Made by a program: the position numbers and the translations under genes | Part shown: piece by piece, positions 1 to 64,000 of the stretch | Layout: every line of letters begins with the position of its first letter | Numbering within the stretch: position 1 is the first letter of the stretch | Assembly (NCBI RefSeq): GCF_009811555.1 | Contig: NZ_BLIN01000005.1 | Coordinates: 744,001 to 808,000 of the forward strand | Length of the DNA stretch: 64,000 nucleotides | Reading direction: 5' to 3' | Source: Streptomyces caniferus | Lineage (GTDB): Bacteria; Actinomycetota; Actinomycetes; Streptomycetales; Streptomycetaceae | The notes under the pieces: generated by a model | Seen by the model: only the letters and a program-made list of their open reading frames with translations | Databases searched by the model: none | Told to the model about the DNA's origin: nothing

Positions 1-172
1 CGGTGAGCGCGGTGATCCGGCCGGTGCGCAGGCCGAGGCTGGTGCGCTGGAGCAGCGGCGGGCCGTCGGGGAGGCCGATGGCGAGGTCGGTGACCGTGAC
101 GGGCTGCGGGGTGTCGGCCGTGGCCGGGGAGGGGTCCTGGGGCAGGGGCGTGGGGCGGCCGGTGGTGGTCAT
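1..172 (-). CDS. ABC transporter ATP-binding protein, 5' end only (partial)
   Basis: Only the first 57 codons are inside the window; the gene runs off the left edge. The translation starts MTTTGRPTPLPQ and moves into the beta-strand layout of an ABC ATPase N-terminus (VTVTDLAIGL, then SLGLRTGRITALT, the lead-in to a Walker A loop that lies outside). Its ATG overlaps the stop of the upstream permease by four bases (ATGA), so it is the fourth gene of the leftward importer operon. By family it would energise uptake through the two permeases. Whether it is a single ATPase or an OppD-OppF-like fusion cannot be judged here. Confidence 0.8.
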   Translation of the reverse strand, partial: MTTTGRPTPLPQDPSPATADTPQPVTVTDLAIGLPDGPPLLQRTSLGLRTGRITALT

Positions 173-1011
173 CGCAGGGCGGCCCTCCGTGCGGTCGCGG
201 GTGCCAGGGCGTTGGCGGCGAGGTTGACGCTGATCGCGAGCAGACCGATGGCGAGGCCGGGGGCGACGACGGCCCAGGGGTTGAGGAGGATGCCGGGCCC
301 GTTCTCGCGGATCATCAGTGCCCAGTCGGCTTCGGGCGGTTGGGGGCCGAGCTGGAGGAAGCCGGCCATGGCGATGACATAGACGGCGTCGACGAAGCGC
401 AGGCCGAACAGGGCCAGGACGGTGGCACGGAGGTTGGGCAGGATCTCCCGCAGGGCCAGATGCCCGAGGCGCTCGCCGCTCGCGGTGGCCGCTTCGACGA
501 ATCCGCTGGTGGCCAGGGGCGCGGCGGCGCTGGCGACGATGCGCACGGCGTACGGGGTGCCCAGGGCGATGGCGGCCACGGAGATCGCGAGCCGCCCGCC
601 GCCGGGCCAGGCCAGGGCGAGGAGCATGATGCCCAGGACCGGTGGCAGCAGGATGGCGGTGTCCGCGGCGCGTTCGACGAGGCGTCCGAGCCGGGGACCG
701 AGGACCGCGAAGCAGCCGAGCAGGGTGGCCAGGAGGGTGACGACGGCGGCGACGATCAGGGCGCTGCCGATCAGGGCGCTGCCGCCGTGCAGCAGGCGGC
801 TGAGGACGTCGCGGCCGAGCTGGTCCCCGCCCAGGGCGGTGTCCGTGCCCGCCGTGCCGTAGGGCGCGGTGACGGGCTTGTCGACGGGGTGCGCGGCCAG
901 CAGCGGACCCGTCATCGCCAGCAGGACGAGCAGGACGGCGGGGACGACGGGCAGCAGGATCCGGGTCCGGGGGCGCGCGGGCCGCGGGCCGGGGACCACG
1001 ACGGCGGTCAT
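169..1011 (-). CDS. ABC transporter permease, DppC/NikC class
   Basis: Inner-membrane permease of about 280 residues, the normal length for the DppC/OppC/NikC class. It starts MTAVVVPGP, has a first membrane segment within residues 20-40, and then the soluble stretch containing GGDQLGRDVLSRLLHGG, a hallmark of C-type permeases of peptide/nickel importers. Several further hydrophobic segments follow, with an EAA-like cytoplasmic loop (EAATASGERLGHLALREILPN) that contacts the ATPase. The ATG is chosen because it overlaps the preceding permease stop by four bases. It pairs with the DppB-class permease upstream to form the channel of the iron-boxed importer. The substrate is inferred from context to be a metal chelate. 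Confidence 0.9.
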   Translation of the reverse strand: MTAVVVPGPRPARPRTRILLPVVPAVLLVLLAMTGPLLAAHPVDKPVTAPYGTAGTDTALGGDQLGRDVLSRLLHGGSALIGSALIVAAVVTLLATLLGCFAVLGPRLGRLVERAADTAILLPPVLGIMLLALAWPGGGRLAISVAAIALGTPYAVRIVASAAAPLATSGFVEAATASGERLGHLALREILPNLRATVLALFGLRFVDAVYVIAMAGFLQLGPQPPEADWALMIRENGPGILLNPWAVVAPGLAIGLLAISVNLAANALAPATARRAALR

Positions 1012-2018
1012 GAGCGGGCTCCCAGGGTGCGGGCGCGGACGAGGTCGGCCAGGAGGAGGACGACGGTGATCAGGGCGGCCGCGCAGGCGACGACGGCGGC
1101 GATGACGGGAGTGTCGCGGTCGGCGACGGCGCCGGCCAGCACCGTGCCGATGCCCGGGTAGTTGAAGAGGGTTTCCACGACGACGGTGCCGCCGAGCAGC
1201 ATGCCCGTGGAGGTGGCGATACCGGTGGCGATGGCCGGCCAGGCACCCGGCAGGGCGTGGCGCAGCAGGATGCGGCCGGTGGACAGCCCGTCGAGGCGGG
1301 CGGCCTCCACATGCGGGGTCGCGGCCTGGTCGGCGAGCGCGGCGCGGACGATACGGGTGTTCCAGCCGGTCTGCGGGACGGTCAGGGCCAGCACCGGCAT
1401 CACCAGCATGGACCAGGTGGCGGGAGCTCCGTCGGCGCCGGTGACCGTGGCGGCGGGCAGCCAGCCGGTCCACAGGGACAGCACCAGCAACAGGCCGATG
1501 GAGACCACGAATTCGGGCAGTGCGAAGCCGGCGGTGGAGGTGAGGTCCACGACGCGGTCCACGATTCCCCTGGGGCGGGCGGAGGCGCCAAGGCCCACGG
1601 CGAGCGCCGCGAGGACGGTCAGGACGAACGCGGTGCCGCCCAGCAGGACGGTGTTGGGCAGGGGCGCGGCGAGCAGATCGGTGACCCGCTCGCCGCGGGC
1701 GGAGGTGCCCAGACCGCCGGTGGGCAGGGCGGTGATCCAGTCCGCGAAGCGCTCCCACACCGGCCGGTCCAGGCCGAGCAGATGCCGGCGGGCGGCGAGG
1801 CCGGCGGCGCCCTCGCCGCGTTCGGAGGTGGCCGAGGCCGCGTCGCCGGGCAGCAGCTCGATCGCGGCGAACACCACGGCGAGCAGCACCAGCAGCATCA
1901 GGAGGCGTTTGCCGAGTACGGCGGCGCCCCGCAGGGCCAGGAGGCCGGCGCGGCGCGTGGCCGAGGCCGCCACGGGCCGTACGGCGGCCTCGGCCGGGCG
2001 GGTGGTGGTGCCGGTCAC
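1008..2018 (-). CDS. ABC transporter permease, DppB/NikB class
   Basis: Inner-membrane permease of about 336 residues. An N-terminal membrane segment (RLLMLLVLLAVVFAAIELLPGD) is typical of DppB/NikB proteins, and the EAA-like loop EAARLDGLSTGRILLRHALPGA lies in the second half. I use a GTG start at 2018-2016 because it gives a GTGA overlap with the stop of the binding-protein gene; upstream codons in frame lie inside that gene. It is translationally coupled on both sides. Together with the next permease it should form the heterodimeric channel of a peptide/nickel/metallophore-type importer. Confidence 0.88.
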   Translation of the reverse strand: MTGTTTRPAEAAVRPVAASATRRAGLLALRGAAVLGKRLLMLLVLLAVVFAAIELLPGDAASATSERGEGAAGLAARRHLLGLDRPVWERFADWITALPTGGLGTSARGERVTDLLAAPLPNTVLLGGTAFVLTVLAALAVGLGASARPRGIVDRVVDLTSTAGFALPEFVVSIGLLLVLSLWTGWLPAATVTGADGAPATWSMLVMPVLALTVPQTGWNTRIVRAALADQAATPHVEAARLDGLSTGRILLRHALPGAWPAIATGIATSTGMLLGGTVVVETLFNYPGIGTVLAGAVADRDTPVIAAVVACAAALITVVLLLADLVRARTLGARS

Positions 2019-3559
2019 CGCGCCAGCCACACGTTTTCGAGCTGGACGCGTCCGTAGCCGGGGAGTTGGGGAAGGCCGTGGACCGCGGGGGCGGCGAGGT
2101 CGATGCCGTCGGCCATGCCCCACAGCAGGTAGCCGGACCTGTCGTACTCGATCTGCTGGAGGTCGTGCAGGGCGGCGGTGCGGGCCTTGGGGCCAGGGGT
2201 GGCGAGGACCTTGTGGTAGGCGGCGTCGAAGGCCTCGTCGGACCAGTCGGCTTCGTTCTGGCCGGATCCGGTGGTCATGGTCTTGGAGGCGAAGAAGACC
2301 ACGGAGTCGTTGGTGCCCCAGTAGTTGGTGTAGAAGTCGCCCTTGAGCCAGGTCTTCTGGTAGAAGGTGCCGGACTCCTGCTTGACCACTTTGACCTTGA
2401 TGCCGGCTTCGCGGGCCTGGGAGGCGAACAGCGTCGCGGACTCCGCGAGCCCGGGGACGTCCTCGGTGGTGACCAGTTCGTACGTCCTGGAGAAGTCGAA
2501 CCCGGCGTCCTTCAGCAGTTTCCGGGCCCGGGCCAGGTCGCGGTGGCGCTGCGGGATGCTCGTGGCGTAGTCGGGGTCGCCGGTGCCCAGGATGTCGTTG
2601 GCGACGGTGCCGTACCCGGACAGGACCTGTCGGACCATCGCCTTGCGGTCCACGATCAGCTTCATCGCGGCACGGACCCCGGGGTCGGCGAAGGGGCCGC
2701 CGGAGGTGCGCATGACGAGGGGCATCGCCATGTCGTTGGGGCGCCGGACGACCTGGATGTCCTTGCGGGCGGCCGCGGTGCGGGCGGCGACGGCACCGGC
2801 GTTGGAGGCCACGTCGATCTGGCCGGACATCAGGGCGTTCGCCATCGCCTGAGGGCTTTCGAACATGGTCACCTCGATGGCGTCGAGGTGGACCGGGCCG
2901 CCGTGCCAGTGGGCGTTGCGCAGCAGCCGGGCGTTGCCGCCGCGGTACCAGTCGAGCCTGAAGGGGCCGGTGCCGGGCGCCTCGGCGATGTCCTTGTCGG
3001 GGGTGTTCTTCTTGAGGACGAACGTCGACAGGCGGGTGAGCAGGGGGAGTTCGGCGTTGGCGAAGTCGGAGACGAGGACGACGGTGTCCTTGCCCTCGGC
3101 CGTGATGTGGTCCGCCTTGATTCCGGGCAGCCGCGCGGCGCCCGCGGGGGTGTTGCGCAGCCGGCGCAGCGACCACACCACGTCGTCGGCGGTGACCGGG
3201 GTCCCGTCGTGGAAGGTCGCGCCCTTGGCGACGGTGAACCGCCAGGTGGTGAGGTCCTTCGACGGCTTCCAGGAGGAGGCGAGGCGGCCGACGGTGTTGT
3301 CCTTGAGGCCCGGCGCGGTGAGGGTGTCGTGGACGAGGGCGATGACGAGGTAGTCGCTCTCGTTGCCCTGGGTGCCGTGCGGGTCGCGGGTGATCGCCGA
3401 GGAGCGGCCGAGCGCGCCGATGCGCAGGGTGCCGCCCTTTCTCGGCTTGCCGCCGGAGCCGGAGGACCGGGCACGGTCGCCTCCGCCGCAGGCGGTGAGC
3501 AGCGCGGCCGCGCCCATCCCCCCGCCGGCCCACAACACCTGACGCCTGCTCCAGTCCAT
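2015..3559 (-). CDS. ABC transporter substrate-binding lipoprotein, peptide/nickel (SBP_bac_5) family
   Basis: A 514-residue extracytoplasmic solute-binding protein that captures ligand and delivers it to the permeases. The N-terminus has twin arginines (WSRRQVLWAGG) and a lipobox LTAC with the acylated cysteine at about residue 24. The mature part shows the family-5 architecture: KGGTLRIG near residue 40, then the WKPSKDLTTWRFTVAKGATFHDGTPVTADDV-like core near residue 100. This family includes DppA, NikA and the staphylopine-binding protein CntA. It is the first gene of the leftward operon, and an iron box ends 28 bases upstream of its ATG, so repression by iron-loaded DmdR/IdeR is likely. 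The ligand is inferred to be the metallophore made by the divergent genes. Confidence 0.9.
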   Translation of the reverse strand: MDWSRRQVLWAGGGMGAAALLTACGGGDRARSSGSGGKPRKGGTLRIGALGRSSAITRDPHGTQGNESDYLVIALVHDTLTAPGLKDNTVGRLASSWKPSKDLTTWRFTVAKGATFHDGTPVTADDVVWSLRRLRNTPAGAARLPGIKADHITAEGKDTVVLVSDFANAELPLLTRLSTFVLKKNTPDKDIAEAPGTGPFRLDWYRGGNARLLRNAHWHGGPVHLDAIEVTMFESPQAMANALMSGQIDVASNAGAVAARTAAARKDIQVVRRPNDMAMPLVMRTSGGPFADPGVRAAMKLIVDRKAMVRQVLSGYGTVANDILGTGDPDYATSIPQRHRDLARARKLLKDAGFDFSRTYELVTTEDVPGLAESATLFASQAREAGIKVKVVKQESGTFYQKTWLKGDFYTNYWGTNDSVVFFASKTMTTGSGQNEADWSDEAFDAAYHKVLATPGPKARTAALHDLQQIEYDRSGYLLWGMADGIDLAAPAVHGLPQLPGYGRVQLENVWLAR

Positions 3560-3586
3560 GCCGAACTCCCCCTCGGATCCGAGTGC

Positions 3587-3605
3587 TTAGGTTTGCCTAC
3601 CCTAA
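3587..3605. promoter_or_regulatory. Iron box A (DmdR/IdeR operator) for the importer operon
   Basis: TTAGGTTTGCCTACCCTAA is a 19-bp imperfect palindrome with TTAGG/CCTAA ends. It closely matches the Streptomyces DmdR1 / mycobacterial IdeR iron-box consensus known from siderophore promoters. It lies just upstream of the binding-protein ATG. Confidence 0.9.
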
Positions 3606-3717
3606 GGATCAACACCTCCGCAAGGGCGCCTGTCGCGTGCGCCCGTGACGAGAAAATGTCAACTCGGCATTACTTGGCGGGAGTTGTGCAAAGCCGGATA
3701 CATGGGTGCGATGCAAG

Positions 3718-3736
3718 TTAGGTTTGCCTTACCTAA
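3718..3736. promoter_or_regulatory. Iron box B (DmdR/IdeR operator) for the biosynthesis operon
   Basis: TTAGGTTTGCCTTACCTAA is a second 19-bp iron box, nearly identical to box A and about 112 bp from it. The palindrome TTAGGT/ACCTAA is perfect over the outer six bases. It sits about 150 bp before the hydroxylase ATG, so the rightward operon should also be iron-repressed. Confidence 0.92.
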
Positions 3737-3888
3737 TATTCGTGGGTACCTTCGTCACCGTTCGCCGGACGCCGGGCGCGGAGCCGCACTTCCCTCCCCC
3801 GCCCGGCCTGTCGAGCGCGCCGCGCCCTGGCCACGCGCTGCCGCGCCGGACCCGGTTCCTCGCCCGCAACGGAAGGGAACGCCTCGAC

Positions 3889-4881
3889 ATGAGCACGGGA
3901 GCACCTGTCCGCCGGCTCGATACCACCAGCGCCGAAGAACTGTGCCGGGCCGCCGAGAAGATCCTCACCGAGTGCGGCACCTCGGCCGCTTCACCCGAAC
4001 TCCTCGCCCGTGTCGCCGAGTCCGCCGGCGATCTGAACGAGCGGATCCGCCACGAACTGCGCCCCGTCGACACGGACGACGGCCTCTTCGTCCTGCGCGG
4101 CCTGGCGGTCGACGACACCGCGATAGGCGCCACGCCCGCCGGCTGGGCCACCGCCGGCGACAGCGGAGCCCTCCACGACATCGTCCTGCTCCTCCTCGCC
4201 ACGGTCATGGGCAACCCCCTCGCCTGGGAGGGACAGCAGGACGGCCGTTTCGTGCACAACATCGTCCCCGCTCCCGGGCACGAGACCGCACAGACCGGCG
4301 CCAGCAGCACCGTGCTGCTCAGCCCGCACACCGAGGACGCCTTCCACCCCGGCCGCGCACACCTGCTGATGCTCGGCTGTATGCGCAACCGCGACAACAT
4401 CGCCACCACCGCGGCCAGCATCCGCCACGTCAGGCTCGACGAGGCCGATATCGCCCTGCTGACCCGCCCGTTGCTGCCGATCCTCCCCGACGACGCCTAC
4501 GCCGAGGCGCAGGGCTTCGACGGCGGGGAGCCGCCGTGCGTGCCGACGCTCTTCCACGCCGAGGACGGCCTGACCCTCCGCTTCGACCCGGCCTACACCC
4601 CCGTCGACGAGGCCCCGCCCGCCCACCGGGCCGCGTACCGGCGGCTGGCGGCCGAACTCGCCCGCGTCTCGCGCGCCGTGAGCCTGAGTCCCGGCGAGGT
4701 CCTGGTCGTGGACAACGACCTCGTCGTTCATGGCCGCGTCCCCTTCGCGCCCCGCTACGACGGCACCGACCGCTGGCTCAAGCGTGCCTCCGTCCGTGTT
4801 CCCGCGCGCCGGACACGCCCCCTGACCGAAGAGCACGAGCACGGCTACGGTCAGGCCGCCGTCGAAGCCCATGCCGCCTGA
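3889..4881 (+). CDS. Fe(II)/alpha-ketoglutarate amino-acid hydroxylase (clavaminate synthase-like)
   Basis: A 330-residue non-haem iron dioxygenase of the clavaminate synthase/TauD superfamily. The metal triad is visible: His147 and Glu149 in the motif HTED, and distal His281 in VVHGRVPF. Arg299 in DRWLKR is placed to bind the alpha-ketoglutarate carboxylate. Length and motif spacing resemble the beta-hydroxylases of free arginine or asparagine (VioC, AsnO group), so the likely reaction is hydroxylation of an amino acid or amino-acid unit. The ATG at 3889 has a GGAAGGGA ribosome site 11 bases upstream. It is the first gene of the iron-boxed operon. Hydroxylating arginine would fit an ethylenediamine-type metallophore, but the substrate is inference. 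Confidence 0.85.
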   Translation: MSTGAPVRRLDTTSAEELCRAAEKILTECGTSAASPELLARVAESAGDLNERIRHELRPVDTDDGLFVLRGLAVDDTAIGATPAGWATAGDSGALHDIVLLLLATVMGNPLAWEGQQDGRFVHNIVPAPGHETAQTGASSTVLLSPHTEDAFHPGRAHLLMLGCMRNRDNIATTAASIRHVRLDEADIALLTRPLLPILPDDAYAEAQGFDGGEPPCVPTLFHAEDGLTLRFDPAYTPVDEAPPAHRAAYRRLAAELARVSRAVSLSPGEVLVVDNDLVVHGRVPFAPRYDGTDRWLKRASVRVPARRTRPLTEEHEHGYGQAAVEAHAA

Positions 4882-4908
4882 CCGCTCCGCACCCCACCGA
4901 GGACGGAC

Positions 4909-5934
4909 ATGACCGAGACCACTGTGGCCGGCTCCACCGAGTCCATAACCGCCGACGACACGACCCTGCGGGTGCTCTCCACCAGCGACCTGGCCGGCAT
5001 CGACATCACCCTCACCGACGTCGTGACCACGGTCGAGGGCGCCTACCGCACACTGGCCGCGGGCCAGTCGGACAACCCCCGCAAACTGACCGTCAAGCCC
5101 GGGGACGGGCACTCCGTCTCCTACGCGATGCTCGGCCGGGACGGGTCCCGCAACGTCGTCGCGATCAAGACCTCCTACAAGCACGGACTCGACAAGGCGC
5201 GCGACGAGCAGCACTACTACACCGCGCTCACCCTCTACGACGACGTCACGGGTCTGCCCGTCGCGATGATGGACTGCGGCCGCATCGGCTCGCTGCGCAC
5301 CCCGGCCGTCTCCGCCCTCCTGGCCCGCGAATGCGCCCGGCCCGGCGCCCGCAGCGCGCTGGTCATCGGCACCGGAACCCAGGGGCGCCTGGCGCTGCCC
5401 TTCCTGCTGACGACGCTCCCGGACCTGGACCGTCTGATGGTCTTCGGCACCCACTCCGACGGCATCGCCGCCGTACGCGAGCAGGTGCGCGCCCACTTCC
5501 CCGACCGGGACGTGGAGATCGTCACCGACCTGCGGGCCGCCGCGGCCGAGTCCGACGTCCTCGTCGCCACCGCCGGCGGACACACCCCCGCCGCCGTCGA
5601 GGCCGACTGGCTGCGGCCCGGTGCGCTCTCGATCCTGGTGGGCCACGGACTGGCGCCGTCCACCCTGCACCGCGCCGATCGCGTCGTGGCCACCAGCGCG
5701 GCACAAATGAAGGTCACCGGCACCGACATGGCCGACGGGGACGGTAATTTCCCGGCCGTGGACACCGAGTTCCCGCCCGTCCTCGCGGGCACCGCACCCG
5801 GCCGCCGCTCGGCGCGGGAACGCGTCTTCGCCTACAACAGCGGACTCGTCGTCACCGATATCGCGCTGGGCCACCGCTTCGCCCAACTCGCCCTCGACCA
5901 GGGGCTGGGAGTGCGGGTGCCGCTGTGGCAGTGA
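4909..5934 (+). CDS. Ornithine cyclodeaminase / SbnB-family NAD-dependent dehydrogenase
   Basis: A 341-residue member of the ornithine cyclodeaminase/mu-crystallin family. The dinucleotide-binding loop IGTGTQGR is at about 153-160, and the preceding RIGSLRTPAVSALLA block with a conserved Lys near residue 88 (VAIKTSY) is typical of the family. SbnB of staphyloferrin B biosynthesis oxidises N-(1-amino-1-carboxyl-2-ethyl)-glutamate to release 2,3-diaminopropionate. Alternatively, the reverse chemistry would make a secondary amine by reductive condensation, as in opine synthesis. Because a decarboxylase sits between this gene and the SbnA-like gene, the reductive direction is plausible here. It lies 27 bases after the hydroxylase and overlaps the decarboxylase. 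Confidence 0.82.
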   Translation: MTETTVAGSTESITADDTTLRVLSTSDLAGIDITLTDVVTTVEGAYRTLAAGQSDNPRKLTVKPGDGHSVSYAMLGRDGSRNVVAIKTSYKHGLDKARDEQHYYTALTLYDDVTGLPVAMMDCGRIGSLRTPAVSALLARECARPGARSALVIGTGTQGRLALPFLLTTLPDLDRLMVFGTHSDGIAAVREQVRAHFPDRDVEIVTDLRAAAAESDVLVATAGGHTPAAVEADWLRPGALSILVGHGLAPSTLHRADRVVATSAAQMKVTGTDMADGDGNFPAVDTEFPPVLAGTAPGRRSARERVFAYNSGLVVTDIALGHRFAQLALDQGLGVRVPLWQ

Positions 5935-7307
5935 GCGACCCGCGCACCGCGACGGTGCCGACCCTGCCCGCCCATGCCGATCCCGACACCGGTCGCGTCC
6001 TGGACAGCGGACTGCTGCACGAGCTGTCCCACGCCTTCGGCGGCCCCTTCCACTTCCTGCTGCCGCACCGCTTCGACGCCCACCTCGCCGCCTTCCGCGC
6101 CGCGCTGCGCGATGCCGGGGTGGAGGGGCGGGTGTACTACGCGAAGAAGGCCAACAAGGCAGCGGTGTGGATGGAACGCTGCGCCGCCCACGGCGCGGGC
6201 GTGGACGTCGCCAGCGCACCGGAACTGCGCGAGGCCCTCGGCCACGGGGTACGCGGCGAGAGCATCGTCGTCACCGGTCCGGCGAAGAGCGACGAACTGC
6301 TGCGGCTGGCCGTCCTCCAGGGGTGTCTGATCGCCGTGGACGCCCTCGACGAACTCGACCTGCTCATCACACTCGCCCTGACCGGCGCCGTACGCCCCGC
6401 CCGGCTGCTGCTGCGCCGGCTCCCCCCGGCGCAGCGGCACAGCCGGTTCGGCATGGACGCCGCAGAGGTGGCGGCGGCCATGGACCGCTGTGTCACCGCC
6501 GGGGACGCCGTACGGATGGAGGGCTTCAGCTTCCACCTGTCCGGCTACGCCACCCGGCCGCGCGCCGCTCTCGCGGCGGAACTCGTCGACCTGTGCCTGC
6601 GAGCGCGCGTCCTGGGACTGCAGGCGGACCGGATCAGCATCGGCGGCGGTTTCGCCGTCGACTACAGCTCCGCGGAGGACTGGCACGGCTTCCTCGCCGA
6701 CCAGCGGCCCGAGCACTACCACGCACGCAAGGCGTTCCGGACCGGGGACTTCTACCCGTACCACTCCCCCGTCGCCGGAGCCGATGCGCTGCGCGCCGTC
6801 CTGGCCGCCGTCCCCGAGGGCGGCCGCGCCGGCCTGGCCGCACGGCTCAGGGAGACCGGGACGCTCCTGATGATGGAGCCCGGCCGCGCCCTGCTCGACC
6901 GGGCGGGGGCGTCGGTCTTCCGCGTCCAGGGGGTCAAGGACCGGGGCGGCTACCGGATCGTCACCGTCGACGGCACCAGCCTGAGCCTGTCCGAGCAGTG
7001 GTTCAACAGCGAGTACCTCCCCGACCCGTACCTGGTGACGCCGGCCGGGCGGGCCGGCGGCAGTGAGATCCACCCGGCATGTGTGGCAGGCGCGTCCTGC
7101 CTGGAGTCGGACCTGCTCACCTGGCGCAAGGTCCCCTTCCCCGCCCGCCCCCGGGTCGGCGACCTGCTGGTCTACCCGAACACGGCCGGGTACCAGATGG
7201 ACTCCAACGAGTCGCCGTTCCACGACCTGCCGCTGCCGCCCAAGGTCGTACTCGACCGCCTGGACGGCCGCCCGCGCTGGCGCCTCGACCGCCGTCCCGC
7301 CTGCTGA
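5931..7307 (+). CDS. PLP-dependent decarboxylase, fold III (SbnH / diaminopimelate decarboxylase-like)
   Basis: A roughly 458-residue group IV decarboxylase. The N-terminal alanine-racemase-like barrel carries YYAKKANK near residue 70, with the Schiff-base lysine in KAN. The C-terminal beta domain has the catalytic-cysteine motif ASCLESD and ends with the conserved YQMDSNESPFHD-like segment. I take GTG 5931 (GTGA overlap with the previous stop); GTG 5925 is also possible. SbnH, the closest known pathway analogue, decarboxylates a diaminopropionate-derived intermediate to leave an ethylenediamine unit. The same role is inferred here, acting on the product of the SbnA-like enzyme. Confidence 0.83.
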   Translation: MSDPRTATVPTLPAHADPDTGRVLDSGLLHELSHAFGGPFHFLLPHRFDAHLAAFRAALRDAGVEGRVYYAKKANKAAVWMERCAAHGAGVDVASAPELREALGHGVRGESIVVTGPAKSDELLRLAVLQGCLIAVDALDELDLLITLALTGAVRPARLLLRRLPPAQRHSRFGMDAAEVAAAMDRCVTAGDAVRMEGFSFHLSGYATRPRAALAAELVDLCLRARVLGLQADRISIGGGFAVDYSSAEDWHGFLADQRPEHYHARKAFRTGDFYPYHSPVAGADALRAVLAAVPEGGRAGLAARLRETGTLLMMEPGRALLDRAGASVFRVQGVKDRGGYRIVTVDGTSLSLSEQWFNSEYLPDPYLVTPAGRAGGSEIHPACVAGASCLESDLLTWRKVPFPARPRVGDLLVYPNTAGYQMDSNESPFHDLPLPPKVVLDRLDGRPRWRLDRRPAC

Positions 7308-7332
7308 CCCTCTCACCGCCCAGGAGTTCCCC

Positions 7333-8358
7333 ATGAACGAGGCCCTCGCGCGCCCCGCCGTGGTCTCCCGCCTCTCCGACCTCATCGGCCGCACCCCGCT
7401 CTTGGAGCTGTGCCGCACCGAGACCGGCAGCCGTCTCCTGCTCAAGCTGGAGATGTACAACCCCACCGGCACCGCCAAGATCCGCATGGCACGCGCCATG
7501 GTCGATGCCGCGGAGCGGCGCGGCGAACTGCGGCCCGGCGGCCGCATCATCGAGTCAACCTCCGGCAACACCGGACTGGGCCTGGCGGTCATCGCCGCGG
7601 AACGCGGCTACACCTTCACCGCCGTCGTCGACCACCACGCCGCCCCCGACAAGCTCCGCGGCATGCGGGCGCTGGGCACCGAACTCGTCTACGTCGTCGA
7701 TGACGGCACCGAGGAGCTCGCCACCGCCGCCCGCGAGGAGTTGGCCGAGGACATGGCGCGCGGCCAGGACAACACCGTCTTCACCGAGCAGCACAACAAC
7801 CCCGCCAACGGCGCCGGCTACTTCCCCGTGGCCCACGAGCTCCATCAGGCCCTGGACGGGAGGATCGATGTCCTGATCGGCGCGGTGGGCACCGGCGGCG
7901 CGCTGTGCGGCACCACCCGCGAACTGCGCACGCTGGTGCCCGGCTGCATCACGGTCGGCGTCGAGCCCAAGGGCTCGATCGCGTTCGGCGGCCCGGCCCA
8001 CGACTACTACCAGTCCGGGACCGGTACGCCCGAAGGTGCCGAGATCGGCGCGCTCGTCGACTTCGGCCTGATCGACGTAGGCGTCAAGGTCGGCGACATC
8101 GAAGCCTTCGCCACCGCACGCGCCGTCGCCCGCACCGGCCTGCTCATCGGCGGCTCGGCCGGCGGCGTGGTCCACGAGGCCCTGGCCCGCCTGCCCGCCC
8201 TCCCCCCGGGCAGCACCATGGTGGCGCTGGTCAACGACGGCGGGGAGAAATACCTCGACACCGTCTTCGACGACGACTGGATGCAGGCCCGAAACCTCAT
8301 CGATCTCGACCTGGAACGCGAGATCGACGAGACCCTCACCAAACTCCGCAGGATCTGA
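7333..8358 (+). CDS. SbnA-like PLP synthase (cysteine synthase superfamily)
   Basis: A 341-residue fold-II PLP enzyme. The PLP lysine lies in YNPTGTAKIRMA near residue 40, the substrate-carboxylate loop is STSGNTGLG, and the glycine-rich phosphate loop is GAVGTGGALCG. SbnA-type enzymes replace the phosphate of O-phosphoserine with the amino group of glutamate; related enzymes of the EDDS pathway would use aspartate. It should make the C-N bond that starts the ethylenediamine backbone. The C-terminal tail ends LREIDETL-like, longer than in CysK, as in SbnA. The ATG has GGAG 9 bases upstream. The stop overlaps the MATE start (TGATG). Confidence 0.85.
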   Translation: MNEALARPAVVSRLSDLIGRTPLLELCRTETGSRLLLKLEMYNPTGTAKIRMARAMVDAAERRGELRPGGRIIESTSGNTGLGLAVIAAERGYTFTAVVDHHAAPDKLRGMRALGTELVYVVDDGTEELATAAREELAEDMARGQDNTVFTEQHNNPANGAGYFPVAHELHQALDGRIDVLIGAVGTGGALCGTTRELRTLVPGCITVGVEPKGSIAFGGPAHDYYQSGTGTPEGAEIGALVDFGLIDVGVKVGDIEAFATARAVARTGLLIGGSAGGVVHEALARLPALPPGSTMVALVNDGGEKYLDTVFDDDWMQARNLIDLDLEREIDETLTKLRRI

Positions 8359-9785
8359 TGCCCGCCATGCAGCTGACCACCCTCCTCCGCGACAGCCGTG
8401 CCCTGGCCGCCCTCGCCGTCCCGCTCATCCTCACCCAGCTCGCACAGGTGGCCCTGACCACCACCGACACCGTGATGATGGGCCTGCTCGGCACCGCCGA
8501 CCTCGCGGCGGGAGGGCTGGCCATCGTCCTCTTCAACCAGTTGCGCACCATGGGCGTCGGCCTGGTCACCTCCGTCGGCAACCAGATCGCGGCCGCCTCC
8601 GCACGGGCCGAGGGCGCCCAGAAGGCCGAGGCCGCCGCCGACGTACGGCAGGGCGGCGACGAAGTCCGCGCGCTCGTCCGCGCCGGCCTCACCGTCGCCA
8701 CCCTCGCCGGTATCGCCGGGGCCGTGCTCATGCTGCTCATCGGCCGGGCCCTGGGCCTGCTCGGGCAGGACGCCGGTGTCGTCCAGCGCGCCCAGACCAT
8801 GCTGCTGGCCCTCGCCCCGGGCCTGCTGCCCTGCCTGTGGTTCCAGGCGATCCGTCAGTTCACCGTCGGCATGCGCCGCCCGCAGGCCCTGCTGCGGATC
8901 ACCCTCGCCTCCGTTGCGGTCAACGCCGGCCTCAACTGGGCCCTCATCCATGGCACAGGGGGGCTGCCCAGGCTCGGACTGCCGGGCGTCGGCGTGGCCA
9001 CCTCCGTCGTCCACCTGCTGTCCTGCCTGGCCCTCTACCTGTCGGCGAAGCGCGACCCGGCCCTGGGCCCGCTCCTCAGCCTCAACCTCCTCAAGGCCGA
9101 CCGCCCCACCGTCCGCCGTCTGGTCCGGCTCGGCGTACCGATCGCCGCGACCTACGGCTCCGAGGCCGGCTTCTTCTCCGTCACCGCCCTGATGGCGGGC
9201 TCCTTCGGCAGCGCCGCGCTGGCCGCGCACACCGCCGTCAACCAGCTCGTCTACATCGTCTTCCAGGTCGCCGTCGGCCTCTCCCACGCGGCGTCCCTCA
9301 ACGTCAGCCGTGAACTCGCCCTCGGCCGCACCGACACCGCACTGCGCATCAAGAACACCGCGCTGGCCTGCGCCGGCGCCGTGATGGTCGTCGTGGGCCT
9401 GCTCTACGTCACTCTGCCCGGGCTGGTGCTGAGCCCGTTCTTCGACACCGACAGCCCCGCCGACGCCGAGGCCGTCACCCTCGCCACCCGCCTGCTCCTC
9501 GTCATCATGGTCCTGCAGTTCTTCGACTGCGCCCAGAACATCGGCATCGGGCTCCTGCGCGGCCTCGACGACACCAAGAGCGGATTCCGCATCACCCTCA
9601 TCGGCTACTGGGCCATCGGCCTCCCCGCCGCCTGGCTCCTCGGCTACGCCGCCGCCCTCCACACCCTCGGCATCTGGCTCGGCCTCCTCACCGGCCTCGC
9701 CGCCACCGCCGTCCTGCTCCTGCGCCGCTACAGCGCCTCCCTGCGCACCCGGTTCGCCGCCCAGCAGACGGTGCCGGCGGCGTGA
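8358..9785 (+). CDS. MATE-family efflux transporter, probable metallophore exporter
   Basis: A 475-residue polytopic membrane protein of the MATE (NorM/DinF) family with about 12 hydrophobic segments in two homologous halves. It begins LAALAVPLILTQLAQVALTTTDTVMMG, the characteristic first-helix pattern, and the second half restarts at VRRLVRLGVPIAATYGSEAG. ATG 8358 overlaps the previous stop (TGATG); ATG 8367 is an alternative. Position as last gene of an iron-boxed biosynthetic operon suggests it exports the apo-metallophore. General drug export is the alternative. Confidence 0.88.
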   Translation: MPAMQLTTLLRDSRALAALAVPLILTQLAQVALTTTDTVMMGLLGTADLAAGGLAIVLFNQLRTMGVGLVTSVGNQIAAASARAEGAQKAEAAADVRQGGDEVRALVRAGLTVATLAGIAGAVLMLLIGRALGLLGQDAGVVQRAQTMLLALAPGLLPCLWFQAIRQFTVGMRRPQALLRITLASVAVNAGLNWALIHGTGGLPRLGLPGVGVATSVVHLLSCLALYLSAKRDPALGPLLSLNLLKADRPTVRRLVRLGVPIAATYGSEAGFFSVTALMAGSFGSAALAAHTAVNQLVYIVFQVAVGLSHAASLNVSRELALGRTDTALRIKNTALACAGAVMVVVGLLYVTLPGLVLSPFFDTDSPADAEAVTLATRLLLVIMVLQFFDCAQNIGIGLLRGLDDTKSGFRITLIGYWAIGLPAAWLLGYAAALHTLGIWLGLLTGLAATAVLLLRRYSASLRTRFAAQQTVPAA

Positions 9786-10091
9786 GGCACCCGAGTCGTC
9801 CGGCGCCCTCGGCGAGCACGGCGTAACCGCCCTGCGCTGCTCGTCGGTTCGCTTCCCGCGGCGCACCCGCGCGAACGAGGGGCCCGGGTTCCTCTTCAAC
9901 GCCGCCGCGGAACCGTCACGCGGGAGCCGTTCGGGTGAAGCGCGACGGCGGGCAGGTCCCCGGCCGCCGCCGTGCCGCATGCCCCCTGGGGCCCGGTCGG
10001 GCGGGAGTGGCCGTCCGGGCCGTCGTGCGGCACAGCGGTGTCCCGGCGGGCGCGGGCGTCGGGGGGCTCATAGATTGGCACGGGTGGGGCC
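9786..10091. other. Intergenic gap after the metallophore operon
   Basis: 306 bases between the MATE gene and the phosphatase gene. No convincing gene or strong hairpin is visible; it presumably holds the operon end and the promoter of the next gene. Confidence 0.5.
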
Positions 10092-11366
10092 GTGAGCGGC
10101 AGGAGGATGGGCAGGGAACCCGTGAGGAGAGCGAAGCTCGATCATGCGGCGCTGTTCGCCGCCACGCCGAGCGCGTGCCTGGTCCTGAACCCGGACCTGG
10201 TGATCGTCGACGTCAACCAGGCGTACCTCCAGGCCACCGGGCGGACCCGGGACGATCTGCTCGGGCAGTACGTCTTCGACGCCTTCCCCGACAACCCCGC
10301 CGACCCCGATGCCGAAGGGGTGCAGAACCTGCACCCCTCACTGAACCGGGTGCTGGCCTCCGGCGAACCGGACACGATGGCGGTCCAGCGGTACGACATC
10401 CCCATTGCCGACCAGCCGGGCGTGTTCGAGGAGCGCTGGTGGTCCACCATCAACACCCCCGTCGCCGGGCCGGACGGCACCGTGGCGTGGATCATCCACC
10501 GGGTGGAGGACGTGACGGCGTTCGTGCACTCCCGCCGGGCCCGTCAGATGCCCGGCGGCCGGCTGAGCGAGCGCGAGGAGGCGATGGAGGCCGAGCTGTA
10601 CGTCCGCGCGCGGGCGCTGCAGCATCTGAACGAGGAGTTGCGCCGGGCCCACGCCCGCGAACGCCAGGTCGCGCTCACCCTCCAGGAGTCCATGCTGCAC
10701 TCCCCCGACCTCGCCCGGCACCGGGACATCGCGGTGCGCTACCTCCCCGCCATCGGCTCCCTGAACATCTGCGGCGACTGGTACGACATCGTCGACCTCC
10801 CCGGGAAGGCGTTCGCCGTCGCGGTCGGCGATGTCGTCGGCCACGGGCTGGAGGCCGCCGCCGTCATGGGGATGCTCCGCAGCGCCCTCAGCGCCGCCGC
10901 CCGCTCGGTCGAGGGCCCCGCCCAGGCGCTGAAGGTGCTGGGCCTGTACGCCCGCTCCGTCGACAAGGCCCTGGCCACCACCGTCGTGCAGGTACTGATC
11001 GACACCGGCCGTCGTGAGGTGTCCTACAGCAGCGCCGGCCACCCGCCCCCCGTCCTGCTGCACGCCGACGGCACCCATACGCTCCTCGACCAGGCCACCG
11101 ACCCGCCCCTGGGCGCCCACCTCGAACACGAACCCGGCCCCCAGGCCCGCCTTCCGTACACCCCCGGCGACTCCCTCGTCCTCTACACCGACGGACTCAT
11201 CGAACGCCGCGACGAGGACATCGACGCCAGCCTCACCCGCCTCACCGACGCCCTCTCCCGCTACACCCGGTTCAGCCCGGAACGCCTCGCCGACGCGCTG
11301 CTGACCCGCCTCGGCGTCAGCGCCGGCGCCCGCGACGACATCGCCCTTGTCATCGTCCGGCTGTGA
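10092..11366 (+). CDS. PAS domain-containing PP2C-type protein phosphatase (RsbU/SpoIIE class)
   Basis: A 424-residue signalling protein. Residues about 15-145 form a PAS sensor (FAATPSACLVLNPDLVIVDVNQAYLQATGR). Residues 155-210 form a linker helix (RARALQHLNEELRRAHARERQ). Residues 215-424 form a PP2C/SpoIIE serine phosphatase with the metal motifs GDWYD, GDVVGHG, LVLYTDGL and DDIALVIV. Such proteins dephosphorylate anti-anti-sigma factors in Streptomyces partner-switching networks. The signal bound by the PAS domain is unknown. GTG 10092 is the longest start; GTG 10122 with an AGGGA just upstream is a real alternative. No anti-sigma partner gene is adjacent. Confidence 0.88.
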   Translation: MSGRRMGREPVRRAKLDHAALFAATPSACLVLNPDLVIVDVNQAYLQATGRTRDDLLGQYVFDAFPDNPADPDAEGVQNLHPSLNRVLASGEPDTMAVQRYDIPIADQPGVFEERWWSTINTPVAGPDGTVAWIIHRVEDVTAFVHSRRARQMPGGRLSEREEAMEAELYVRARALQHLNEELRRAHARERQVALTLQESMLHSPDLARHRDIAVRYLPAIGSLNICGDWYDIVDLPGKAFAVAVGDVVGHGLEAAAVMGMLRSALSAAARSVEGPAQALKVLGLYARSVDKALATTVVQVLIDTGRREVSYSSAGHPPPVLLHADGTHTLLDQATDPPLGAHLEHEPGPQARLPYTPGDSLVLYTDGLIERRDEDIDASLTRLTDALSRYTRFSPERLADALLTRLGVSAGARDDIALVIVRL

Positions 11367-11615
11367 CGCGAGCGCGTGGCTCACGGCGTACGACGTAGCG
11401 GCGTACGTCCGATCACGGGCTCCGCGGCACCGCATCCTCGCCCCGTCGCGATGGCGGGTCTGCGCCCCCTCGACAGATCACCGCCGTATGGGCAGCTCTC
11501 CGCCCATGGGCAGATCGCCGCGATCCGCAACCCGACCAGCGGATGCAGCCACGGGACGCGTCGCGCACGATGGGGGTTAAGAAGATCCAGATCCTCGAGC
11601 CGCTCGGGATGGCCG

Positions 11616-12236
11616 ATGACAGAGCATCCAGGACTTCCTCATGCGAACGACCGTCGTGTGCCGCGCGGCCGCAAGGGCCGCACGGACCGCCCGCAGGCCC
11701 GCTCGGAGCGGGCGCCTTCGCGGACTGCCCCGCCCGGCACCCCACACCGCCTGTCCGTACTGATCACCGTGCGCGCGTCCCTTGCCGTGCTCCTGGCCCT
11801 CGCCGTGGTCCTCACCGGTGTGGGCGCGTTCAGCGGCATCGCCCAGGCGACGAACCGCGCCGCCTCCGGCCCGGCCTCGACGCCGGCCGCTCCGTGGACG
11901 GCAGCTTCGGCCGCCCACCGCAGCGCCGCCCCGACTCAGCAGGCGCCCGCTCCCGCCACCGTGGTGCAGACGTATTTCAGGGTCGTCAACGACCGTGATT
12001 TCGTGAGCGCTTGGGCGATCGGCGGGAGACAGCACATCGCGGGCCAGACGTACGACGCCTTCGTCCAGTCCTTCAACACCGTCACGAAGTACGACGTCAC
12101 GATCGAGTCGGTGGAGGGCAACAAGGTCTCGGTGCGGCTGGACGCCTCGCAGACCGACCGAACCCATCGGCACTACGCCGGCACGTACACCGTCGAGGAC
12201 GGAGTGATCGTCGCCGCCGACGTCCATCCCGAGTGA
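11616..12236 (+). CDS. Membrane-anchored protein with an extracytoplasmic NTF2-like domain
   Basis: A 206-residue protein. Residues 1-45 are basic and hydrophilic. One membrane segment lies at about 50-75 (ASLAVLLALAVVLTGVGAFSG). An Ala/Pro/Thr-rich linker reaches about residue 112, then a small C-terminal domain begins VVQTYFRVVNDRDFVSAWAIGG and ends GTYTVEDGVIVAADV, the alpha-beta pattern of NTF2/SnoaL-like folds. It is likely tethered outside the membrane. No catalytic residues are recognisable, so a ligand-binding or protein-binding role is most one can say. ATG 11616 is chosen; longer in-frame starts add only arginine-rich low-quality sequence. Confidence 0.7.
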   Translation: MTEHPGLPHANDRRVPRGRKGRTDRPQARSERAPSRTAPPGTPHRLSVLITVRASLAVLLALAVVLTGVGAFSGIAQATNRAASGPASTPAAPWTAASAAHRSAAPTQQAPAPATVVQTYFRVVNDRDFVSAWAIGGRQHIAGQTYDAFVQSFNTVTKYDVTIESVEGNKVSVRLDASQTDRTHRHYAGTYTVEDGVIVAADVHPE

Positions 12237-12342
12237 CACCTCCGGCGAAAGCGACTACGCGCACAAGTGATCCCGGCCCAGGTGACCGCGTACCCACGCC
12301 ACCGCGCGCCCAAGTCGCTGCTTGCTCAGGTGATTTGACGCA

Positions 12343-13749
12343 TCACTGCGTGGAGTCGGCCACCGGATACGGGACGAACGTGCTGCTGTTCTCGTCGATG
12401 GCGAGCGGGCGGCCGAGTGGCGGGACCGCGCGCTGCGGGCAGTCGAGGCGTTCGCAGATGCGGCAGCCCATGCCGATCGGGGTGGCGGCGGAGGCGTTGT
12501 CGAGGTCGAGGCCGTCGGAGTAGACGAGCCGGGAGGCGTGCCGGATTTCGCAGCCGAGGCCGATGGCGAACGTCTTGCCGGGCTCGCCCCAGCCGCCGCG
12601 GTGCCGGGTGACCGCACGGGCGGTCCACAAGTAGCGCTGCCCGTCGGGCATCGCCGCGATCTGGACGTGGATACGGCCCGGCGCGGCGAAGGCCTCATAG
12701 ACGTTCCACAGCGGGCAGGTGCCGCCGGCCCGGGAGAAGTGGAAGCCGGTGGCGGACTGGCGTTTGGACATGTTGCCGGCCCGGTCGACGCGGACGAAGG
12801 AGAACGGCACTCCGCGCAGGCGGGGGCGCTGGAGGGTGCTGAGGCGGTGGCAGACGGTTTCGTAGCCGAGGCCGAAGTGGTCGGTGAGGCGCTCGATGTC
12901 GTAGCGCACGCTTTCGGCGGCCGTGTGGAAGGCGCGGTACGGCAGGATCAGCGCCGCGGCGAAGTAGTTGGCAATGCCGATGCGCGTCAGGGCGTGCGTG
13001 GCCGACCCGGTGGGGAAGTCCTCGGCCGCCAGCCGGTCCAGTTCGTCGCCGTATTCGAGCAGGGCGAGCTGTGTGGCCATGCGGAAGGCCTGCTGGCCCG
13101 GCCGGAGCCGGCTGGAGAGGTGCAGGGTGCGCGAGGTCTCCTCGTAGTGGTGCAGGTGCGCGGCGGCCTCGGTCGACGTGCGCACCCCGTGTGTCCCGGT
13201 GAGCCTGTCGGAGAGCGCCCGGACGACCTCCCCCGGCCGGATGCCGATGTGGCGGGCCAGGTCTTCGGCGGCGAGATCGGCGTCGTGCAGGTAGTTCTGG
13301 CGGCGGTAGAAGAACTCCCGGATCTCCTCGTGCGGGGAGCGGGGAGCGCCGGGTTCGCCGTCCCGGCCGTCGGCCGCGCCGGCGATCCGTTCGGCGAGGA
13401 GTTGTCCGCGCCGGCCCAGGTCCAGCAGCACCTTGGCGACGGCCGGCATCCGGGTGGCGAGTTCGGCCAGGTCCGACGGTGAGACCCGGGCCTCGGCCAC
13501 CTCACCGGCCAGCGCCTCGCGCAAATCCGCCACGAGTCTGCTGGTGTCGCGCTCCGAGAAGAAGCCGGGGTCGACGCCGAAGGCTTCGGTGAGCCGGAGC
13601 AGCACGGGCACGGTGAGCGGCCGGGAGTCGTGTTCCATCTGGTTCAGGTAGCTGGGCGAGATGCCCAGGACCCGGGCCAGTTCGGCCTGGCTCATACGCC
13701 GGTCCTCGCGCAGGCGCCGCAGCCGCGCTCCGGCGTACGTCTTGCTCAC
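12343..13749 (-). CDS. ramB: RamB-type XRE-family transcriptional regulator of acetate/glyoxylate metabolism
   Basis: A 468-residue regulator. Residues 1-60 are an XRE helix-turn-helix ([30 protein letters not shown]). The large C-terminal part is the short-chain-fatty-acyl regulator/RamB domain, ending with the cysteine motif [13 protein letters not shown]. In corynebacteria and mycobacteria RamB controls the isocitrate lyase gene. Here the gene is divergent from aceA across a 497-bp gap, which supports the same job. GTG 13749 is chosen because GGGGGAGGAG lies 5-14 bases upstream and family members begin with SKTY; an ATG at 13800 lacks this. Confidence 0.88.
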
Positions 13750-14246
13750 CGCGCTCCTCCCCCGTCGGGTCAGTTTCGGTCCGGCCGTGCGGGCAGCCAT
13801 GGCCCGGCTTGCTCGCGGGCAGCCATCGGCCGGCCGGCCTGCGAGCGGCCGTCGGTCCGGCTGCCGGGCGAGCGGCCGTCGACACGGGCTTCAGCCTACG
13901 CGGCATCCGGCTTGGCCGACCCTTCGCAACCTTGGCAATTCGCCGGGAAAAGATTCGCAGAACTTGGCAGGCGTCCATGATTGCTGGCACTCGGTGCCAG
14001 TGCCAGAGTTCCAGTGCGGCCCGCCGAACCCTGGCAGCCAAGGCAGTTATCCGGGCACGATCCCCGCCCTGACGTCGGAGATCCCGGCATTTCCTGTCCG
14101 CCGGCCAGGCAGCATTGCTCAGCATCGCCCTCGACGGGACGGCGGGCCGCACTCAGATCAGACACACAGTGCCACTCTTCTTCAGAACCGGTGCACGGCT
14201 GAGGAGACATTGGCAGACCACGCGACTCATGGAGACGGTGAAGGTC
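13750..14246. promoter_or_regulatory. Divergent ramB/aceA promoter region with repeated TTCGCA...TTGGCA elements
   Basis: A 497-bp gap. Two related elements lie 31 bp apart: TTCGCAACCTTGGCA (13923-13937) and TTCGCAGAACTTGGCA (13954-13969). A palindrome CTGGCACTCGGTGCCAG follows at 13984-14000, and more TGGCA half-sites occur to about 14215. The unit resembles the TTTGC-rich RamB sites of actinobacteria and is a good candidate operator. No gene is visible. Confidence 0.6.
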
Positions 14247-15530
14247 ATGGCAGAGGCGAAGACGACGGCGGCCGAGCGGCTCGCGCAGCGGTGGGCCACC
14301 GATCCCCGGTGGAAGGGCATCGAGCGCACCTACGGCGCGGAGGATGTGGTCCGGCTGTCGGGCAGCGTCCGGGAGGAGCACACACTGGCCCGTCGCGGCG
14401 CCGAGCGGCTGTGGCGGCAGCTGCACGAGCGCGACTACGTCCACGCGCTGGGCGCGCTGACCGGCGGTCAGGCCGTGCAGCAGGTCAAGGCCGGTCTGGA
14501 GGCCATCTACCTGTCGGGCTGGCAGGTCGCCGCCGACGCCAACCAGGCCGGCCACACCTACCCCGACCAGAGCCTGTACCCCGCCAACTCCGTGCCGCAG
14601 GTGGTCCGTCGGATCAACAACGCGCTGCTGCGCGCCGACCAGATCGCCACCGCGGAGGGCGGCAGCGACACCACCGACTGGCTCGCGCCGATCGTGGCCG
14701 ACGCCGAGGCGGGCTTCGGCGGACCGCTCAACGCCTTCGAGCTGACCAAGGCGATGATCGCGGCCGGCGCGGCCGGTATCCACTACGAGGACCAGCTCGC
14801 CTCGGAGAAGAAGTGCGGCCATCTCGGCGGCAAGGTCCTCGTCCCCACCGGCCAGCACATCCGCACCCTCAACGCCGCCCGTCTCGCCGCCGACATCGCC
14901 GACGTACCGACCCTGATCGTGGCCCGCACGGACGCCCTCGCGGCGAACCTGCTGACCAGCGACATCGACGAGCGTGACGCCGAGTTCGTGACGGGCGAGC
15001 GGACCGCCGAGGGCTTCTACCGCGTCCGGAACGGGATGGCGCCGGTCATCGCCCGCGGCCTGGCGTACGCGCCGTACGCCGACCTGATCTGGGTCGAGAC
15101 CGGTACCCCGGACCTGGCGCAGGCCCGGGAGTTCGCGGAGGCGATCCACGCCGAGCACCCCGACCAGATGCTGGCCTACAACTGCTCGCCGTCGTTCAAC
15201 TGGAAGGCCGCCCTCGACGACGACCAGATCGCGAAGTTCCAGCGCGAACTGGGCGCGATGGGCTACCGCTTCCAGTTCATCACCCTGGCCGGCTTCCACT
15301 CCCTCAACCACGGCATGTTCGATCTCGCGCGCGGCTACGCCGAGTCCGGCATGACGGCCTACGTCGACCTCCAGGAGAAGGAGTTCGCCGCGCAGGCACA
15401 GGGCTTCACCGCCGTCAGGCACCAGCGCGAGGTCGGCACCGGCTACTTCGACCAGGTCTCCACCGCCCTCAACCCGGCCTCCTCGACCACCGCGCTCAGC
15501 GGCTCCACGGAGGAGGAGCAGTTCCACTAG
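14247..15530 (+). CDS. aceA: Isocitrate lyase
   Basis: A 427-residue cytoplasmic glyoxylate-shunt enzyme that cleaves isocitrate to succinate and glyoxylate, allowing growth on acetate or fatty acids. The catalytic-cysteine motif KKCGHLGG is intact (Cys190). Other family blocks are [39 protein letters not shown] and [10 protein letters not shown]. Length matches the short AceA1-type enzymes. ATG 14247 has GGAGA/GAAGG upstream; ATG 14229 is a weaker alternative. A strong hairpin separates it from the malate synthase gene 95 bases downstream, and the divergent RamB is its likely regulator. Confidence 0.97.
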
Positions 15531-15568
15531 CCCGCCGACGGCCGTACAGCCCGTCGGCCCGTGAGCAA

Positions 15569-15602
15569 GCGGGGCCGGACGGCCGGCTCCGTCCGGCCCC
15601 GC
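15569..15602 (+). terminator. Hairpin between aceA and malate synthase
   Basis: A perfect 14-bp inverted repeat (GCGGGGCCGGACGG / CCGTCCGGCCCCGC) with a 6-base loop, without a clear T-tract. It sits just before the malate synthase ribosome site, so it may act as a partial terminator or an mRNA stabiliser that sets aceA above aceB expression. Confidence 0.75.
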
Positions 15603-15625
15603 TCCTCCCTCGTCAGGAGACCCCC

Positions 15626-17007
<1,382 letters not shown>

Positions 17008-17011
<4 letters not shown>

Positions 17012-17877
17012 GCCGGCGCATCCGACGGGTCGGCGTGGTGGGCGGCGGCCAGATGGGGGCCGGCATCGCCGAGGTGTGCGCCCGCGCCGGGCTCGACACC
17101 GTCGTCTGCGAGGCGGACGCGGTGGCCGCCCGCGCCGCCCGGGAGCGGGTGGCCAGCTCCCTGGAGCGCGCCGTCCAGCGGGGAAAGCTGGACCGGATCC
17201 CGGCGGAGGACGCGCTGGCCCGGATGGTCTTCACCGGCAGCCTCGACGACCTCGCCGACCGGCAGCTCGTCGTCGAGGCCGTCGTCGAGAACACCGGAGT
17301 CAAGACGGAGGTCTTCACCGCCCTCGACAAGATCGTCGAAGATCCCGAAGCGATCCTGGCCACCAACACCTCGGCCCTCCCCGTCATGCGCCTGGGCATG
17401 GCCACCCGGCGCGCCGACCACGTCCTCGGGCTGCACTTCTTCAACCCGGTGCCGGTACTGCCCCTGGTGGAGGTCGTCACGTCCCTGCACACCGCACCGG
17501 AGGTCGCCGCGACGGCCGAGGAGTTCGTCGCCACCACGCTCGGCAAGAGCGTGGTCCGCTCCCAGGACCGCGCCGGCTTCGTGGTCAACGCCCTGCTCAT
17601 CCCCTACCTGCTGTCGGCGATCCGGATGGCCGAATCCGGCTTCGCCTCGGCCGCCGACGTGGATGCCGGGATGGAACTGGGCTGCGCCCACCCGATGGGC
17701 CCGCTCAAGCTCGCCGACCTGATCGGCCTCGACACGGTCGCCTCCATCGCCGCATCGCTGTACGACGAGTTCAAGGAACCCCTCTACGCACCGCCTCCCC
17801 TGCTTCGGCGCATGGTCGAGGCGGAGCTGCTGGGCCGCAAGACGGGCCGCGGGTTCCACACCTACGACCGGGGTTGA
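17008..17877 (+). CDS. 3-hydroxybutyryl-CoA dehydrogenase
   Basis: A 289-residue NAD(P)-dependent 3-hydroxyacyl-CoA dehydrogenase. The Rossmann loop is [14 protein letters not shown] near residue 8. The catalytic His lies in [16 protein letters not shown], preceded by ATNTSALPV. The C-terminal domain has [16 protein letters not shown] and ends [12 protein letters not shown]. It interconverts acetoacetyl-CoA and 3-hydroxybutyryl-CoA. It is translationally coupled to malate synthase, and the order aceA-aceB-hbd resembles what I recall around SCO0982-SCO0984 of S. coelicolor, suggesting an acetate/butyrate assimilation unit. Confidence 0.93.
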
Positions 17878-17920
17878 GGGACCCGGGTCAGGTCGGGGCC
17901 GAGGGGCCGCGACTGCCGTG

Positions 17921-17963
17921 GCGGGGGTGCGGGAGGCCTGAGGGGGCTGCTCCGTACCCCCGC
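17921..17963. terminator. Imperfect hairpin between convergent operons
   Basis: GCGGGGGT..CGG..AG pairs with CTCCGTACCCCCGC around a loop of about 14 bases. It sits between the convergent hbd and molybdenum-hydroxylase genes and could terminate both. Confidence 0.5.
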
Positions 17964-18014
17964 GCGCGGTGCGGCGTCCACGGCGCCGGGTCGGGAACGC
18001 ACATCGTCCCGGCG

Positions 18015-20246
18015 CTACGGGAGGGACATCGAGGGCAGGCCGGGCAACACCTTTTCGAGCGTGATGGGGAAGTCGCGTACGCGGATCCCGGTGGCGTTGA
18101 AGACGGCGTTGGCGACCGCCGCGCCGGACCCGCAGATGCCCAGCTCACCGACGCCCTTCGCGCCGAGCGGGTTCGCCTTGTCGTCGTACCCGTCGAGGAC
18201 GACGACCTCGACGTCGGGGATGTCGGCATGAACGGGCACCAGGTATTGCGCGAAGTCCCGGTTGACGAAGGCACCGGTTCGCGGGTCGACCACGGCCTCT
18301 TCCTCCAGCGCCGCACCGGCTCCCCAGATCATGCCGCCCATCAGCTGCGAACGGGCCGTCTTCGCGTTGAGCACGCGGCCCACCGAGAACACGCCCAGCA
18401 TCCGCCGCAGACGGATCTCGGCGGTGTCCGCGTCGACCCCCACTTCGGCGAAGTGGGCCCCGTAGGTGTGGATCGAGTAGGCCGAGTAGTGCGGATCGTC
18501 GCCCATGAAGCGGGTCCGGCCCTCCGCCTCCATCCCTTCGGGGGCGTGGCGTGCCACGATCTCGCTCAGCGCCTCGGACATGCCGCCGATGCGCACACCG
18601 CCCACGGCGAACACGGCGTTGGCCGGGTCCAGGCCGTACAGCGGGGAGCGCGTGTCGCCGCACGCCGCGGCCAGCAGCTTCTCGCGCAGGGCCGCACACG
18701 CCCGGTACGTCGCGGTGCTGGAGTTGGTGGCGCCCCACGACCCGCCGGACCCCCAGCTGCTGGGATGCTCGGACCTCCCGAGCTCGACCCGCACCCGCTC
18801 CCGCGGCAGCCCGAGCCCGTCGGCCGCGACCTGCGTCAGGATGGTGTACGTGCCGGTCCCGATATCGGTCATGTCCGACTGGACGACGGCGGTGCCGTCC
18901 GCCGTCAACCGCACCCGCACCGCGGTCGGCCCCTGGAAGTGCCCGCGGATGGCGGCGGACATGCCGTAGCCCACCAGCCACCGTCCGTCGCGCATACTCG
19001 CCGGCGGCACGGGGCGGCGCTCCCAGCCGAACCGGCGCGCGCCTTCGCGCAGGCAGTCGACCAGATGCCGGTCGCTGTACGGCACGTCCCGCTCGGGGTC
19101 GACGGTGGGCTCGTTGCGGATCCGCAGCTCGACCGGGTCCATCCCGAGCGCCTCGGCCAGCTCGTCCATCGCCGACTCCACCGCGAGCATGCCCGGCGCC
19201 TCGCCCGGCGCGCGGACGTCCGAACCGCGCGGCAGGTCCAGCGGCGTCAGCCGGTGGCTGGTCAACCGGTGGGGCGCGGCGTAGAGGCTGCGGGTCGTGG
19301 CGGCGGTCTGCTCGGCGTACTCCATGTCGGGGTTGGTGTGCATGGTGACGTCATGGGCGAGCGCGGACAGCCGTCCGTCGCGGCCCGCTCCCAGCCGGAC
19401 CCGCTGGTTCGAGGTGGGGCGCACGCCGACGAGCTGGAAGACCTGCTGCCGGGTCAGCGCGACCTTGACAGGGCGGCCCGACGCGCGGGCGGCCAGCGCC
19501 GCCAGGATCGTCTCGGCATGGATGCCCAGCTTGGAGCCGAATCCCCCGCCGACGAAGGGCGTGACGATGTGAATCCGCTCGGGATCGGTCTGGAGGGTGG
19601 CGGCGATCGAGGCCCGCGCCGCATCGACGATCTGGCAGCTGACGTGGACGATCAGGTCCTCGCCCCGCGGTTCCGCCAGGCATGCGTGCGGTTCCATCGG
19701 CATCGAGAGCTCGTACGGCGTCGTGTAGTACTGATCGATCTTCACGGGGGCGGAACTGAATCCGGCATCGAAATCGCCCACCGCGGTGTCGGTGGCGAGT
19801 CCGGCATTGACCGTCTTCGGCGCGTACGCCTCGCCTTCGTGCCCGGCCAGGAGGAAACGGCCCTGCCCGACCGCGTAATCCACGTCCACGAGTTCGGCCG
19901 CCGCGCGGGCCTGCTCGAAGGTCTCGGCGACGACGAGTGCCACCGGCTCGCCGTAGTGGTGCACGTCCGGGCCGGTCAGCGCCGGCTGGGCGCGCCAGTA
20001 TTCCATCGGAACGGACTCGTCACGCGGGCCCTGCTCCGGAGCATTGTGATGGGTCATCACCATGCGTACACCGGGCGCGCGTTCGGCGCTGCCGGCGTCG
20101 ATCCGGGTGATGCGGCCCTTGCCGATGGTCGCGCCGACGATGACACCGTAGAGCGGTTGGCCGGCTTCCCAGTTCTCGTAGGAGTAGGTGGCCCGGCCGG
20201 TGACCTTCGACGGGCCGTCCACGCGGTTCACAGCTTGCCCGATCAT
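18015..20246 (-). CDS. Molybdopterin-binding subunit of xanthine dehydrogenase family (PaoC/YagR-like)
   Basis: A 743-residue large subunit of a molybdenum hydroxylase. It starts with the aldehyde-oxidase alpha/beta hammerhead (VNRVDGPSKVTGRATYSYENW). Mo-cofactor motifs are GGGFGSKLG near residue 230, a GEAPG substrate loop, and near the C-terminus KGVGELGICG, which carries the catalytic glutamate. The length, the FAD-subunit cluster and gene order match the periplasmic aldehyde oxidoreductase PaoABC of E. coli more than classical xanthine dehydrogenase, so aldehydes are the most likely substrates. It is the last gene of the three-gene operon, 9 bases after the FAD subunit. Confidence 0.88.
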   Translation of the reverse strand: MIGQAVNRVDGPSKVTGRATYSYENWEAGQPLYGVIVGATIGKGRITRIDAGSAERAPGVRMVMTHHNAPEQGPRDESVPMEYWRAQPALTGPDVHHYGEPVALVVAETFEQARAAAELVDVDYAVGQGRFLLAGHEGEAYAPKTVNAGLATDTAVGDFDAGFSSAPVKIDQYYTTPYELSMPMEPHACLAEPRGEDLIVHVSCQIVDAARASIAATLQTDPERIHIVTPFVGGGFGSKLGIHAETILAALAARASGRPVKVALTRQQVFQLVGVRPTSNQRVRLGAGRDGRLSALAHDVTMHTNPDMEYAEQTAATTRSLYAAPHRLTSHRLTPLDLPRGSDVRAPGEAPGMLAVESAMDELAEALGMDPVELRIRNEPTVDPERDVPYSDRHLVDCLREGARRFGWERRPVPPASMRDGRWLVGYGMSAAIRGHFQGPTAVRVRLTADGTAVVQSDMTDIGTGTYTILTQVAADGLGLPRERVRVELGRSEHPSSWGSGGSWGATNSSTATYRACAALREKLLAAACGDTRSPLYGLDPANAVFAVGGVRIGGMSEALSEIVARHAPEGMEAEGRTRFMGDDPHYSAYSIHTYGAHFAEVGVDADTAEIRLRRMLGVFSVGRVLNAKTARSQLMGGMIWGAGAALEEEAVVDPRTGAFVNRDFAQYLVPVHADIPDVEVVVLDGYDDKANPLGAKGVGELGICGSGAAVANAVFNATGIRVRDFPITLEKVLPGLPSMSLP

Positions 20247-20255
20247 CTCGGCTCC

Positions 20256-21239
20256 TCAGCTCGGCCGAGCCGCTTGCGCCAGCGTGCGGCACAGCGTGCG
20301 CTTGGCCAGCTCGATCTTGAAGTCGTTCTCCCCCCGCCCCACGGCGTCGCGCATCGCAACCTCGGCGGCGGCGCGGTACGTGTCCATCGTGGCGGGGCGC
20401 CCGGTCAAGGCGGCCTCGGCCTCGACGGACCGCCACGGTTTGTGGGCCACACCGCCGAAGGCCACCCGCGCCAGCTCGATCGTCTCCTGCTCCACCGAGA
20501 CGACGGCCGCCACGGAGACCAGCGCGAACTCGTAGGACGCCCGGTCGCGCACCTTGCGGTAGAGCTGCCGGCCCGGCGGCGGCGGGGGCAGGAGCACGGC
20601 CGTGATCATCTCGTCGGGCCGCAGCTCGGTCTCGATGTGCGGTGTGCCGCCGGGCAGCCGGTAGAAGTCCGTGATGGCGACGCGGCGTACCGACGCATCG
20701 GCGTCCAGCAGCTCGATCTCCGCGTCCAGCGCGGTCAGCGCGACGGCCATGTCCGAGGGGTGGGTCGCGATGCAGGAGTCGTCGGCGCCGAGAATCGCGT
20801 GGATCCGGTTGAATCCGTCGAGCGCCGAGCATCCGGACCCGGGCTCCCGCTTGTTGCAGCCCGCGGCGGTGTCGTAGAAGTACGGGCAGCGCGTGCGCTG
20901 CAGCAGATTTCCGCCGGTGGACGCCTTGTTGCGCAACTGGCCCGACGCGCCGGACAACAGCGCCTCCGACAGCGCCGGATAGCGCGTACGTACCCGGGCA
21001 TCGGCGGCCACATCGGAGTTCGCCGCCTGTGCGCCGATGCGCAGTCCGCCGTCCGGGAGTTCCTCGATGTCCCGCAACGGAAGCCGGCTGATGTCGACCA
21101 GATGGCTGGGCTTCTCGATGTCGAGCTTCATCAGGTCGAGCAGGTTGGTGCCGCCACTGATGAACTTCGCGCCGGTTTTGGACACCGCGGCGACGGCTGC
21201 CTGTGCGTCGGTGGCCCGCTCGTAGGTGAAGGGCCTCAT
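20256..21239 (-). CDS. FAD-binding subunit of xanthine dehydrogenase family (PaoB/YagS-like)
   Basis: A 327-residue electron-transfer subunit. The FAD domain motif [14 protein letters not shown] is at about 25-38, and [21 protein letters not shown] follows near 105-125. A cluster of four cysteines ([21 protein letters not shown]) marks the extra [4Fe-4S] centre found in PaoB and absent from ordinary XdhB. It shuttles electrons between the 2Fe-2S subunit and FAD. ATG 21239 overlaps the stop of the upstream gene (ATGA). Confidence 0.88.
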
Positions 21240-21805
21240 TGCGGGTCTCCCTCCGCGACGTCGCGGATGGCGGCGACGATGTTCGGATAGGCGGCGCACC
21301 GGCAGATGTTGCCGCTCATCCGCTCCCGGATCTCGTCGCCGGTCAACGCGACCTGGGGGGCGGCCACATCAGCGGTGGCGTGGCTGGGCCAGCCCGCCTC
21401 CACCTCGGTGAGCATGCCGACGGCCGAACAGATCTGGCCGGGAGTGCAGTAGCCGCACTGGAAGCCGTCCCGCTCGACGAAGGCACGCTGCATGGGGTGC
21501 AGCCCCTCGGGATCGCCCAGGCCTTCGATCGTCACGATCTCGTCGTCCTCGTGCATCACGGCGAGCGAGAGACAGGAGTTGACGCGCCGGCCGTTGATCA
21601 GCACCGTGCAGGCGCCGCACTGCCCGTGGTCACACCCCTTCTTGGTCCCGCCCAGGCGCAGATGCTCGCGCAGCGCGTCGAGCAGCGAGGTCCGCGGATC
21701 CACCTCCAGCCGCCGCACCTGGTCGTTGACGTTCAGTGTGATCGCCGAGAGCGGGGCCGTGGCCACCTGACTCCGCTCCGCGGCGGCCGCATCGGATTCG
21801 CTCAT
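21236..21805 (-). CDS. [2Fe-2S] subunit of xanthine dehydrogenase family (PaoA/YagT-like)
   Basis: A 189-residue iron-sulfur subunit. The plant-ferredoxin motif [22 protein letters not shown] and the second cluster motif CGYCTPGQI...[13 protein letters not shown] are complete. ATG 21805 ([12 protein letters not shown]) is chosen because GGAAGG lies about 9 bases upstream; a longer form adds an unconvincing arginine-rich leader. No Tat signal is evident, unlike E. coli PaoA, so the enzyme may be cytoplasmic. It is the first gene of the operon; an exact 20-bp direct repeat lies upstream. Confidence 0.88.
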
Positions 21806-21853
21806 CACAGCCCGCCTTCCTCGCTGGGCGCGGGTGTCACTCCTCGGATAGGC

Positions 21854-21908
21854 GTCACCACTGCCGGGCACGCCCTTCCCCGCACCCCGTCACCACTGCC
21901 GGGCACGC
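21854..21908. repeat. Exact 20-bp direct repeat upstream of the molybdenum-hydroxylase operon
   Basis: GTCACCACTGCCGGGCACGC occurs at 21854-21873 and again at 21889-21908, 35 bp apart (about 3.3 helical turns). The copies lie 49 and 84 bases before the iron-sulfur-subunit ATG and could be operator sites. Confidence 0.7.
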
Positions 21909-22062
21909 TTCCCCCTCCCCAGGGTCTCGCACATGCCTGACCGTCGCAGCGCGAAGACCCTGTGGGCGGAAGGCGGGACGTGGCGGCCACGGCGCGGCCG
22001 GACCACGGCTCCGCCCGGGCCCGACAACCGGCTCCGGCCCGGCCCCTCCCGCCCCGCGCGGT

Positions 22063-22494
22063 TCAGCGCTCCTGTTCCACCAACTGCTTCAATTGCCGCA
22101 GGTCGCTCCGCAGACCCCGTTCGATCGCCGCCGCCTGGGCGAAGCCCCGGGGCCCGCCGAACGCGTCCTTGATCTCGCCGGGGTCGTACTCGAAGCGGGC
22201 CTGGACCCGGGTGTGCTCGCGGTCGATGGGCAGCAGGGAGAAGGTGCCCGCCAGCTCGGGGCCGCTGGTGGTCTGCCACATCATGACGTTCTCCATGCTG
22301 CGGTCGGTGATCTCGATGTCGACCCCCTGCGTCCGGCCGCCCGCGTCCAGGTCCAGGTGCGTCCGGTGCTCGCCCTCCGAGCGGGCCTCGCGCACGCCGT
22401 CCAGGAAGCGCGGATAGACCTCCGCCCGGTGGAGGCAGTCCCAGGCCGTATCGATGGGAGCGCTGATATCGATGTGTTCTTCGAGAGTGCTCAT
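22063..22494 (-). CDS. SRPBCC (polyketide cyclase/dehydrase-like) family protein
   Basis: A 143-residue START/SRPBCC-fold protein: HIDISAPIDTAWDCLHRAEVYPRFLDGVREAR is the classic first strand and helix, and the C-terminal helix begins AIERGLRSDLRQLKQLVEQ. These small proteins bind hydrophobic ligands in a helix-grip pocket; some are aromatases or cyclases. No polyketide genes are adjacent, so no specific substrate is proposed. ATG 22494 is in a typical start position. It stands alone, divergent from the next membrane protein. Confidence 0.85.
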   Translation of the reverse strand: MSTLEEHIDISAPIDTAWDCLHRAEVYPRFLDGVREARSEGEHRTHLDLDAGGRTQGVDIEITDRSMENVMMWQTTSGPELAGTFSLLPIDREHTRVQARFEYDPGEIKDAFGGPRGFAQAAAIERGLRSDLRQLKQLVEQER

Positions 22495-22631
22495 CGGGCA
22501 CCTCACAGCTCGGTTCACGGCTACACGGTTACTTCTCCAGGGTGCTCCGGGCGGGAACCGGAAGCGACCCGGCTCCCCCGGGCCCGGTGTCGCCCCGGGG
22601 CGACCGGCCCGAGCCGGCCTACGGTGGCCGC

Positions 22632-24005
22632 GTGACAGCGAGTGCACCGAAGCGCGCATGCCGCCGTGACCTGTGGGCGGTTGCGGGTGCGGTGGCGTTG
22701 TTCGTACTGGCGGCCGTCGTGGGGCGGGTCCTCAACCGGACGGTCTACGGTTCCGAGGGGATTCTGCGGCTGGGCTGGCCCCCGTTGTACGCATGGTGGC
22801 TGCCGCATGCCGGCCCCGGCACTCCGGCGGCGGTGGCCGTCGCCGCGCTGGTGGTGGTCTACGGGCCGTCGACCGCACGGCGGCTTCCGTGGCGGGCGCT
22901 GGTGCCGGCGGTGTGGGCCGCGGCGATGGCCTGGACGTGGTCGCTGGCGCTCGTGGACGGGTGGGGCCGGGGCGTCGCCGAGCGGCTGACCACGAGCCTG
23001 GAGTACCTGCGGTCCGTCGACGACGTGCACGACGTGGGCGCCTTTCTGCGCGACTTCACCCGGCACATTCTGGTCGGCTCGCCCGACATCTGGCCGGCGC
23101 ATGTGGCCGGTCATCCGCCCGGTGCGCTGCTGACGTTCGTCGGTCTGGACCGGATCGGGCTGGGCGGCGGTGCCTGGGCCGCCGTCTGGTGCCTCACCGT
23201 CGGGACCTCCCTCACCGCGGCCGTCATGGTCACCGTCCGCGCGTGTTGCGGTGAGGAACTGGCACGCCGGGCCGCCTCGTTCCTGGTGCTGGCTCCCGCA
23301 GCGGTGTGGATCGGGGTCAGCGCCGACGGCTACTTCGCGGGCGTGGCCGCCTGGGCCCTCGCCCTGCTGGCCCTGGCGGCCACGCGGAGCACACGGGTGC
23401 CGCGCCTCGCCGCGCTGGGCGCGGGACTGCTGCTCGGCTGGGCCTGGTACCTCTCCTACGGCCTGACCCTTCTCGTCGTCCCCGCGGCCGCGGTGCTGCT
23501 GCTCGCGCGCTCGGTCCGCCCGTTGCCGTACGTACTGCTGGGCGTGCTGGTGTGGGTGGCGGCGTTCACCTCGGCCGGGTTCTGGTGGCTGGACGGCTAT
23601 ACGACGCTCGTCGAGCGGTACTACCAAGGTGCCGCGAAGGTACGCCCGTACAGCTACTTCATCTGGGCCAACCTGGCGGCCCAGGTGGTGACCGTGGGCC
23701 CGGCCACCGTCGCCGGACTGCGTCGCGCCGCTGGTCCGCTGGGCCGGGCGGTACGGCGAATGCGGCGCGAGCCGCCGACCGGACGCGGCGCCCTCGCCGT
23801 GCTGGTCGCGGCCGGGCTGTGCCTGCTGCTGCTCGCGGATGTGTCCGGGATGAGCAAGGCGGAGACCGAACGGATCTGGCTGGGCTTCGCGGTGTGGACG
23901 CTGCCCGCCTGTGCGCTGCTCCCCCGCCGCTTCCATCCCTGGTGGCTGGCCGCGCAGGGCCTCCTCGCCCTGCTGGTCAACCACCTGCTGCTCACGGGCT
24001 GGTGA
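22632..24005 (+). CDS. Polytopic membrane protein of unknown function
   Basis: A 457-residue integral membrane protein with about 11-12 hydrophobic segments. GTG 22632 is the start (VTASAPKRACRRDLW), consistent with the positive-inside rule. A soluble loop of about 60 residues near 115-180 contains RLTTSLEYLRSVDDVHDVGAFLRDFTRH and HVAGHPPGALLTF; the H-PPG motif resembles extracytoplasmic catalytic loops of GT-C-type lipid-linked glycosyltransferases. That assignment is only a suggestion. Its 3' end lies 54 bases from the convergent gene's stop. Confidence 0.75.
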   Translation: MTASAPKRACRRDLWAVAGAVALFVLAAVVGRVLNRTVYGSEGILRLGWPPLYAWWLPHAGPGTPAAVAVAALVVVYGPSTARRLPWRALVPAVWAAAMAWTWSLALVDGWGRGVAERLTTSLEYLRSVDDVHDVGAFLRDFTRHILVGSPDIWPAHVAGHPPGALLTFVGLDRIGLGGGAWAAVWCLTVGTSLTAAVMVTVRACCGEELARRAASFLVLAPAAVWIGVSADGYFAGVAAWALALLALAATRSTRVPRLAALGAGLLLGWAWYLSYGLTLLVVPAAAVLLLARSVRPLPYVLLGVLVWVAAFTSAGFWWLDGYTTLVERYYQGAAKVRPYSYFIWANLAAQVVTVGPATVAGLRRAAGPLGRAVRRMRREPPTGRGALAVLVAAGLCLLLLADVSGMSKAETERIWLGFAVWTLPACALLPRRFHPWWLAAQGLLALLVNHLLLTGW

Positions 24006-24059
24006 CGGCGGCCCGCCGACCCCGGCCTCCGCCGGCGACCGGTGCGAAGGGCTTGCGGC

Positions 24060-24773
24060 CTACTCGTCGGGGCGGCGGGGCGCCGATGGAGGGGACGGAG
24101 GCGGAGAGGGCGGCCCGGCCGGAGGCGGGGCGGGCGGAGCAGTCGGGGGCGCGTGCGGCGGAGGGGATGGAGGCCCGGCCGGGGGCGCGGGCGGAGCGGG
24201 AGGCGCGCCCGGAGCCGGTGGCGGGGACGGAGGCGGTGGCGGGGACGGAGGCGGTGGCGGTGGCGGTGGCGGGGACGGAGGCGGGAGATCCCCGATCCGT
24301 GCACCCGTCGCATGCGTGCGCCACAGCGCGACCAGCAGACACACCGCGGAGGCCGCGAAGAGCCCGGCGGCGATCAGCAACCAGCGGCCCCAGAAGACAC
24401 CGGACGGCAGGGCGGTGTACCGCGTGAAGTCCGGGACGCGACGCAGGATCAGCGGGTACCACACCAACAGCAGCAGGAGCGCGACGAACGCGGGCACCCG
24501 GAGGTAGTTGATCCCGCCCGCCACCACCGGGCCGGGGGTTCCCGCCTCCCGCCGACGGCCCCGGCTCAGGCGCTGCACCACACGGTCGGTGACGGTGTAG
24601 AGGGGCAGGAACACCAGGTCGTGCAGGAGGGCTGCGCCGACGAACCAGATGATGATGCCGAGGGTGTCTCCGGTGAGCAGACGAACGCCCGCGTACACCG
24701 TCAGGAGGAAGGAGCACACGACGAGGAGGAGGTGGAGCGGCGACGCCCCGTAGCGTGCGCGGAAGGCCTTCAC
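24060..24773 (-). CDS. Four-helix membrane protein with a polyproline C-terminal tail
   Basis: A 237-residue protein. Residues about 1-150 contain four hydrophobic segments (starting LHLLLVVCSFLLTVYAGVRLL, then LGIIIWFVGAALLHDLVFLPLYTV). Residues about 160-237 are a low-complexity tail of PPPSPPP, PPAPG and PPSPP units encoded by a GGCGGTGGCGGGGACGGA-like repeat on the other strand. GTG 24773 gives a GTGA overlap with the molybdopterin gene, so the two are translationally coupled and this is probably its membrane partner. The tail could be a spacer or an SH3/WW-like ligand; it may vary in length between strains. Confidence 0.78.
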   Translation of the reverse strand: MKAFRARYGASPLHLLLVVCSFLLTVYAGVRLLTGDTLGIIIWFVGAALLHDLVFLPLYTVTDRVVQRLSRGRRREAGTPGPVVAGGINYLRVPAFVALLLLLVWYPLILRRVPDFTRYTALPSGVFWGRWLLIAAGLFAASAVCLLVALWRTHATGARIGDLPPPSPPPPPPPPPSPPPPPSPPPAPGAPPAPPAPPAGPPSPPPHAPPTAPPAPPPAGPPSPPPSPPSAPRRPDE

Positions 24774-26110
24774 ACCGTGCCCCCGAAGGTGAGACGGGTG
24801 ACCCATTTGGTGTTGTGCACACCGGGGTTGGCGGGGACGATGATGCGCGCCGGGTATCCGTGGTCCGGGGAGAGATCGGCGCCGTTGACCCGGAGCGCCA
24901 GCAGCGAGCGGGCGTCGCGTACTTGGTTGTCGCGCAGATGCGTCGAGCGGAAGGCCCCGGCACGCTGCACGGACTCGACGAAGACGCCCGGTGGGCCGTG
25001 GCGCAGGCCGACGAGCGCGGCGAGGTCGGTCAGCCGGACGCCGCTCCAGTGCTGGTCGTCGGTGGACCAGCCCTCGACGCAGGCGATGGGCAGGGCGGCC
25101 GTGCGCTGGGGCAGGGCCAGGACCTGCGCGCGGGTGAGGATCTTCTCCCGGCCGTTGCCCCGCACCACCAGCCGCCAGTCGGGCCCGATGTCGCGGGCCC
25201 GGATCCCCACGCTCGCCGCGGTCTTGTTGATCTGGAAACCATTGGGCCCCTGCCCCGGCTCCTGGCCGCGCGGAGCCAGCAGCGCGGTGCCGCGCAGCGA
25301 ACCGCCGATGCTCTGCCCCGCCGTGACGAGGAGCAGGCTCAGGGACCCCGCGCCCACCAGGCCGAGAGCCCCGCGCCGCGATGTGGTGGGAGGCGCGGGG
25401 TGCGGGGTCACCAGCCCGGTGTCGTCGGCCGGTTCGCTCACCGTCCGGGCGGCCGGGGTGCGCAGCTCGGTACCCAGCCGGCGGCTGCGCAGGGCCTTCG
25501 CCATCACCGGGAGACGGAACGCGATATGGACGACGAACGCCCCGGTGAAGATCCATGCACCGTAGAAATGCAGGGTGTAGAAGGAGCCCGGGAAGATGTA
25601 GTGCAGCTGGATGTTCAGCACGCCGGTGACGAACTCGAACAGCGCCCCGCCCACGAGGAGCAGCAGCGACAGCCGTTCCAGCGCATGGCTCGGGGAGCGC
25701 AGCGGCGGCCAGGAGAACAGCTTCGGGAGGACCGACCACAGCTTCGCCAGCAGGACGGGGATCAGCACCACGCCGAGCGTGACGTGGACGCCCTGGGTGA
25801 GGCGGTAGAGCCAGTACGGGCTGGTCGGCCAGGAGAACAGGTAGAAGCCGAGCCAGCCCTTCCCCGGTGTCTGGTCGTTGCCCGGGGCCAGATCGGGGTT
25901 GTAGGCGGCGTAGGACAGCAGTCCGGTCACGAACAGCACGGGGATGCCGACGAGCAGGAGCACTCCGAACACCGAGGTCAGCCACGGTCCGCGCAGCGGG
26001 CTGCGCCAGAAGGCGGGGCGCGCCGGGCCGGGCGGCGGACCGCCCGGCAGGCGAGGGCGGCGGCCGGGGGCGGGGTGGTGCGGCCCGTCGTCGTGGTCGC
26101 TCGGCTCCAT
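24770..26110 (-). CDS. Cytochrome b561-like membrane domain fused to a sulfite-oxidase-type molybdopterin domain
   Basis: A 446-residue fusion. Residues 40-205 hold four membrane segments with paired histidines (GVHVTLGV, LHFYGAWIFTGAFVVHI), a di-haem cytochrome b pattern. After a linker with a Tat-like RR (TSRRGALG, about 245) and a fifth hydrophobic segment, residues 290-446 are an oxidoreductase molybdopterin domain with the Mo-ligand cysteine in IACVEGWS (Cys344) and SVQRAGAFRSTHL. It probably passes electrons between a periplasmic substrate and the membrane quinone pool, like MsrPQ or YedYZ in one chain. The ATG has GAAGGGA upstream. It is first in a two-gene operon. Confidence 0.85.
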   Translation of the reverse strand: MEPSDHDDGPHHPAPGRRPRLPGGPPPGPARPAFWRSPLRGPWLTSVFGVLLLVGIPVLFVTGLLSYAAYNPDLAPGNDQTPGKGWLGFYLFSWPTSPYWLYRLTQGVHVTLGVVLIPVLLAKLWSVLPKLFSWPPLRSPSHALERLSLLLLVGGALFEFVTGVLNIQLHYIFPGSFYTLHFYGAWIFTGAFVVHIAFRLPVMAKALRSRRLGTELRTPAARTVSEPADDTGLVTPHPAPPTTSRRGALGLVGAGSLSLLLVTAGQSIGGSLRGTALLAPRGQEPGQGPNGFQINKTAASVGIRARDIGPDWRLVVRGNGREKILTRAQVLALPQRTAALPIACVEGWSTDDQHWSGVRLTDLAALVGLRHGPPGVFVESVQRAGAFRSTHLRDNQVRDARSLLALRVNGADLSPDHGYPARIIVPANPGVHNTKWVTRLTFGGTV

Positions 26111-26244
26111 GGCATCCCTTCACCGTGTCCGGGGCGGCTCGGCCCGGCCGCGCAGGGACAAGATAGGCGGCAAAGTGCGCATACGGCACGAACCATGACG
26201 ATCTACCAGTCGCCGGACACCCCATGCCGCATGCCGCGTACGCG

Positions 26245-26871
26245 CTACTGCGCCTCGCCCTCCTGCTCCCGCACGGCGGTGTCGTCCCGCAGGTAGCCGA
26301 GCCGGTCGACCACCTCGACCACCCCGTCGACGCTTTCGCACAGCCGCACGGCGATGGTGACCAGGCTCCGGTGGTCCAGGGTGCCGGTGAGCGTCACGGT
26401 GCCGTCGGCGACATCGACCGTGACCGCGGACGGGGAGACCCCGAGCGTCCGCGTCAGCACCTCCTCCAGCACCTCCTCCTGAATGGCGCGGTCCCGGCGC
26501 AGGAACAGCCGCACCAGGTCACTGCGGCTGATCACACCGACGAGACGGCCGAAGTCGTCGACCACGGGCAGCCGCTTGACCCTCTTCTTCTCCATGGTCC
26601 TGGCCGCCTCGACGACGCTCCAACCGGGCCGCGCCACCACCGCGGGGCTCGTCATGATCGCTTCGGCGGTGGTCGCCCCGAGCTTCGCGAGCTGCCTGCG
26701 CAGCAGATCGGCTTCGGAGACCACCCCCACCGGCCGCTCGTCCTCGTCGAGGACGGGGACGGCGGTGATGTCGTACTCGTCGAGCAGGCGCGCGATCTCC
26801 TTGAACGGCGTGCCCCGCTGGACGACGACGGCTTGGGGCGTCATCAGGTCGGCGACGCGGCGGTGCCTCAT
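26245..26871 (-). CDS. CBS-pair and BON domain protein
   Basis: A 208-residue protein. CBS1 is at about 1-60 (VADLMTPQAVVVQRGTPFKEIA), CBS2 at about 70-128 (IMTSPAVVARPGWSVVEAARTM ... VGVISRSDLVRL) and a BON domain at about 135-198 (VDVADGTVTLTGTLDHRS). CBS pairs bind adenine nucleotides and act as energy sensors; BON domains associate with membranes or phospholipid. This CBS-BON combination is common in actinobacterial stress loci near universal stress proteins, as here. No partner enzyme domain is present. Confidence 0.92.
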   Translation of the reverse strand: MRHRRVADLMTPQAVVVQRGTPFKEIARLLDEYDITAVPVLDEDERPVGVVSEADLLRRQLAKLGATTAEAIMTSPAVVARPGWSVVEAARTMEKKRVKRLPVVDDFGRLVGVISRSDLVRLFLRRDRAIQEEVLEEVLTRTLGVSPSAVTVDVADGTVTLTGTLDHRSLVTIAVRLCESVDGVVEVVDRLGYLRDDTAVREQEGEAQ

Positions 26872-27027
26872 GGTGGGCCAGTCCCTCCGGTTGTGCACGG
26901 GCCGGATCCCGTCGGCCGCACGGGCGGGGAGTCCGGTACGGACAAGCCTGCCTCGCACCGGTGAAGCGTGCGCAGAACGCAGCGGGTCCGGCGCGTCCAC
27001 GGCTCGCGCTCGCCCGTACGGGCCCGC

Positions 27028-27924
27028 TCACTCGTGCGCGATCACCGCGATCGGGCAGGTCACATGGTGGAGGGCGGCATGTGCCACCGGGCCGAGGCGT
27101 GGCGCGAGCGGGGGCCGGTGCAGCCGGCGGCCCACCACCAGCAGTTCGGCCCCGAAGACCGATTGGACCAGCGCCCGGGACGGGCTCTCGGGCAGCACGG
27201 TCCGCTGGACCAGCACCTCGGGAAACCGCTCGCACCACGGGCTCAGCGCGTCCTGCAGCTCGACGTCCGCCTCTTTGGCGAGTTCCGTCGCGGCATCCGG
27301 GTCCAGGCCCCACGGGGTGTAGGCGTGCACGGGGAGCGGACGCCCGTGCACGGCCTGCAGCGAAAGCCCCCGGCGCGCCGCGGCGTCGAAGGCGAAGTCG
27401 AGCGTCCGGTCGCACGGGCCGTTGAGGCTGAGGCCGGCCACGACCCGCGCTTCGGGGGCGGGTGGCAGGCCGTCCGCCCCCTCGCGCCGCGGCGATGCCG
27501 CGCGCCCGCCCTCCCGGACGAGAACCACCGGCCCCTTGGCCCGGCCCACGACGTTCAGACTCACATCGCCGAGGACATAGCTCTCCCACGGCCCGAGCGC
27601 CCGCGATCCGAGCACGATCATCTGCGATTCGCCGGCCGCGCCCAGCAGCGCCGGTTCGGCCTCCGCGCCCACCAGGTCCTCGATGATCTGCAGCCGCGGA
27701 TGGCGTTCCCTCACCTCGTCCCGGGCCCGGCGCACGAGCTGCCGGGCGCCGGCGTTCCGGTCGCGGTCCGGCGGCGAATCCGGCGCCTCGGCGGCCAGCA
27801 GTATCCACGCGTGGAGCAGCCGTAGCACCGCCTGCCGCCGGTCGGCTTCGTCGGCGGCCCAGCGCGCGGCCGCCAGGCTCGCCGGCGAGCCGTCGAGTCC
27901 GACGGTGATGACATCCGGCTCCAT
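27028..27924 (-). CDS. Universal stress protein, two tandem UspA domains
   Basis: A 298-residue protein with two Usp domains, at about 1-140 (VITVGLDGSPASLAAARWAADEA ... VLGSRALGPWESYVLGDVS) and about 160-298 (RVVAGLSLNGPCDRTLDFAFDAA ... LLVVGRR). The first carries a recognisable nucleotide-binding glycine loop; the second lacks a clear one. Double-domain Usps in Streptomyces and mycobacteria respond to hypoxia, stasis or redox stress. It sits upstream of the CBS-BON gene on the same strand and may be co-expressed with it. Confidence 0.92.
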   Translation of the reverse strand: MEPDVITVGLDGSPASLAAARWAADEADRRQAVLRLLHAWILLAAEAPDSPPDRDRNAGARQLVRRARDEVRERHPRLQIIEDLVGAEAEPALLGAAGESQMIVLGSRALGPWESYVLGDVSLNVVGRAKGPVVLVREGGRAASPRREGADGLPPAPEARVVAGLSLNGPCDRTLDFAFDAAARRGLSLQAVHGRPLPVHAYTPWGLDPDAATELAKEADVELQDALSPWCERFPEVLVQRTVLPESPSRALVQSVFGAELLVVGRRLHRPPLAPRLGPVAHAALHHVTCPIAVIAHE

Positions 27925-29086
27925 GGTCCGCTCCTCAGCCGCGCCGCCCCCGACGGACCGGGCAGGTCCGCCGCACCGCGCCGGACGACCTCATGATCAC
28001 CGAGCCGGGACACCCGGTCCCGGCCGCTGCGGCGGGAAGCCCGCGGCATCGCTCACGACGCCGTTTCGACCGGCTACGACGTCTCCGCTGTCCTGCCCCC
28101 ATCGTGGCTCCGATCGCCGGAGCCCGCAGGCCGTACGGGCCGCGCAGACCGCGGCACGGTGACACCTGCGAGCCCTCGGTGCCGCTCCGGAGCTCCGGCG
28201 GGCCGTGGACGCCGGCCGCCCTCGGAGCGGAACGATGAGTTCGGCGTCGCCCACCGCCCGCAGGAAGGCGGGCGTCGTGCCGATCATCTCCGCGGCACGC
28301 CCCATGGCGTACGCGGGGATCGGGACCCTCGGGTCCCTTGCACCTCTCTGCTGGACGCGTCGAAGGGCCCTGGCGCGTACGGCACCGGGCCCCGAGGCCA
28401 ACGCCACCTGCCGACGCCGTGCACCGGCCCGACCGCTCCGCCGCGCCCCGCTTCGGGTCCGAGCCCTCGGATACCCCGGCGGGGCATCCCGGGACAGCAG
28501 GAAATTTCGTTGACCACCAGAGAAATATTAGCCACTTGAATTTCGAATATCTATCGCGGCTGGCATAGACTTCCTGCGCCTCGGCAGGCCGTCCCGGGAC
28601 GTGGGGCCGGCGAGCCGGGAAAGCGGAGGAGGGGGCCGGGACCGGCTCGCGCCCGCACCGCCACCGAGCGAGGGTCGAGCGGCTCGTCGGTCGGCGTACG
28701 ACCGGCCGCAGGCGAGCAGGGGACGGACCGGCCGCGCACGGGTACGCACCGTGGCAGGAGTGGGCGTCGGGCCGGCTTCGAACGGCCCGACGTTCGGTGC
28801 GCCGCTGGTGAATATCTCGTGCCGCAACGACAGAAATACCTGCCACGCCGGTAGGGGTTTTCGGCCGCCGGAAATGCCGGGTGCAACAGCCGCGCAGCGC
28901 TGCTGGTGCCGTGCTACTGTCGATCTCAGTTGCAGTTGTGGTTCCCAAAGACTTCACGCTACCTCGTCGGCTTTCCAGGCCGGTTGGAGTGCTTTTGTAT
29001 TTCCGGACTTTCCGGAGGGGCAATCATCGCGGCGACGCGGGGTCCGCACAGTGCGGCCCCGGGCACTGCCCCGAAGGAGATATGAC
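27925..29086. other. Long gene-poor region with two AT-rich patches upstream of the cold-shock gene
   Basis: About 1.16 kb without an intact gene. It contains the decayed MerR-like fragment. An unusually AT-rich patch at about 28500-28570 contains AAATATTAGCC and TTTCGAATATC, and a second lies near 28810-28850. The last 150-200 bases are probably the 5' untranslated region of the cold-shock mRNA. Confidence 0.5.
28130..28407 (-). pseudogene. Decayed MerR-like helix-turn-helix gene
   Basis: On the minus strand, 28338-28222 reads RVPIPAYAMGRAAEMIGTTP followed by AFLRAVGDAELIVPLR, a good match to the N-terminal HTH of a MerR-like regulator that I recall from Streptomyces cold-shock loci. After PLR the frame continues into unrelated arginine-rich sequence. 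A one-base shift restores SEGGRR, the expected next motif, after which similarity is lost. This suggests a frameshift and truncation. Boundaries are approximate. Confidence 0.45.
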
Positions 29087-29290
29087 ATGGCTACTGGCAC
29101 CGTGAAGTGGTTCAACTCGGAAAAGGGTTTCGGCTTCATCGAGCAGGAGGGTGGCGGCGCTGACGTGTTCGCCCACTACTCGAACATCGCCACCCAGGGC
29201 TTCCGTGAGCTGCAGGAGGGCCAGAAGGTGACCTTCGACGTCACGCAGGGCCAGAAGGGCCCGCAGGCCGAGAACATCGTCCCCGCCTGA
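29087..29290 (+). CDS. Cold-shock protein (CspA family)
   Basis: A 67-residue single cold-shock domain, the standard length. Both RNA-binding motifs are intact: KGFGFIEQ (RNP1) and DVFAHYS (RNP2). It starts [14 protein letters not shown] and ends [10 protein letters not shown]. It binds single-stranded RNA and DNA and melts RNA structure. GAAGGAGA lies 7 bases before the ATG. A very strong hairpin terminator follows, so it is a monocistronic transcript although it sits beside the DEAD-box helicase gene. Confidence 0.97.
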
Positions 29291-29310
29291 CGCTGACGCG
29301 TAACACCGCA

Positions 29311-29343
29311 GCTGGGGCCCGCACCTTGGGTGCGGGCCCCAGC
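29311..29343 (+). terminator. Strong terminator after the cold-shock gene
   Basis: A perfect 15-bp stem (GCTGGGGCCCGCACC / GGTGCGGGCCCCAGC) with a 3-base loop, 20 bases after the stop. Confidence 0.92.
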
Positions 29344-29633
29344 GCGTTGCCCTTTGCGGAATGCGCTGTGCGTGCCGTCGCGGCCGCACGAGCGACAAGG
29401 GGCAGCCTGATCGGCGCCGAACCGCAGTGCGCTGCGGCAGAACGGCAGTCCGTCCAGTTCCGTGCTCCGGCACCGTGCTCGTCGCTCTGTGCGACGACAC
29501 ATTTTCACGCGCCGGCGGTCAATTCCGCCCCGCCTCGTTCCATCTGTTTTCTCCGGTCCGTTCTGCGATTCTTTTGTGTGTGGCTCATTGCTGCCGGGAA
29601 TTCTTCGACGTACCGCATCGAGGAAGGTTCTTC
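29344..29633 (+). promoter_or_regulatory. Long pyrimidine-rich leader of the DEAD-box helicase gene
   Basis: 290 bases between the csp terminator and the helicase ATG. The last 120 bases are markedly T/C-rich (TTTTCTCC, TTCTTTTGTG), unlike the surroundings. This suggests a long 5' untranslated leader of the kind seen in cold-induced mRNAs. No ORF is credible. Confidence 0.4.
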
Positions 29634-31133
29634 ATGAACCGCACCGCTCGCCCGAACGACCGCTCCTCCCGTAACCGCTCCGCCGGCTCCGGCCGTGGCG
29701 GCTCCCGCTCGCAGGCGTCGAACCGCTCCGGTGGCCAGCGGCGTCGCCCCGCCGCACGGCCGGGAGAGTTCGCGCTGCCCGTCACGCACACCCCCGCCCT
29801 GCCCCCGGCCGAGAGCTTCGCCGAACTGGACATGCCGCCCGCGCTGCTGGCGTCGCTGACCGCGGAAGGTGTGACGACCCCCTTCCCCATCCAGGGCGCC
29901 ACGCTGCCGAATTCACTGGCCGGACGCGACGTGCTGGGCCGTGGGCGCACCGGCTCGGGCAAGACGCTCGCCTTCGGTCTGGCCCTGCTGGCCCGTACCG
30001 CCGGTCAGCGCGCCGAGCCCGGACGCCCGCTCGCCCTGGTGCTGGTGCCCACCCGCGAGCTGGCCCAGCAGGTCACCGACGCGCTCACCCCCTACGCCCG
30101 GTCGCTGTCGCTGCGGATGGCCACGGTCGTCGGCGGGATGTCGATCGGCCGGCAGGCAAGCGCGCTGCGCGGTGGGGCCGAGGTGGTCGTCGCGACGCCG
30201 GGACGGCTCAAGGACCTCATCGGCCGCGGTGACTGCCGGCTGAACCAGGTCGCCATCACCGTGCTGGACGAGGCCGACCAGATGGCCGACATGGGCTTCA
30301 TGCCCCAGGTCACCGCGCTGCTCGACCAGGTCCGTCCCGAGGGGCAGCGGATGCTGTTCTCGGCCACCCTGGACCGCAACGTGGACCTGCTGGTCCGGCG
30401 CTACCTGACCGACCCCGTGGTCCACTCCGTCGACCCCTCGGCGGGCGCCGTCACGACGATGGAGCACCACCTGCTGCACGTCCGCGACGCCGACAAGCAC
30501 GCCACGACCACGGAGATCGCCGCCCGCGAAGGCCGGTCGATCATGTTCCTGGACACCAAGCGCGCCGTGGACAAGCTCACCAAGCACCTGCTGAACAGCG
30601 GCGTGCGCGCCGCTGCCCTGCACGGCGGCAAGTCCCAGCCCCAGCGCACCCGCACCCTGGCCCAGTTCAAGACCGGCCAGGTCACGGTCCTGGTGGCCAC
30701 CAACGTCGCGGCCCGCGGCATCCACGTCGACAACCTCGACCTCGTCGTCAACGTCGACCCGCCCACGGACCACAAGGACTACCTGCACCGCGGCGGTCGC
30801 ACCGCCCGGGCCGGCGAGTCCGGCAGCGTCGTCACCCTCGTCCTGCCCAACCAGCGCCGCGAGATGGACCGCCTGATGGCCGACGCGGGCATCACCCCGC
30901 AGTCCACCCAGGTCCGCTCCGGGGAGGCCGAACTGAGCCGCATCACCGGCGCGCAGGCGCCCTCCGGAATCCCGGTCACCATCGCCGCACCCGTCGTCGA
31001 GCGTCCCAAGCGCAGTGGCTCCTCCACCCGCGGCCGCCGCAGCCGCTCCGCCCAGGCCCGTCGGTCCACCGGATCGTCCCGGTCCGCGACAGGGACGTCG
31101 CCGCGGCAGCGGTCCGCCGGCAAGGCGTCCTGA
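29634..31133 (+). CDS. DEAD-box ATP-dependent RNA helicase
   Basis: A 499-residue helicase. All motifs are present: Q motif (TPFPIQ), I (GRTGSGKT), Ia (PTRELAQQ), Ib (TPGRL), II (DEAD), III (SAT), IV-VI (IMFLDTKR, ATNVAARGIHVDNLD, HRGGRTARAG). N-terminal residues 1-50 and the C-terminal 50 are Arg/Ser/Gly-rich, typical RNA-binding extensions. It unwinds RNA, probably with the adjacent cold-shock protein. GAGGAAGG lies 6 bases before the ATG. The csp/DEAD/SCO5918 order matches what I recall of the SCO5921-SCO5918 region. Confidence 0.96.
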   Translation: MNRTARPNDRSSRNRSAGSGRGGSRSQASNRSGGQRRRPAARPGEFALPVTHTPALPPAESFAELDMPPALLASLTAEGVTTPFPIQGATLPNSLAGRDVLGRGRTGSGKTLAFGLALLARTAGQRAEPGRPLALVLVPTRELAQQVTDALTPYARSLSLRMATVVGGMSIGRQASALRGGAEVVVATPGRLKDLIGRGDCRLNQVAITVLDEADQMADMGFMPQVTALLDQVRPEGQRMLFSATLDRNVDLLVRRYLTDPVVHSVDPSAGAVTTMEHHLLHVRDADKHATTTEIAAREGRSIMFLDTKRAVDKLTKHLLNSGVRAAALHGGKSQPQRTRTLAQFKTGQVTVLVATNVAARGIHVDNLDLVVNVDPPTDHKDYLHRGGRTARAGESGSVVTLVLPNQRREMDRLMADAGITPQSTQVRSGEAELSRITGAQAPSGIPVTIAAPVVERPKRSGSSTRGRRSRSAQARRSTGSSRSATGTSPRQRSAGKAS

Positions 31134-31187
31134 TCCACCCGCTCCGCCCACCTGTATCCGGCTTCTCTTCGACCCTGTAGAGGCACT

Positions 31188-31502
31188 ATGCGCGTCGTCA
31201 TCGCCCGCTTCCCCTTCGACTTGATCAAGACCGAGGTACAGGACGCGATGAAGGGCATCAAGCCCGAACCCATCACGGGTGAGTCCGTGCAGATCGGCAC
31301 TCGTCACTACCCCGTCAAGCAGGTCGGGGAGGTCATCACCCGGCAGGACCGTCGTGACTTCTCCGCCGGCGAGGTGACCCGGGCGCTGACCCGTCTCGGC
31401 TTCACCTGCCGTTCCGCGCCCCCCACCGCCCGCACCCCGCTCGAGGAGGCGTCGGACCTGCTCCAGGCCCCGGCAACCCCCGACTGGAACCCGGAAACCT
31501 GA
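31188..31502 (+). CDS. SCO5918-family small protein
   Basis: A 104-residue cytoplasmic protein beginning MRVVIARFPFDLIKTEVQDAMKG, with a conserved VQIGTRHYPVKQVGEVITRQDRRDFS centre. It resembles the small Streptomyces proteins annotated as SCO5918 family, found next to the DEAD-box helicase gene. Its function is unknown; location 54 bases downstream and in the same direction suggests co-transcription and an RNA-related role. A strong terminator closes the unit. Confidence 0.85.
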   Translation: MRVVIARFPFDLIKTEVQDAMKGIKPEPITGESVQIGTRHYPVKQVGEVITRQDRRDFSAGEVTRALTRLGFTCRSAPPTARTPLEEASDLLQAPATPDWNPET

Positions 31503-31513
31503 CACCGCCGGGT

Positions 31514-31554
31514 ACAGGGGCTCGCTCCGGCCGCGCTGGCCGGAGCGCCCCTGT
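31514..31554 (+). terminator. Terminator of the helicase operon
   Basis: A two-part stem: ACAGGGGC/GCCCCTGT outer (8 bp) and GCTCCGGCC/GGCCGGAGC inner (9 bp), with a 2-base bulge and a 5-base loop. Confidence 0.9.
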
Positions 31555-31593
31555 CCCTGACGGAGGGACGGACTTGACCGGCCTGACTGACCA

Positions 31594-31684
31594 GCCGTCA
31601 TGGCCTCAGTCAGGCCGTCATGCGTCGTGCCGTCATTCCGTCATGAGTCATGGCGTCTTGAGTCATGCCGTCATGCGTCATGGG
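31594..31684. repeat. GTCATG simple-repeat patch
   Basis: The hexamer GTCATG (and variants CGTCATT, CGTCTTG) recurs at least six times in about 90 bases, often as CCGTCATG or GAGTCATG. The array is degenerate and non-coding, between the helicase terminator and the GvpU-like gene. Confidence 0.7.
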
Positions 31685-31712
31685 GCTTGACGTTCTCGTC
31701 AGCGATCAGCGA

Positions 31713-32090
31713 TCAGCGGTCGGAGTAGCGGAAGTCGCCCACCGTCCAGGCGCTCACATCCTTGATCGCGACGCGGTACATCCCGCCGGTCTCGGGCAGG
31801 CCGAGGCTTCCCTGCAGGATCCTCGCTACATGGAAGTGCAGATGCGTGGGCGGACCGCTCCCCCGGGGCGAGCGCGAGTGGGTACCGGCCGAGGAGAAGA
31901 GCGCGGAGAACGGCCCCAGCCGTTCCGACTGCTCCAGCACCTCGGCCACGCGTTGCCGCCACACGACCTCGGGCGCCAACCGTCCGGTGAGGACCGCGCC
32001 TTGGACAACGACAGTGAGAGACATCTGATTGCTCTGCTCCGACTCCACCATGGTGGCGATGTCGACAAGCAGCTCGTCGGGCTTCGACAT
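31713..32090 (-). CDS. gvpU: GvpU-like gas vesicle accessory protein
   Basis: A 125-residue protein that begins MSKPDELLVDIATMVE and continues NQMSLTVVVQGAVLTGRLAPEVVW, the layout of GvpU: a short N-terminal helix then a beta strand with a GxxxxG hairpin. It ends with HLHFHVARIL and a domain that finishes RVAIKDVSAWTVGDFRYSD. GvpU proteins influence gas-vesicle aggregation in Bacillus. Here it is alone, 16 kb from the gvpO-K cluster. Alternatively it is an unrelated small protein with a similar fold. Confidence 0.6.
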   Translation of the reverse strand: MSKPDELLVDIATMVESEQSNQMSLTVVVQGAVLTGRLAPEVVWRQRVAEVLEQSERLGPFSALFSSAGTHSRSPRGSGPPTHLHFHVARILQGSLGLPETGGMYRVAIKDVSAWTVGDFRYSDR

Positions 32091-32440
32091 GGGAGCAGAC
32101 TTTACTGCCGCGACCAGCCGTTGGCAGCACACCCGGCGGCGGGCAATCGCCCCACGATGCCCTCCTGACACTCGTACGGCTCTCGTATGACGGCCGCATG
32201 GCTCTCCTGAGACGGCGGTACGGCCCTCGTTAGACGGCCGCACGACCCCCGTGAGACGACGGTACGGCCGCCGTGTGACTCCTGTTGACTCCCGTGCCCC
32301 AGCAGGACGTGACGGCGCTCGACAGCATGGACCACCGCCGCCCGACGCGTGGCATCACCCCCTTCCCCGGAGTGCCGGAGCCTTGACGGGGTACCGGTCC
32401 GAAGAGATGGGCGGGCGCCCGTTGACAGGAAGGGAAGCGG
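32091..32440. other. Intergenic region carrying a tandem repeat
   Basis: 350 bases between the divergent GvpU-like and VOC genes. The centre is the 22-bp tandem array; the rest shows no gene. Confidence 0.6.
32166..32275. repeat. Five tandem copies of a degenerate 22-bp repeat
   Basis: Units start at 32166, 32188, 32210, 32232 and 32254, each exactly 22 bp and beginning TGAC or AGAC; a sixth, poorer copy starts at 32276. Units 3 and 5 share AGACGGCGGTACGG / AGACGACGGTACGG, and units 2 and 4 share GACGGCCGCA. The 22-bp length is about two helical turns and not a multiple of three, so this is non-coding. Confidence 0.8.
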
Positions 32441-32845
32441 ATGGCCATAGCCAAGACCAGCGTCCTGGTACTGGATTGCGCGGAGCCGGCGGCGCTGGCT
32501 GACTTCTACGCACAATTCCTCGGCGGAGAAGTCCGGATCGGTACCAGCCCGGACTACATCGAAGTCGTCGAGGGCGGCACCGTCCACCTCGCGATACGGC
32601 GGGACCGCGGTGCCGCGCCGCCCAGTTGGCCCCGACCCGACGACTCACAACAGGCTCATCTGCACTTCCTCGTCCCGCAGGACAACATGGACGAGGCGGA
32701 GCGCGAGGCGGTCAGCCTGGGAGCACGGCCGTTGCAGACCCGGGAGAACGGCGGGCCGTACGACGCACGCCGCTACTCGGACCCCGCCGGCCACCCCTTC
32801 GTTCTCGCCGCGAGCGAGGGGCACGCTCTGGGGCAGGCGAACTGA
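32441..32845 (+). CDS. VOC (glyoxalase/bleomycin-resistance) family protein
   Basis: A 134-residue two-module VOC protein. The first beta-alpha-beta-beta-beta module starts KTSVLVLDCAEPAALADFYAQFLG; the second contains AHLHFLVPQDNMDEAEREAVSLGA and ends YSDPAGHPFVLAASEGH. A metal-site pattern (His in AHLHF, Glu/His elsewhere) is plausible but incomplete, so enzymatic or drug-binding function cannot be decided. GGAAGGGAAG precedes the ATG. A perfect 16-bp hairpin terminates it. Confidence 0.9.
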   Translation: MAIAKTSVLVLDCAEPAALADFYAQFLGGEVRIGTSPDYIEVVEGGTVHLAIRRDRGAAPPSWPRPDDSQQAHLHFLVPQDNMDEAEREAVSLGARPLQTRENGGPYDARRYSDPAGHPFVLAASEGHALGQAN

Positions 32846-32863
32846 AGCGCGCCGTCGACGAGC

Positions 32864-32900
32864 CGCGGGCCGGGACCCTCGCCCAGGGTCCCGGCCCGCG
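32864..32900 (+). terminator. Terminator after the VOC gene
   Basis: A perfect 16-bp stem (CGCGGGCCGGGACCCT / AGGGTCCCGGCCCGCG) with a 5-base loop, 19 bases after the stop. Confidence 0.9.
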
Positions 32901-32993
32901 CGGTCGGCACGGACGGTCGGCTCAGAACGCATCGAGGACGGTGCGGCAGCCCGTGGCGCGTAGTGGCCCGTACGTGGCTCGTAGCTCGTAGCC

Positions 32994-33356
32994 TCAAGGG
33001 TTCTGCGGGTCGACGCCCGTATGGGCCTCGGCGTCCTTGCCCCCGCTGGGCCTGCGCGAAGGCCCCTTCGGCCCCATGTCCCGCATGCCCTTCTCGTCGG
33101 ACTCGGCAGCGAGCTTCTCGCCGCTGCGCGACTCGCTCTTGACCTCGCTCGCCGGCGGCACCTTTTCCCGCCCCGACGTCTCCTTGCTGGTGTCCTTCTC
33201 GGGCGCATGGCGCTCGGGGTGGAACGATTTGTGCGCACTCTCGTTCTTCTGCTGCTCGGTCTGATCGACATCGGGCGACCAGCCGTGCTGCTCGGTCTCC
33301 TTGTGCCTGCTCGGGCCCTCACCCATCCGCGGGTGCGACTTCCGGTCCTTTGTCAT
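32994..33356 (-). CDS. Small, highly hydrophilic protein of unknown function
   Basis: A 120-residue protein with almost no hydrophobic residues, rich in Lys, Glu, Ser and His. It begins MTKDRKSHPRMGEGPSRHKE and contains EKDTSKETSGREKVPP and EVKSESRSGEK. Composition indicates an intrinsically disordered protein, like hydrophilin or stress-protective peptides. ATG 33356 is chosen because AAGGGAG lies 6-8 bases upstream; a longer start lacks this. I do not recognise the family. Confidence 0.7.
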   Translation of the reverse strand: MTKDRKSHPRMGEGPSRHKETEQHGWSPDVDQTEQQKNESAHKSFHPERHAPEKDTSKETSGREKVPPASEVKSESRSGEKLAAESDEKGMRDMGPKGPSRRPSGGKDAEAHTGVDPQNP

Positions 33357-35520
<2,164 letters not shown>

Positions 35521-35612
35521 GCGCGGCACAGCCGAAGCGGGGGCAGGGTCGTCGGCTCGCCTCGCGGCCTTCGGGCCGCTCCGTGCGGTGCGGCGGACCC
35601 ACCCCCGCGGTC

Positions 35613-35640
35613 GGGGTGGGGGCCCGAGAGCCCCCACCCC
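35613..35640. terminator. Bidirectional terminator between rox and the phosphoesterase gene
   Basis: A perfect 11-bp stem (GGGGTGGGGGC / GCCCCCACCCC) with a 6-base loop, between convergent genes. Confidence 0.88.
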
Positions 35641-35647
35641 TGACGGA

Positions 35648-37492
35648 TCAGACGGTCCAGTGCGGCTCCTTGCGGCGGCGGAGTACCAGGACGGTGCCGG
35701 TGACGCCCGCCGCCACCACTGCCGCGCCGACGGCCGCCGGGAGCACGGGCAGGCCGGACGAGTCGTCGGCCGAGGCCAGGTTCTGCAGTGCGGGGCCCGG
35801 GTCGATGGTCGTGGCGACCGGTGCGACATGGCGGATCGGGCCGGTCGACTTGACCGAGCCGTCCGCGTTGAGCAGCACCTGCTTGTTGTTGGGGTGCCGG
35901 AAGTCGAACATGCCGTTCAGCGAGCCGGCCCGGGTGTCGAAGGACGCGTCGCCGATCCGGCCGGTGTGCCAGTTGTGCTCGATGAACTTGATGATCGAGG
36001 TCTGCTCGGTCCGGGTGTGGTCGATCTTGTTGACCTTGCTGTACGGGGAGATGACCAGCAGCGGCTGCCGGGTTCCGGGGCCGCAGCGGTCCGCGTAGCC
36101 GCCGGCGGCCGCGGGACCTGCCTGGCAGGCCGGGCTGTCGGTGGCCTTGCCGTTGGAGCCCTTCGAGGTGTCCTTGGAACCGTTGCGGGGCTTGACGAAG
36201 GTGTGGTCGTACCAGCCGTCGGAGTCGTCATAGGCGACGACGATGGCGGTGTCCTTCCACTGCGGGGACTGCTGGATGCGGTTGATCCGGTCGACGAGGA
36301 AGTGCTGTTCGTCGATCGGGTCGGAGTAGGAGGCGTGCGCGTCCTGGTACTCGGGGGCCTTGAGGAAGCTGACGGCCGGCAGCTTGCCCGCCTTGAGGAC
36401 CGCATCGAAGTCGGTCAGGTCGTAGTTGTGGTTGGCCCGTCCGGCGTGACCGACCTCGTCGACGCTCTTCGGCGGCAGGTGGTGCGGGTTGGACGTCGAC
36501 TTGTAGTACTCGAACGGCGAGTGGTGCGGGCTGTAGTCGACGACCGCGGCTCCCCCGACGTTGGTGTGGGTGGTCCCGCCGCACTTGGCGTAGTGGCCCG
36601 GCCGGCCGTCCCACCCGGTGCTGGGCCGGAAGCCGCCCTGGAACCAGCCCCAGCTGACATGGCGGGTGTTGAGGACGTCGCCGATGTTGCGCCCCTTCAT
36701 GGCGGCGACCGCGTTGGTGCTGGTGTGGTCCTTGTCGGAGCAGTCGTCGTACGCCGGGTCCGGGTCGTTGACGATCGTGCCGACGCCCTGTGCGTCGGGT
36801 GACTGCACGGCATGCGGGTCGGGGGTGGCGGTCTGCCGGGGGTTCTCGGTGCCGGAGGCGGGGTCCATGGAGACGACGCCGTGGGTCTGTCCGGAGACCA
36901 GGTTGAGGGCGCCCGGTGTGGAGGGGCCGTAGACCGAGCTGAAGGAGCGGTCGTTGAGGGCGTAGTGCTGGGCGTAGTTCCACAGGCCGGTGACGGTGTT
37001 GCCGTCGTAGTAGTCCATCACCAGGCCGGGCTCGCCGAAGAGGCCGCCGGAGCACTTGCCGGAGTCGGTGTTCTGGACGAACTGGTCGGCCTTGCCGCCG
37101 TTGTACGCGTACTGCTCGGGCCCGTAGTCGTGGGTCTGGTCGCAGGTCATGGCCTGCTCCGGGGTGAGCCGCTTGGGCGCGTACTGGTTGGGGTTGTGCT
37201 CCAGCAGTCCGGCGGTGCGCAGGTTGTCGATCGTGCGGGGCGTGTGCGGGGAGGGGGTGAACCTGGTCCCGTCGGTGTTGGCGGCCTTCGGGTAGGTCGC
37301 GAAGTAGTGGTCGAACGAGATGTTCTCGTCGAAGAGCACGACCACATGCTTGACGGGGGTGGCCGTACGGGAGGAATCGGGGTGGTGGGGGCCGGCGGCC
37401 CATGAGGGCGCGCATGCGCCCAGGGCCGCCAGAGCCGCGGCACCCGTGAGGGCCAGGCTCCGTGTCGCTGCTCGTCTTCCCCTACTGGCCAT
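35648..37492 (-). CDS. Secreted, membrane-anchored phosphoesterase (phospholipase C / acid phosphatase family)
   Basis: A 614-residue protein. It has an N-terminal signal (RRAATRSLALTGAAALAALGACAPSWAA). The phosphoesterase domain opens with the metal motif VKHVVVLFDENISFDHYF near residue 48 and continues with GPSTPGALNLVSGQTHG and IVVAYDDSDGWYDH. A C-terminal membrane segment (LPVLPAAVGAAVVAAGVTGTVLVL) is followed by RRRKE, so it is anchored to the outer face. This family includes acid phosphatases such as AcpA and bacterial phospholipases C. The exact substrate (phosphomonoester or phospholipid) cannot be told; phosphate scavenging is a likely role. Confidence 0.9.
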   Translation of the reverse strand: MASRGRRAATRSLALTGAAALAALGACAPSWAAGPHHPDSSRTATPVKHVVVLFDENISFDHYFATYPKAANTDGTRFTPSPHTPRTIDNLRTAGLLEHNPNQYAPKRLTPEQAMTCDQTHDYGPEQYAYNGGKADQFVQNTDSGKCSGGLFGEPGLVMDYYDGNTVTGLWNYAQHYALNDRSFSSVYGPSTPGALNLVSGQTHGVVSMDPASGTENPRQTATPDPHAVQSPDAQGVGTIVNDPDPAYDDCSDKDHTSTNAVAAMKGRNIGDVLNTRHVSWGWFQGGFRPSTGWDGRPGHYAKCGGTTHTNVGGAAVVDYSPHHSPFEYYKSTSNPHHLPPKSVDEVGHAGRANHNYDLTDFDAVLKAGKLPAVSFLKAPEYQDAHASYSDPIDEQHFLVDRINRIQQSPQWKDTAIVVAYDDSDGWYDHTFVKPRNGSKDTSKGSNGKATDSPACQAGPAAAGGYADRCGPGTRQPLLVISPYSKVNKIDHTRTEQTSIIKFIEHNWHTGRIGDASFDTRAGSLNGMFDFRHPNNKQVLLNADGSVKSTGPIRHVAPVATTIDPGPALQNLASADDSSGLPVLPAAVGAAVVAAGVTGTVLVLRRRKEPHWTV

Positions 37493-37664
37493 GCTGGTTC
37501 ACCCTCCGGGCAGGGATGTGATGGTGCTGTACGGGCGGGATGCTCTGCCGGGCGAACGGCGGTCCGGCAGAGACATCATGACGCTGGAGTGAACAGTGAG
37601 TCAGGTATGCCAGGACAAACCTTGACCGGGTATTGACCCTTCGTCGCCCCGCGGCGTGCGCCGA

Positions 37665-38924
37665 TCAGACCAGCAGGGCCCGGCCGTACCAGTCCGTCTC
37701 GTCGCGCACGCCCGGCAGCGCGTAGAAGTAGCCGCCGCCGAAGGGCGTGATGTAGTCGGTCAACGGCTCGCCGGCCAGCCTGCGTTGTACCGTCTCGAAC
37801 TGGCGGGCAAGGTCCTGCTGGTAGCAGCAGAACAGCAGGCCCATGTCGAGATTGCCGTTGCTGTCCACGCCCCTGTCGTAGTTGTACGCCCGGCGCAGGA
37901 GCCGCTGGCCGGCGGTGGACGGGGTGCGGGGGTTGGCCAGCCGGATGTGGCTGTCCAGGGGGATCACCTCGCCCTTGGGGTCGGCGGGGTAATCGGGGGT
38001 GTCCTGTTCGCGGTTGCCGTCCAGCGGTGCGCCGGTCTCCCGGGCGCGGCCGAACATGCGCTCCTGTTCGGTCAGCGACACCCGGTCCCAGAACTCCACC
38101 AGCATGCGGATCAGCCGCACCACTTGGTAGCTGCCGCCGACCGCCCACTCCGGTTCACCGGCCCGCGGTCCGACCCACACCAGCCGGTCCATCTCCCGGG
38201 CGGCCCGGGCGTCGGGGTTGGCCGTCCCGTCCTTGAAGCCCATGAGGTTGCGCGGCGTACCGGACGGCCGGGGCGGGCTGGTGAAGCCGTCGAGGCGCCA
38301 GCGCACCTGCATACCGCCCCTGGTGTGGCGGGCGATATCGCGCAAGGCGTGCAGCACGGTGTCCATGTCGTCCGCGCACAGCTGGAGGCTGAGGTCGCCG
38401 TGGCACCAGTCGGGCCGCAGGTCGTCGTCGGGGAAGGAGGGCATGGGGGTCAGCCGGCGGGGCGCGCGTCCGTGCAGCCCGAAGCGGTCGTCGAACAGCG
38501 CCGCTCCCACGGCGAGCGTCACCGACAGCCCGCCCGCGGGGACCTGCGGTCCCAGGAGGCCCGAGTCGGTGGGCGGGCCGGTGACGCCGACCGACGCCGG
38601 TACGCCGCCGCCGGTCAGGAACCGGGCTCGGGCGGTGACGGTACGCAGCAGCTCGGCCAGGTCCCGGCGGTTCTCCGCGGTCACGTCGAACGCGGTGAAT
38701 GCCGTGACCCGGCGGGGCGGCGCGAGCACCGATGCCTGGTGCGGACCGTGGAAGGCCATGCGGGGGGAGGCACCGGCAATCGGCCCCGGACCGGTCATCA
38801 GGGTCGGTTCGCCGGCCCGGGGCGGGCCGTCGGCGGGCGCGGCCCCGCCGGCCGCGAGTCCGGCCCCCGCGAGCGCCGCTCCCCGGAGGAACCCCCGCCT
38901 GCCGACACCGCTCATGTCCCTCAT
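37665..38924 (-). CDS. efeB: Dye-decolorizing haem peroxidase EfeB (deferrochelatase-type)
   Basis: A 419-residue DyP peroxidase. A Tat signal is clear (GRRGFLRGAALAGAGLAAGGAAP, residues 8-30). The DyP signature GFKDGT lies at 229-234, with the proximal-His region before the C-terminal FDNGGY-like FGGGYFYALPG. EfeB oxidises periplasmic ferrous iron, or frees iron from haem, for the EfeUOB importer. ATG 38924 overlaps the efeO stop (ATGA), so it is coupled. No ferrous permease EfeU is adjacent. Confidence 0.92.
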   Translation of the reverse strand: MRDMSGVGRRGFLRGAALAGAGLAAGGAAPADGPPRAGEPTLMTGPGPIAGASPRMAFHGPHQASVLAPPRRVTAFTAFDVTAENRRDLAELLRTVTARARFLTGGGVPASVGVTGPPTDSGLLGPQVPAGGLSVTLAVGAALFDDRFGLHGRAPRRLTPMPSFPDDDLRPDWCHGDLSLQLCADDMDTVLHALRDIARHTRGGMQVRWRLDGFTSPPRPSGTPRNLMGFKDGTANPDARAAREMDRLVWVGPRAGEPEWAVGGSYQVVRLIRMLVEFWDRVSLTEQERMFGRARETGAPLDGNREQDTPDYPADPKGEVIPLDSHIRLANPRTPSTAGQRLLRRAYNYDRGVDSNGNLDMGLLFCCYQQDLARQFETVQRRLAGEPLTDYITPFGGGYFYALPGVRDETDWYGRALLV

Positions 38925-40135
38925 ACCGTTCTCCGCGCATCGCACAGCGTCGCCACCGACGCCAGCCGTTCCACCAGGTCTCCGAGCACCGCGTCGATCC
39001 GTTCCCGCTCGGTGCGGTCCAGATGGCGCAGCGCCGTCCACCGTCCGTCCTTCCGGAAGCCGTCGAGCAGCCGCTGTGCCCGGCTCAACTCGCTTTCCAC
39101 GTGCGGCAGACCGGGGTACCGGGTGACCAGCAGGGGGCGCAGCCGGGTGAGGACGGCCCGGGTGGCGTCGAGGTGGGCGCGGGCGGTGGCGAGGTTGGTG
39201 CCGCTGCCGTAGTCGGTCCGCCCGGTCAGCTCGAACTGCAGCGTGTCCTCCAGGATCTCGTGGGCCCGCAGGCCGAGGTCCGCCGGTTCCATCCGGGTCT
39301 GCGCCCAGTCGTCCCGCAGCTTGCGCACGGCGCCGTCGAGTGCGGCGGCCGGTGCGCGCAAGCCGGCGGCGGACTGCCCGTGCCAGAGCCCGTACTCGAT
39401 GCGGTGGAATCCGCTGAACGCCGGGTCCCGGTCGCCGCCCCGCAGCCCCGCGCTCGTGCCGTTGATCTGCTGGTCCGCGTCGCCGAACGCGCCGTAGGCC
39501 GCGCCCAGCCGTTCATAGGCGAGGTGCGCGGGCAGCCAGGTCTCCCGGGCCCCCGCCAGATCCCCCCGCGCCACGGCGGCCCGCAGCGTCCCGGTCCGGC
39601 CGACGAGCTCGTCCAGGCCGCCCGCGACCCACTGTTGATAGTCCAGCGCCGGGGGGATCAGATCGTGCTCGGTGACCGGGGCCGCCGCCGGCCCGGAGCG
39701 ACCGTCGCCGTCGATGCGGACGGTGGGGCCGGTGACCGCGTCGGCGTCGTCCGGCAGGCACATGAAGGCGTACGAGCCCCGGCCCAGCCGGACCCGCAGG
39801 TGCCGCGTGGTTCCGGGGCCGAGGCCCTCCACCTCGCCGTACACCGCGCCGCTGCGCGGGGACTCGAGGTACACCTCGGCCGCGGCGTCGGAGGTGTTGT
39901 GCAGATCGAAGACCTGGGTGCCGGGCCGGCCCTTCGCCCACCCGCGGCCGCAGTGGCCCGGCGACACCTCGACGGTGGTGCGCCGCAGCCCGTCCGCCGC
40001 GGTGGTCCCCTGTCGCGCGCCGTCCTCCGGGGCGCAGGCCAGTGCCAGCGCCGTCAGCAGGCCGCCACCGAGGAGGACGCAGGCGACGGTCCACACACGA
40101 GGGGAACGCAGTGTGTCGAGGCCGGATGGCGGCAC
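38921..40135 (-). CDS. efeO: Iron-uptake lipoprotein-like EfeO (cupredoxin + M75 imelysin domains)
   Basis: A 404-residue extracytoplasmic protein. The N-terminal membrane segment ends LALACAPEDG, a probable lipobox cysteine. Residues about 45-145 form a cupredoxin-like domain, and 155-404 the M75 helical domain with the metal motif HRIEYGLW near residue 240. It binds iron for EfeB and EfeU. The gene order efeO-efeB is typical, but EfeU (ferrous permease) should precede it and is not found in the 220 bases upstream. This may be a secreted iron-binding module working with a distant permease. Confidence 0.9.
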   Translation of the reverse strand: MPPSGLDTLRSPRVWTVACVLLGGGLLTALALACAPEDGARQGTTAADGLRRTTVEVSPGHCGRGWAKGRPGTQVFDLHNTSDAAAEVYLESPRSGAVYGEVEGLGPGTTRHLRVRLGRGSYAFMCLPDDADAVTGPTVRIDGDGRSGPAAAPVTEHDLIPPALDYQQWVAGGLDELVGRTGTLRAAVARGDLAGARETWLPAHLAYERLGAAYGAFGDADQQINGTSAGLRGGDRDPAFSGFHRIEYGLWHGQSAAGLRAPAAALDGAVRKLRDDWAQTRMEPADLGLRAHEILEDTLQFELTGRTDYGSGTNLATARAHLDATRAVLTRLRPLLVTRYPGLPHVESELSRAQRLLDGFRKDGRWTALRHLDRTERERIDAVLGDLVERLASVATLCDARRTV

Positions 40136-40354
40136 TCCGAGCCTCCCGGAGGTCGTTCACGCCACGCGGTCGGGTGCGGGGCGCCGGATCAGGAAAGGGC
40201 CTGGGCCCGGTGCGTCCCGCCGGGACCGGCGGCACGCTGCACATGCTAGACAGCGCGCCGCCCCCGAACAGGCTTTCCCCGGAAGAGATACCAAGAGTTT
40301 CCTCGTGGTTCATCGGTCCCTCACCCGTGTTCGGCGCGTCCCTTCGCGCCGCCG

Positions 40355-41086
40355 CTACCGCGTGCGGGCGGGGCGTACGACGATCTCGTTCACATCGACC
40401 TCCGGCGGCTGGGCGACGGCGAAGGCGATGGCGTCCGCGATCGCGGAGGCCGGCAGGGCGACGGACCGGTAGTGGACCATGGCTTCCCGGGCCACCGGGT
40501 CGGTGATGCTGTCGGCGAGTTCGGATTCGGTGACGCCGGGCGAGACGACGCTGACCCGGATGTCACCGGTGGACTCCTGGCGCAGACCCTCGGAGATCGC
40601 GCGCACCGCGAACTTGGTGGCGCAGTAGACGGCGGCGGTGGGCGACACCTCGTACGCCCCGATCGACGCGAGGGTGATGAAGTGCCCGCCGCCCTGGCCC
40701 CGCATCACCGGCAGCGCGGCGGCGATCCCGTGGAGCACTCCGCGCACATTCACATCGATCATGCGGTCCCATTCATCGACCTTCAGCGCCTCCAACGGCG
40801 ACAGGGGCATCACCCCCGCGTTGTTGACGACGACGTCCACCTGCCCGAATGCGGTGCGCGCTGCCTGGACGAAGGTCTCCATGTCCGCGGCGGAGGTGAC
40901 ATCGAGCCGCCCGAACGCCGCGGTGCCGCCCCCCTTTCCGATCTCGGCGCACAGCTCTTCCAGGCGCTCGGTGCGACGCGCGCCGAGGAAGACGCGGTGT
41001 CCGTCGGCGGCCAGACGGCGGGCGGTTGCCGCACCGATGCCGCTGCTCGCACCGGTGATCAGCACAACCTTGCCGTGCTCCTTCAT
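40355..41086 (-). CDS. Short-chain dehydrogenase/reductase (SDR)
   Basis: A 243-residue classical SDR. The cofactor motif is VLITGASSGIGAATA (residues 8-22), NNAG follows near residue 90, and the catalytic triad is visible as S (TLASIGAYE), and YCATKFAV for Tyr-Lys. The end VDVNEIVVRPARTR resembles YdfG-like SDRs of the serine-3-dehydrogenase/alcohol group. The substrate is unknown. It lies 237 bases downstream of the XRE-cupin gene on the same strand, so the regulator may control it. Confidence 0.92.
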   Translation of the reverse strand: MKEHGKVVLITGASSGIGAATARRLAADGHRVFLGARRTERLEELCAEIGKGGGTAAFGRLDVTSAADMETFVQAARTAFGQVDVVVNNAGVMPLSPLEALKVDEWDRMIDVNVRGVLHGIAAALPVMRGQGGGHFITLASIGAYEVSPTAAVYCATKFAVRAISEGLRQESTGDIRVSVVSPGVTESELADSITDPVAREAMVHYRSVALPASAIADAIAFAVAQPPEVDVNEIVVRPARTR

Positions 41087-41323
41087 GACTGCTCCTCTTG
41101 CCGGTTGTTCGGTCTCCGGCAAGCCTGGACGGCGCGGAAAGCGGCAACCAGGCAGACTCGTGCCCGGGTGTCGCACACCCAGGCACGCGGGGCGGCCCGG
41201 CGGGAGCGGCCGCAGCCGGGCGGCCCTGGTCACCCGGGTAGGCCGGAACGCGTCCCGCGGCGCGCCCGCCGCCCGGGCGGACGCCTGCCCGACGGCCTTT
41301 CCCCACAAGGGAGTTGCCGCGCG

Positions 41324-41929
41324 TCAGGCCTGGCCGGGGACCGCGGCCGGCGGGCCGGCGCGGACGTGCATCCGCTCCCCCTGCGCCCCGAAGAGGCTGA
41401 GGAACTCGACGGGATGCGGCCCGGCGTTGGCGAAGCCGTGCGGGATGTGGGTGTCGAATTCGGCGGCTTCCCCGGAGGTGAGGACGAGGTCGTGCTCCCC
41501 GAGAGCCAGCCACAGCCGGCCGGAGAGGACATAGAGCCACTCATAGCCCTCGTGTGTGCGCAGCTCGGGCCGTGTACCGGTGGCTTTCTTGGCGGGCAGG
41601 ATCAGTTTGTAGGCGTGCAGGCCGCCGAGATGACGGGTCAACGGCACAAAGGTCTGCCCGTGGCGGGTGAAGGGGCGCGGATGGATTCGGGGGTCGCCGG
41701 TGGCCGGGGCCCCGACCAGCTCGTCCAGCTGGACTCCATGGGCCTTGGCCAGCGGAAGCAGGAGTTCGAGGGTCGGTTTGCGCTGCCCGGACTCCAGGCG
41801 CGACAGGGTGCTGAGCGAGATGCCGGTGACCTCGCTCAGCTGCGCCAGGGTGGCGCCGCGCTCCCGCCGCAGGGCCCGTAGCCGCGGGCCGACCGCGTTC
41901 AGCACGCTGGGAATGTCATCGTCCGCCAT
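41324..41929 (-). CDS. XRE-family regulator with C-terminal cupin domain
   Basis: A 201-residue regulator. The XRE helix-turn-helix spans about 15-70 (RLRALRRERGATLAQLSEVTGISLSTLSRLESG). A cupin barrel spans about 100-195 (EGYEWLYVLSGRLWLALGEHDLVLTSGEAAEFDTHIPHGF), with the conserved EYVLxG and HxxH-like metal/ligand motifs. Such proteins repress neighbouring catabolic genes until a small ligand binds the cupin. ATG 41929 is chosen for its typical MADDDIP start; an ATG at 41965 is possible. Confidence 0.9.
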   Translation of the reverse strand: MADDDIPSVLNAVGPRLRALRRERGATLAQLSEVTGISLSTLSRLESGQRKPTLELLLPLAKAHGVQLDELVGAPATGDPRIHPRPFTRHGQTFVPLTRHLGGLHAYKLILPAKKATGTRPELRTHEGYEWLYVLSGRLWLALGEHDLVLTSGEAAEFDTHIPHGFANAGPHPVEFLSLFGAQGERMHVRAGPPAAVPGQA

Positions 41930-42316
41930 GACACCATTTGCTGTCCCGGCAACAACTTTTGTCAAGTGGATGCGGGCGGGTCAGGGGCGCGCCGGATGCG
42001 CCGTGACGCCGCCGGTTCTCCGTGCCGGTGCACCCCGGACCACATCGGGAAACGGGCGCGGAGGTCACCCGATTGGCGCACCATACCGACCACCCGCACT
42101 CTCCGTAAGTCACTGTGGAACGGCAGGGCACAGCCCTCCGCCAGCTCGCCGCCTGAACCGGCAGTAATAAGTCGCCGCCGGATATCTCCGCCCCATGTCG
42201 GCCGGGATGCATGGGCGCCTTTCTGGCCGACGGCCCGGTACGACCGCATGCGTGCGCCCCGTTCTTTCTTCGCAGGCGGTGAATTCGCTCGTCACTTCTC
42301 ACGTCGGGAGCTCACC
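41930..42316. other. Divergent intergenic region between the cupin regulator and the P450 gene
   Basis: 387 bases. It contains TTGCTGTCCCGGCAA (imperfect palindrome, 41938-41952) close to the regulator ATG, a candidate autoregulatory site. No credible gene is seen. Confidence 0.45.
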
Positions 42317-43525
42317 ATGGAACCCGGATCTCACGTCTGGAACTGTCCCTTCGACTATGCGGAGGGCCTGGAATTCGATCCGACGCTCAAGCGCCTGCTG
42401 ACCGAAGAACCGGTCGCCCGCATCCGGCTGCCCCACGGGGAGGGCGAGGCATGGCTCGTCACCCGGTACGACGACGTCCGCACGGTGACGACCGACCGGC
42501 GCTTCAGCCGCAGTGCCGTCATCGGCCGGGACTTCCCCCGTATGACACCCGAGCCGATCGTCCAGGACGAGGCGATCAATGTGATGGACCCGCCCGCCAG
42601 CAGCCGCTTGCGGAGCCTGGTCTCCAAGGCGTTCGCTCCGCGTCATGTGGAACGCATGCGGATCCGCACCCAGTACGTCGTGGACGAACTGCTGGACCGG
42701 ATGGCCGCGCAGGGCTCTCCCGCCGACCTGATGGAGAGCCTGGCGTCCCCCCTGCCGCTGACGACCATCTGCGAGGTCCTCGACATCCCCGAGCGCGACC
42801 AGGCACAACTGCGCGCCCACGCCCGGACGATGATGAACGTCACCGTGGAGAACCGGGAGAGCGCGGTCCGGTCCAAGGCGGATATGCGGGCCTACTTCGA
42901 GACGCTGACGGCGAAGCGGCGCCAGCATCCGGGAGACGACCTGATCAGCGCCCTGGCCACCGCACGCGACGGGGACGAGATCCTGGGCGACCAGGAACTC
43001 ACCGTGATGGCCATGGTCCTGCTCATCACCGGGCAGGACACCACCACCTACGAGATCGGCAACCTCGCCTACACGCTCCTGACCCGGCCCAGGGAGCTCG
43101 ACATGCTGCGCTCCCGGCCCGAGCTGCTCCCGCAGGCGATCGAGGAGATGCTGCGGTTCATCCCCTTCCGCAAGGGCGTCGGCATCCCCCGCGTCGCCAC
43201 CGAGGACGTGGAGCTGAGCGGGGTGACGATCCGGGCCGGCGACATCGTGCACGTCTCCTATCTGACGGCCAACCGCGACAGCGAGAAGTTCGACCGGCCC
43301 GACGAACTGGACCTGGAACGCGAGGACCGGACCTCGCACATGACGTTCGGCTGGGGCGGCCATCACTGCCTCGGCGCCCCGCTCGCCTCCGTGGAGCTGG
43401 AAGTCGCCCTGCGGACCCTCCTGGACCGCTTCCCCGAGCTGCGGCTGGCGCAGCCGGCCGAGGAGGTCCGCTGGAACAAGACCTCGATCTGGCGCTATCC
43501 GCTGGAGTTGCCGGTCACTTGGTGA
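42317..43525 (+). CDS. Cytochrome P450, CYP158-like, partner of RppA
   Basis: A 402-residue soluble P450. Motifs are an oxygen-binding I-helix (LLITGQDTT, about 235-243), ExxR (277-280), and the haem loop FGWGGHHCLG with Cys351. It ends LPVTW like CYP158A2 of S. coelicolor, which couples flaviolin made by RppA. The gene directly precedes rppA in the same direction, so it probably oxidises or couples the tetrahydroxynaphthalene-derived product. CGGGAG lies 6 bases before the ATG. S. coelicolor has the reverse order (rppA then P450). Confidence 0.9.
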   Translation: MEPGSHVWNCPFDYAEGLEFDPTLKRLLTEEPVARIRLPHGEGEAWLVTRYDDVRTVTTDRRFSRSAVIGRDFPRMTPEPIVQDEAINVMDPPASSRLRSLVSKAFAPRHVERMRIRTQYVVDELLDRMAAQGSPADLMESLASPLPLTTICEVLDIPERDQAQLRAHARTMMNVTVENRESAVRSKADMRAYFETLTAKRRQHPGDDLISALATARDGDEILGDQELTVMAMVLLITGQDTTTYEIGNLAYTLLTRPRELDMLRSRPELLPQAIEEMLRFIPFRKGVGIPRVATEDVELSGVTIRAGDIVHVSYLTANRDSEKFDRPDELDLEREDRTSHMTFGWGGHHCLGAPLASVELEVALRTLLDRFPELRLAQPAEEVRWNKTSIWRYPLELPVTW

Positions 43526-43804
43526 CGGTGGGCCATCTCAGCGAAATGCAGATCCCACCCGCCTGGCGTACGGTTACTACTCGGAAAGATCAATCACCAG
43601 CACGGGGAGAGTTCATTCTTCGACGGCTGGCCCGCTCGTTTCCCTACCAGGGTCCTCAATTCTGGACCGCCGGTTCCGCTCTTGGATTCCTTGTCCGTGA
43701 AGAACGGGCGAGTTACCACGGTGGATACCCTCGGCCGGAAATCGACTCGAATTCAGCGCAGGGAATTCCCTGAGGGGGGCCACAGTCTGCAAGGAGTGCA
43801 TCCC

Positions 43805-44869
43805 ATGGCGGTTCTGTGCAAACCAGCAATTGCGGTCCCTGAGTACATCATCACCCGAGAAGACACCCTCGAACTCGCGGAACGGCTGCACAAGGATCAT
43901 TCGCAGCTGAGGCTGATTCTGCGGCTGATCGAGAACACTGGTGTGGCCAAGCGGCATCTGATCCAGCCGATCGACAAGGTGCTCAAGCATCCGGGACTCG
44001 ACGCCCGTAGCGCGGTCTACGAAGAGGAGTCCAAGGCCCGCGTCCCCGCCGTGGTCCGCACGGCACTCGAACAGGCCGAGGTGGAGCCTCAGGAGATCGA
44101 CCTCATCGTCTACGTCTCCTGCACCGGCTTCATGATGCCGGCCCTGACCGCCTGGCTCATCAACACCCTGGGCTTCCGGTCGGAGACACGGCAGATGCCC
44201 ATAGCCCAACTCGGCTGCGCCGCGGGGGGCGCCGCAATCAACCGGGCCCATGACTTCTGCACGGCGTACCCCGACGCCAACGTGCTCATCGTCGCGTGTG
44301 AGTTCTGCTCGCTGTGCTACCAGCCGACGGACCTGGGCGTGGGGTCGCTGCTGTCGAACGGCCTCTTCGGCGACGCGGTCGCCGCCGCCGTCGTCCGCGG
44401 CAGCGGTGGCACCGGGGTCCGGCTGGAGCGCAACAGCTCGTACCTCATCCCGAACACCGAGGACTGGATCTCCTACGCGATACGGGCCACTGGATTCCAC
44501 TTCCAGCTGGACAAGCGCGTACCCGGCACCATGGAACCGCTCGCCCCGGCCCTGCGCGCCGTCGCGGAGCAGCACCAATGGGACGCGGGCGAACTGGACT
44601 TCTACATCGTCCACGCAGGCGGTCCGCGCATCCTGGACGACCTGTGCCGCTTCCTCGAGGTGCCGCCCGAGGCGTTCCGCTTCAGCCGCGCGACGCTGAC
44701 CGAGTACGGCAACATCGCCAGCGGAGTGGTGCTCGACGCCCTGGCCCGCATGTTCGACGAGGCATCGGCCCTCGACGGCCACCGCGGTCTGCTGGCCGGC
44801 TTCGGTCCCGGTATCACCGCCGAGATGGCGCTGGGCACCTGGACGTCCGCTCCCGTGACAGCGGCTTGA
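43805..44869 (+). CDS. rppA: Type III polyketide synthase, 1,3,6,8-tetrahydroxynaphthalene synthase
   Basis: A 354-residue chalcone-synthase-fold enzyme. The catalytic triad Cys138 (AQLGCAAGG), His270 (YIVHAGG) and Asn303 (EYGNIASG) is at the same numbering as S. griseus RppA, with VSCTGFMMPALTAW at about 104-117. It condenses five malonyl-CoA to THN, which autoxidises to flaviolin and leads to melanin-like pigments. The C-terminus is about 18 residues shorter than S. griseus RppA. AAGGAG lies 8 bases before the ATG. The upstream P450 suggests a two-step pigment pathway. Confidence 0.95.
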   Translation: MAVLCKPAIAVPEYIITREDTLELAERLHKDHSQLRLILRLIENTGVAKRHLIQPIDKVLKHPGLDARSAVYEEESKARVPAVVRTALEQAEVEPQEIDLIVYVSCTGFMMPALTAWLINTLGFRSETRQMPIAQLGCAAGGAAINRAHDFCTAYPDANVLIVACEFCSLCYQPTDLGVGSLLSNGLFGDAVAAAVVRGSGGTGVRLERNSSYLIPNTEDWISYAIRATGFHFQLDKRVPGTMEPLAPALRAVAEQHQWDAGELDFYIVHAGGPRILDDLCRFLEVPPEAFRFSRATLTEYGNIASGVVLDALARMFDEASALDGHRGLLAGFGPGITAEMALGTWTSAPVTAA

Positions 44870-44873
44870 GCAC

Positions 44874-44917
44874 CCGCTCGATGCGCCCGGCGGAGAGCCG
44901 CCGGGCGCATCGAGCGG
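44874..44917 (+). terminator. Terminator of the P450-rppA unit
   Basis: A perfect 20-bp stem (CCGCTCGATGCGCCCGGCGG and its complement) with a 4-base AGAG loop, 5 bases after the rppA stop. Confidence 0.92.
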
Positions 44918-45322
44918 AGTGCGCACATGTTCCACCGGCCGACGCCGGCGGTGGCGCCGACAGCCGGCATGCCCCCGCCGTGCCCCACCGCCGCCACCGG
45001 GGCCACCGGGGCCACCGGGGCCACCCGACTGCGGCGGCCGGCGGGATCCCGACAGCGGTTGGCACATACGGTGTATATGCCTTGAATGGGAATATCTTGA
45101 CAGATACATCGGCGCGTTTTATGCACGTTCTATACGGACGGGGCAGCCGGCCGGCCCTCCATAGCAGCAGGTGAGAGGACTGCCCGGCGAGCCTCGGGGC
45201 CGACCCGGGCGTTCCGGTCCGGGGTTCCGCCCGGAACCGGCGGGCACCCGGTCCCGGACCCCGGGTCCCGGAACCGGGCGATGCCGCTCGCCGAGTCGGC
45301 CGCAAGACGAGGAGAAGAGACC
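44918..45322. other. Region between rppA terminator and dnaK
   Basis: 405 bases without a gene. It holds a short tandem repeat, three copies of CCACCGGGG plus a partial (44994-45026), and the probable dnaK promoter. Confidence 0.6.
45061..45125 (+). promoter_or_regulatory. Candidate dnaK promoter with an upstream palindrome
   Basis: A near-palindrome GGCACATAC-GGT-GTATATGCC occupies 45061-45081. It is followed by TTGACA (45097-45102), a 17-base spacer and TATGCA (45120-45125), a good vegetative-type promoter. Two CTTGA elements (45080, 45096) resemble half of the HspR box, but a full HAIR palindrome is not present. Confidence 0.6.
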
Positions 45323-47220
<1,898 letters not shown>

Positions 47221-47224
<4 letters not shown>

Positions 47225-47958
47225 ACCGGCCGACCCACGTCCGTGGCCTTCCTCAGCCGCCGCCGGCCCTCGTCGGGCACGGGCGGGAGGAAGACCCCGG
47301 GCCCGGCCCCGGCCCCGGCGCTCACGCCGACTCCAGCTCCAGCCCCGGCACCCGCCCCGGTCCCGGCAAGCCCGCCGACCACGGCCGGGACACTGTCGCG
47401 CCGTCCGGCCACGACAGGGCCGCCGATCCGCCGTCCCGCCACGACCGGGCCACCGACCCGCCGGTAGCACCGGACGCGGCGCTGCGCGCCGAGCTCCGGG
47501 AGCGTACGGCCGATCTGCAGCGGCTGAAGGCCGAGTACGACAACTACCGCAAGCGGGTCCACCGCGACCGGCTGGCGGTCGGCGAGATCGCCGTGGCCAA
47601 TGTGCTGAACGGGCTGCTGCCCGTGCTCGACTCCCTGGCCGAGGCCGGGGAACAGGGCGAGGTGACCGGGGGATTCCAGCGGGTCGCCCAGGCCCTGCAC
47701 GCCGAACTGGGGGCGCTGGGCCTCCAGCCCGTCGGTACGGCGGGTGCTCCCTTCGACCCGCTGATCCATGAGGCCGTCACCTACACCCCCGACGACCGGC
47801 TGGAGGACAGCGTCTGCACCGCGGTTCTCCGCCAGGGCTACCGGGTGGGCGACCGCCTCTTGCGTCCCGCGCAGGTGAGCGTCGCAGGCAAACCGCCCGC
47901 CGCGGGCGTGGAAACCCCCGCGAAGCGGCCCACGGTTCTTCCCTCGAAGCGTCCCTAG
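47221..47958 (+). CDS. grpE: GrpE-like nucleotide exchange factor (accessory copy)
   Basis: A 245-residue GrpE. Residues 1-85 are Pro/Gly/Ser/Asp-rich and disordered. The long helix runs about 85-125 ([26 protein letters not shown]), and the beta domain shows the family end [15 protein letters not shown] and [21 protein letters not shown]. It releases ADP from the DnaK encoded immediately upstream. The long N-terminal tail is unusual and lacks typical GrpE sequence. It is translationally coupled to dnaK. Confidence 0.92.
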
Positions 47959-47978
47959 CCTCCCTCTTTCCTCCTCGA

Positions 47979-48009
47979 GGCGGCGGGCCGGATCTCTCGG
48001 CCCGCCGCC
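47979..48009 (+). terminator. Terminator after dnaK-grpE
   Basis: A perfect 12-bp stem (GGCGGCGGGCCG / CGGCCCGCCGCC) with a 7-base loop, 20 bases after the stop. It separates the chaperone unit from the gas-vesicle cluster. Confidence 0.85.
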
Positions 48010-48235
48010 CGACGCTTGCTGGGCACAGGCACCCTGGATTTCCGCACCGTTCGCGGTCGGGATCCCCTGCCCACGCACCGAGTTGATCGACGGAGAGCGC
48101 CTTCCGTAGGGCGGAATTAGGCCCCATGTGGGCGACTACGCATACGTTCGAGTGCCGGGGGCACCCGCTCCTCTATCGCCAACGGAAATCCACCGTACTT
48201 CGATAAAAATCCTACGACGCGCGACAGGCGGGATC

Positions 48236-48544
48236 ATGGCGACCGAGGAAAACGCGGATCACAAGGAAGCACGCAACGGCGAATCGGAGCGGGTCTCCGC
48301 TCTCCTCGCAATGCGCCAGGCCTCGGGGCAACTTGCCCAGATGCTCCAATGCGAGCCCGGATCGGTTTCGGCACTCAAGGCCACCGATGAAGGTTGGCTG
48401 GCGGATGTGGAAGTGGTGGAGATCGAAAGGGTCCCGGACACCGCGAGCGTCATGGCTTCCTACCGCGTCCACCTCGACGAAAAGGGCCAACTCATGGGCT
48501 ACGAGCGGACTCGCCGCTATGGACGCGGCCAGATCGACAGATGA
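48236..48544 (+). CDS. gvpO: Gas vesicle protein GvpO
   Basis: A 102-residue acidic/hydrophilic protein: VSALLAMRQASGQLAQMLQ at residues 20-38 and DEGWLADVEVVEIERVPDTASVMASYRVHLDEKGQLMGYERTRRYGRG at 50-100, the GvpO core. GvpO is an accessory protein essential for gas-vesicle formation, thought to act as chaperone or regulator. ATG 48236 is preceded by CAGGCGGGA. It is the first gene of the ten-gene cluster. Confidence 0.93.
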   Translation: MATEENADHKEARNGESERVSALLAMRQASGQLAQMLQCEPGSVSALKATDEGWLADVEVVEIERVPDTASVMASYRVHLDEKGQLMGYERTRRYGRGQIDR

Positions 48545-48622
48545 CCGGGCCTCCGTCCGGACCGGCCATGAGATGACACGGCCCCATGACCCGCTCCAGT
48601 CACATGGAAGGGACGATCGACC

Positions 48623-49069
48623 GTGACGGCCATTCAGCAATCCAACGCATCGACCAGCGGTAGTGGTTCAGGAAATCTCTACGATGTCCTGGAACTGATT
48701 CTCGACCGAGGACTCGTCATTGACGCCTTTGTGCGCGTCTCCCTGGTCGGCATCGAAATTCTCAAGATTGACGTACGCGTCGTCGTCGCGAGCGTGGACA
48801 CCTATCTGCGCTTCGCCGAGGCGTGCAACCGTCTGGACCTGGAATCGGGTCGCAAGGCGCCGAGCCAGCTCACCGACCTGGTCGGGGAGGCAACCGAGAG
48901 CGGCGCCAAAGGAAAGTCGAAGGGCGCGCTGACAGGCGCCGTCGAGGCATTCACCGAATCCCTGCACAAGGGTCAGGAGGGTTCCGAGGAAGAGGCGGCG
49001 GAAGAGCGTCCGGCACGTAAATCCACCAGCTCCAGCAGCCGTCGCACGGCCCGCCGTCGGGAGGACTGA
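48623..49069 (+). CDS. gvpA: Gas vesicle structural protein GvpA
   Basis: A 148-residue protein, start GTG 48623 preceded by GGAAGGGA. Residues about 18-70 carry the GvpA fold ([45 protein letters not shown]), which assembles into the ribbed shell wall. The C-terminal half, about 75 residues longer than in cyanobacterial or haloarchaeal GvpA, is Ser/Arg/Lys-rich and ends [13 protein letters not shown]. The extension is typical of Streptomyces GvpA and may decorate the shell. Confidence 0.95.
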
Positions 49070-49072
49070 ACC

Positions 49073-49786
49073 ATGGCGACCTACCTCTACGCCATCACCG
49101 GCGCCGACCACCCCCTGCAGCTGTCCGGCGTCACCGGTGTCGGGGACCCCGCGGCGCGACTGCGCACCGTGAAGACGAAGGCGCTGTGCGCCGTGGTCAG
49201 CGACGCGCCGGACGGGCTGCGGGCCAAGCGCCGCGATGTGGCGGCCCACCAGAGCGTGCAGGAACGTCTGCTCGCCGACGGTGCCGCCCTGCCGATGCGC
49301 TTCGGGCTGATCGGCCCCGACGACGCCCAGGTGGTCTCCGCCCTGGAGGAACACCGCGAGACGTACACCCGGCGCCTCGAAGAGATCGACGGCTGCCGCG
49401 AGTACCACCTCAAGGTCGCACGCGACGAGGACGATCTGCTGCGGGAGATCGTGCAGGAGTCCGCCGAGGTGCGGCGGCTCAACGAGCGGACCCGGCAGAA
49501 CCCGGAGGCCTACGACGACAAGGTGGCCCTGGGCGAGCTGATCTCGCAGGAGGTCCAGGCCCGCCAGGACCGCGTCGGCAGCGACATCGTGGCCCGGCTC
49601 GCTCCGTCCGCGGTGCGCACCGCGGACGTCGAACCGACGAAGAGCCACTTCCTCAGCGTGTCGTTCCTCGTCGAGCGGGACAAGGCCGCGGCGTTCTCCG
49701 AGGCGGTCCACGCGGAGGCCGGACAGCGCGGTGACACCTACACCTTCAGTCTGCACGGCCCGTTGCCGCCGTACAGCTTCGTCTGA
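49073..49786 (+). CDS. gvpF: Gas vesicle protein GvpF (GvpL/GvpF family)
   Basis: A 237-residue GvpL/F protein: TYLYAITGADHPL at the N-terminus, ALPMRFGLIGPDDAQV near 78-95, and KSHFLSVSFLVERDKAAAFSEAV near 195-215, ending LPPYSFV. GvpF binds GvpA monomers and is needed to start vesicle assembly. The ATG follows gvpA by three bases. It is paired with the later paralogue gvpL. Confidence 0.94.
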   Translation: MATYLYAITGADHPLQLSGVTGVGDPAARLRTVKTKALCAVVSDAPDGLRAKRRDVAAHQSVQERLLADGAALPMRFGLIGPDDAQVVSALEEHRETYTRRLEEIDGCREYHLKVARDEDDLLREIVQESAEVRRLNERTRQNPEAYDDKVALGELISQEVQARQDRVGSDIVARLAPSAVRTADVEPTKSHFLSVSFLVERDKAAAFSEAVHAEAGQRGDTYTFSLHGPLPPYSFV

Positions 49787-49807
49787 CACGGCGAGCGGAG
49801 ATCCGTC

Positions 49808-50065
49808 ATGGGCCTCATCACACAGATCCTGACACTGCCGGCCGCCCCGGTGCGGGGCACCGTCTGGGTCCTCGACCAAGTGCTGCTCACCGCGGAGCGC
49901 GAGTACTACGACCCGGCGCCGGTCCGCGAGGAACTGGCCGCACTGGAACAGCAGTTGCTGGACGGAAGCATCGAGGAGGACGAGTTCGATGCCCGCGAGG
50001 ACGAACTCCTGGACCGCCTGGAGTGGCTCGAGGCCCAGCAGCAACGACTACATACCGACTCCTGA
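49808..50065 (+). CDS. gvpG: Gas vesicle protein GvpG
   Basis: An 85-residue protein: GLITQILTLPAAPVRGTVWVLDQVL (amphipathic N-terminus) then the conserved heptad helix EELAALEQQLLDGSIEEDEFDAREDELLDRLEWLEA. GvpG is an accessory scaffold protein that helps GvpF and GvpL form the nucleation complex. It is embedded in the cluster between gvpF and gvpY. Confidence 0.95.
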   Translation: MGLITQILTLPAAPVRGTVWVLDQVLLTAEREYYDPAPVREELAALEQQLLDGSIEEDEFDAREDELLDRLEWLEAQQQRLHTDS

Positions 50066-50092
50066 TCACGGGGAGAACGAGGTGTACGAGAG

Positions 50093-50815
50093 ATGATGAA
50101 CAACGCCAAGATAGGGGTGGCCCTCGTAGGGGGCTATCTCCTGGGGCGCACGAAGAAAGCCAAGATGGCCATCGGCCTGGGCATGTTCCTGGCCGGCCGG
50201 AAGCTGAATCTCGACCCGAGGCAACTGGGCAGCATGGTGGCCAACTCGCCGGTCCTCGGCCCCCTCAACGACCAGGTGCGCAAGGAACTCGTCGAGGCGA
50301 CGAAGTCGGCGGCCGGTGCCGCGCTCACCCAGCGGATGACCGGCCTCGCCGACTCCCTGCACGAGCGGACCCTGGCGCTCGACGAGGGCGGGACGACGGA
50401 CGGCGCCGACCGCGGGCAGGACGACCGGGACGCGGAGTCCGAGGACGAGCCGCGAGGCGACGCGAAGGAGCCGGACGACGACGCCGCGGACCCGAAGGGC
50501 GCCGACGACGCCGGGAGCGAGAAGCCGGCGCCGCGCCGCAGGACGGCCGCCAAGTCGTCCTCGGAATCCTCCTCCGACTCGTCCGCGAAGTCGGGCAAGA
50601 AGTCGGCACCGGCCAAGAAGTCGGCCGGTGCGGACCGGTCCGCCAAGGCGCGGCGCCCGGCGTCGAGCGCCTCCGGCACCTCGGGAAAGGCCGCGGCCAC
50701 GACGTCCCGCGGGCGCACGTCCACCGCCCCGGGCCGGAAGGCCGCCTCCGGGGCCCGTCACAAGGCTTCCGGCGCGGCGCGCGCGGCGGCCGACCGTGGG
50801 GGCCGCAATGCCTGA
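50093..50815 (+). CDS. gvpY: Gas vesicle cluster protein GvpY
   Basis: A 240-residue protein. A conserved N-terminus spans residues 1-70 (AKIGVALVGGYLLGRTKKAKMAIGLGMFLAG, with a Gly-rich hydrophobic segment). Residues about 95-145 are acidic (DRGQDDRDAESEDEP). The last 90 residues are basic and Ala/Ser/Lys-rich (KSGKKSAPAKKSAGADRSAKARR), resembling a histone-H1 or nucleic-acid-like tail. GvpY is found in Streptomyces gvp clusters and its function is unknown. It overlaps gvpZ by 8 bases. Confidence 0.88.
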   Translation: MMNNAKIGVALVGGYLLGRTKKAKMAIGLGMFLAGRKLNLDPRQLGSMVANSPVLGPLNDQVRKELVEATKSAAGAALTQRMTGLADSLHERTLALDEGGTTDGADRGQDDRDAESEDEPRGDAKEPDDDAADPKGADDAGSEKPAPRRRTAAKSSSESSSDSSAKSGKKSAPAKKSAGADRSAKARRPASSASGTSGKAAATTSRGRTSTAPGRKAASGARHKASGAARAAADRGGRNA

Positions 50816-51992
50816 GTCCACCTTCAGCAAGATCAAGGACGAGGTGACCAAGAGCCCGGCGGCCGACCAGCTCAAGGAAGAGCTGCAGCACTACCTCCAG
50901 GCCCGCGCGGAACACGCGGTCACCAGCCTCGGCCACAAGCTGGGCGAGAGCGTCGGCAAGCTCGCCGAACCCGGTCAGGGCCCCGGTGGGCTGGTGGGCA
51001 GCCTGGCGAAGGGCGGCAAGGCCCTCGGTGAGGGCAAGTCGCCCCAGAAGGCGGCACTGACCGCGGGCGCCTCCCACCTCAAGGACACCGTCAAGGAGAA
51101 GGTGAAGGGCCTGTTCGGCGGGAGCCGCAAGGGCGGCGGCGGCAAGTCCAAGAGCGTGACGATCGTCGAGGACATCGACGTGGGTGTTCCCGTACGCGAG
51201 GCGTACGACCAGTGGACGCAGTTCCAGGAGTTCAGCACGTTCGCCAAGGGCGTCGTCAGCGTCGAGACCTCCGATGACACCAGCAGCAACTGGAAGGTCA
51301 AGGTCGCCAAGTCCACGCGGAGTTGGCGGGCCCATGTCACCGAGCAGGTGCCCGACGAGCGCATCAGCTGGACCACCGAGGGCGCCAAGGGCACGGTCAA
51401 GGGTGTGGTGACCTTCCATCGCCTCACCGAGGACCTGACGCGGGTCCTGCTGGTTCTGGAGTACTTCCCCAAGGGGCTGTTCGAGAAGACCGGCAACATC
51501 TGGCGCGCCCAGGGTCGCCGGGCCCGGCTGGACCTCAAGCTCTACCGCAAATTCATCATGCTCCGCGGTGAGGCCACCGATGGCTGGCGGGGTGAGATCC
51601 AGAACGGCGAGGTCGTCGTCGAGCATGCCGACGCCGTCGCCGAGGAGGAGAGCGAGCGGGACGAGGAGGGCGACGGCGAGGACGTCGAGCCCGGCCTCGA
51701 CGACGCCGGGCACCCGGAGGAGGACGAGTCCTACGAGGGCGCGGATGCCGAGGACGAGACCGACGGGGCTCCGGATGCCGAGGACGAGGACCTCGAGGAC
51801 GACGACGCGGACGACCTCGCGGCGGAGGAGGAAGGTGAGGACGACGACCTCGCGGCGCCTGCCGACGAGGACGACGACCACCTGGAGCCCGTCGACGAGG
51901 ACGACGACCTGCCGGACGAGCGGGAGCCGTACGACGACGAGGACGAGCCGGCGGCACCCCGCCGGAGCCGCCGTACCGCCGCTGCCCGCTGA
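50808..51992 (+). CDS. gvpZ: Gas vesicle cluster protein GvpZ (SRPBCC domain, acidic tail)
   Basis: A 394-residue protein. Residues 1-115 are helical and Lys/Gly-rich (FSKIKDEVTKSPAADQLKEEL). Residues about 117-262 form an SRPBCC/polyketide-cyclase-like fold (IVEDIDVGVPVREAYDQWTQFQEFSTFAKG). The last ~115 residues are an extreme acidic tail of E and D (EEESERDEEGDGEDVEPGLDD onward), ending in basic RRSRRTAAAR. It probably has a ligand- or protein-binding role in vesicle assembly; the acidic tail could contact the basic tail of GvpY. Confidence 0.88.
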   Translation: MPESTFSKIKDEVTKSPAADQLKEELQHYLQARAEHAVTSLGHKLGESVGKLAEPGQGPGGLVGSLAKGGKALGEGKSPQKAALTAGASHLKDTVKEKVKGLFGGSRKGGGGKSKSVTIVEDIDVGVPVREAYDQWTQFQEFSTFAKGVVSVETSDDTSSNWKVKVAKSTRSWRAHVTEQVPDERISWTTEGAKGTVKGVVTFHRLTEDLTRVLLVLEYFPKGLFEKTGNIWRAQGRRARLDLKLYRKFIMLRGEATDGWRGEIQNGEVVVEHADAVAEEESERDEEGDGEDVEPGLDDAGHPEEDESYEGADAEDETDGAPDAEDEDLEDDDADDLAAEEEGEDDDLAAPADEDDDHLEPVDEDDDLPDEREPYDDEDEPAAPRRSRRTAAAR

Positions 51993-52022
51993 CCCGTCCC
52001 CACCGCACAGACGAGGCTGATC

Positions 52023-52448
52023 ATGTCCGATTCACTGGCCGGCCGTATGGGGCCTTCCTCAGGGCCGTCCCCGTACGGCCGGCAGGGGTCCTCCGCCAAC
52101 CTGGCCGACATCCTGGAACGCGTCCTCGACAAGGGCGTGGTCATCGCGGGCGACATCCAGATCAATCTGCTCGACATCGAGCTGCTGACCATCAAGCTGC
52201 GGCTGCTCGTCGCCTCCGTCGACAAGGCCAAGGAGATGGGCATCGACTGGTGGGAACACGACCCCTCGTTGTCCTCCCGCGCCCGCACGCCGCAGCAGGT
52301 CCCCGCCGGGCATCAGGCGGCCGTCGGCAATGACCAGCTGGCCGAGGAGAATCAGCAACTGCGCGCCGAACTCGCCGAGTTGCGTGCGGCCATCGGCTCC
52401 TCCCAGCACTCCGCAGGACATCGGGCAGACCGCGAGGAGGAGCAGTGA
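52023..52448 (+). CDS. gvpJ: Gas vesicle protein GvpJ (GvpA family)
   Basis: A 141-residue GvpA-family protein: ANLADILERVLDKGVVIAGDIQINLLDIELLTIKLRLLVASVDKAKEMG spans about 26-75. The C-terminus has a coiled-coil heptad (LAEENQQLRAELAELRAAIG). Minor shell protein, thought to shape the conical caps or ends of the vesicle. The 3' end overlaps gvpL (GTGA). Confidence 0.93.
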   Translation: MSDSLAGRMGPSSGPSPYGRQGSSANLADILERVLDKGVVIAGDIQINLLDIELLTIKLRLLVASVDKAKEMGIDWWEHDPSLSSRARTPQQVPAGHQAAVGNDQLAEENQQLRAELAELRAAIGSSQHSAGHRADREEEQ

Positions 52449-53335
52449 ACCGCCCCACGCCAGGCGCCGAGGAGAGGGCCGGATCGCCGCGGAACCCCGT
52501 CCACGGCCCCGCGGCACAGCAGGATCCCTCCAGCGGTCCCGCCCACTCGTACGTGTACGTCCTCGGCCGCGCCGGCACCGCCCTCGAAACGGCAGCCGCG
52601 CAGCTCACCGGAGTGCGGGACGGCTCCCTGCGGGCGGTCACCGCCGGCCGCCTGGCCGCGCTCGTCTCCTCCGTCCCCGCCGACGCCTTCAGCGAGGAGG
52701 GGATGAAGGCGCAACTGGAGAACCTCACGGAGCTGGAGGAGATCGCGCGCAGGCACCACGCGGTCGTGGAGGCCGCCGGTACCCACGCCACGGTGCTGCC
52801 CATGCGCCTGGCCACGGTGTACCTGGACGATGCCCGGGTGCGGTCCATGCTGGACGAGCGCGGCGCCGAGTTCGACGAGCTGCTCTCCCTGCTCGAAGGC
52901 CATGCCGAAGTGGGGGTGAAGGTGTACGCGGACGCGCGGGCGGCGGCCAAGGCCTCCCCGCCCGACAGTCCGGACCCCGCCGCCTCCCCGGTCAGCCCCG
53001 GCCGCGCGTATTTGCAGCAGCGCCGCGCCCGGCAACGTACGCATCGCGATGCCTACCGCGCGGCCGGGGCGGTCGCCGAGGAGGTGCGGGTCCGGGCGTC
53101 CGCACTGGCGCGGGACCGGGTCGTGCACCGGCCGCAGCAGGGGGAACTCGCCTCCGGTACGGGCGAGAACATCGCCAACGAGGCCTATCTGGTCCCCACG
53201 GACCGCCTCCCGGAATTCCACCGGGCGGTGTCCGCTCCGGCCGACGACGTCCCCGGCGTACGTGTCGAGACCACCGGCCCGTGGGCCCCGTACTCCTTCG
53301 CGACACCGCCCCCCGTGGAAAGCAGGAGTGCGTGA
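52445..53335 (+). CDS. gvpL: Gas vesicle protein GvpL (GvpL/GvpF family)
   Basis: A 296-residue GvpL/F paralogue, start GTG 52445 coupled to gvpJ. Motifs are SYVYVLGRAG near residue 35, VLPMRLATVYLDDARVRSM near 117-135, and RAYLQQRRARQRTHRD near 187; it ends GPWAPYSFATPPP. It has an extra N-terminal Pro/Gly tail relative to GvpF. Acts with GvpF and GvpG as an assembly factor. Stop overlaps gvpS (GTGA). Confidence 0.94.
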   Translation: MNRPTPGAEERAGSPRNPVHGPAAQQDPSSGPAHSYVYVLGRAGTALETAAAQLTGVRDGSLRAVTAGRLAALVSSVPADAFSEEGMKAQLENLTELEEIARRHHAVVEAAGTHATVLPMRLATVYLDDARVRSMLDERGAEFDELLSLLEGHAEVGVKVYADARAAAKASPPDSPDPAASPVSPGRAYLQQRRARQRTHRDAYRAAGAVAEEVRVRASALARDRVVHRPQQGELASGTGENIANEAYLVPTDRLPEFHRAVSAPADDVPGVRVETTGPWAPYSFATPPPVESRSA

Positions 53336-53646
53336 GCGGTGGCGAGGTCGTGAGCGAGGAAGAGGCCGTGCGGGAGGGGGTGTTCGTGAACGGGGGTGAC
53401 GTCGTGAGCGGTGGTGACGCCTATCGGGCCGCTTTCGCGGACGCCTCGTCCCCGGCGGACCTCTCCGAGGAGGAGTCCCTTGCCGGGCGGCAGGTAGCGC
53501 TGATCGATCTCTTGGACCGGCTGCTGAACGGTGGTGCGGTCCTCACCGGAGACATCGTGCTGTCCATTGCCGATGTGGACCTGGTCCATATCAATCTGCG
53601 TGCGGTGATTCGCTCGATCGCACCCGACGGCCCGGCGCCGTGGTGA
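53332..53646 (+). CDS. gvpS: Gas vesicle protein GvpS (GvpA family)
   Basis: A 104-residue GvpA-family protein. The fold spans about 46-95 (IDLLDRLLNGGAVLTGDIVLSIADVDLVHINLRAVIRSI). GTG 53332 with AGGAG 5 bases upstream gives a GTGA overlap with gvpL. It is a minor structural or tip component; GvpS, GvpJ and GvpA are three related shell-family proteins in this cluster. Confidence 0.9.
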   Translation: MSGGEVVSEEEAVREGVFVNGGDVVSGGDAYRAAFADASSPADLSEEESLAGRQVALIDLLDRLLNGGAVLTGDIVLSIADVDLVHINLRAVIRSIAPDGPAPW

Positions 53647-53724
53647 AAGCCCCGGTACGGACGCCGAAACACCGCCCCCGCCATGCCCTTTCCCCTCCCG
53701 CCCTCCCCCGAGGAGATATTCCAT

Positions 53725-54159
53725 ATGAACGAGGGATACGCCATGACGGCTGAGGAAGCCGGTCCGGCCGCCCCCGCGAACCCCGCCTTCTCCGAGGTGG
53801 CGCAGGCGGCGGCCCGCGCGTTCGACCTGCTGCCGGCCGGGGCCGACGAACACCGCCGGGGGCAGGACAGCGGTATTGCCCAGCGGCTGAAAACCGACCC
53901 GGAGACGGTCGAACGCGATCTCATCAAATTGGTGCTGACGATCGTGGAGCTCCTGCGGCAGCTCATGGAGCGCACCGCGTTGCACCGTGTCGACCAGGGC
54001 GACCTGAGCGAGGAGCAGGAGGAGCGGGTCGGAATGACGCTCATGATCCTGCAGGACCGGATGGCGGAACTCTGCGACCGGTACGGGCTCACCATGGCCG
54101 ACCTGAATCTCGATCTGGGCCCCCTGGGCTCCCTGCTGCCGCCGGACGGCACCGCCTGA
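53725..54159 (+). CDS. gvpK: Gas vesicle protein GvpK
   Basis: A 144-residue protein. ATG 53725 follows AGGAGAT, 8 bases upstream. Core motifs are RLKTDPETVERDLIKLVLTIVELLRQLMERTALHRVDQGDLSEEQEERVG and LQDRMAELCDRYGLTMADLNLDLGPLGSLL, which define GvpK. It is an essential vesicle-assembly accessory protein. It is the last gene of the cluster. Confidence 0.95.
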   Translation: MNEGYAMTAEEAGPAAPANPAFSEVAQAAARAFDLLPAGADEHRRGQDSGIAQRLKTDPETVERDLIKLVLTIVELLRQLMERTALHRVDQGDLSEEQEERVGMTLMILQDRMAELCDRYGLTMADLNLDLGPLGSLLPPDGTA

Positions 54160-54502
54160 GGGCTCCGGAACCGGTCGCCTCCACCGGCCCGAGCCCCCCG
54201 GACCGCACGCCCGTGGTCACGTCTCGCGCCCATGTTTGCGCGCCGGTTGAGCGGCAACACGGCTTAACAGAGCCGCAGAGCACCCCCGGTCTTCTGCCGC
54301 TCCCCCGCGGTGATCCGTAGCGCGCGAGCCCAGGCCGCTGTGGAAAGCCGGTCACCGTCCGGACCGCCGCCGAGAATCACTTGCGCGATCCACGCCCGGC
54401 CCGCACCGGGCGGATCGGGGTCGTCGGTCCCGCTTTCGTCATCGGCGCCATGGTTTCTTCCGTGCGCGCTCTCCCGTCCTACCGATTCGGAGGTGCAGGG
54501 AC
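54160..54502. other. Gap after the gas-vesicle cluster
   Basis: 343 bases with no credible gene or strong hairpin; it carries the promoter of the small hydrophobic protein gene. Confidence 0.5.
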
Positions 54503-54673
54503 ATGGTTCCGCTGCTTCTGGTCCTGCTGCTCGCACTGCTTCTCTTCGGCGCAGGATTCGCGCTGAAGGCACTGTGGATCGTCGCCGTGGTCGTGCTGGC
54601 GTTCTGGCTGCTCGGCTTCCTGATGCGGTCGACCGGCGCCGGCGGCCGGCGCGGCCGCTGGTACCGCTGGTAG
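54503..54673 (+). CDS. Small hydrophobic membrane protein (56 aa)
   Basis: A 56-residue protein starting MVPLLLVLLLALLLFGAGFA, with two membrane segments (about 2-20 and 25-42) and a basic tail ending GRRGRWYRW. It matches the small hydrophobic proteins I recall in many Streptomyces genomes. GGAGG and GCAGGG precede ATG 54503. Function unknown; it may be a membrane stress-peptide. A strong terminator follows. Confidence 0.8.
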   Translation: MVPLLLVLLLALLLFGAGFALKALWIVAVVVLAFWLLGFLMRSTGAGGRRGRWYRW

Positions 54674-54697
54674 ATCCGGCCAAGATCCCCTCGAATG

Positions 54698-54732
54698 TCC
54701 CCGGCGGGCCGACCCCTGCGGCCCGCCGGGGA
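54698..54732 (+). terminator. Terminator after the small hydrophobic protein gene
   Basis: A perfect 13-bp stem (CCCCGGCGGGCCG / CGGCCCGCCGGGG) with a 7-base loop, 24 bases after the stop. Confidence 0.88.
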
Positions 54733-54882
54733 ACCGTATTTCCCGACGGGCATTGCAACTGACGGCACGTCACCCTACCCTTCCGGCACACCCCCACCGC
54801 ACCGGGGCGCTCGTACGGTCTCACCCCTACGATCCGTGCGCGGTGCAACGGGGCCGGCGCGCCGCGTGCCGGAGGGACAGCC

Positions 54883-56583
54883 ATGTCCGACGACAGCGCT
54901 CGAAGAGGATCCTTCACCCGCCGCACGCTGCTGACCGGGGCCGTCGCGGGGCTCGCCGCGGCAGCCGGACTGCAGCCCGCTCATCGCATCCCCGCGGGCA
55001 GCGCCGCGGCCACCCTCACTCCGCCGCCCGAGTTTCCCGCAGGCATCCCGCTCGCCCAACAGGCCTTCCGCAACTGGTCGTTGGAGATCGTCGTCGAGGG
55101 CGTATGGACCGCCTCGGCCCGCACCCCCGACGATGTGGTCGCCCTCGCCAACTGGGCCCACGAACACGGCTACCGGCTGCGGGCCCGGGGCAAGGGCCAC
55201 ACCTGGTCGCCGCTGGTGCTGCCCGCCGGGGCCGACACCAACCGCACGGTCATCGTCGACACCACCTCCCACCTCACCGCGGTCAGCGTGCACGGTGGCG
55301 GGCCGGGGAGCGTCACCGCCCAGACGGGCGCGACGCTCGACACCATCCTCGCCCGCCTGGAGGAGGCGGGACTCGGCCTCGCCACCACCACCGCGCCCGG
55401 CGACCTCACCATCGGCGGGGTGCTCGCCATCGGCGGCCACGGCACGGGTCTGCCCACCGCCGGCGAACACCCGCCCGCGGGGTCCGGTTTCGGCACCCTG
55501 AGCTCCCAGGTCACCTCCCTCACCGCCGTCGTGTGGAGCGCGGCAGACGGCCGCTATGTGCTCAAGACCTTCACCCGCTCCGACCCCGACATCCGCGCCT
55601 TCCTCGTCCATCTGGGCCGCGCGTTCCTCACCGAGGTGACGATGACGGCGGCGGCCAACACCCGGCTGCGCTGCCAGAACTGGTTCGATGTGAACGTCGG
55701 CACCGTCTTCGGTCCTCCTGGCACGGGCGGCCGCACGATCAGCTCCTACCTGGACCGCACCGGACGCATCGAGGCGATCTGGTTCCCGTTCACCGATGTG
55801 CCGTGGCTGAAGGTGTGGAGCCTCGCACCCACCAGGCCGCTGCTGGCCAAGCAGCTCGACACCCCGTACGCCTACAGCTTCGCCAACCGAGTCACCGAGG
55901 AGATGTCGGGGCTGCTCGGGGAGATCGCCTCGGGCGGCGGCGACAAGACGCCCGCCTTCGCCAAGCTCGCCATGTCCATCGTCGGATCCGGGCTGATCGT
56001 CACCGGGACGTGGGACGTCTGGGGCTGGTCGAAGAACAGCCTGCTGTACGTCGAGCCGACGACGCTGCGGATCGTCGAGGCGGGGTGGGCGGTACTGACC
56101 TCCCGGGCGAACGTGCAGCGCGTGGTGGGGGACTTCTACGCCCGCTACCAGAGCGTATTGACGGCCCATCAGAATCGGGGCTCCTATCCGGTCAACGGCC
56201 CGATCGAGCTGCGCATCACCGGTACGGACCCCCTGGACGGTCCGCTGCTGTCCCCGGCGCGGGCCCGTGCGGACCATCCCGAGTGGGACACCGTGGTGTG
56301 GCTCGATTTCGCCACCTACCCCGGCACGCCCGGGGCGGGGCCGTTCTTCCGCGAGCTGGAGCAGTGGATCTGGCAGCACTACACCGGTTCGTATGCCTCC
56401 GTACGTCCCGAGTGGTCCAAGGGCTGGGCCTATACGGACGGCGGGCCCTGGACGGACCCCGCCACGGTGGGCGGCACCGTCCCGGCCGCGTTCGAGGACT
56501 GGCGCACTGCCCGGGACACGCTGAACTCCTACGACCCGGCACGGGTGTTCTCCAACGCGTTCCTCGACACGCTGCTGCCCTGA
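54883..56583 (+). CDS. Type II (VAO-family) cholesterol oxidase
   Basis: A 566-residue flavoprotein. A Tat signal is clear (FTRRTLLTGAVAGLAAAAG). An FAD-binding PCMH domain covers about 70-250 (TPDDVVALANWAHEHGYRLRARGKGHTWSPL, GDLTIGGVLAIGGHGTG). The C-terminal domain is the cholesterol-oxidase substrate-binding type (ISSYLDRTGRIEAIWFPF ... WLKVWS; AFANRVTEEM-like; ends FSNAFLDTLLP). It oxidises cholesterol to cholest-4-en-3-one with covalently bound FAD, as in the Brevibacterium enzyme. It is secreted by Tat. Its hairpin terminator isolates it from the methyltransferase. Confidence 0.9.
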   Translation: MSDDSARRGSFTRRTLLTGAVAGLAAAAGLQPAHRIPAGSAAATLTPPPEFPAGIPLAQQAFRNWSLEIVVEGVWTASARTPDDVVALANWAHEHGYRLRARGKGHTWSPLVLPAGADTNRTVIVDTTSHLTAVSVHGGGPGSVTAQTGATLDTILARLEEAGLGLATTTAPGDLTIGGVLAIGGHGTGLPTAGEHPPAGSGFGTLSSQVTSLTAVVWSAADGRYVLKTFTRSDPDIRAFLVHLGRAFLTEVTMTAAANTRLRCQNWFDVNVGTVFGPPGTGGRTISSYLDRTGRIEAIWFPFTDVPWLKVWSLAPTRPLLAKQLDTPYAYSFANRVTEEMSGLLGEIASGGGDKTPAFAKLAMSIVGSGLIVTGTWDVWGWSKNSLLYVEPTTLRIVEAGWAVLTSRANVQRVVGDFYARYQSVLTAHQNRGSYPVNGPIELRITGTDPLDGPLLSPARARADHPEWDTVVWLDFATYPGTPGAGPFFRELEQWIWQHYTGSYASVRPEWSKGWAYTDGGPWTDPATVGGTVPAAFEDWRTARDTLNSYDPARVFSNAFLDTLLP

Positions 56584-56605
56584 GCAGGTGCCGTCCCCTC
56601 GCCTC

Positions 56606-56630
56606 CTCGGACCGCTTCCGGCGGTCCGAG
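56606..56630 (+). terminator. Terminator after the cholesterol oxidase gene
   Basis: A perfect 10-bp stem (CTCGGACCGC / GCGGTCCGAG) with a 5-base loop, 23 bases after the stop. Confidence 0.85.
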
Positions 56631-56693
56631 AGGCGGTCGGTCTTTGGCGCTGAAGGAGCTGTGCACGCCGCCGGGACTTGATGGACTGGGCGG

Positions 56694-57350
56694 ATGAAGA
56701 TTCTTTCGCCCCGTGTCCTGCGGGCTCTCGAACGGTTCAATGCCACCTATCCCTGGGATCACAACGCCCACTACCACCGCTGGATCCTGCGGCAATTGCC
56801 GAGACGCTTCCCCCGCGCCCTGGACATCGGCTCCGGCAGCGGTGACCTCGCACGGCTCCTGGCCGGACGTGCCGCCGACGTGAGCGGAATCGACGCCGAT
56901 CCCGTGATCACCGCCCGGGCCCGGCAGCTGACTCCTGCCACGCTTCCCGTGACCTTCACCGTCGCGGATGCGGCAGCCGACGTCCCCGACGGCTCCTACG
57001 ACGTCATCACCTGCGTCGCCACGCTCCACCATCTGCCCTTCGCGCAGGCACTCACCCGTCTCCGCGGTCGGCTGGCGCCGGGAGGGACCCTGGTGATCGT
57101 CGGACTGGCCCGCGCGGACACCCCTGTGGACCACCTGCTCGGCCTCGTCGCCATACCGGCCAACGCCGCGACGGGCTGGCTGAAGAACAAGGGCCGCCCC
57201 TCGCCCCGGCCCGTCTCCATGACGGCCCCCACCCGCTCGGCGGATATGACCTTTGCCGAGATCGTCCGTGAAACCGAGGAAATCCTCCCCGGTGCGCGGC
57301 TGCGACGACGGCTGTTCTGGCGCTACACGCTGGTATGGCGCCGGCCCTGA
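56694..57350 (+). CDS. Class I SAM-dependent methyltransferase
   Basis: A 218-residue methyltransferase. The SAM motif ALDIGSGSGDLARLL lies at about 42-56, the acidic loop VSGIDADP follows, and post-I/II motifs are VADAAADVPDGSYDVITCVATLHHLP and GRLAPGGTLVIVGLAR. The substrate is unknown; the basic C-terminus (RRRLFWRYTLVWRRP) resembles small-molecule or menaquinone-type methyltransferases. It overlaps the convergent CapA-like gene tail-to-tail by 28 bases. Confidence 0.9.
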   Translation: MKILSPRVLRALERFNATYPWDHNAHYHRWILRQLPRRFPRALDIGSGSGDLARLLAGRAADVSGIDADPVITARARQLTPATLPVTFTVADAAADVPDGSYDVITCVATLHHLPFAQALTRLRGRLAPGGTLVIVGLARADTPVDHLLGLVAIPANAATGWLKNKGRPSPRPVSMTAPTRSADMTFAEIVRETEEILPGARLRRRLFWRYTLVWRRP

Positions 57351-58468
57351 GCAGCCTGGGAGGGACGCAGGGTGAGCATGCCCTCCGGGGCGGAGACGGC
57401 GCAGGGGCGGAAGCCGGAACCGATCTTGTCGAGGAGCGTGCGCAACCACCGGGAGTCCTGCTGCGAGGCGTGCCACAGCCGCATCTGCCGGGCCTGCAGC
57501 GGGACGATCCGGACCTCGTGGAGACCTCCGGTGTCCGGGTCGAGCGAGACGAGGTAGAGCAGCCGCAGGTCGTCCCGGTACTGCTCGTAGCCGGTGATGC
57601 CCTCGTAGTCGTCGATGAAATCGCCACACCCGTGGATCACGAGCTTTCCCCGGTACGCCTCCAGGGCGCGGGGGTGGTGCGAGGAATGCCCGTGGACGAC
57701 GTCCACGCCGCCGTCGAGAAGGGCGTGCGCGAAGGCGGCCTCGGCACGGGACACGTCATAGCCCCAGTTGGCACCCCAGTGGACGGAGACCACCGCGATA
57801 TCGCCCGGCCGCTTCCTCTCCCGTACCCGGTCGACGAGCGCGGTCGCGGCGGCGGGCGAGGGTCCGGGCACGAAGTCGACCCCGGAGCGGTCCGGGGTCG
57901 CGGCCCAGGCCTGCGGGATGCCGCTGGAGGGCATCCCGCAGGAGAAGACCAGGAGCCGGCGACCGCCTGTCACGGGGACGATCGCGGGGCGGCCGGCCGC
58001 GTCGGCGTCCGGGCCCGCCCCCGCCGTCCGCAGCCCCGCCCCCGCCAGCGCGTCGAGGGTGTCCGTCAGCCCCTGGCGGCCGAAGTCCAGGACGTGGTTG
58101 TTGGCCAGTACGCACACGTCGGGGCGGGCGGCGGCCAGGCACGGAAGGTTCGCCGGGTTCATCCGGTAGTGGATTTCCTTGGCGTCGGAGAAGGTGCCGT
58201 CCGCCGTGATGCTGGTTTCCAGATTGAGCACCCGGGCGGCGGGCGCGGCGGCGTCGAGCACCCGCAGGGCCTCCCCCCATGGCCAGGAGAAGTCGACCGG
58301 ACGGGGAACGGGGCCGTTCGCCACCTCCGCCAGATCGACATAGACCCGGGCGTCCCGGGCGTAGCCCTCCCGCAACGCCGGGTCCCCGGGAAACGGAAGG
58401 ATCTGGTCGATCCCCCGGCCGAGCATGACATCGCCGCAGAGGAACAGGGTGAGCAAGTCACCGCCCAT
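57323..58468 (-). CDS. CapA-family metallophosphoesterase-like protein
   Basis: A 381-residue CapA (poly-gamma-glutamate biosynthesis, PGA_cap) domain protein. Motifs are LTLFLCGDVMLGRGID at the N-terminus, VLANNHVLDFGRQG near 135-148, VVSVHWGANWGYDVS near 225-240 and HGHSSHHPRALE near 258-270. These are the metal-binding loops of the calcineurin-like fold. No signal peptide is evident. CapA proteins take part in polyglutamate synthesis or anchoring, but no CapBC is adjacent, so a general phosphoesterase role is the alternative. Confidence 0.9.
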   Translation of the reverse strand: MGGDLLTLFLCGDVMLGRGIDQILPFPGDPALREGYARDARVYVDLAEVANGPVPRPVDFSWPWGEALRVLDAAAPAARVLNLETSITADGTFSDAKEIHYRMNPANLPCLAAARPDVCVLANNHVLDFGRQGLTDTLDALAGAGLRTAGAGPDADAAGRPAIVPVTGGRRLLVFSCGMPSSGIPQAWAATPDRSGVDFVPGPSPAAATALVDRVRERKRPGDIAVVSVHWGANWGYDVSRAEAAFAHALLDGGVDVVHGHSSHHPRALEAYRGKLVIHGCGDFIDDYEGITGYEQYRDDLRLLYLVSLDPDTGGLHEVRIVPLQARQMRLWHASQQDSRWLRTLLDKIGSGFRPCAVSAPEGMLTLRPSQAAQGRRHTSV

Positions 58469-58764
58469 TCCCCCAGGTTAGAGCCGACGGGCGAAGGTTT
58501 CGCGGCGCGCCGGCCCCGCGCTCCGCTCCCCCGCGCCCCCGAGCCGGGCGAAGCCCCCGTTCCTCCCGGCCGACGAGCCGGCCCCCGCGCCTCTGAGCTG
58601 CGCTGATGCGCGCGGACGCGTACGGACGCGTGCGGGTGCCGACGGATCCGCGGAGGGTTGCGGTCCTGCGGATACCTGTGGATGCGGATACCCGCGGGTA
58701 CGGATACGTGGCTGATGGGAGACGCCGGGACGTGGGCGGGCCGGGTGGTGCGCGGGCCCGCCGG

Positions 58765-59823
58765 TCAGCAGGCCTCGCCCGGCGGCCTCGGTCCGGTCCG
58801 CCGGCCGTGCTCCCCGGTGGCGTCGGCCGTCACCGGGGAGGCGTACGCCGTGGTGGGCGCGGACGCCGTAGTGGGGCCCGCCGCCGCGGCAGGGGCTGCC
58901 ACCGCGCCGGGGAGCGCCGGGCCGCCGCGGGCGACGGGCGGGGCGGCGGGCCGGGGCCCGGCGGCCAGGATGCTGACGGTGTTGGCCGCCACGATGGTCG
59001 TGATGGCCAGCCAGTCGATCGGCTGCAGGGTCTGGTCCAGGACGACGAGGCCGACCAGTGCCGCGAGGACCGGGTTGACGCTCATGAAGATCCCGAAGAA
59101 GCGGGCGGGGACCCGGCGCAGGGCGAGCAGGTCGGCGAGGAACGGGACGGCCGAGGAGAGGATGCCCGCGGCCGCCGCGTATCCCACGGCGCTCGCGCTC
59201 GGCGGCCGGTGGGCGAGCACCGCGATCCCGACGGGGAGGTAGAGCAGGGCGGAGACCCCGGCAGCCGCGGCCGACCCCTCGGCGCCCGGCAGGCGGGCGC
59301 CGACGAGGCGGTTGAGCAGGATGTAGGACGCCCAGCAGGCGGCGGCGAGCAGGCCCAGCGCGACGCCCGCGTAGTCGGTGCTCGGCTGCGGGCGGGTCAG
59401 CAGGACCACCGCCGCCCCGGCGACGAGGGCGCACAGCAGATCCGCCAGGCGGCGGGAGGCGGCCAGCGCCACGGCCAGCGGCCCGAGGAACTCCAGGGTC
59501 ACCGCCAGACCCAGGCCGATGCGGTCGATCGCGGTGTAGAGGGACAGGTTCATCGTGGCGAACACCGCCGCCAGGCACAGCACCGGCCACCACTGCCGCC
59601 AGGTGAACGCGCGCAGCCGCGGCCGCCCCACCGCCAGCAGGACGAGCCCGGCCACCCACTGCCGCACGGCCACCACACCCGCCGGCCCGATCACCGGAAA
59701 CGCCAGTGCTCCGGTGGCGGCGCCGACCTGGTTGGAGAGCCCGCTGCCGAACATCATCGCCACACCCGCCGCGCGCCCCGGACGCGCCGCCGGTCCCCCG
59801 CGTGCGGCCCCGGGGTGCGCCAT
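58765..59823 (-). CDS. EamA-family (RhtA-like) drug/metabolite exporter
   Basis: A 352-residue polytopic membrane protein with about 10 helices in two EamA halves (MMFGSGLSNQVGAATGALAF, then GLLAAACWASYILLNRLVGA). The ARFFGIFMSVNPVLAALVGLVVLDQTL segment is the family C-terminal signature. The last 60 residues are an Ala/Pro/Thr-rich cytoplasmic tail. EamA proteins of the RhtA group export amino acids. ATG 59823 is used. It is divergent from the LysR gene, its likely regulator. Confidence 0.88.
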   Translation of the reverse strand: MAHPGAARGGPAARPGRAAGVAMMFGSGLSNQVGAATGALAFPVIGPAGVVAVRQWVAGLVLLAVGRPRLRAFTWRQWWPVLCLAAVFATMNLSLYTAIDRIGLGLAVTLEFLGPLAVALAASRRLADLLCALVAGAAVVLLTRPQPSTDYAGVALGLLAAACWASYILLNRLVGARLPGAEGSAAAAGVSALLYLPVGIAVLAHRPPSASAVGYAAAAGILSSAVPFLADLLALRRVPARFFGIFMSVNPVLAALVGLVVLDQTLQPIDWLAITTIVAANTVSILAAGPRPAAPPVARGGPALPGAVAAPAAAAGPTTASAPTTAYASPVTADATGEHGRRTGPRPPGEAC

Positions 59824-59873
59824 GCCTTGAGTGCTCCTTCTCATGCACCGCAGCATCCGCCCGGACAGATCCA

Positions 59874-59894
59874 TACGTAAAATGCATGCACGTA
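59874..59894. promoter_or_regulatory. Candidate LysR operator between the exporter and lysR genes
   Basis: TACGT-N11-ACGTA (59874-59894) is a dyad of the T-N11-A type bound by LysR regulators, with TGCATGCA in its centre. It lies 33 bases from the LysR ATG and 51 from the exporter ATG. Confidence 0.65.
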
Positions 59895-59926
59895 CTCATC
59901 GATGCGCTGTGGTTATGGATCGGGAC

Positions 59927-60829
59927 ATGGAACTACGACATCTGCGCTGCCTGGTGGCGATCGTCGACGCCGGTGGCTTCACCGACGCCGCCATCGAACT
60001 CGGTATCTCCCAGGCGGCAGTGTCCCGGACCCTCGGTTCGCTCGAAGACAGCCTGGGCGTACGGCTGTTGCACCGCACGAGCAGGAGCGTCATCCCCACC
60101 ACCGCCGGTGTCCAAGTGCTGGCGCGCGCCCGGAAGGTGCTCGCCGAGGCCGACAACCTCGTCCGCGAAGCCACCACCGGACACACCCGGCTGCGGATCG
60201 GCCATGCCTGGTCGGCCATGGGCCGGCACACCGCCGAGTACCAGCGCCGTTGGGCCGCCCGGTACCCCGACGTCGAACTCCATCTGATCCGCACCAACTC
60301 CGCGACCGGCGGCCTGGCGGAGGGCCTGTGCGACCTCGCCGTGGTCCGTACGGCCTTCGACGACGCACGCTTCGCCAGCGCGGTCGTCGGCCAGGAACGC
60401 CGCTACTGCGCCATGGCCGCCGACGACCCCTGGGCCACCCGCCGCTCCATCGCCCTGGCCGACATCCGCACCCGCACCCTCCTCATCGACCGGCGGACGG
60501 GCACCACCACGGCCGACCTGTGGCCCGAATCGGCCCGTCCCGACGTCGCCTACACCCAGGACATCGACGACTGGCTCAGCCTGATCGCCACCGGACGCAG
60601 CGTGGGCATCACTCCCGAGAGCACCGTCAACCAGTACCGGCGCGACGGCATCGTCTTCCGGCGCCTGCGCGACGCCACTCCCATAGCGGTCCACCTCATC
60701 TGGCGCCACCATGACCCGCATCCGGCGACCCACGCCGCCGTCGCGCTGCTGACCGACCTCTACCAACAGCGGAGGTCTCCCCGCCGCCCCGCTTCCCCGC
60801 CTCCCCGGGCACCGCGAGCAGACAGGTAG
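59927..60829 (+). CDS. LysR-family transcriptional regulator
   Basis: A 300-residue LysR regulator. The winged HTH spans residues 1-60 (MELRHLRCLVAIVDAGGFTDAAIELGISQAAVSRTLGSLEDSLGVRLLHRTSR). The effector domain spans about 90-290. ATG 59927 (MELRHL) is the canonical LysR start; ATG 59915 adds four residues. It is divergent from the EamA exporter and probably activates it in response to a small-molecule substrate of the exporter. The C-terminal 20 residues are Arg/Pro-rich. Confidence 0.92.
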   Translation: MELRHLRCLVAIVDAGGFTDAAIELGISQAAVSRTLGSLEDSLGVRLLHRTSRSVIPTTAGVQVLARARKVLAEADNLVREATTGHTRLRIGHAWSAMGRHTAEYQRRWAARYPDVELHLIRTNSATGGLAEGLCDLAVVRTAFDDARFASAVVGQERRYCAMAADDPWATRRSIALADIRTRTLLIDRRTGTTTADLWPESARPDVAYTQDIDDWLSLIATGRSVGITPESTVNQYRRDGIVFRRLRDATPIAVHLIWRHHDPHPATHAAVALLTDLYQQRRSPRRPASPPPRAPRADR

Positions 60830-60832
60830 GCC

Positions 60833-61672
60833 ATGACGGATCCCACTGCCGCGTGGCGGGAAAAGGCAGCGGCTCTCGGCCCTTTCGCCGCCTTCGAGAC
60901 GCACCCCGCGGACTCGGAACTCGTCCTGCCCTGGCGCGCGTTGAGCGAGGTGACGCGGGAAGGGAACGGCGTCCTGCGGGAGCGCATCACCGCGGTGCGC
61001 GGCGCTCTTGCCGCCCGCGGCGGCAGACCGGCCGAGGCCGTCGAAGAGCGCGTGGCCGCGTCGGTGGCGCATCTGGGCCTGGTGGCACGGGTCCTCTCGC
61101 CGATGCTCGGCCTGGCCGCTCTGCACGCCCTGCCGGCGCGGCCGCCCGGCCTGGACGAGCTGAGGTGGCACTCCGGCCTCGGCGGCGCCTTCGCGCTGTC
61201 ACTGCCACGGGAGACGGTGGCCGCAGTCGCCATGAGCGGCTCCGGCTCCGGCTCCGTCGTCAATCACGGTACCGATCCCGATGCCGGTGCTGATGCCCGT
61301 GCCGGTGCCGCCGCCATGGACGCCATGCTGGACGGCCCGGTCCGCGAACTGAACGACGCCGTCGCGGCCTTCTCGGTATCCCCGCGCGTCCTGTGGGGCA
61401 ATGTGGCCTCGGCCGTGAACGGCGCTGCCACCGGCATCGCGGCCGCGGCACCGGCCCTGGCGCGGCCCGCGCGCACCGCGGCCCTGCTGCTCCTGCACCG
61501 TCCGCGGCTCCGGGACACCCACACCCTGGGCGCCCCCCTGGACGGTCCCCCGGACGACTCCCCGGCCGCCCCCAACGCGCGCTTCCGACGCCGGAGTTGC
61601 TGCCTGATCTACCGGGCCGCCCCGAATGCCGCCGGAGCCACCTGCGGTGACTGCGTCCTCGTACGCCCGTAG
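60833..61672 (+). CDS. FhuF-like ferric-iron reductase family protein
   Basis: A 279-residue protein. The C-terminus has the FhuF signature of two adjacent cysteines followed by a CxxC pair: Cys256-Cys257, then Cys271 and Cys274 (SCCLIYR..., TCGDC). In FhuF these bind a 2Fe-2S cluster that reduces ferric siderophores. The N-terminal 250 residues show the helical FhuF-like pattern ([19 protein letters not shown]). An Ala/Asp-rich insert lies near residues 150-160. It starts only four bases after the lysR stop, so it may be co-transcribed. Confidence 0.87.
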
Positions 61673-61968
61673 CCCCAGGGGCCCGGCCGCGTAGTCCGGC
61701 TCATCCGGCAAACCGCTGCCGGTGGATGAGGGGTGCGGCTCACCGCTCCCTGCTCCGGTATTCCTGGATCATGCAGGGGCCGGAGGGCGCGCGGTTGCAC
61801 AACCGCGCGTCCCGCGCTTCCTTCCGGGGTTTGTGCCTTCTGAATGCGAGGCCGCCCCCTTTCACGCTGTACCAACGTGATCTCCACTCTGTTTGGCTTG
61901 GTGCCGCACGGCCACTTTGTTCACCACCGGCCGCTTTGCTCACTTCTGTTCACGTCCCGGGAGGGAAT
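61673..61968. other. Gap upstream of the encapsulin gene
   Basis: 296 bases with no gene. It is more AT-rich near the right end (CACTTTGTTCACC, TTTGCTCAC), suggesting the encapsulin promoter, but no unique motif stands out. Confidence 0.45.
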
Positions 61969-63411
61969 GTGTCCGTACCGGACAGCGTCACCGGTTCCGC
62001 TGCCACAGAGCCCGCACTCGAACCACCCGCAGACAGTGCGCTCACCAGCCTCAGCACCCGGGCCGCGCGCCAACTGGCGACCACCACCAAGTCCGAGCCC
62101 CAGATGCAGGCCATCACCTCGCGATGGCTGCTGAAGATGCTGCCGTGGGTGGACGTCAAGGGCGGTACGTACCGGGTCAACCGGCGTCTGCAGCTCCGGG
62201 TGGGCCGGGGCCGGGTCCAGTTCGAGCAGAACGGCGCGGACGACATCAAGGTGATCCCGCAGACGCTCACCGAGCTGCCGGTCCTGCGCGGTTACGACGA
62301 CATCGAGGTCCTCAAGGAGCTCGCCGGCCGCTTCCGCGTCCGCGAGGTCCGGGCCGGCCAGATCCTCTTCGAGGCCGGGCAGCCCGCCACCGAGGCGTAC
62401 CTCGTCGTCCACGGCCGGTTCGCCCGCTACACGGTCGGCAAGTACGGCGAGGAGGAGGTCATCGGCGTCGTCACGGACGGCGACCAGATGGGGGACGAGG
62501 CGGTCGGCCGGCCCGATCCGCTGTGGCAGAGCTCGGTCCGGGCCGAAACGGCCGGTGTGCTGATGGTGCTGCCCTGGGGCGTCGTCCAGGAGCTGACCGA
62601 CCGCGTGCCGTCCCTGGCAGCACATCTGGCGGCGTATGCGGAGCAGCAGCAGCGCCCGATGAACCGCAAGGGAGAGGCGGAGGTGCCGGTGCAGGCGGGG
62701 CACGTCGGCGAGCCGACGCTGTCCGGCGGCTTCGTCGACTACGACCTCGCCCCGCGCGAGTACGAACTCTCCCTGACCCAGACCGTGCTGCGGGTGCACA
62801 GCCGGGTCGCCGATCTCTACAACGAGCCCATGGACCAGACGCAGCAGCAACTCCGGCTGACCGTCGAGGAGATCCGCGAACGCCAGGAGTGGGAGCTGGT
62901 CAACAACCGGGAGTTCGGCCTGCTGCACAACGCCGACTACGGCCAGCGCATCAGCACCTACACCGGCCCGCCCACCCCCGACGACATGGACGAGCTGTTG
63001 TCCATGCGCCGCAAGACGCGGCTGTTCCTGGCCCATCCGAAGGCGATCGCCGCCTTCTTCCGGCAGTGCAACAAGCGTGGTCTGGTGCCCGGTACGGCGA
63101 ACGTCGACGGGCACGAGGTCCCCGCCTGGCGCGGCGTCCCGATCTTCCCGTGCGGCAAGATCCCGATCAGCGACACGCACACCAGCAGCATCATCGCGCT
63201 GCGCACCGGCGAGGCGGACCAGGGAGTCGTCGGCCTCTACCAGACCGGCATCCCCGAGGAGTTCCAGCCCGGCCTGAACGTCCGCTTCATGGGCGTCGAC
63301 CCGGCCGCCATCATCAAATACCTGGTCACCGCCTACTACTCGATGGCCATCCTCGTGCCCGACGCAGCCGGAATCCTGGAGAACGTCCAGATCGGCCGGA
63401 ACGCCGACTGA
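61969..63411 (+). CDS. Family 2B encapsulin shell protein with cyclic-nucleotide-binding domain
   Basis: A 480-residue shell protein with an HK97-like fold that self-assembles into a nanocompartment. GTG 61969 is used because CGGGAGGGA lies just upstream. Residues about 105-215 form a cyclic-NMP-binding (Crp-like) insert ([43 protein letters not shown]), the mark of family 2B. The HK97-like portion follows, with [22 protein letters not shown] and [13 protein letters not shown]. The cNMP domain may sense second messengers at the shell surface. The next gene is the probable cargo. Confidence 0.9.
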
Positions 63412-63429
63412 CCAGGTGGAGTACGCACC

Positions 63430-64000
63430 ATGAGCACGCCTCCCACATCCGACGCCGGGTTCACGTTGCCCGGCCCGCCCAACCTCGCCCGCACGCTGCG
63501 GGCCCGACGCGGCGGTGCCGTCCCGGGGCTGAGGTACCGCCCCGCCGCCCCCGCCGACCCGGAGAAGGCCCAGGAGATCGACCGCAGGCTGGAGGCCTGG
63601 GCCCGCGGGCTGGATCTCTTCCCCGCGCAGTGGACCGGGGACTTCGCGCAGTTCCAGGTCGGCCGGGCCGTCGTCCTGCAGCATCCCGGCGCGGCCGATC
63701 TCGAGCGTCTCACCGCTGCGGGCAAGCTCCTGCTGGCCGAGAACATCGTCGACAGCTGCTACTGCGAGGAGGACGAAGGACGCGGCGCCGCGCGGCGCGG
63801 CCTGGGCGGCCGGCTGATCATCGCCCAGTCCGCCCTCGACCCGTTCCACGCCACTCCCGGGCTGGAGGAGGAGTGGCGTCTCGGCGTGCAGGCCGACGGG
63901 CCCCTGCGCTCGTACCACTGGGCCCTGAAGGACTACGCGGCCCTCGCCACCCCCAGTCAGACGGACCGGTTCGTCCATGACATCGCCCGGCTGCACCTCG
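63430..64000 (+). CDS. Family 2 encapsulin cargo: terpene cyclase (partial, cut by window end)
   Basis: The first ~190 codons of a terpene synthase related to 2-methylisoborneol synthase. After a disordered N-terminus of about 35 residues (a possible encapsulation signal), the fold shows EEIDRRLEAWARGLDLFPAQ, then the metal-binding region NIVDSCYCEEDE at about 106-116. Instead of a classical DDxxD there is DSCYCEED, so the first Asp-rich motif is modified. The second NSE motif lies beyond the window. It starts 18 bases after the encapsulin stop, consistent with cargo-shell co-expression. Confidence 0.85.
   Translation, partial: MSTPPTSDAGFTLPGPPNLARTLRARRGGAVPGLRYRPAAPADPEKAQEIDRRLEAWARGLDLFPAQWTGDFAQFQVGRAVVLQHPGAADLERLTAAGKLLLAENIVDSCYCEEDEGRGAARRGLGGRLIIAQSALDPFHATPGLEEEWRLGVQADGPLRSYHWALKDYAALATPSQTDRFVHDIARLHL

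Follow-up and report, generated by a model that had tools for sequence, protein, structure and literature searches.

An iron-boxed nine-gene locus of Streptomyces caniferus as a probable member of the EDHA family of metallophore clusters

EDDS of Amycolatopsis japonicum is an aminopolycarboxylate zincophore under zinc/Zur control, and the route to staphyloferrin B includes a PLP decarboxylase step catalyzed by SbnH. EDHA clusters were reportedly described in Streptomyces sp. MA5143a and S. scabiei 87.22 by Spohn et al. (2018), as related by papers that cite this work. The published S. scabiei cluster is 11 kb in length, extending from scab_5231 to scab_5311. BGC0002567 is the EDHA entry of MIBiG (PMC11888242), and antiSMASH includes a rule for the EDHA class. 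In one study, antiSMASH missed the EDHA genes of S. scabiei (PMC8914351). The system is thus already described, and the locus reported here, located in a 64-kb stretch of S. caniferus DNA (the window), is a further example. It illustrates that a reading of raw sequence can recover a siderophore class once missed by a genome-mining tool.

Layout of the locus and kinship with EDHA clusters

Since the importer ATPase extends past the left window edge, the locus is counted as nine genes spanning about 11.1 kb. Importer genes on the minus strand diverge from a five-gene operon on the plus strand, which encodes in this order an arginine-type hydroxylase, an OCD-like reductase, a decarboxylase, an SbnA-like synthase and a MATE exporter. 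The genes named in an earlier note were found at or near the positions assigned to them there, and its description of divergent operons with an iron box each proved accurate. The features are as follows.

1..172, continuing left of the window, minus strand: importer ABC ATPase, N-terminal part; full length 504 aa, two ATPase halves by eye
L013:8158-9672 = contig 742658-744172, minus strand: importer ATPase, whole gene; found also in the MA5143a and S. scabiei loci
169..1011, minus strand: importer permease of NikC/OppC type; PF00528; top NCBIfam model Opp2C, under its cut-off; start at 1011
1008..2018 (start codon approximate), minus strand: importer permease of NikB/OppB type; PF00528; top NCBIfam model Opp2B, under its cut-off
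2015..3559, minus strand: solute-binding protein of the peptide/nickel class (SBP_bac_5); PF00496, E 5.6e-72
3587..3605, no strand assigned: iron box, importer side; pattern match, conserved among relatives
3718..3736, no strand assigned: iron box, biosynthesis side; pattern match, conserved among relatives
3889..4881, plus strand: hydroxylase dependent on Fe(II) and 2-oxoglutarate, VioC/clavaminate-synthase group; arginine-pocket places occupied by D233-P-A235 and R299; triad H147/E149/H281
4909..5934, plus strand: ornithine-cyclodeaminase/SbnB-like reductase; PF02423; top solved relative 4m54
5925..7307, plus strand: PLP decarboxylase of the Orn/DAP/Arg decarboxylase family; PF02784, PF00278
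7333..8358, plus strand: SbnA-like PLP synthase (beta-substitution); homologous to SbnA, placed by tree
8358..9785, plus strand: MATE exporter, NorM-like; TIGR00797 over its cut-off; top solved relatives NorM

RNA families at the gathering threshold are absent from bases 1-12000.

All nine genes are present in identical order and orientation in Streptomyces sp. MA5143a (L095) and S. scabiei 87.22 (L077), with identities to the window of 53-77% and 55-76%, respectively. In S. scabiei they occupy 10.9 kb, which agrees with the 11 kb published for its EDHA cluster. The whole arrangement is found, in order, in 67 of 80 named loci, a gene being counted as present if a tblastn piece exceeded 100 bits; four of the 80 (L052, L074, L081 and L094) deviate from it for reasons other than contig ends. 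Trees were calculated for SbnA and OCD proteins on a chosen part of the loci, comprising 45 and 33 rows. In the SbnA tree, all 19 rows that bear a hydroxylase, among them the window and the references, are united in a single group (98/99), and eight paralogues from the same genome as the window fall outside it. Clustering with primary-metabolism enzymes, named in the earlier note as grounds for abandoning its reading, is therefore not what this tree gives; together with the nine-gene synteny, it supports the proposed NRPS/NIS-independent metallophore of the EDHA class. The OCD tree requires two changes of the hydroxylase label, as L148, a row that bears the hydroxylase, is placed in the group lacking it (97/53).

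Iron boxes and conserved enzymes

The sites at 3587-3605 and 3718-3736 each differ from TTAGGTTAGGCTNACCTAA at 2 positions on the better strand and are the only matches in the 64-kb window at ≤3 mismatches, a number reached by 0 of 100 shuffles. Genome-wide (9.15 Mb), the pattern is found at 10 distinct places including these two, compared with 0 for the reversed control. Among the named loci with a divergent importer, 75 of 78 display one or more sites scoring at least 15/19, whereas scores of the reversed control stay at 13 or below. Both promoters would be under iron-box (DmdR1-type) control. That the locus represents an EDDS-type zincophore cluster instead of one for an iron siderophore is highly improbable. 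EDDS is the other aminopolycarboxylate class mentioned in the literature consulted, and its core chemistry would be similar; yet iron boxes and a hydroxylase are present, the synthase groups with the EDHA references, and Zur-like sites number 0 in the window at ≤3 mismatches, for which reason the zincophore was rejected. A staphyloferrin-type NIS route was rejected as well, PF04183 occurring at five places in the genome and at 0 in the window.

The His/Glu/His triad of the hydroxylase is intact, in agreement with the earlier note: H147 and E149 are kept in all 80 named relatives and H281 in 79, the alignment piece of the 80th not extending over this residue. The nearest solved relative is 6daw, which we take to be NapI. 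Residues D233, A235 and R299 align with NapI D245, A247 and K311 (VioC R334), the pocket numbering being taken from PMC10884159, and the pocket residues examined are identical across 19 of 19 aligned homologues. What is found is thus a hydroxylase that appears to be of arginine type, with intact triad and arginine-pocket residues, as expected for an EDHA cluster. PMC10884159 describes NapI as an arginine desaturase, which could point to a relative of EDHA in which the arginine is oxidized differently, for example at another carbon or by desaturation, and the 62-77% identity of the four enzymes to their MA5143a counterparts would suit such a relative. However, the uniformity of the pocket and the joining of hydroxylase-bearing synthases and references in one group argue against it and render it improbable.

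Labels of the earlier note need some correction: in an NCBIfam scan, the curated cut-offs for SbnA, SbnB, lysA, NikA and CntA are all unreached by window proteins. The best NCBIfam model for the reductase is TIGR03944 with 95 bits (cut-off 327), and the decarboxylase scores highest with the model for diaminopimelate decarboxylase. Its K75 is kept in 77 of 78 relatives, the remaining alignment piece not extending over it. The decarboxylase has only weak further matches in the genome that encodes it, the best at E 2.1e-8, and MA5143a and S. scabiei 87.22 each hold one close decarboxylase (64% and 68%) and one distant one (40% and 36%). The binding protein, whose N-terminus displays a twin-Arg and a lipobox-like motif by eye, is best matched by Opp5A_nikA with 111.7 bits (cut-off 600). 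The suggested likeness to CntA-type importers turned out to be weak, as model NF047575 yields 59.7 bits where its cut-off demands 800, and an opine metallophore of the staphylopine/Cnt kind was rejected on the same score. The sole dehydrogenase-like gene among the eight proteins scanned is of OCD type.

In the synthase, R134 occupies the place of SbnA R132, the arginine being kept, as deduced from a constant offset of 2 at K47/K49, S75/S77 and Q151/Q153. The place of SbnA Tyr152, however, is taken by a histidine, H154, in clusters with and without the hydroxylase, a point against the presumed use of O-phosphoserine by the synthase. The predicted model of the synthase has a mean pLDDT of 75, falling below 50 in residues 216-238, and supports the fold and nothing further. 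In conclusion, nine-gene synteny, conserved catalytic residues, conserved iron boxes and the placement in the synthase tree make it very probable that the locus is an EDHA-family metallophore cluster.

Clusters without the hydroxylase and the order of assembly

Synthesis would start with conversion of L-arginine to hydroxy-L-arginine by the hydroxylase. The SbnA-like enzyme may then convert O-phosphoserine to aminoacrylate and attach hydroxyarginine via its alpha-amine, giving N-(2-amino-2-carboxyethyl)-hydroxyarginine, from which the decarboxylase would strip the new carboxylate to leave an N-(2-aminoethyl) arm. Reductive amination of oxaloacetate with this amine by the OCD-like reductase would add the succinate arm, whereupon EDHA would be exported by the MATE pump and its ferric complex re-imported by the divergent ABC importer.

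Evidence on the order of these steps comes from sister clusters of another family, which lack the hydroxylase and which at least six genomes hold in addition to an EDHA-type cluster. The search for them covered 60 of 74 places, together with all four places from a search of another family. L194 was put in neither class, since its contig begins within the reductase gene. L129, whose synthase is of a different kind, and L154, where the search for an SbnA-like gene gave just a 28% hit of other type, were excluded from the synthase comparison and retained elsewhere.

Synthase, reductase, decarboxylase and exporter carry fixed charge-changing residues that are more basic without the hydroxylase, in a comparison made post hoc and on a class contrast amounting to one lineage split. 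From the EDHA class to the hydroxylase-less class, E135 of the synthase and D273 of the reductase change to Arg, whereas F360 and S427 of the decarboxylase and D390 of the exporter change to Lys; a sixth such position, G67 of the reductase, failed on a second reading. L154 does not conform to this code, nor does the exporter of L129, and looser charge shifts go both ways. The differences would reflect guanidinium versus dicarboxylate substrates, and this reading in turn has hydroxyarginine loaded by the synthase and the succinate arm added at the end. That order is moderately favored, because synthase and decarboxylase, and not the reductase alone, change fixed charged positions with hydroxylase presence.

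The same cluster and product could also arise if the SbnA-like enzyme joined aspartate to O-phosphoserine and, after decarboxylation, the reductase added the 2-oxo acid of hydroxyarginine. Such a route would be closer to SbnA, which according to PMC12414870 uses glutamate, likewise an acidic amino acid, and would be in line with the class-specific charge at D273 of the reductase. However, it predicts the same substrate for synthase and decarboxylase in both classes, yet E135/R, F360/K and S427/K differ; moreover, the 2-oxo acid would need a transaminase, and none is present among the eight proteins scanned. The aspartate-first order thus appears unlikely, and loading of hydroxyarginine at the synthase is retained as the working order. 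Beyond this, the clusters may form a two-state system, in which a coordinated charge switch marks the first-loaded arm, either hydroxyarginine or an acidic amino acid, a proposal that we advance tentatively. If true, a few residues would suffice to reveal product class and pathway order. The charge comparison yields a prediction of step order that can be tested, and it suggests residues by which EDHA-type and dicarboxylate-type clusters might be distinguished.

Judged by predicted sites, regulation of the hydroxylase-less clusters is mixed. Upstream of the reductase, Zur-like sites in 14 such clusters, each compared with 50 shuffles, are clear in L175 (14/15 versus 11) and L181 (13 versus 11), barely over shuffles in L153 (11 versus 10), tied in L155 and below shuffles in the other ten. 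Iron-box-like sites over shuffles are found in L149 and L195 (15/19) and in L181 (14), and those of L186 and L187 only equal shuffles. This mixed regulation rules out addressing the hydroxylase-less clusters as EDDS clusters. In 250 genomes of one other family searched with the reductase, all four loci found carry a hydroxylase, and hence no EDDS cluster was identified there.

Comparison with known systems

With EDDS of A. japonicum, the product would share its aminopolycarboxylate nature and ethylenediamine core; the EDDS cluster is controlled by zinc/Zur, whereas the window has iron boxes and a hydroxylase. With the staphyloferrin B system the locus shares a PLP decarboxylase step and homology of SbnA and SbnB to the beta-substitution and OCD-type enzymes, but the window is devoid of an NIS synthetase (IucA/IucC, PF04183) and has the additional hydroxylase. 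The hydroxylase has in common with VioC, OrfP, CmnC and NapI the Fe(II)/2OG family, the triad and the Arg/Lys place binding the substrate carboxylate, and its pocket is mixed, with Q135/G137 as in OrfP and D233/A235 as in NapI. The EDHA clusters of MA5143a and S. scabiei likewise have iron-box-like sites in their divergent region, those of the window being nearer to the consensus, with 17/19 twice compared with 15 and 14 in each of the two references.

Layout of the locus and its iron boxes

The locus comprises nine genes and extends over about 11.1 kb from the end of the ATPase gene to the stop codon of the MATE exporter gene. The window occupies C5:744001-808000 in a genome of 9.15 Mb, and its closest named relatives are Streptomyces.

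Features of the locus (window coordinates)
172 to beyond the left window edge, leftward: importer ATPase
about 169-1011, leftward: importer permease
about 1008-2018, leftward: importer permease
2015-3559, leftward: importer solute-binding protein
3587-3605: iron box, 19 bp
3718-3736: iron box, 19 bp
3889-4881, rightward operon: hydroxylase
4909-5934, rightward operon: OCD-like reductase
5925-7307, rightward operon: decarboxylase
7333-8358, rightward operon: SbnA-like synthase
8358-9785, rightward operon: MATE exporter

Allowing up to three mismatches, the iron-box pattern occurs in the window only at these two sites, a number attained in none of 100 shuffles. The whole genome holds 10 distinct places, two of them at the EDHA-type locus; three others are situated less than 10 kb from NIS-synthetase genes (C5:1287372, gene at 1293230; C5:2046423 and C5:2051173, gene at 2055214). 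Iron boxes are given as DmdR1 binding sites in the available part of PMC12161575. Among 78 named relatives with a divergent importer, sites matching at least 15 of 19 positions number two in 50 and one in 25, the best site in the remaining 3 reaching 14, and the reversed consensus never exceeds 13. In a control on 87 loci, some of which duplicate each other, 1,740 shuffled regions yielded no site of 15 or better.

Elsewhere in the window, positions 12343-17011 hold an ScfR-type regulator and a divergent pair resembling, by eye, isocitrate lyase and malate synthase. Positions 38921-40135 encode a protein with an imelysin domain (Peptidase_M75), a family frequently linked with iron uptake.

Membership in the EDHA family

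Species-representative genomes were scanned with an alignment of 19 hydroxylases, which gave 91 confirmed places; the best 80 of these include Streptomyces sp. MA5143a and S. scabiei 87.22. All nine genes are present in both strains in the order and orientation of the window, with identities from 53% (ATPase) to 77% (reductase) in MA5143a and from 55% to 76% in S. scabiei. As far as the accessible text of each source goes, MA5143a carries the EDHA reference operon of four genes, aesA-aesD (PMC10702961), and the S. scabiei EDHA cluster is the 11-kb scab_5231-scab_5311 (PMC8914351), a range that would suit nine genes, provided that the tags step by ten. The S. scabiei stretch syntenic with the window measures 10.9 kb. 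This synteny bears out the EDHA class suspected in the earlier note, which had nevertheless overestimated the novelty of the locus: excerpts of two further sources list the family under MIBiG BGC0002567 and count 1,450 windows for it across 24 genera (PMC11888242), and describe the rule by which antiSMASH 7 calls aminopolycarboxylic acid metallophores (PMC10320115).

Judged by tblastn pieces above 100 bits, 67 of the 80 best named loci show the complete nine-gene order, 9 are cut by contig ends and 4 deviate otherwise. In the same search no ATPase was seen in L081, nor the last two genes in L052. The importer half was not found in L074 (Streptomyces buecherae) and L094 (S. chattanoogensis), with 10 kb upstream covered. 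Both retain the biosynthesis half; the iron box is kept in L074, and none was found within 400 bp in L094. With the own genome counted, a decarboxylase at least 54% identical to that of the window occurs in 12 of 394 genomes of the class, and a hydroxylase at least 66% identical in 4 of 41 near genomes. The window very probably carries a typical EDHA-family locus that seems to be intact. Three genomes hold two nine-gene EDHA-type loci each (L014 and L015 in G018; L023 and L091 in Streptomyces sp. SAJ15; L038 and L067 in Streptomyces sp. DSM 15324).

Clustering with primary-metabolism enzymes, which would have spoken against the earlier proposal, was checked for the SbnA-like synthase. In a tree of 45 rows, the 19 hydroxylase-bearing rows, window and references among them, form one group (98/99), and the eight own-genome paralogues (29-39% identity) fall outside it. 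For the decarboxylase, the best other own-genome match has an E-value of 2.1e-8.

Further adjacent SbnA-like/OCD-like pairs of the same genome, at C3:122063-124074 and C3:187271-189235, are possibly diaminopropionate units of other clusters. A second, remoter decarboxylase (33-40% identity) adjoins a weakly SbnA-like gene (29-33%) in seven loci (L133, L134, L135, L136, L138, L139, L140); MA5143a and S. scabiei have one distant decarboxylase apiece. In L137 and L147, an SbnA-like gene begins 2.4-2.7 kb upstream of a decarboxylase relative (32-34%). The latter lies in L137 within a single 930-aa frame whose N-terminal part resembles, by eye, an FAD/NAD-binding domain, and in L147 behind a separate frame of similar appearance.

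The hydroxylase pocket

Among solved structures, 6daw is the best relative of the hydroxylase, followed by 4m23 and CmnC entries; 6daw and 4m23 are presumably NapI and OrfP, names checked against residue numbers. In this alignment, Asp233, Ala235 and Arg299 occupy the places of NapI Asp245, Ala247 and Lys311, and Gln135 and Gly137 those of OrfP Gln142 and Gly144; all five are invariant across the 19 aligned hydroxylases, including that of the window. The available portions of the literature list Asp268, Asp270 and Arg334 in VioC beside the NapI residues (PMC10884159), and Gln142, Gly144 and Tyr257 in OrfP versus Leu, Ser and Asp in CmnC/VioC (PMC9513391). The pocket is mixed, with Asp233/Ala235 as in NapI and Gln135/Gly137 as in OrfP; Arg299 occupies the place of Lys311 in NapI and of Arg334 in VioC. 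Such a pocket fits an amino acid with free carboxylate and guanidinium groups, and does not tell the oxidation site.

Hydroxylase-less sister clusters and a proposed charge switch

When 401 genomes from a different family within the class, for which Nocardia and Corynebacterium would be consistent with PMC11888242, were searched with the decarboxylase, 66 of them gave 74 places in total. Sixty of these places and all 4 from a second search were examined; 49 of these 64 loci contain the hydroxylase and 15 lack it. Setting aside L194 (contig-cut), L129 (other synthase) and L154 (without clear synthase) leaves 12 sisters: L149, L153, L155, L160, L162, L172, L175, L181, L183, L186, L187 and L195. 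They comprise reductase, decarboxylase, SbnA-like synthase and MATE exporter, several with other adjacent ABC transporter genes, and six genomes (G746, G778, G633, G658, G500, G703) hold one of them together with a hydroxylase-bearing locus. Their regulation is mixed, with a Zur-like site in L175 and L181 and an iron-box-like site in L149 and L195.

Comparison of 120-129 hydroxylase-bearing with 12-14 hydroxylase-less sequences, post hoc and on a single split, with residue positions compared by sequence, revealed 47 class-distinguishing positions fixed to at least 85% on each side (synthase 12, reductase 15, decarboxylase 4, exporter 16). Six of them change charge, all six towards the more basic in the hydroxylase-less class.

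Charge-changing positions (hydroxylase-bearing to hydroxylase-less)
Synthase: E135 (124/124) to R (12/12)
Reductase: D273 (128/129) to R (13/14)
Reductase: G67 (120/129) to R (13/14, multiple comparison)
Decarboxylase: F360 (126/127) to K (13/14)
Decarboxylase: S427 (125/127) to K (13/14)
Exporter: D390 (120/120) to K (12/14)

Pairwise reading confirmed every position except reductase G67, which was discarded since only 6 of 14 sequences then show Arg; five positions stand. As a working hypothesis, the two classes would differ in substrate, most simply a guanidinium arm in one and a second carboxylate in the other. The changes extend to synthase and decarboxylase, which would have the synthase load the variable arm and leave the succinate arm to the end, an order somewhat more probable than not.

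Synthase E135 adjoins R134, which appears to match the place of SbnA Arg132. In the part of PMC12414870 available, Arg132 and Tyr152 are named among the O-phosphoserine-binding residues of SbnA. The Tyr152 place is taken by His154 in the synthases of both classes, so that O-phosphoserine is a putative donor. Exporter D390 aligns with the Asp of the NorM CMDAVQ segment, taken here to be the ion-coupling Asp371 described in the accessible part of PMC8113278. The hydroxylase-bearing exporters keep this aspartate, whereas the hydroxylase-less class deviates from NorM with a lysine.
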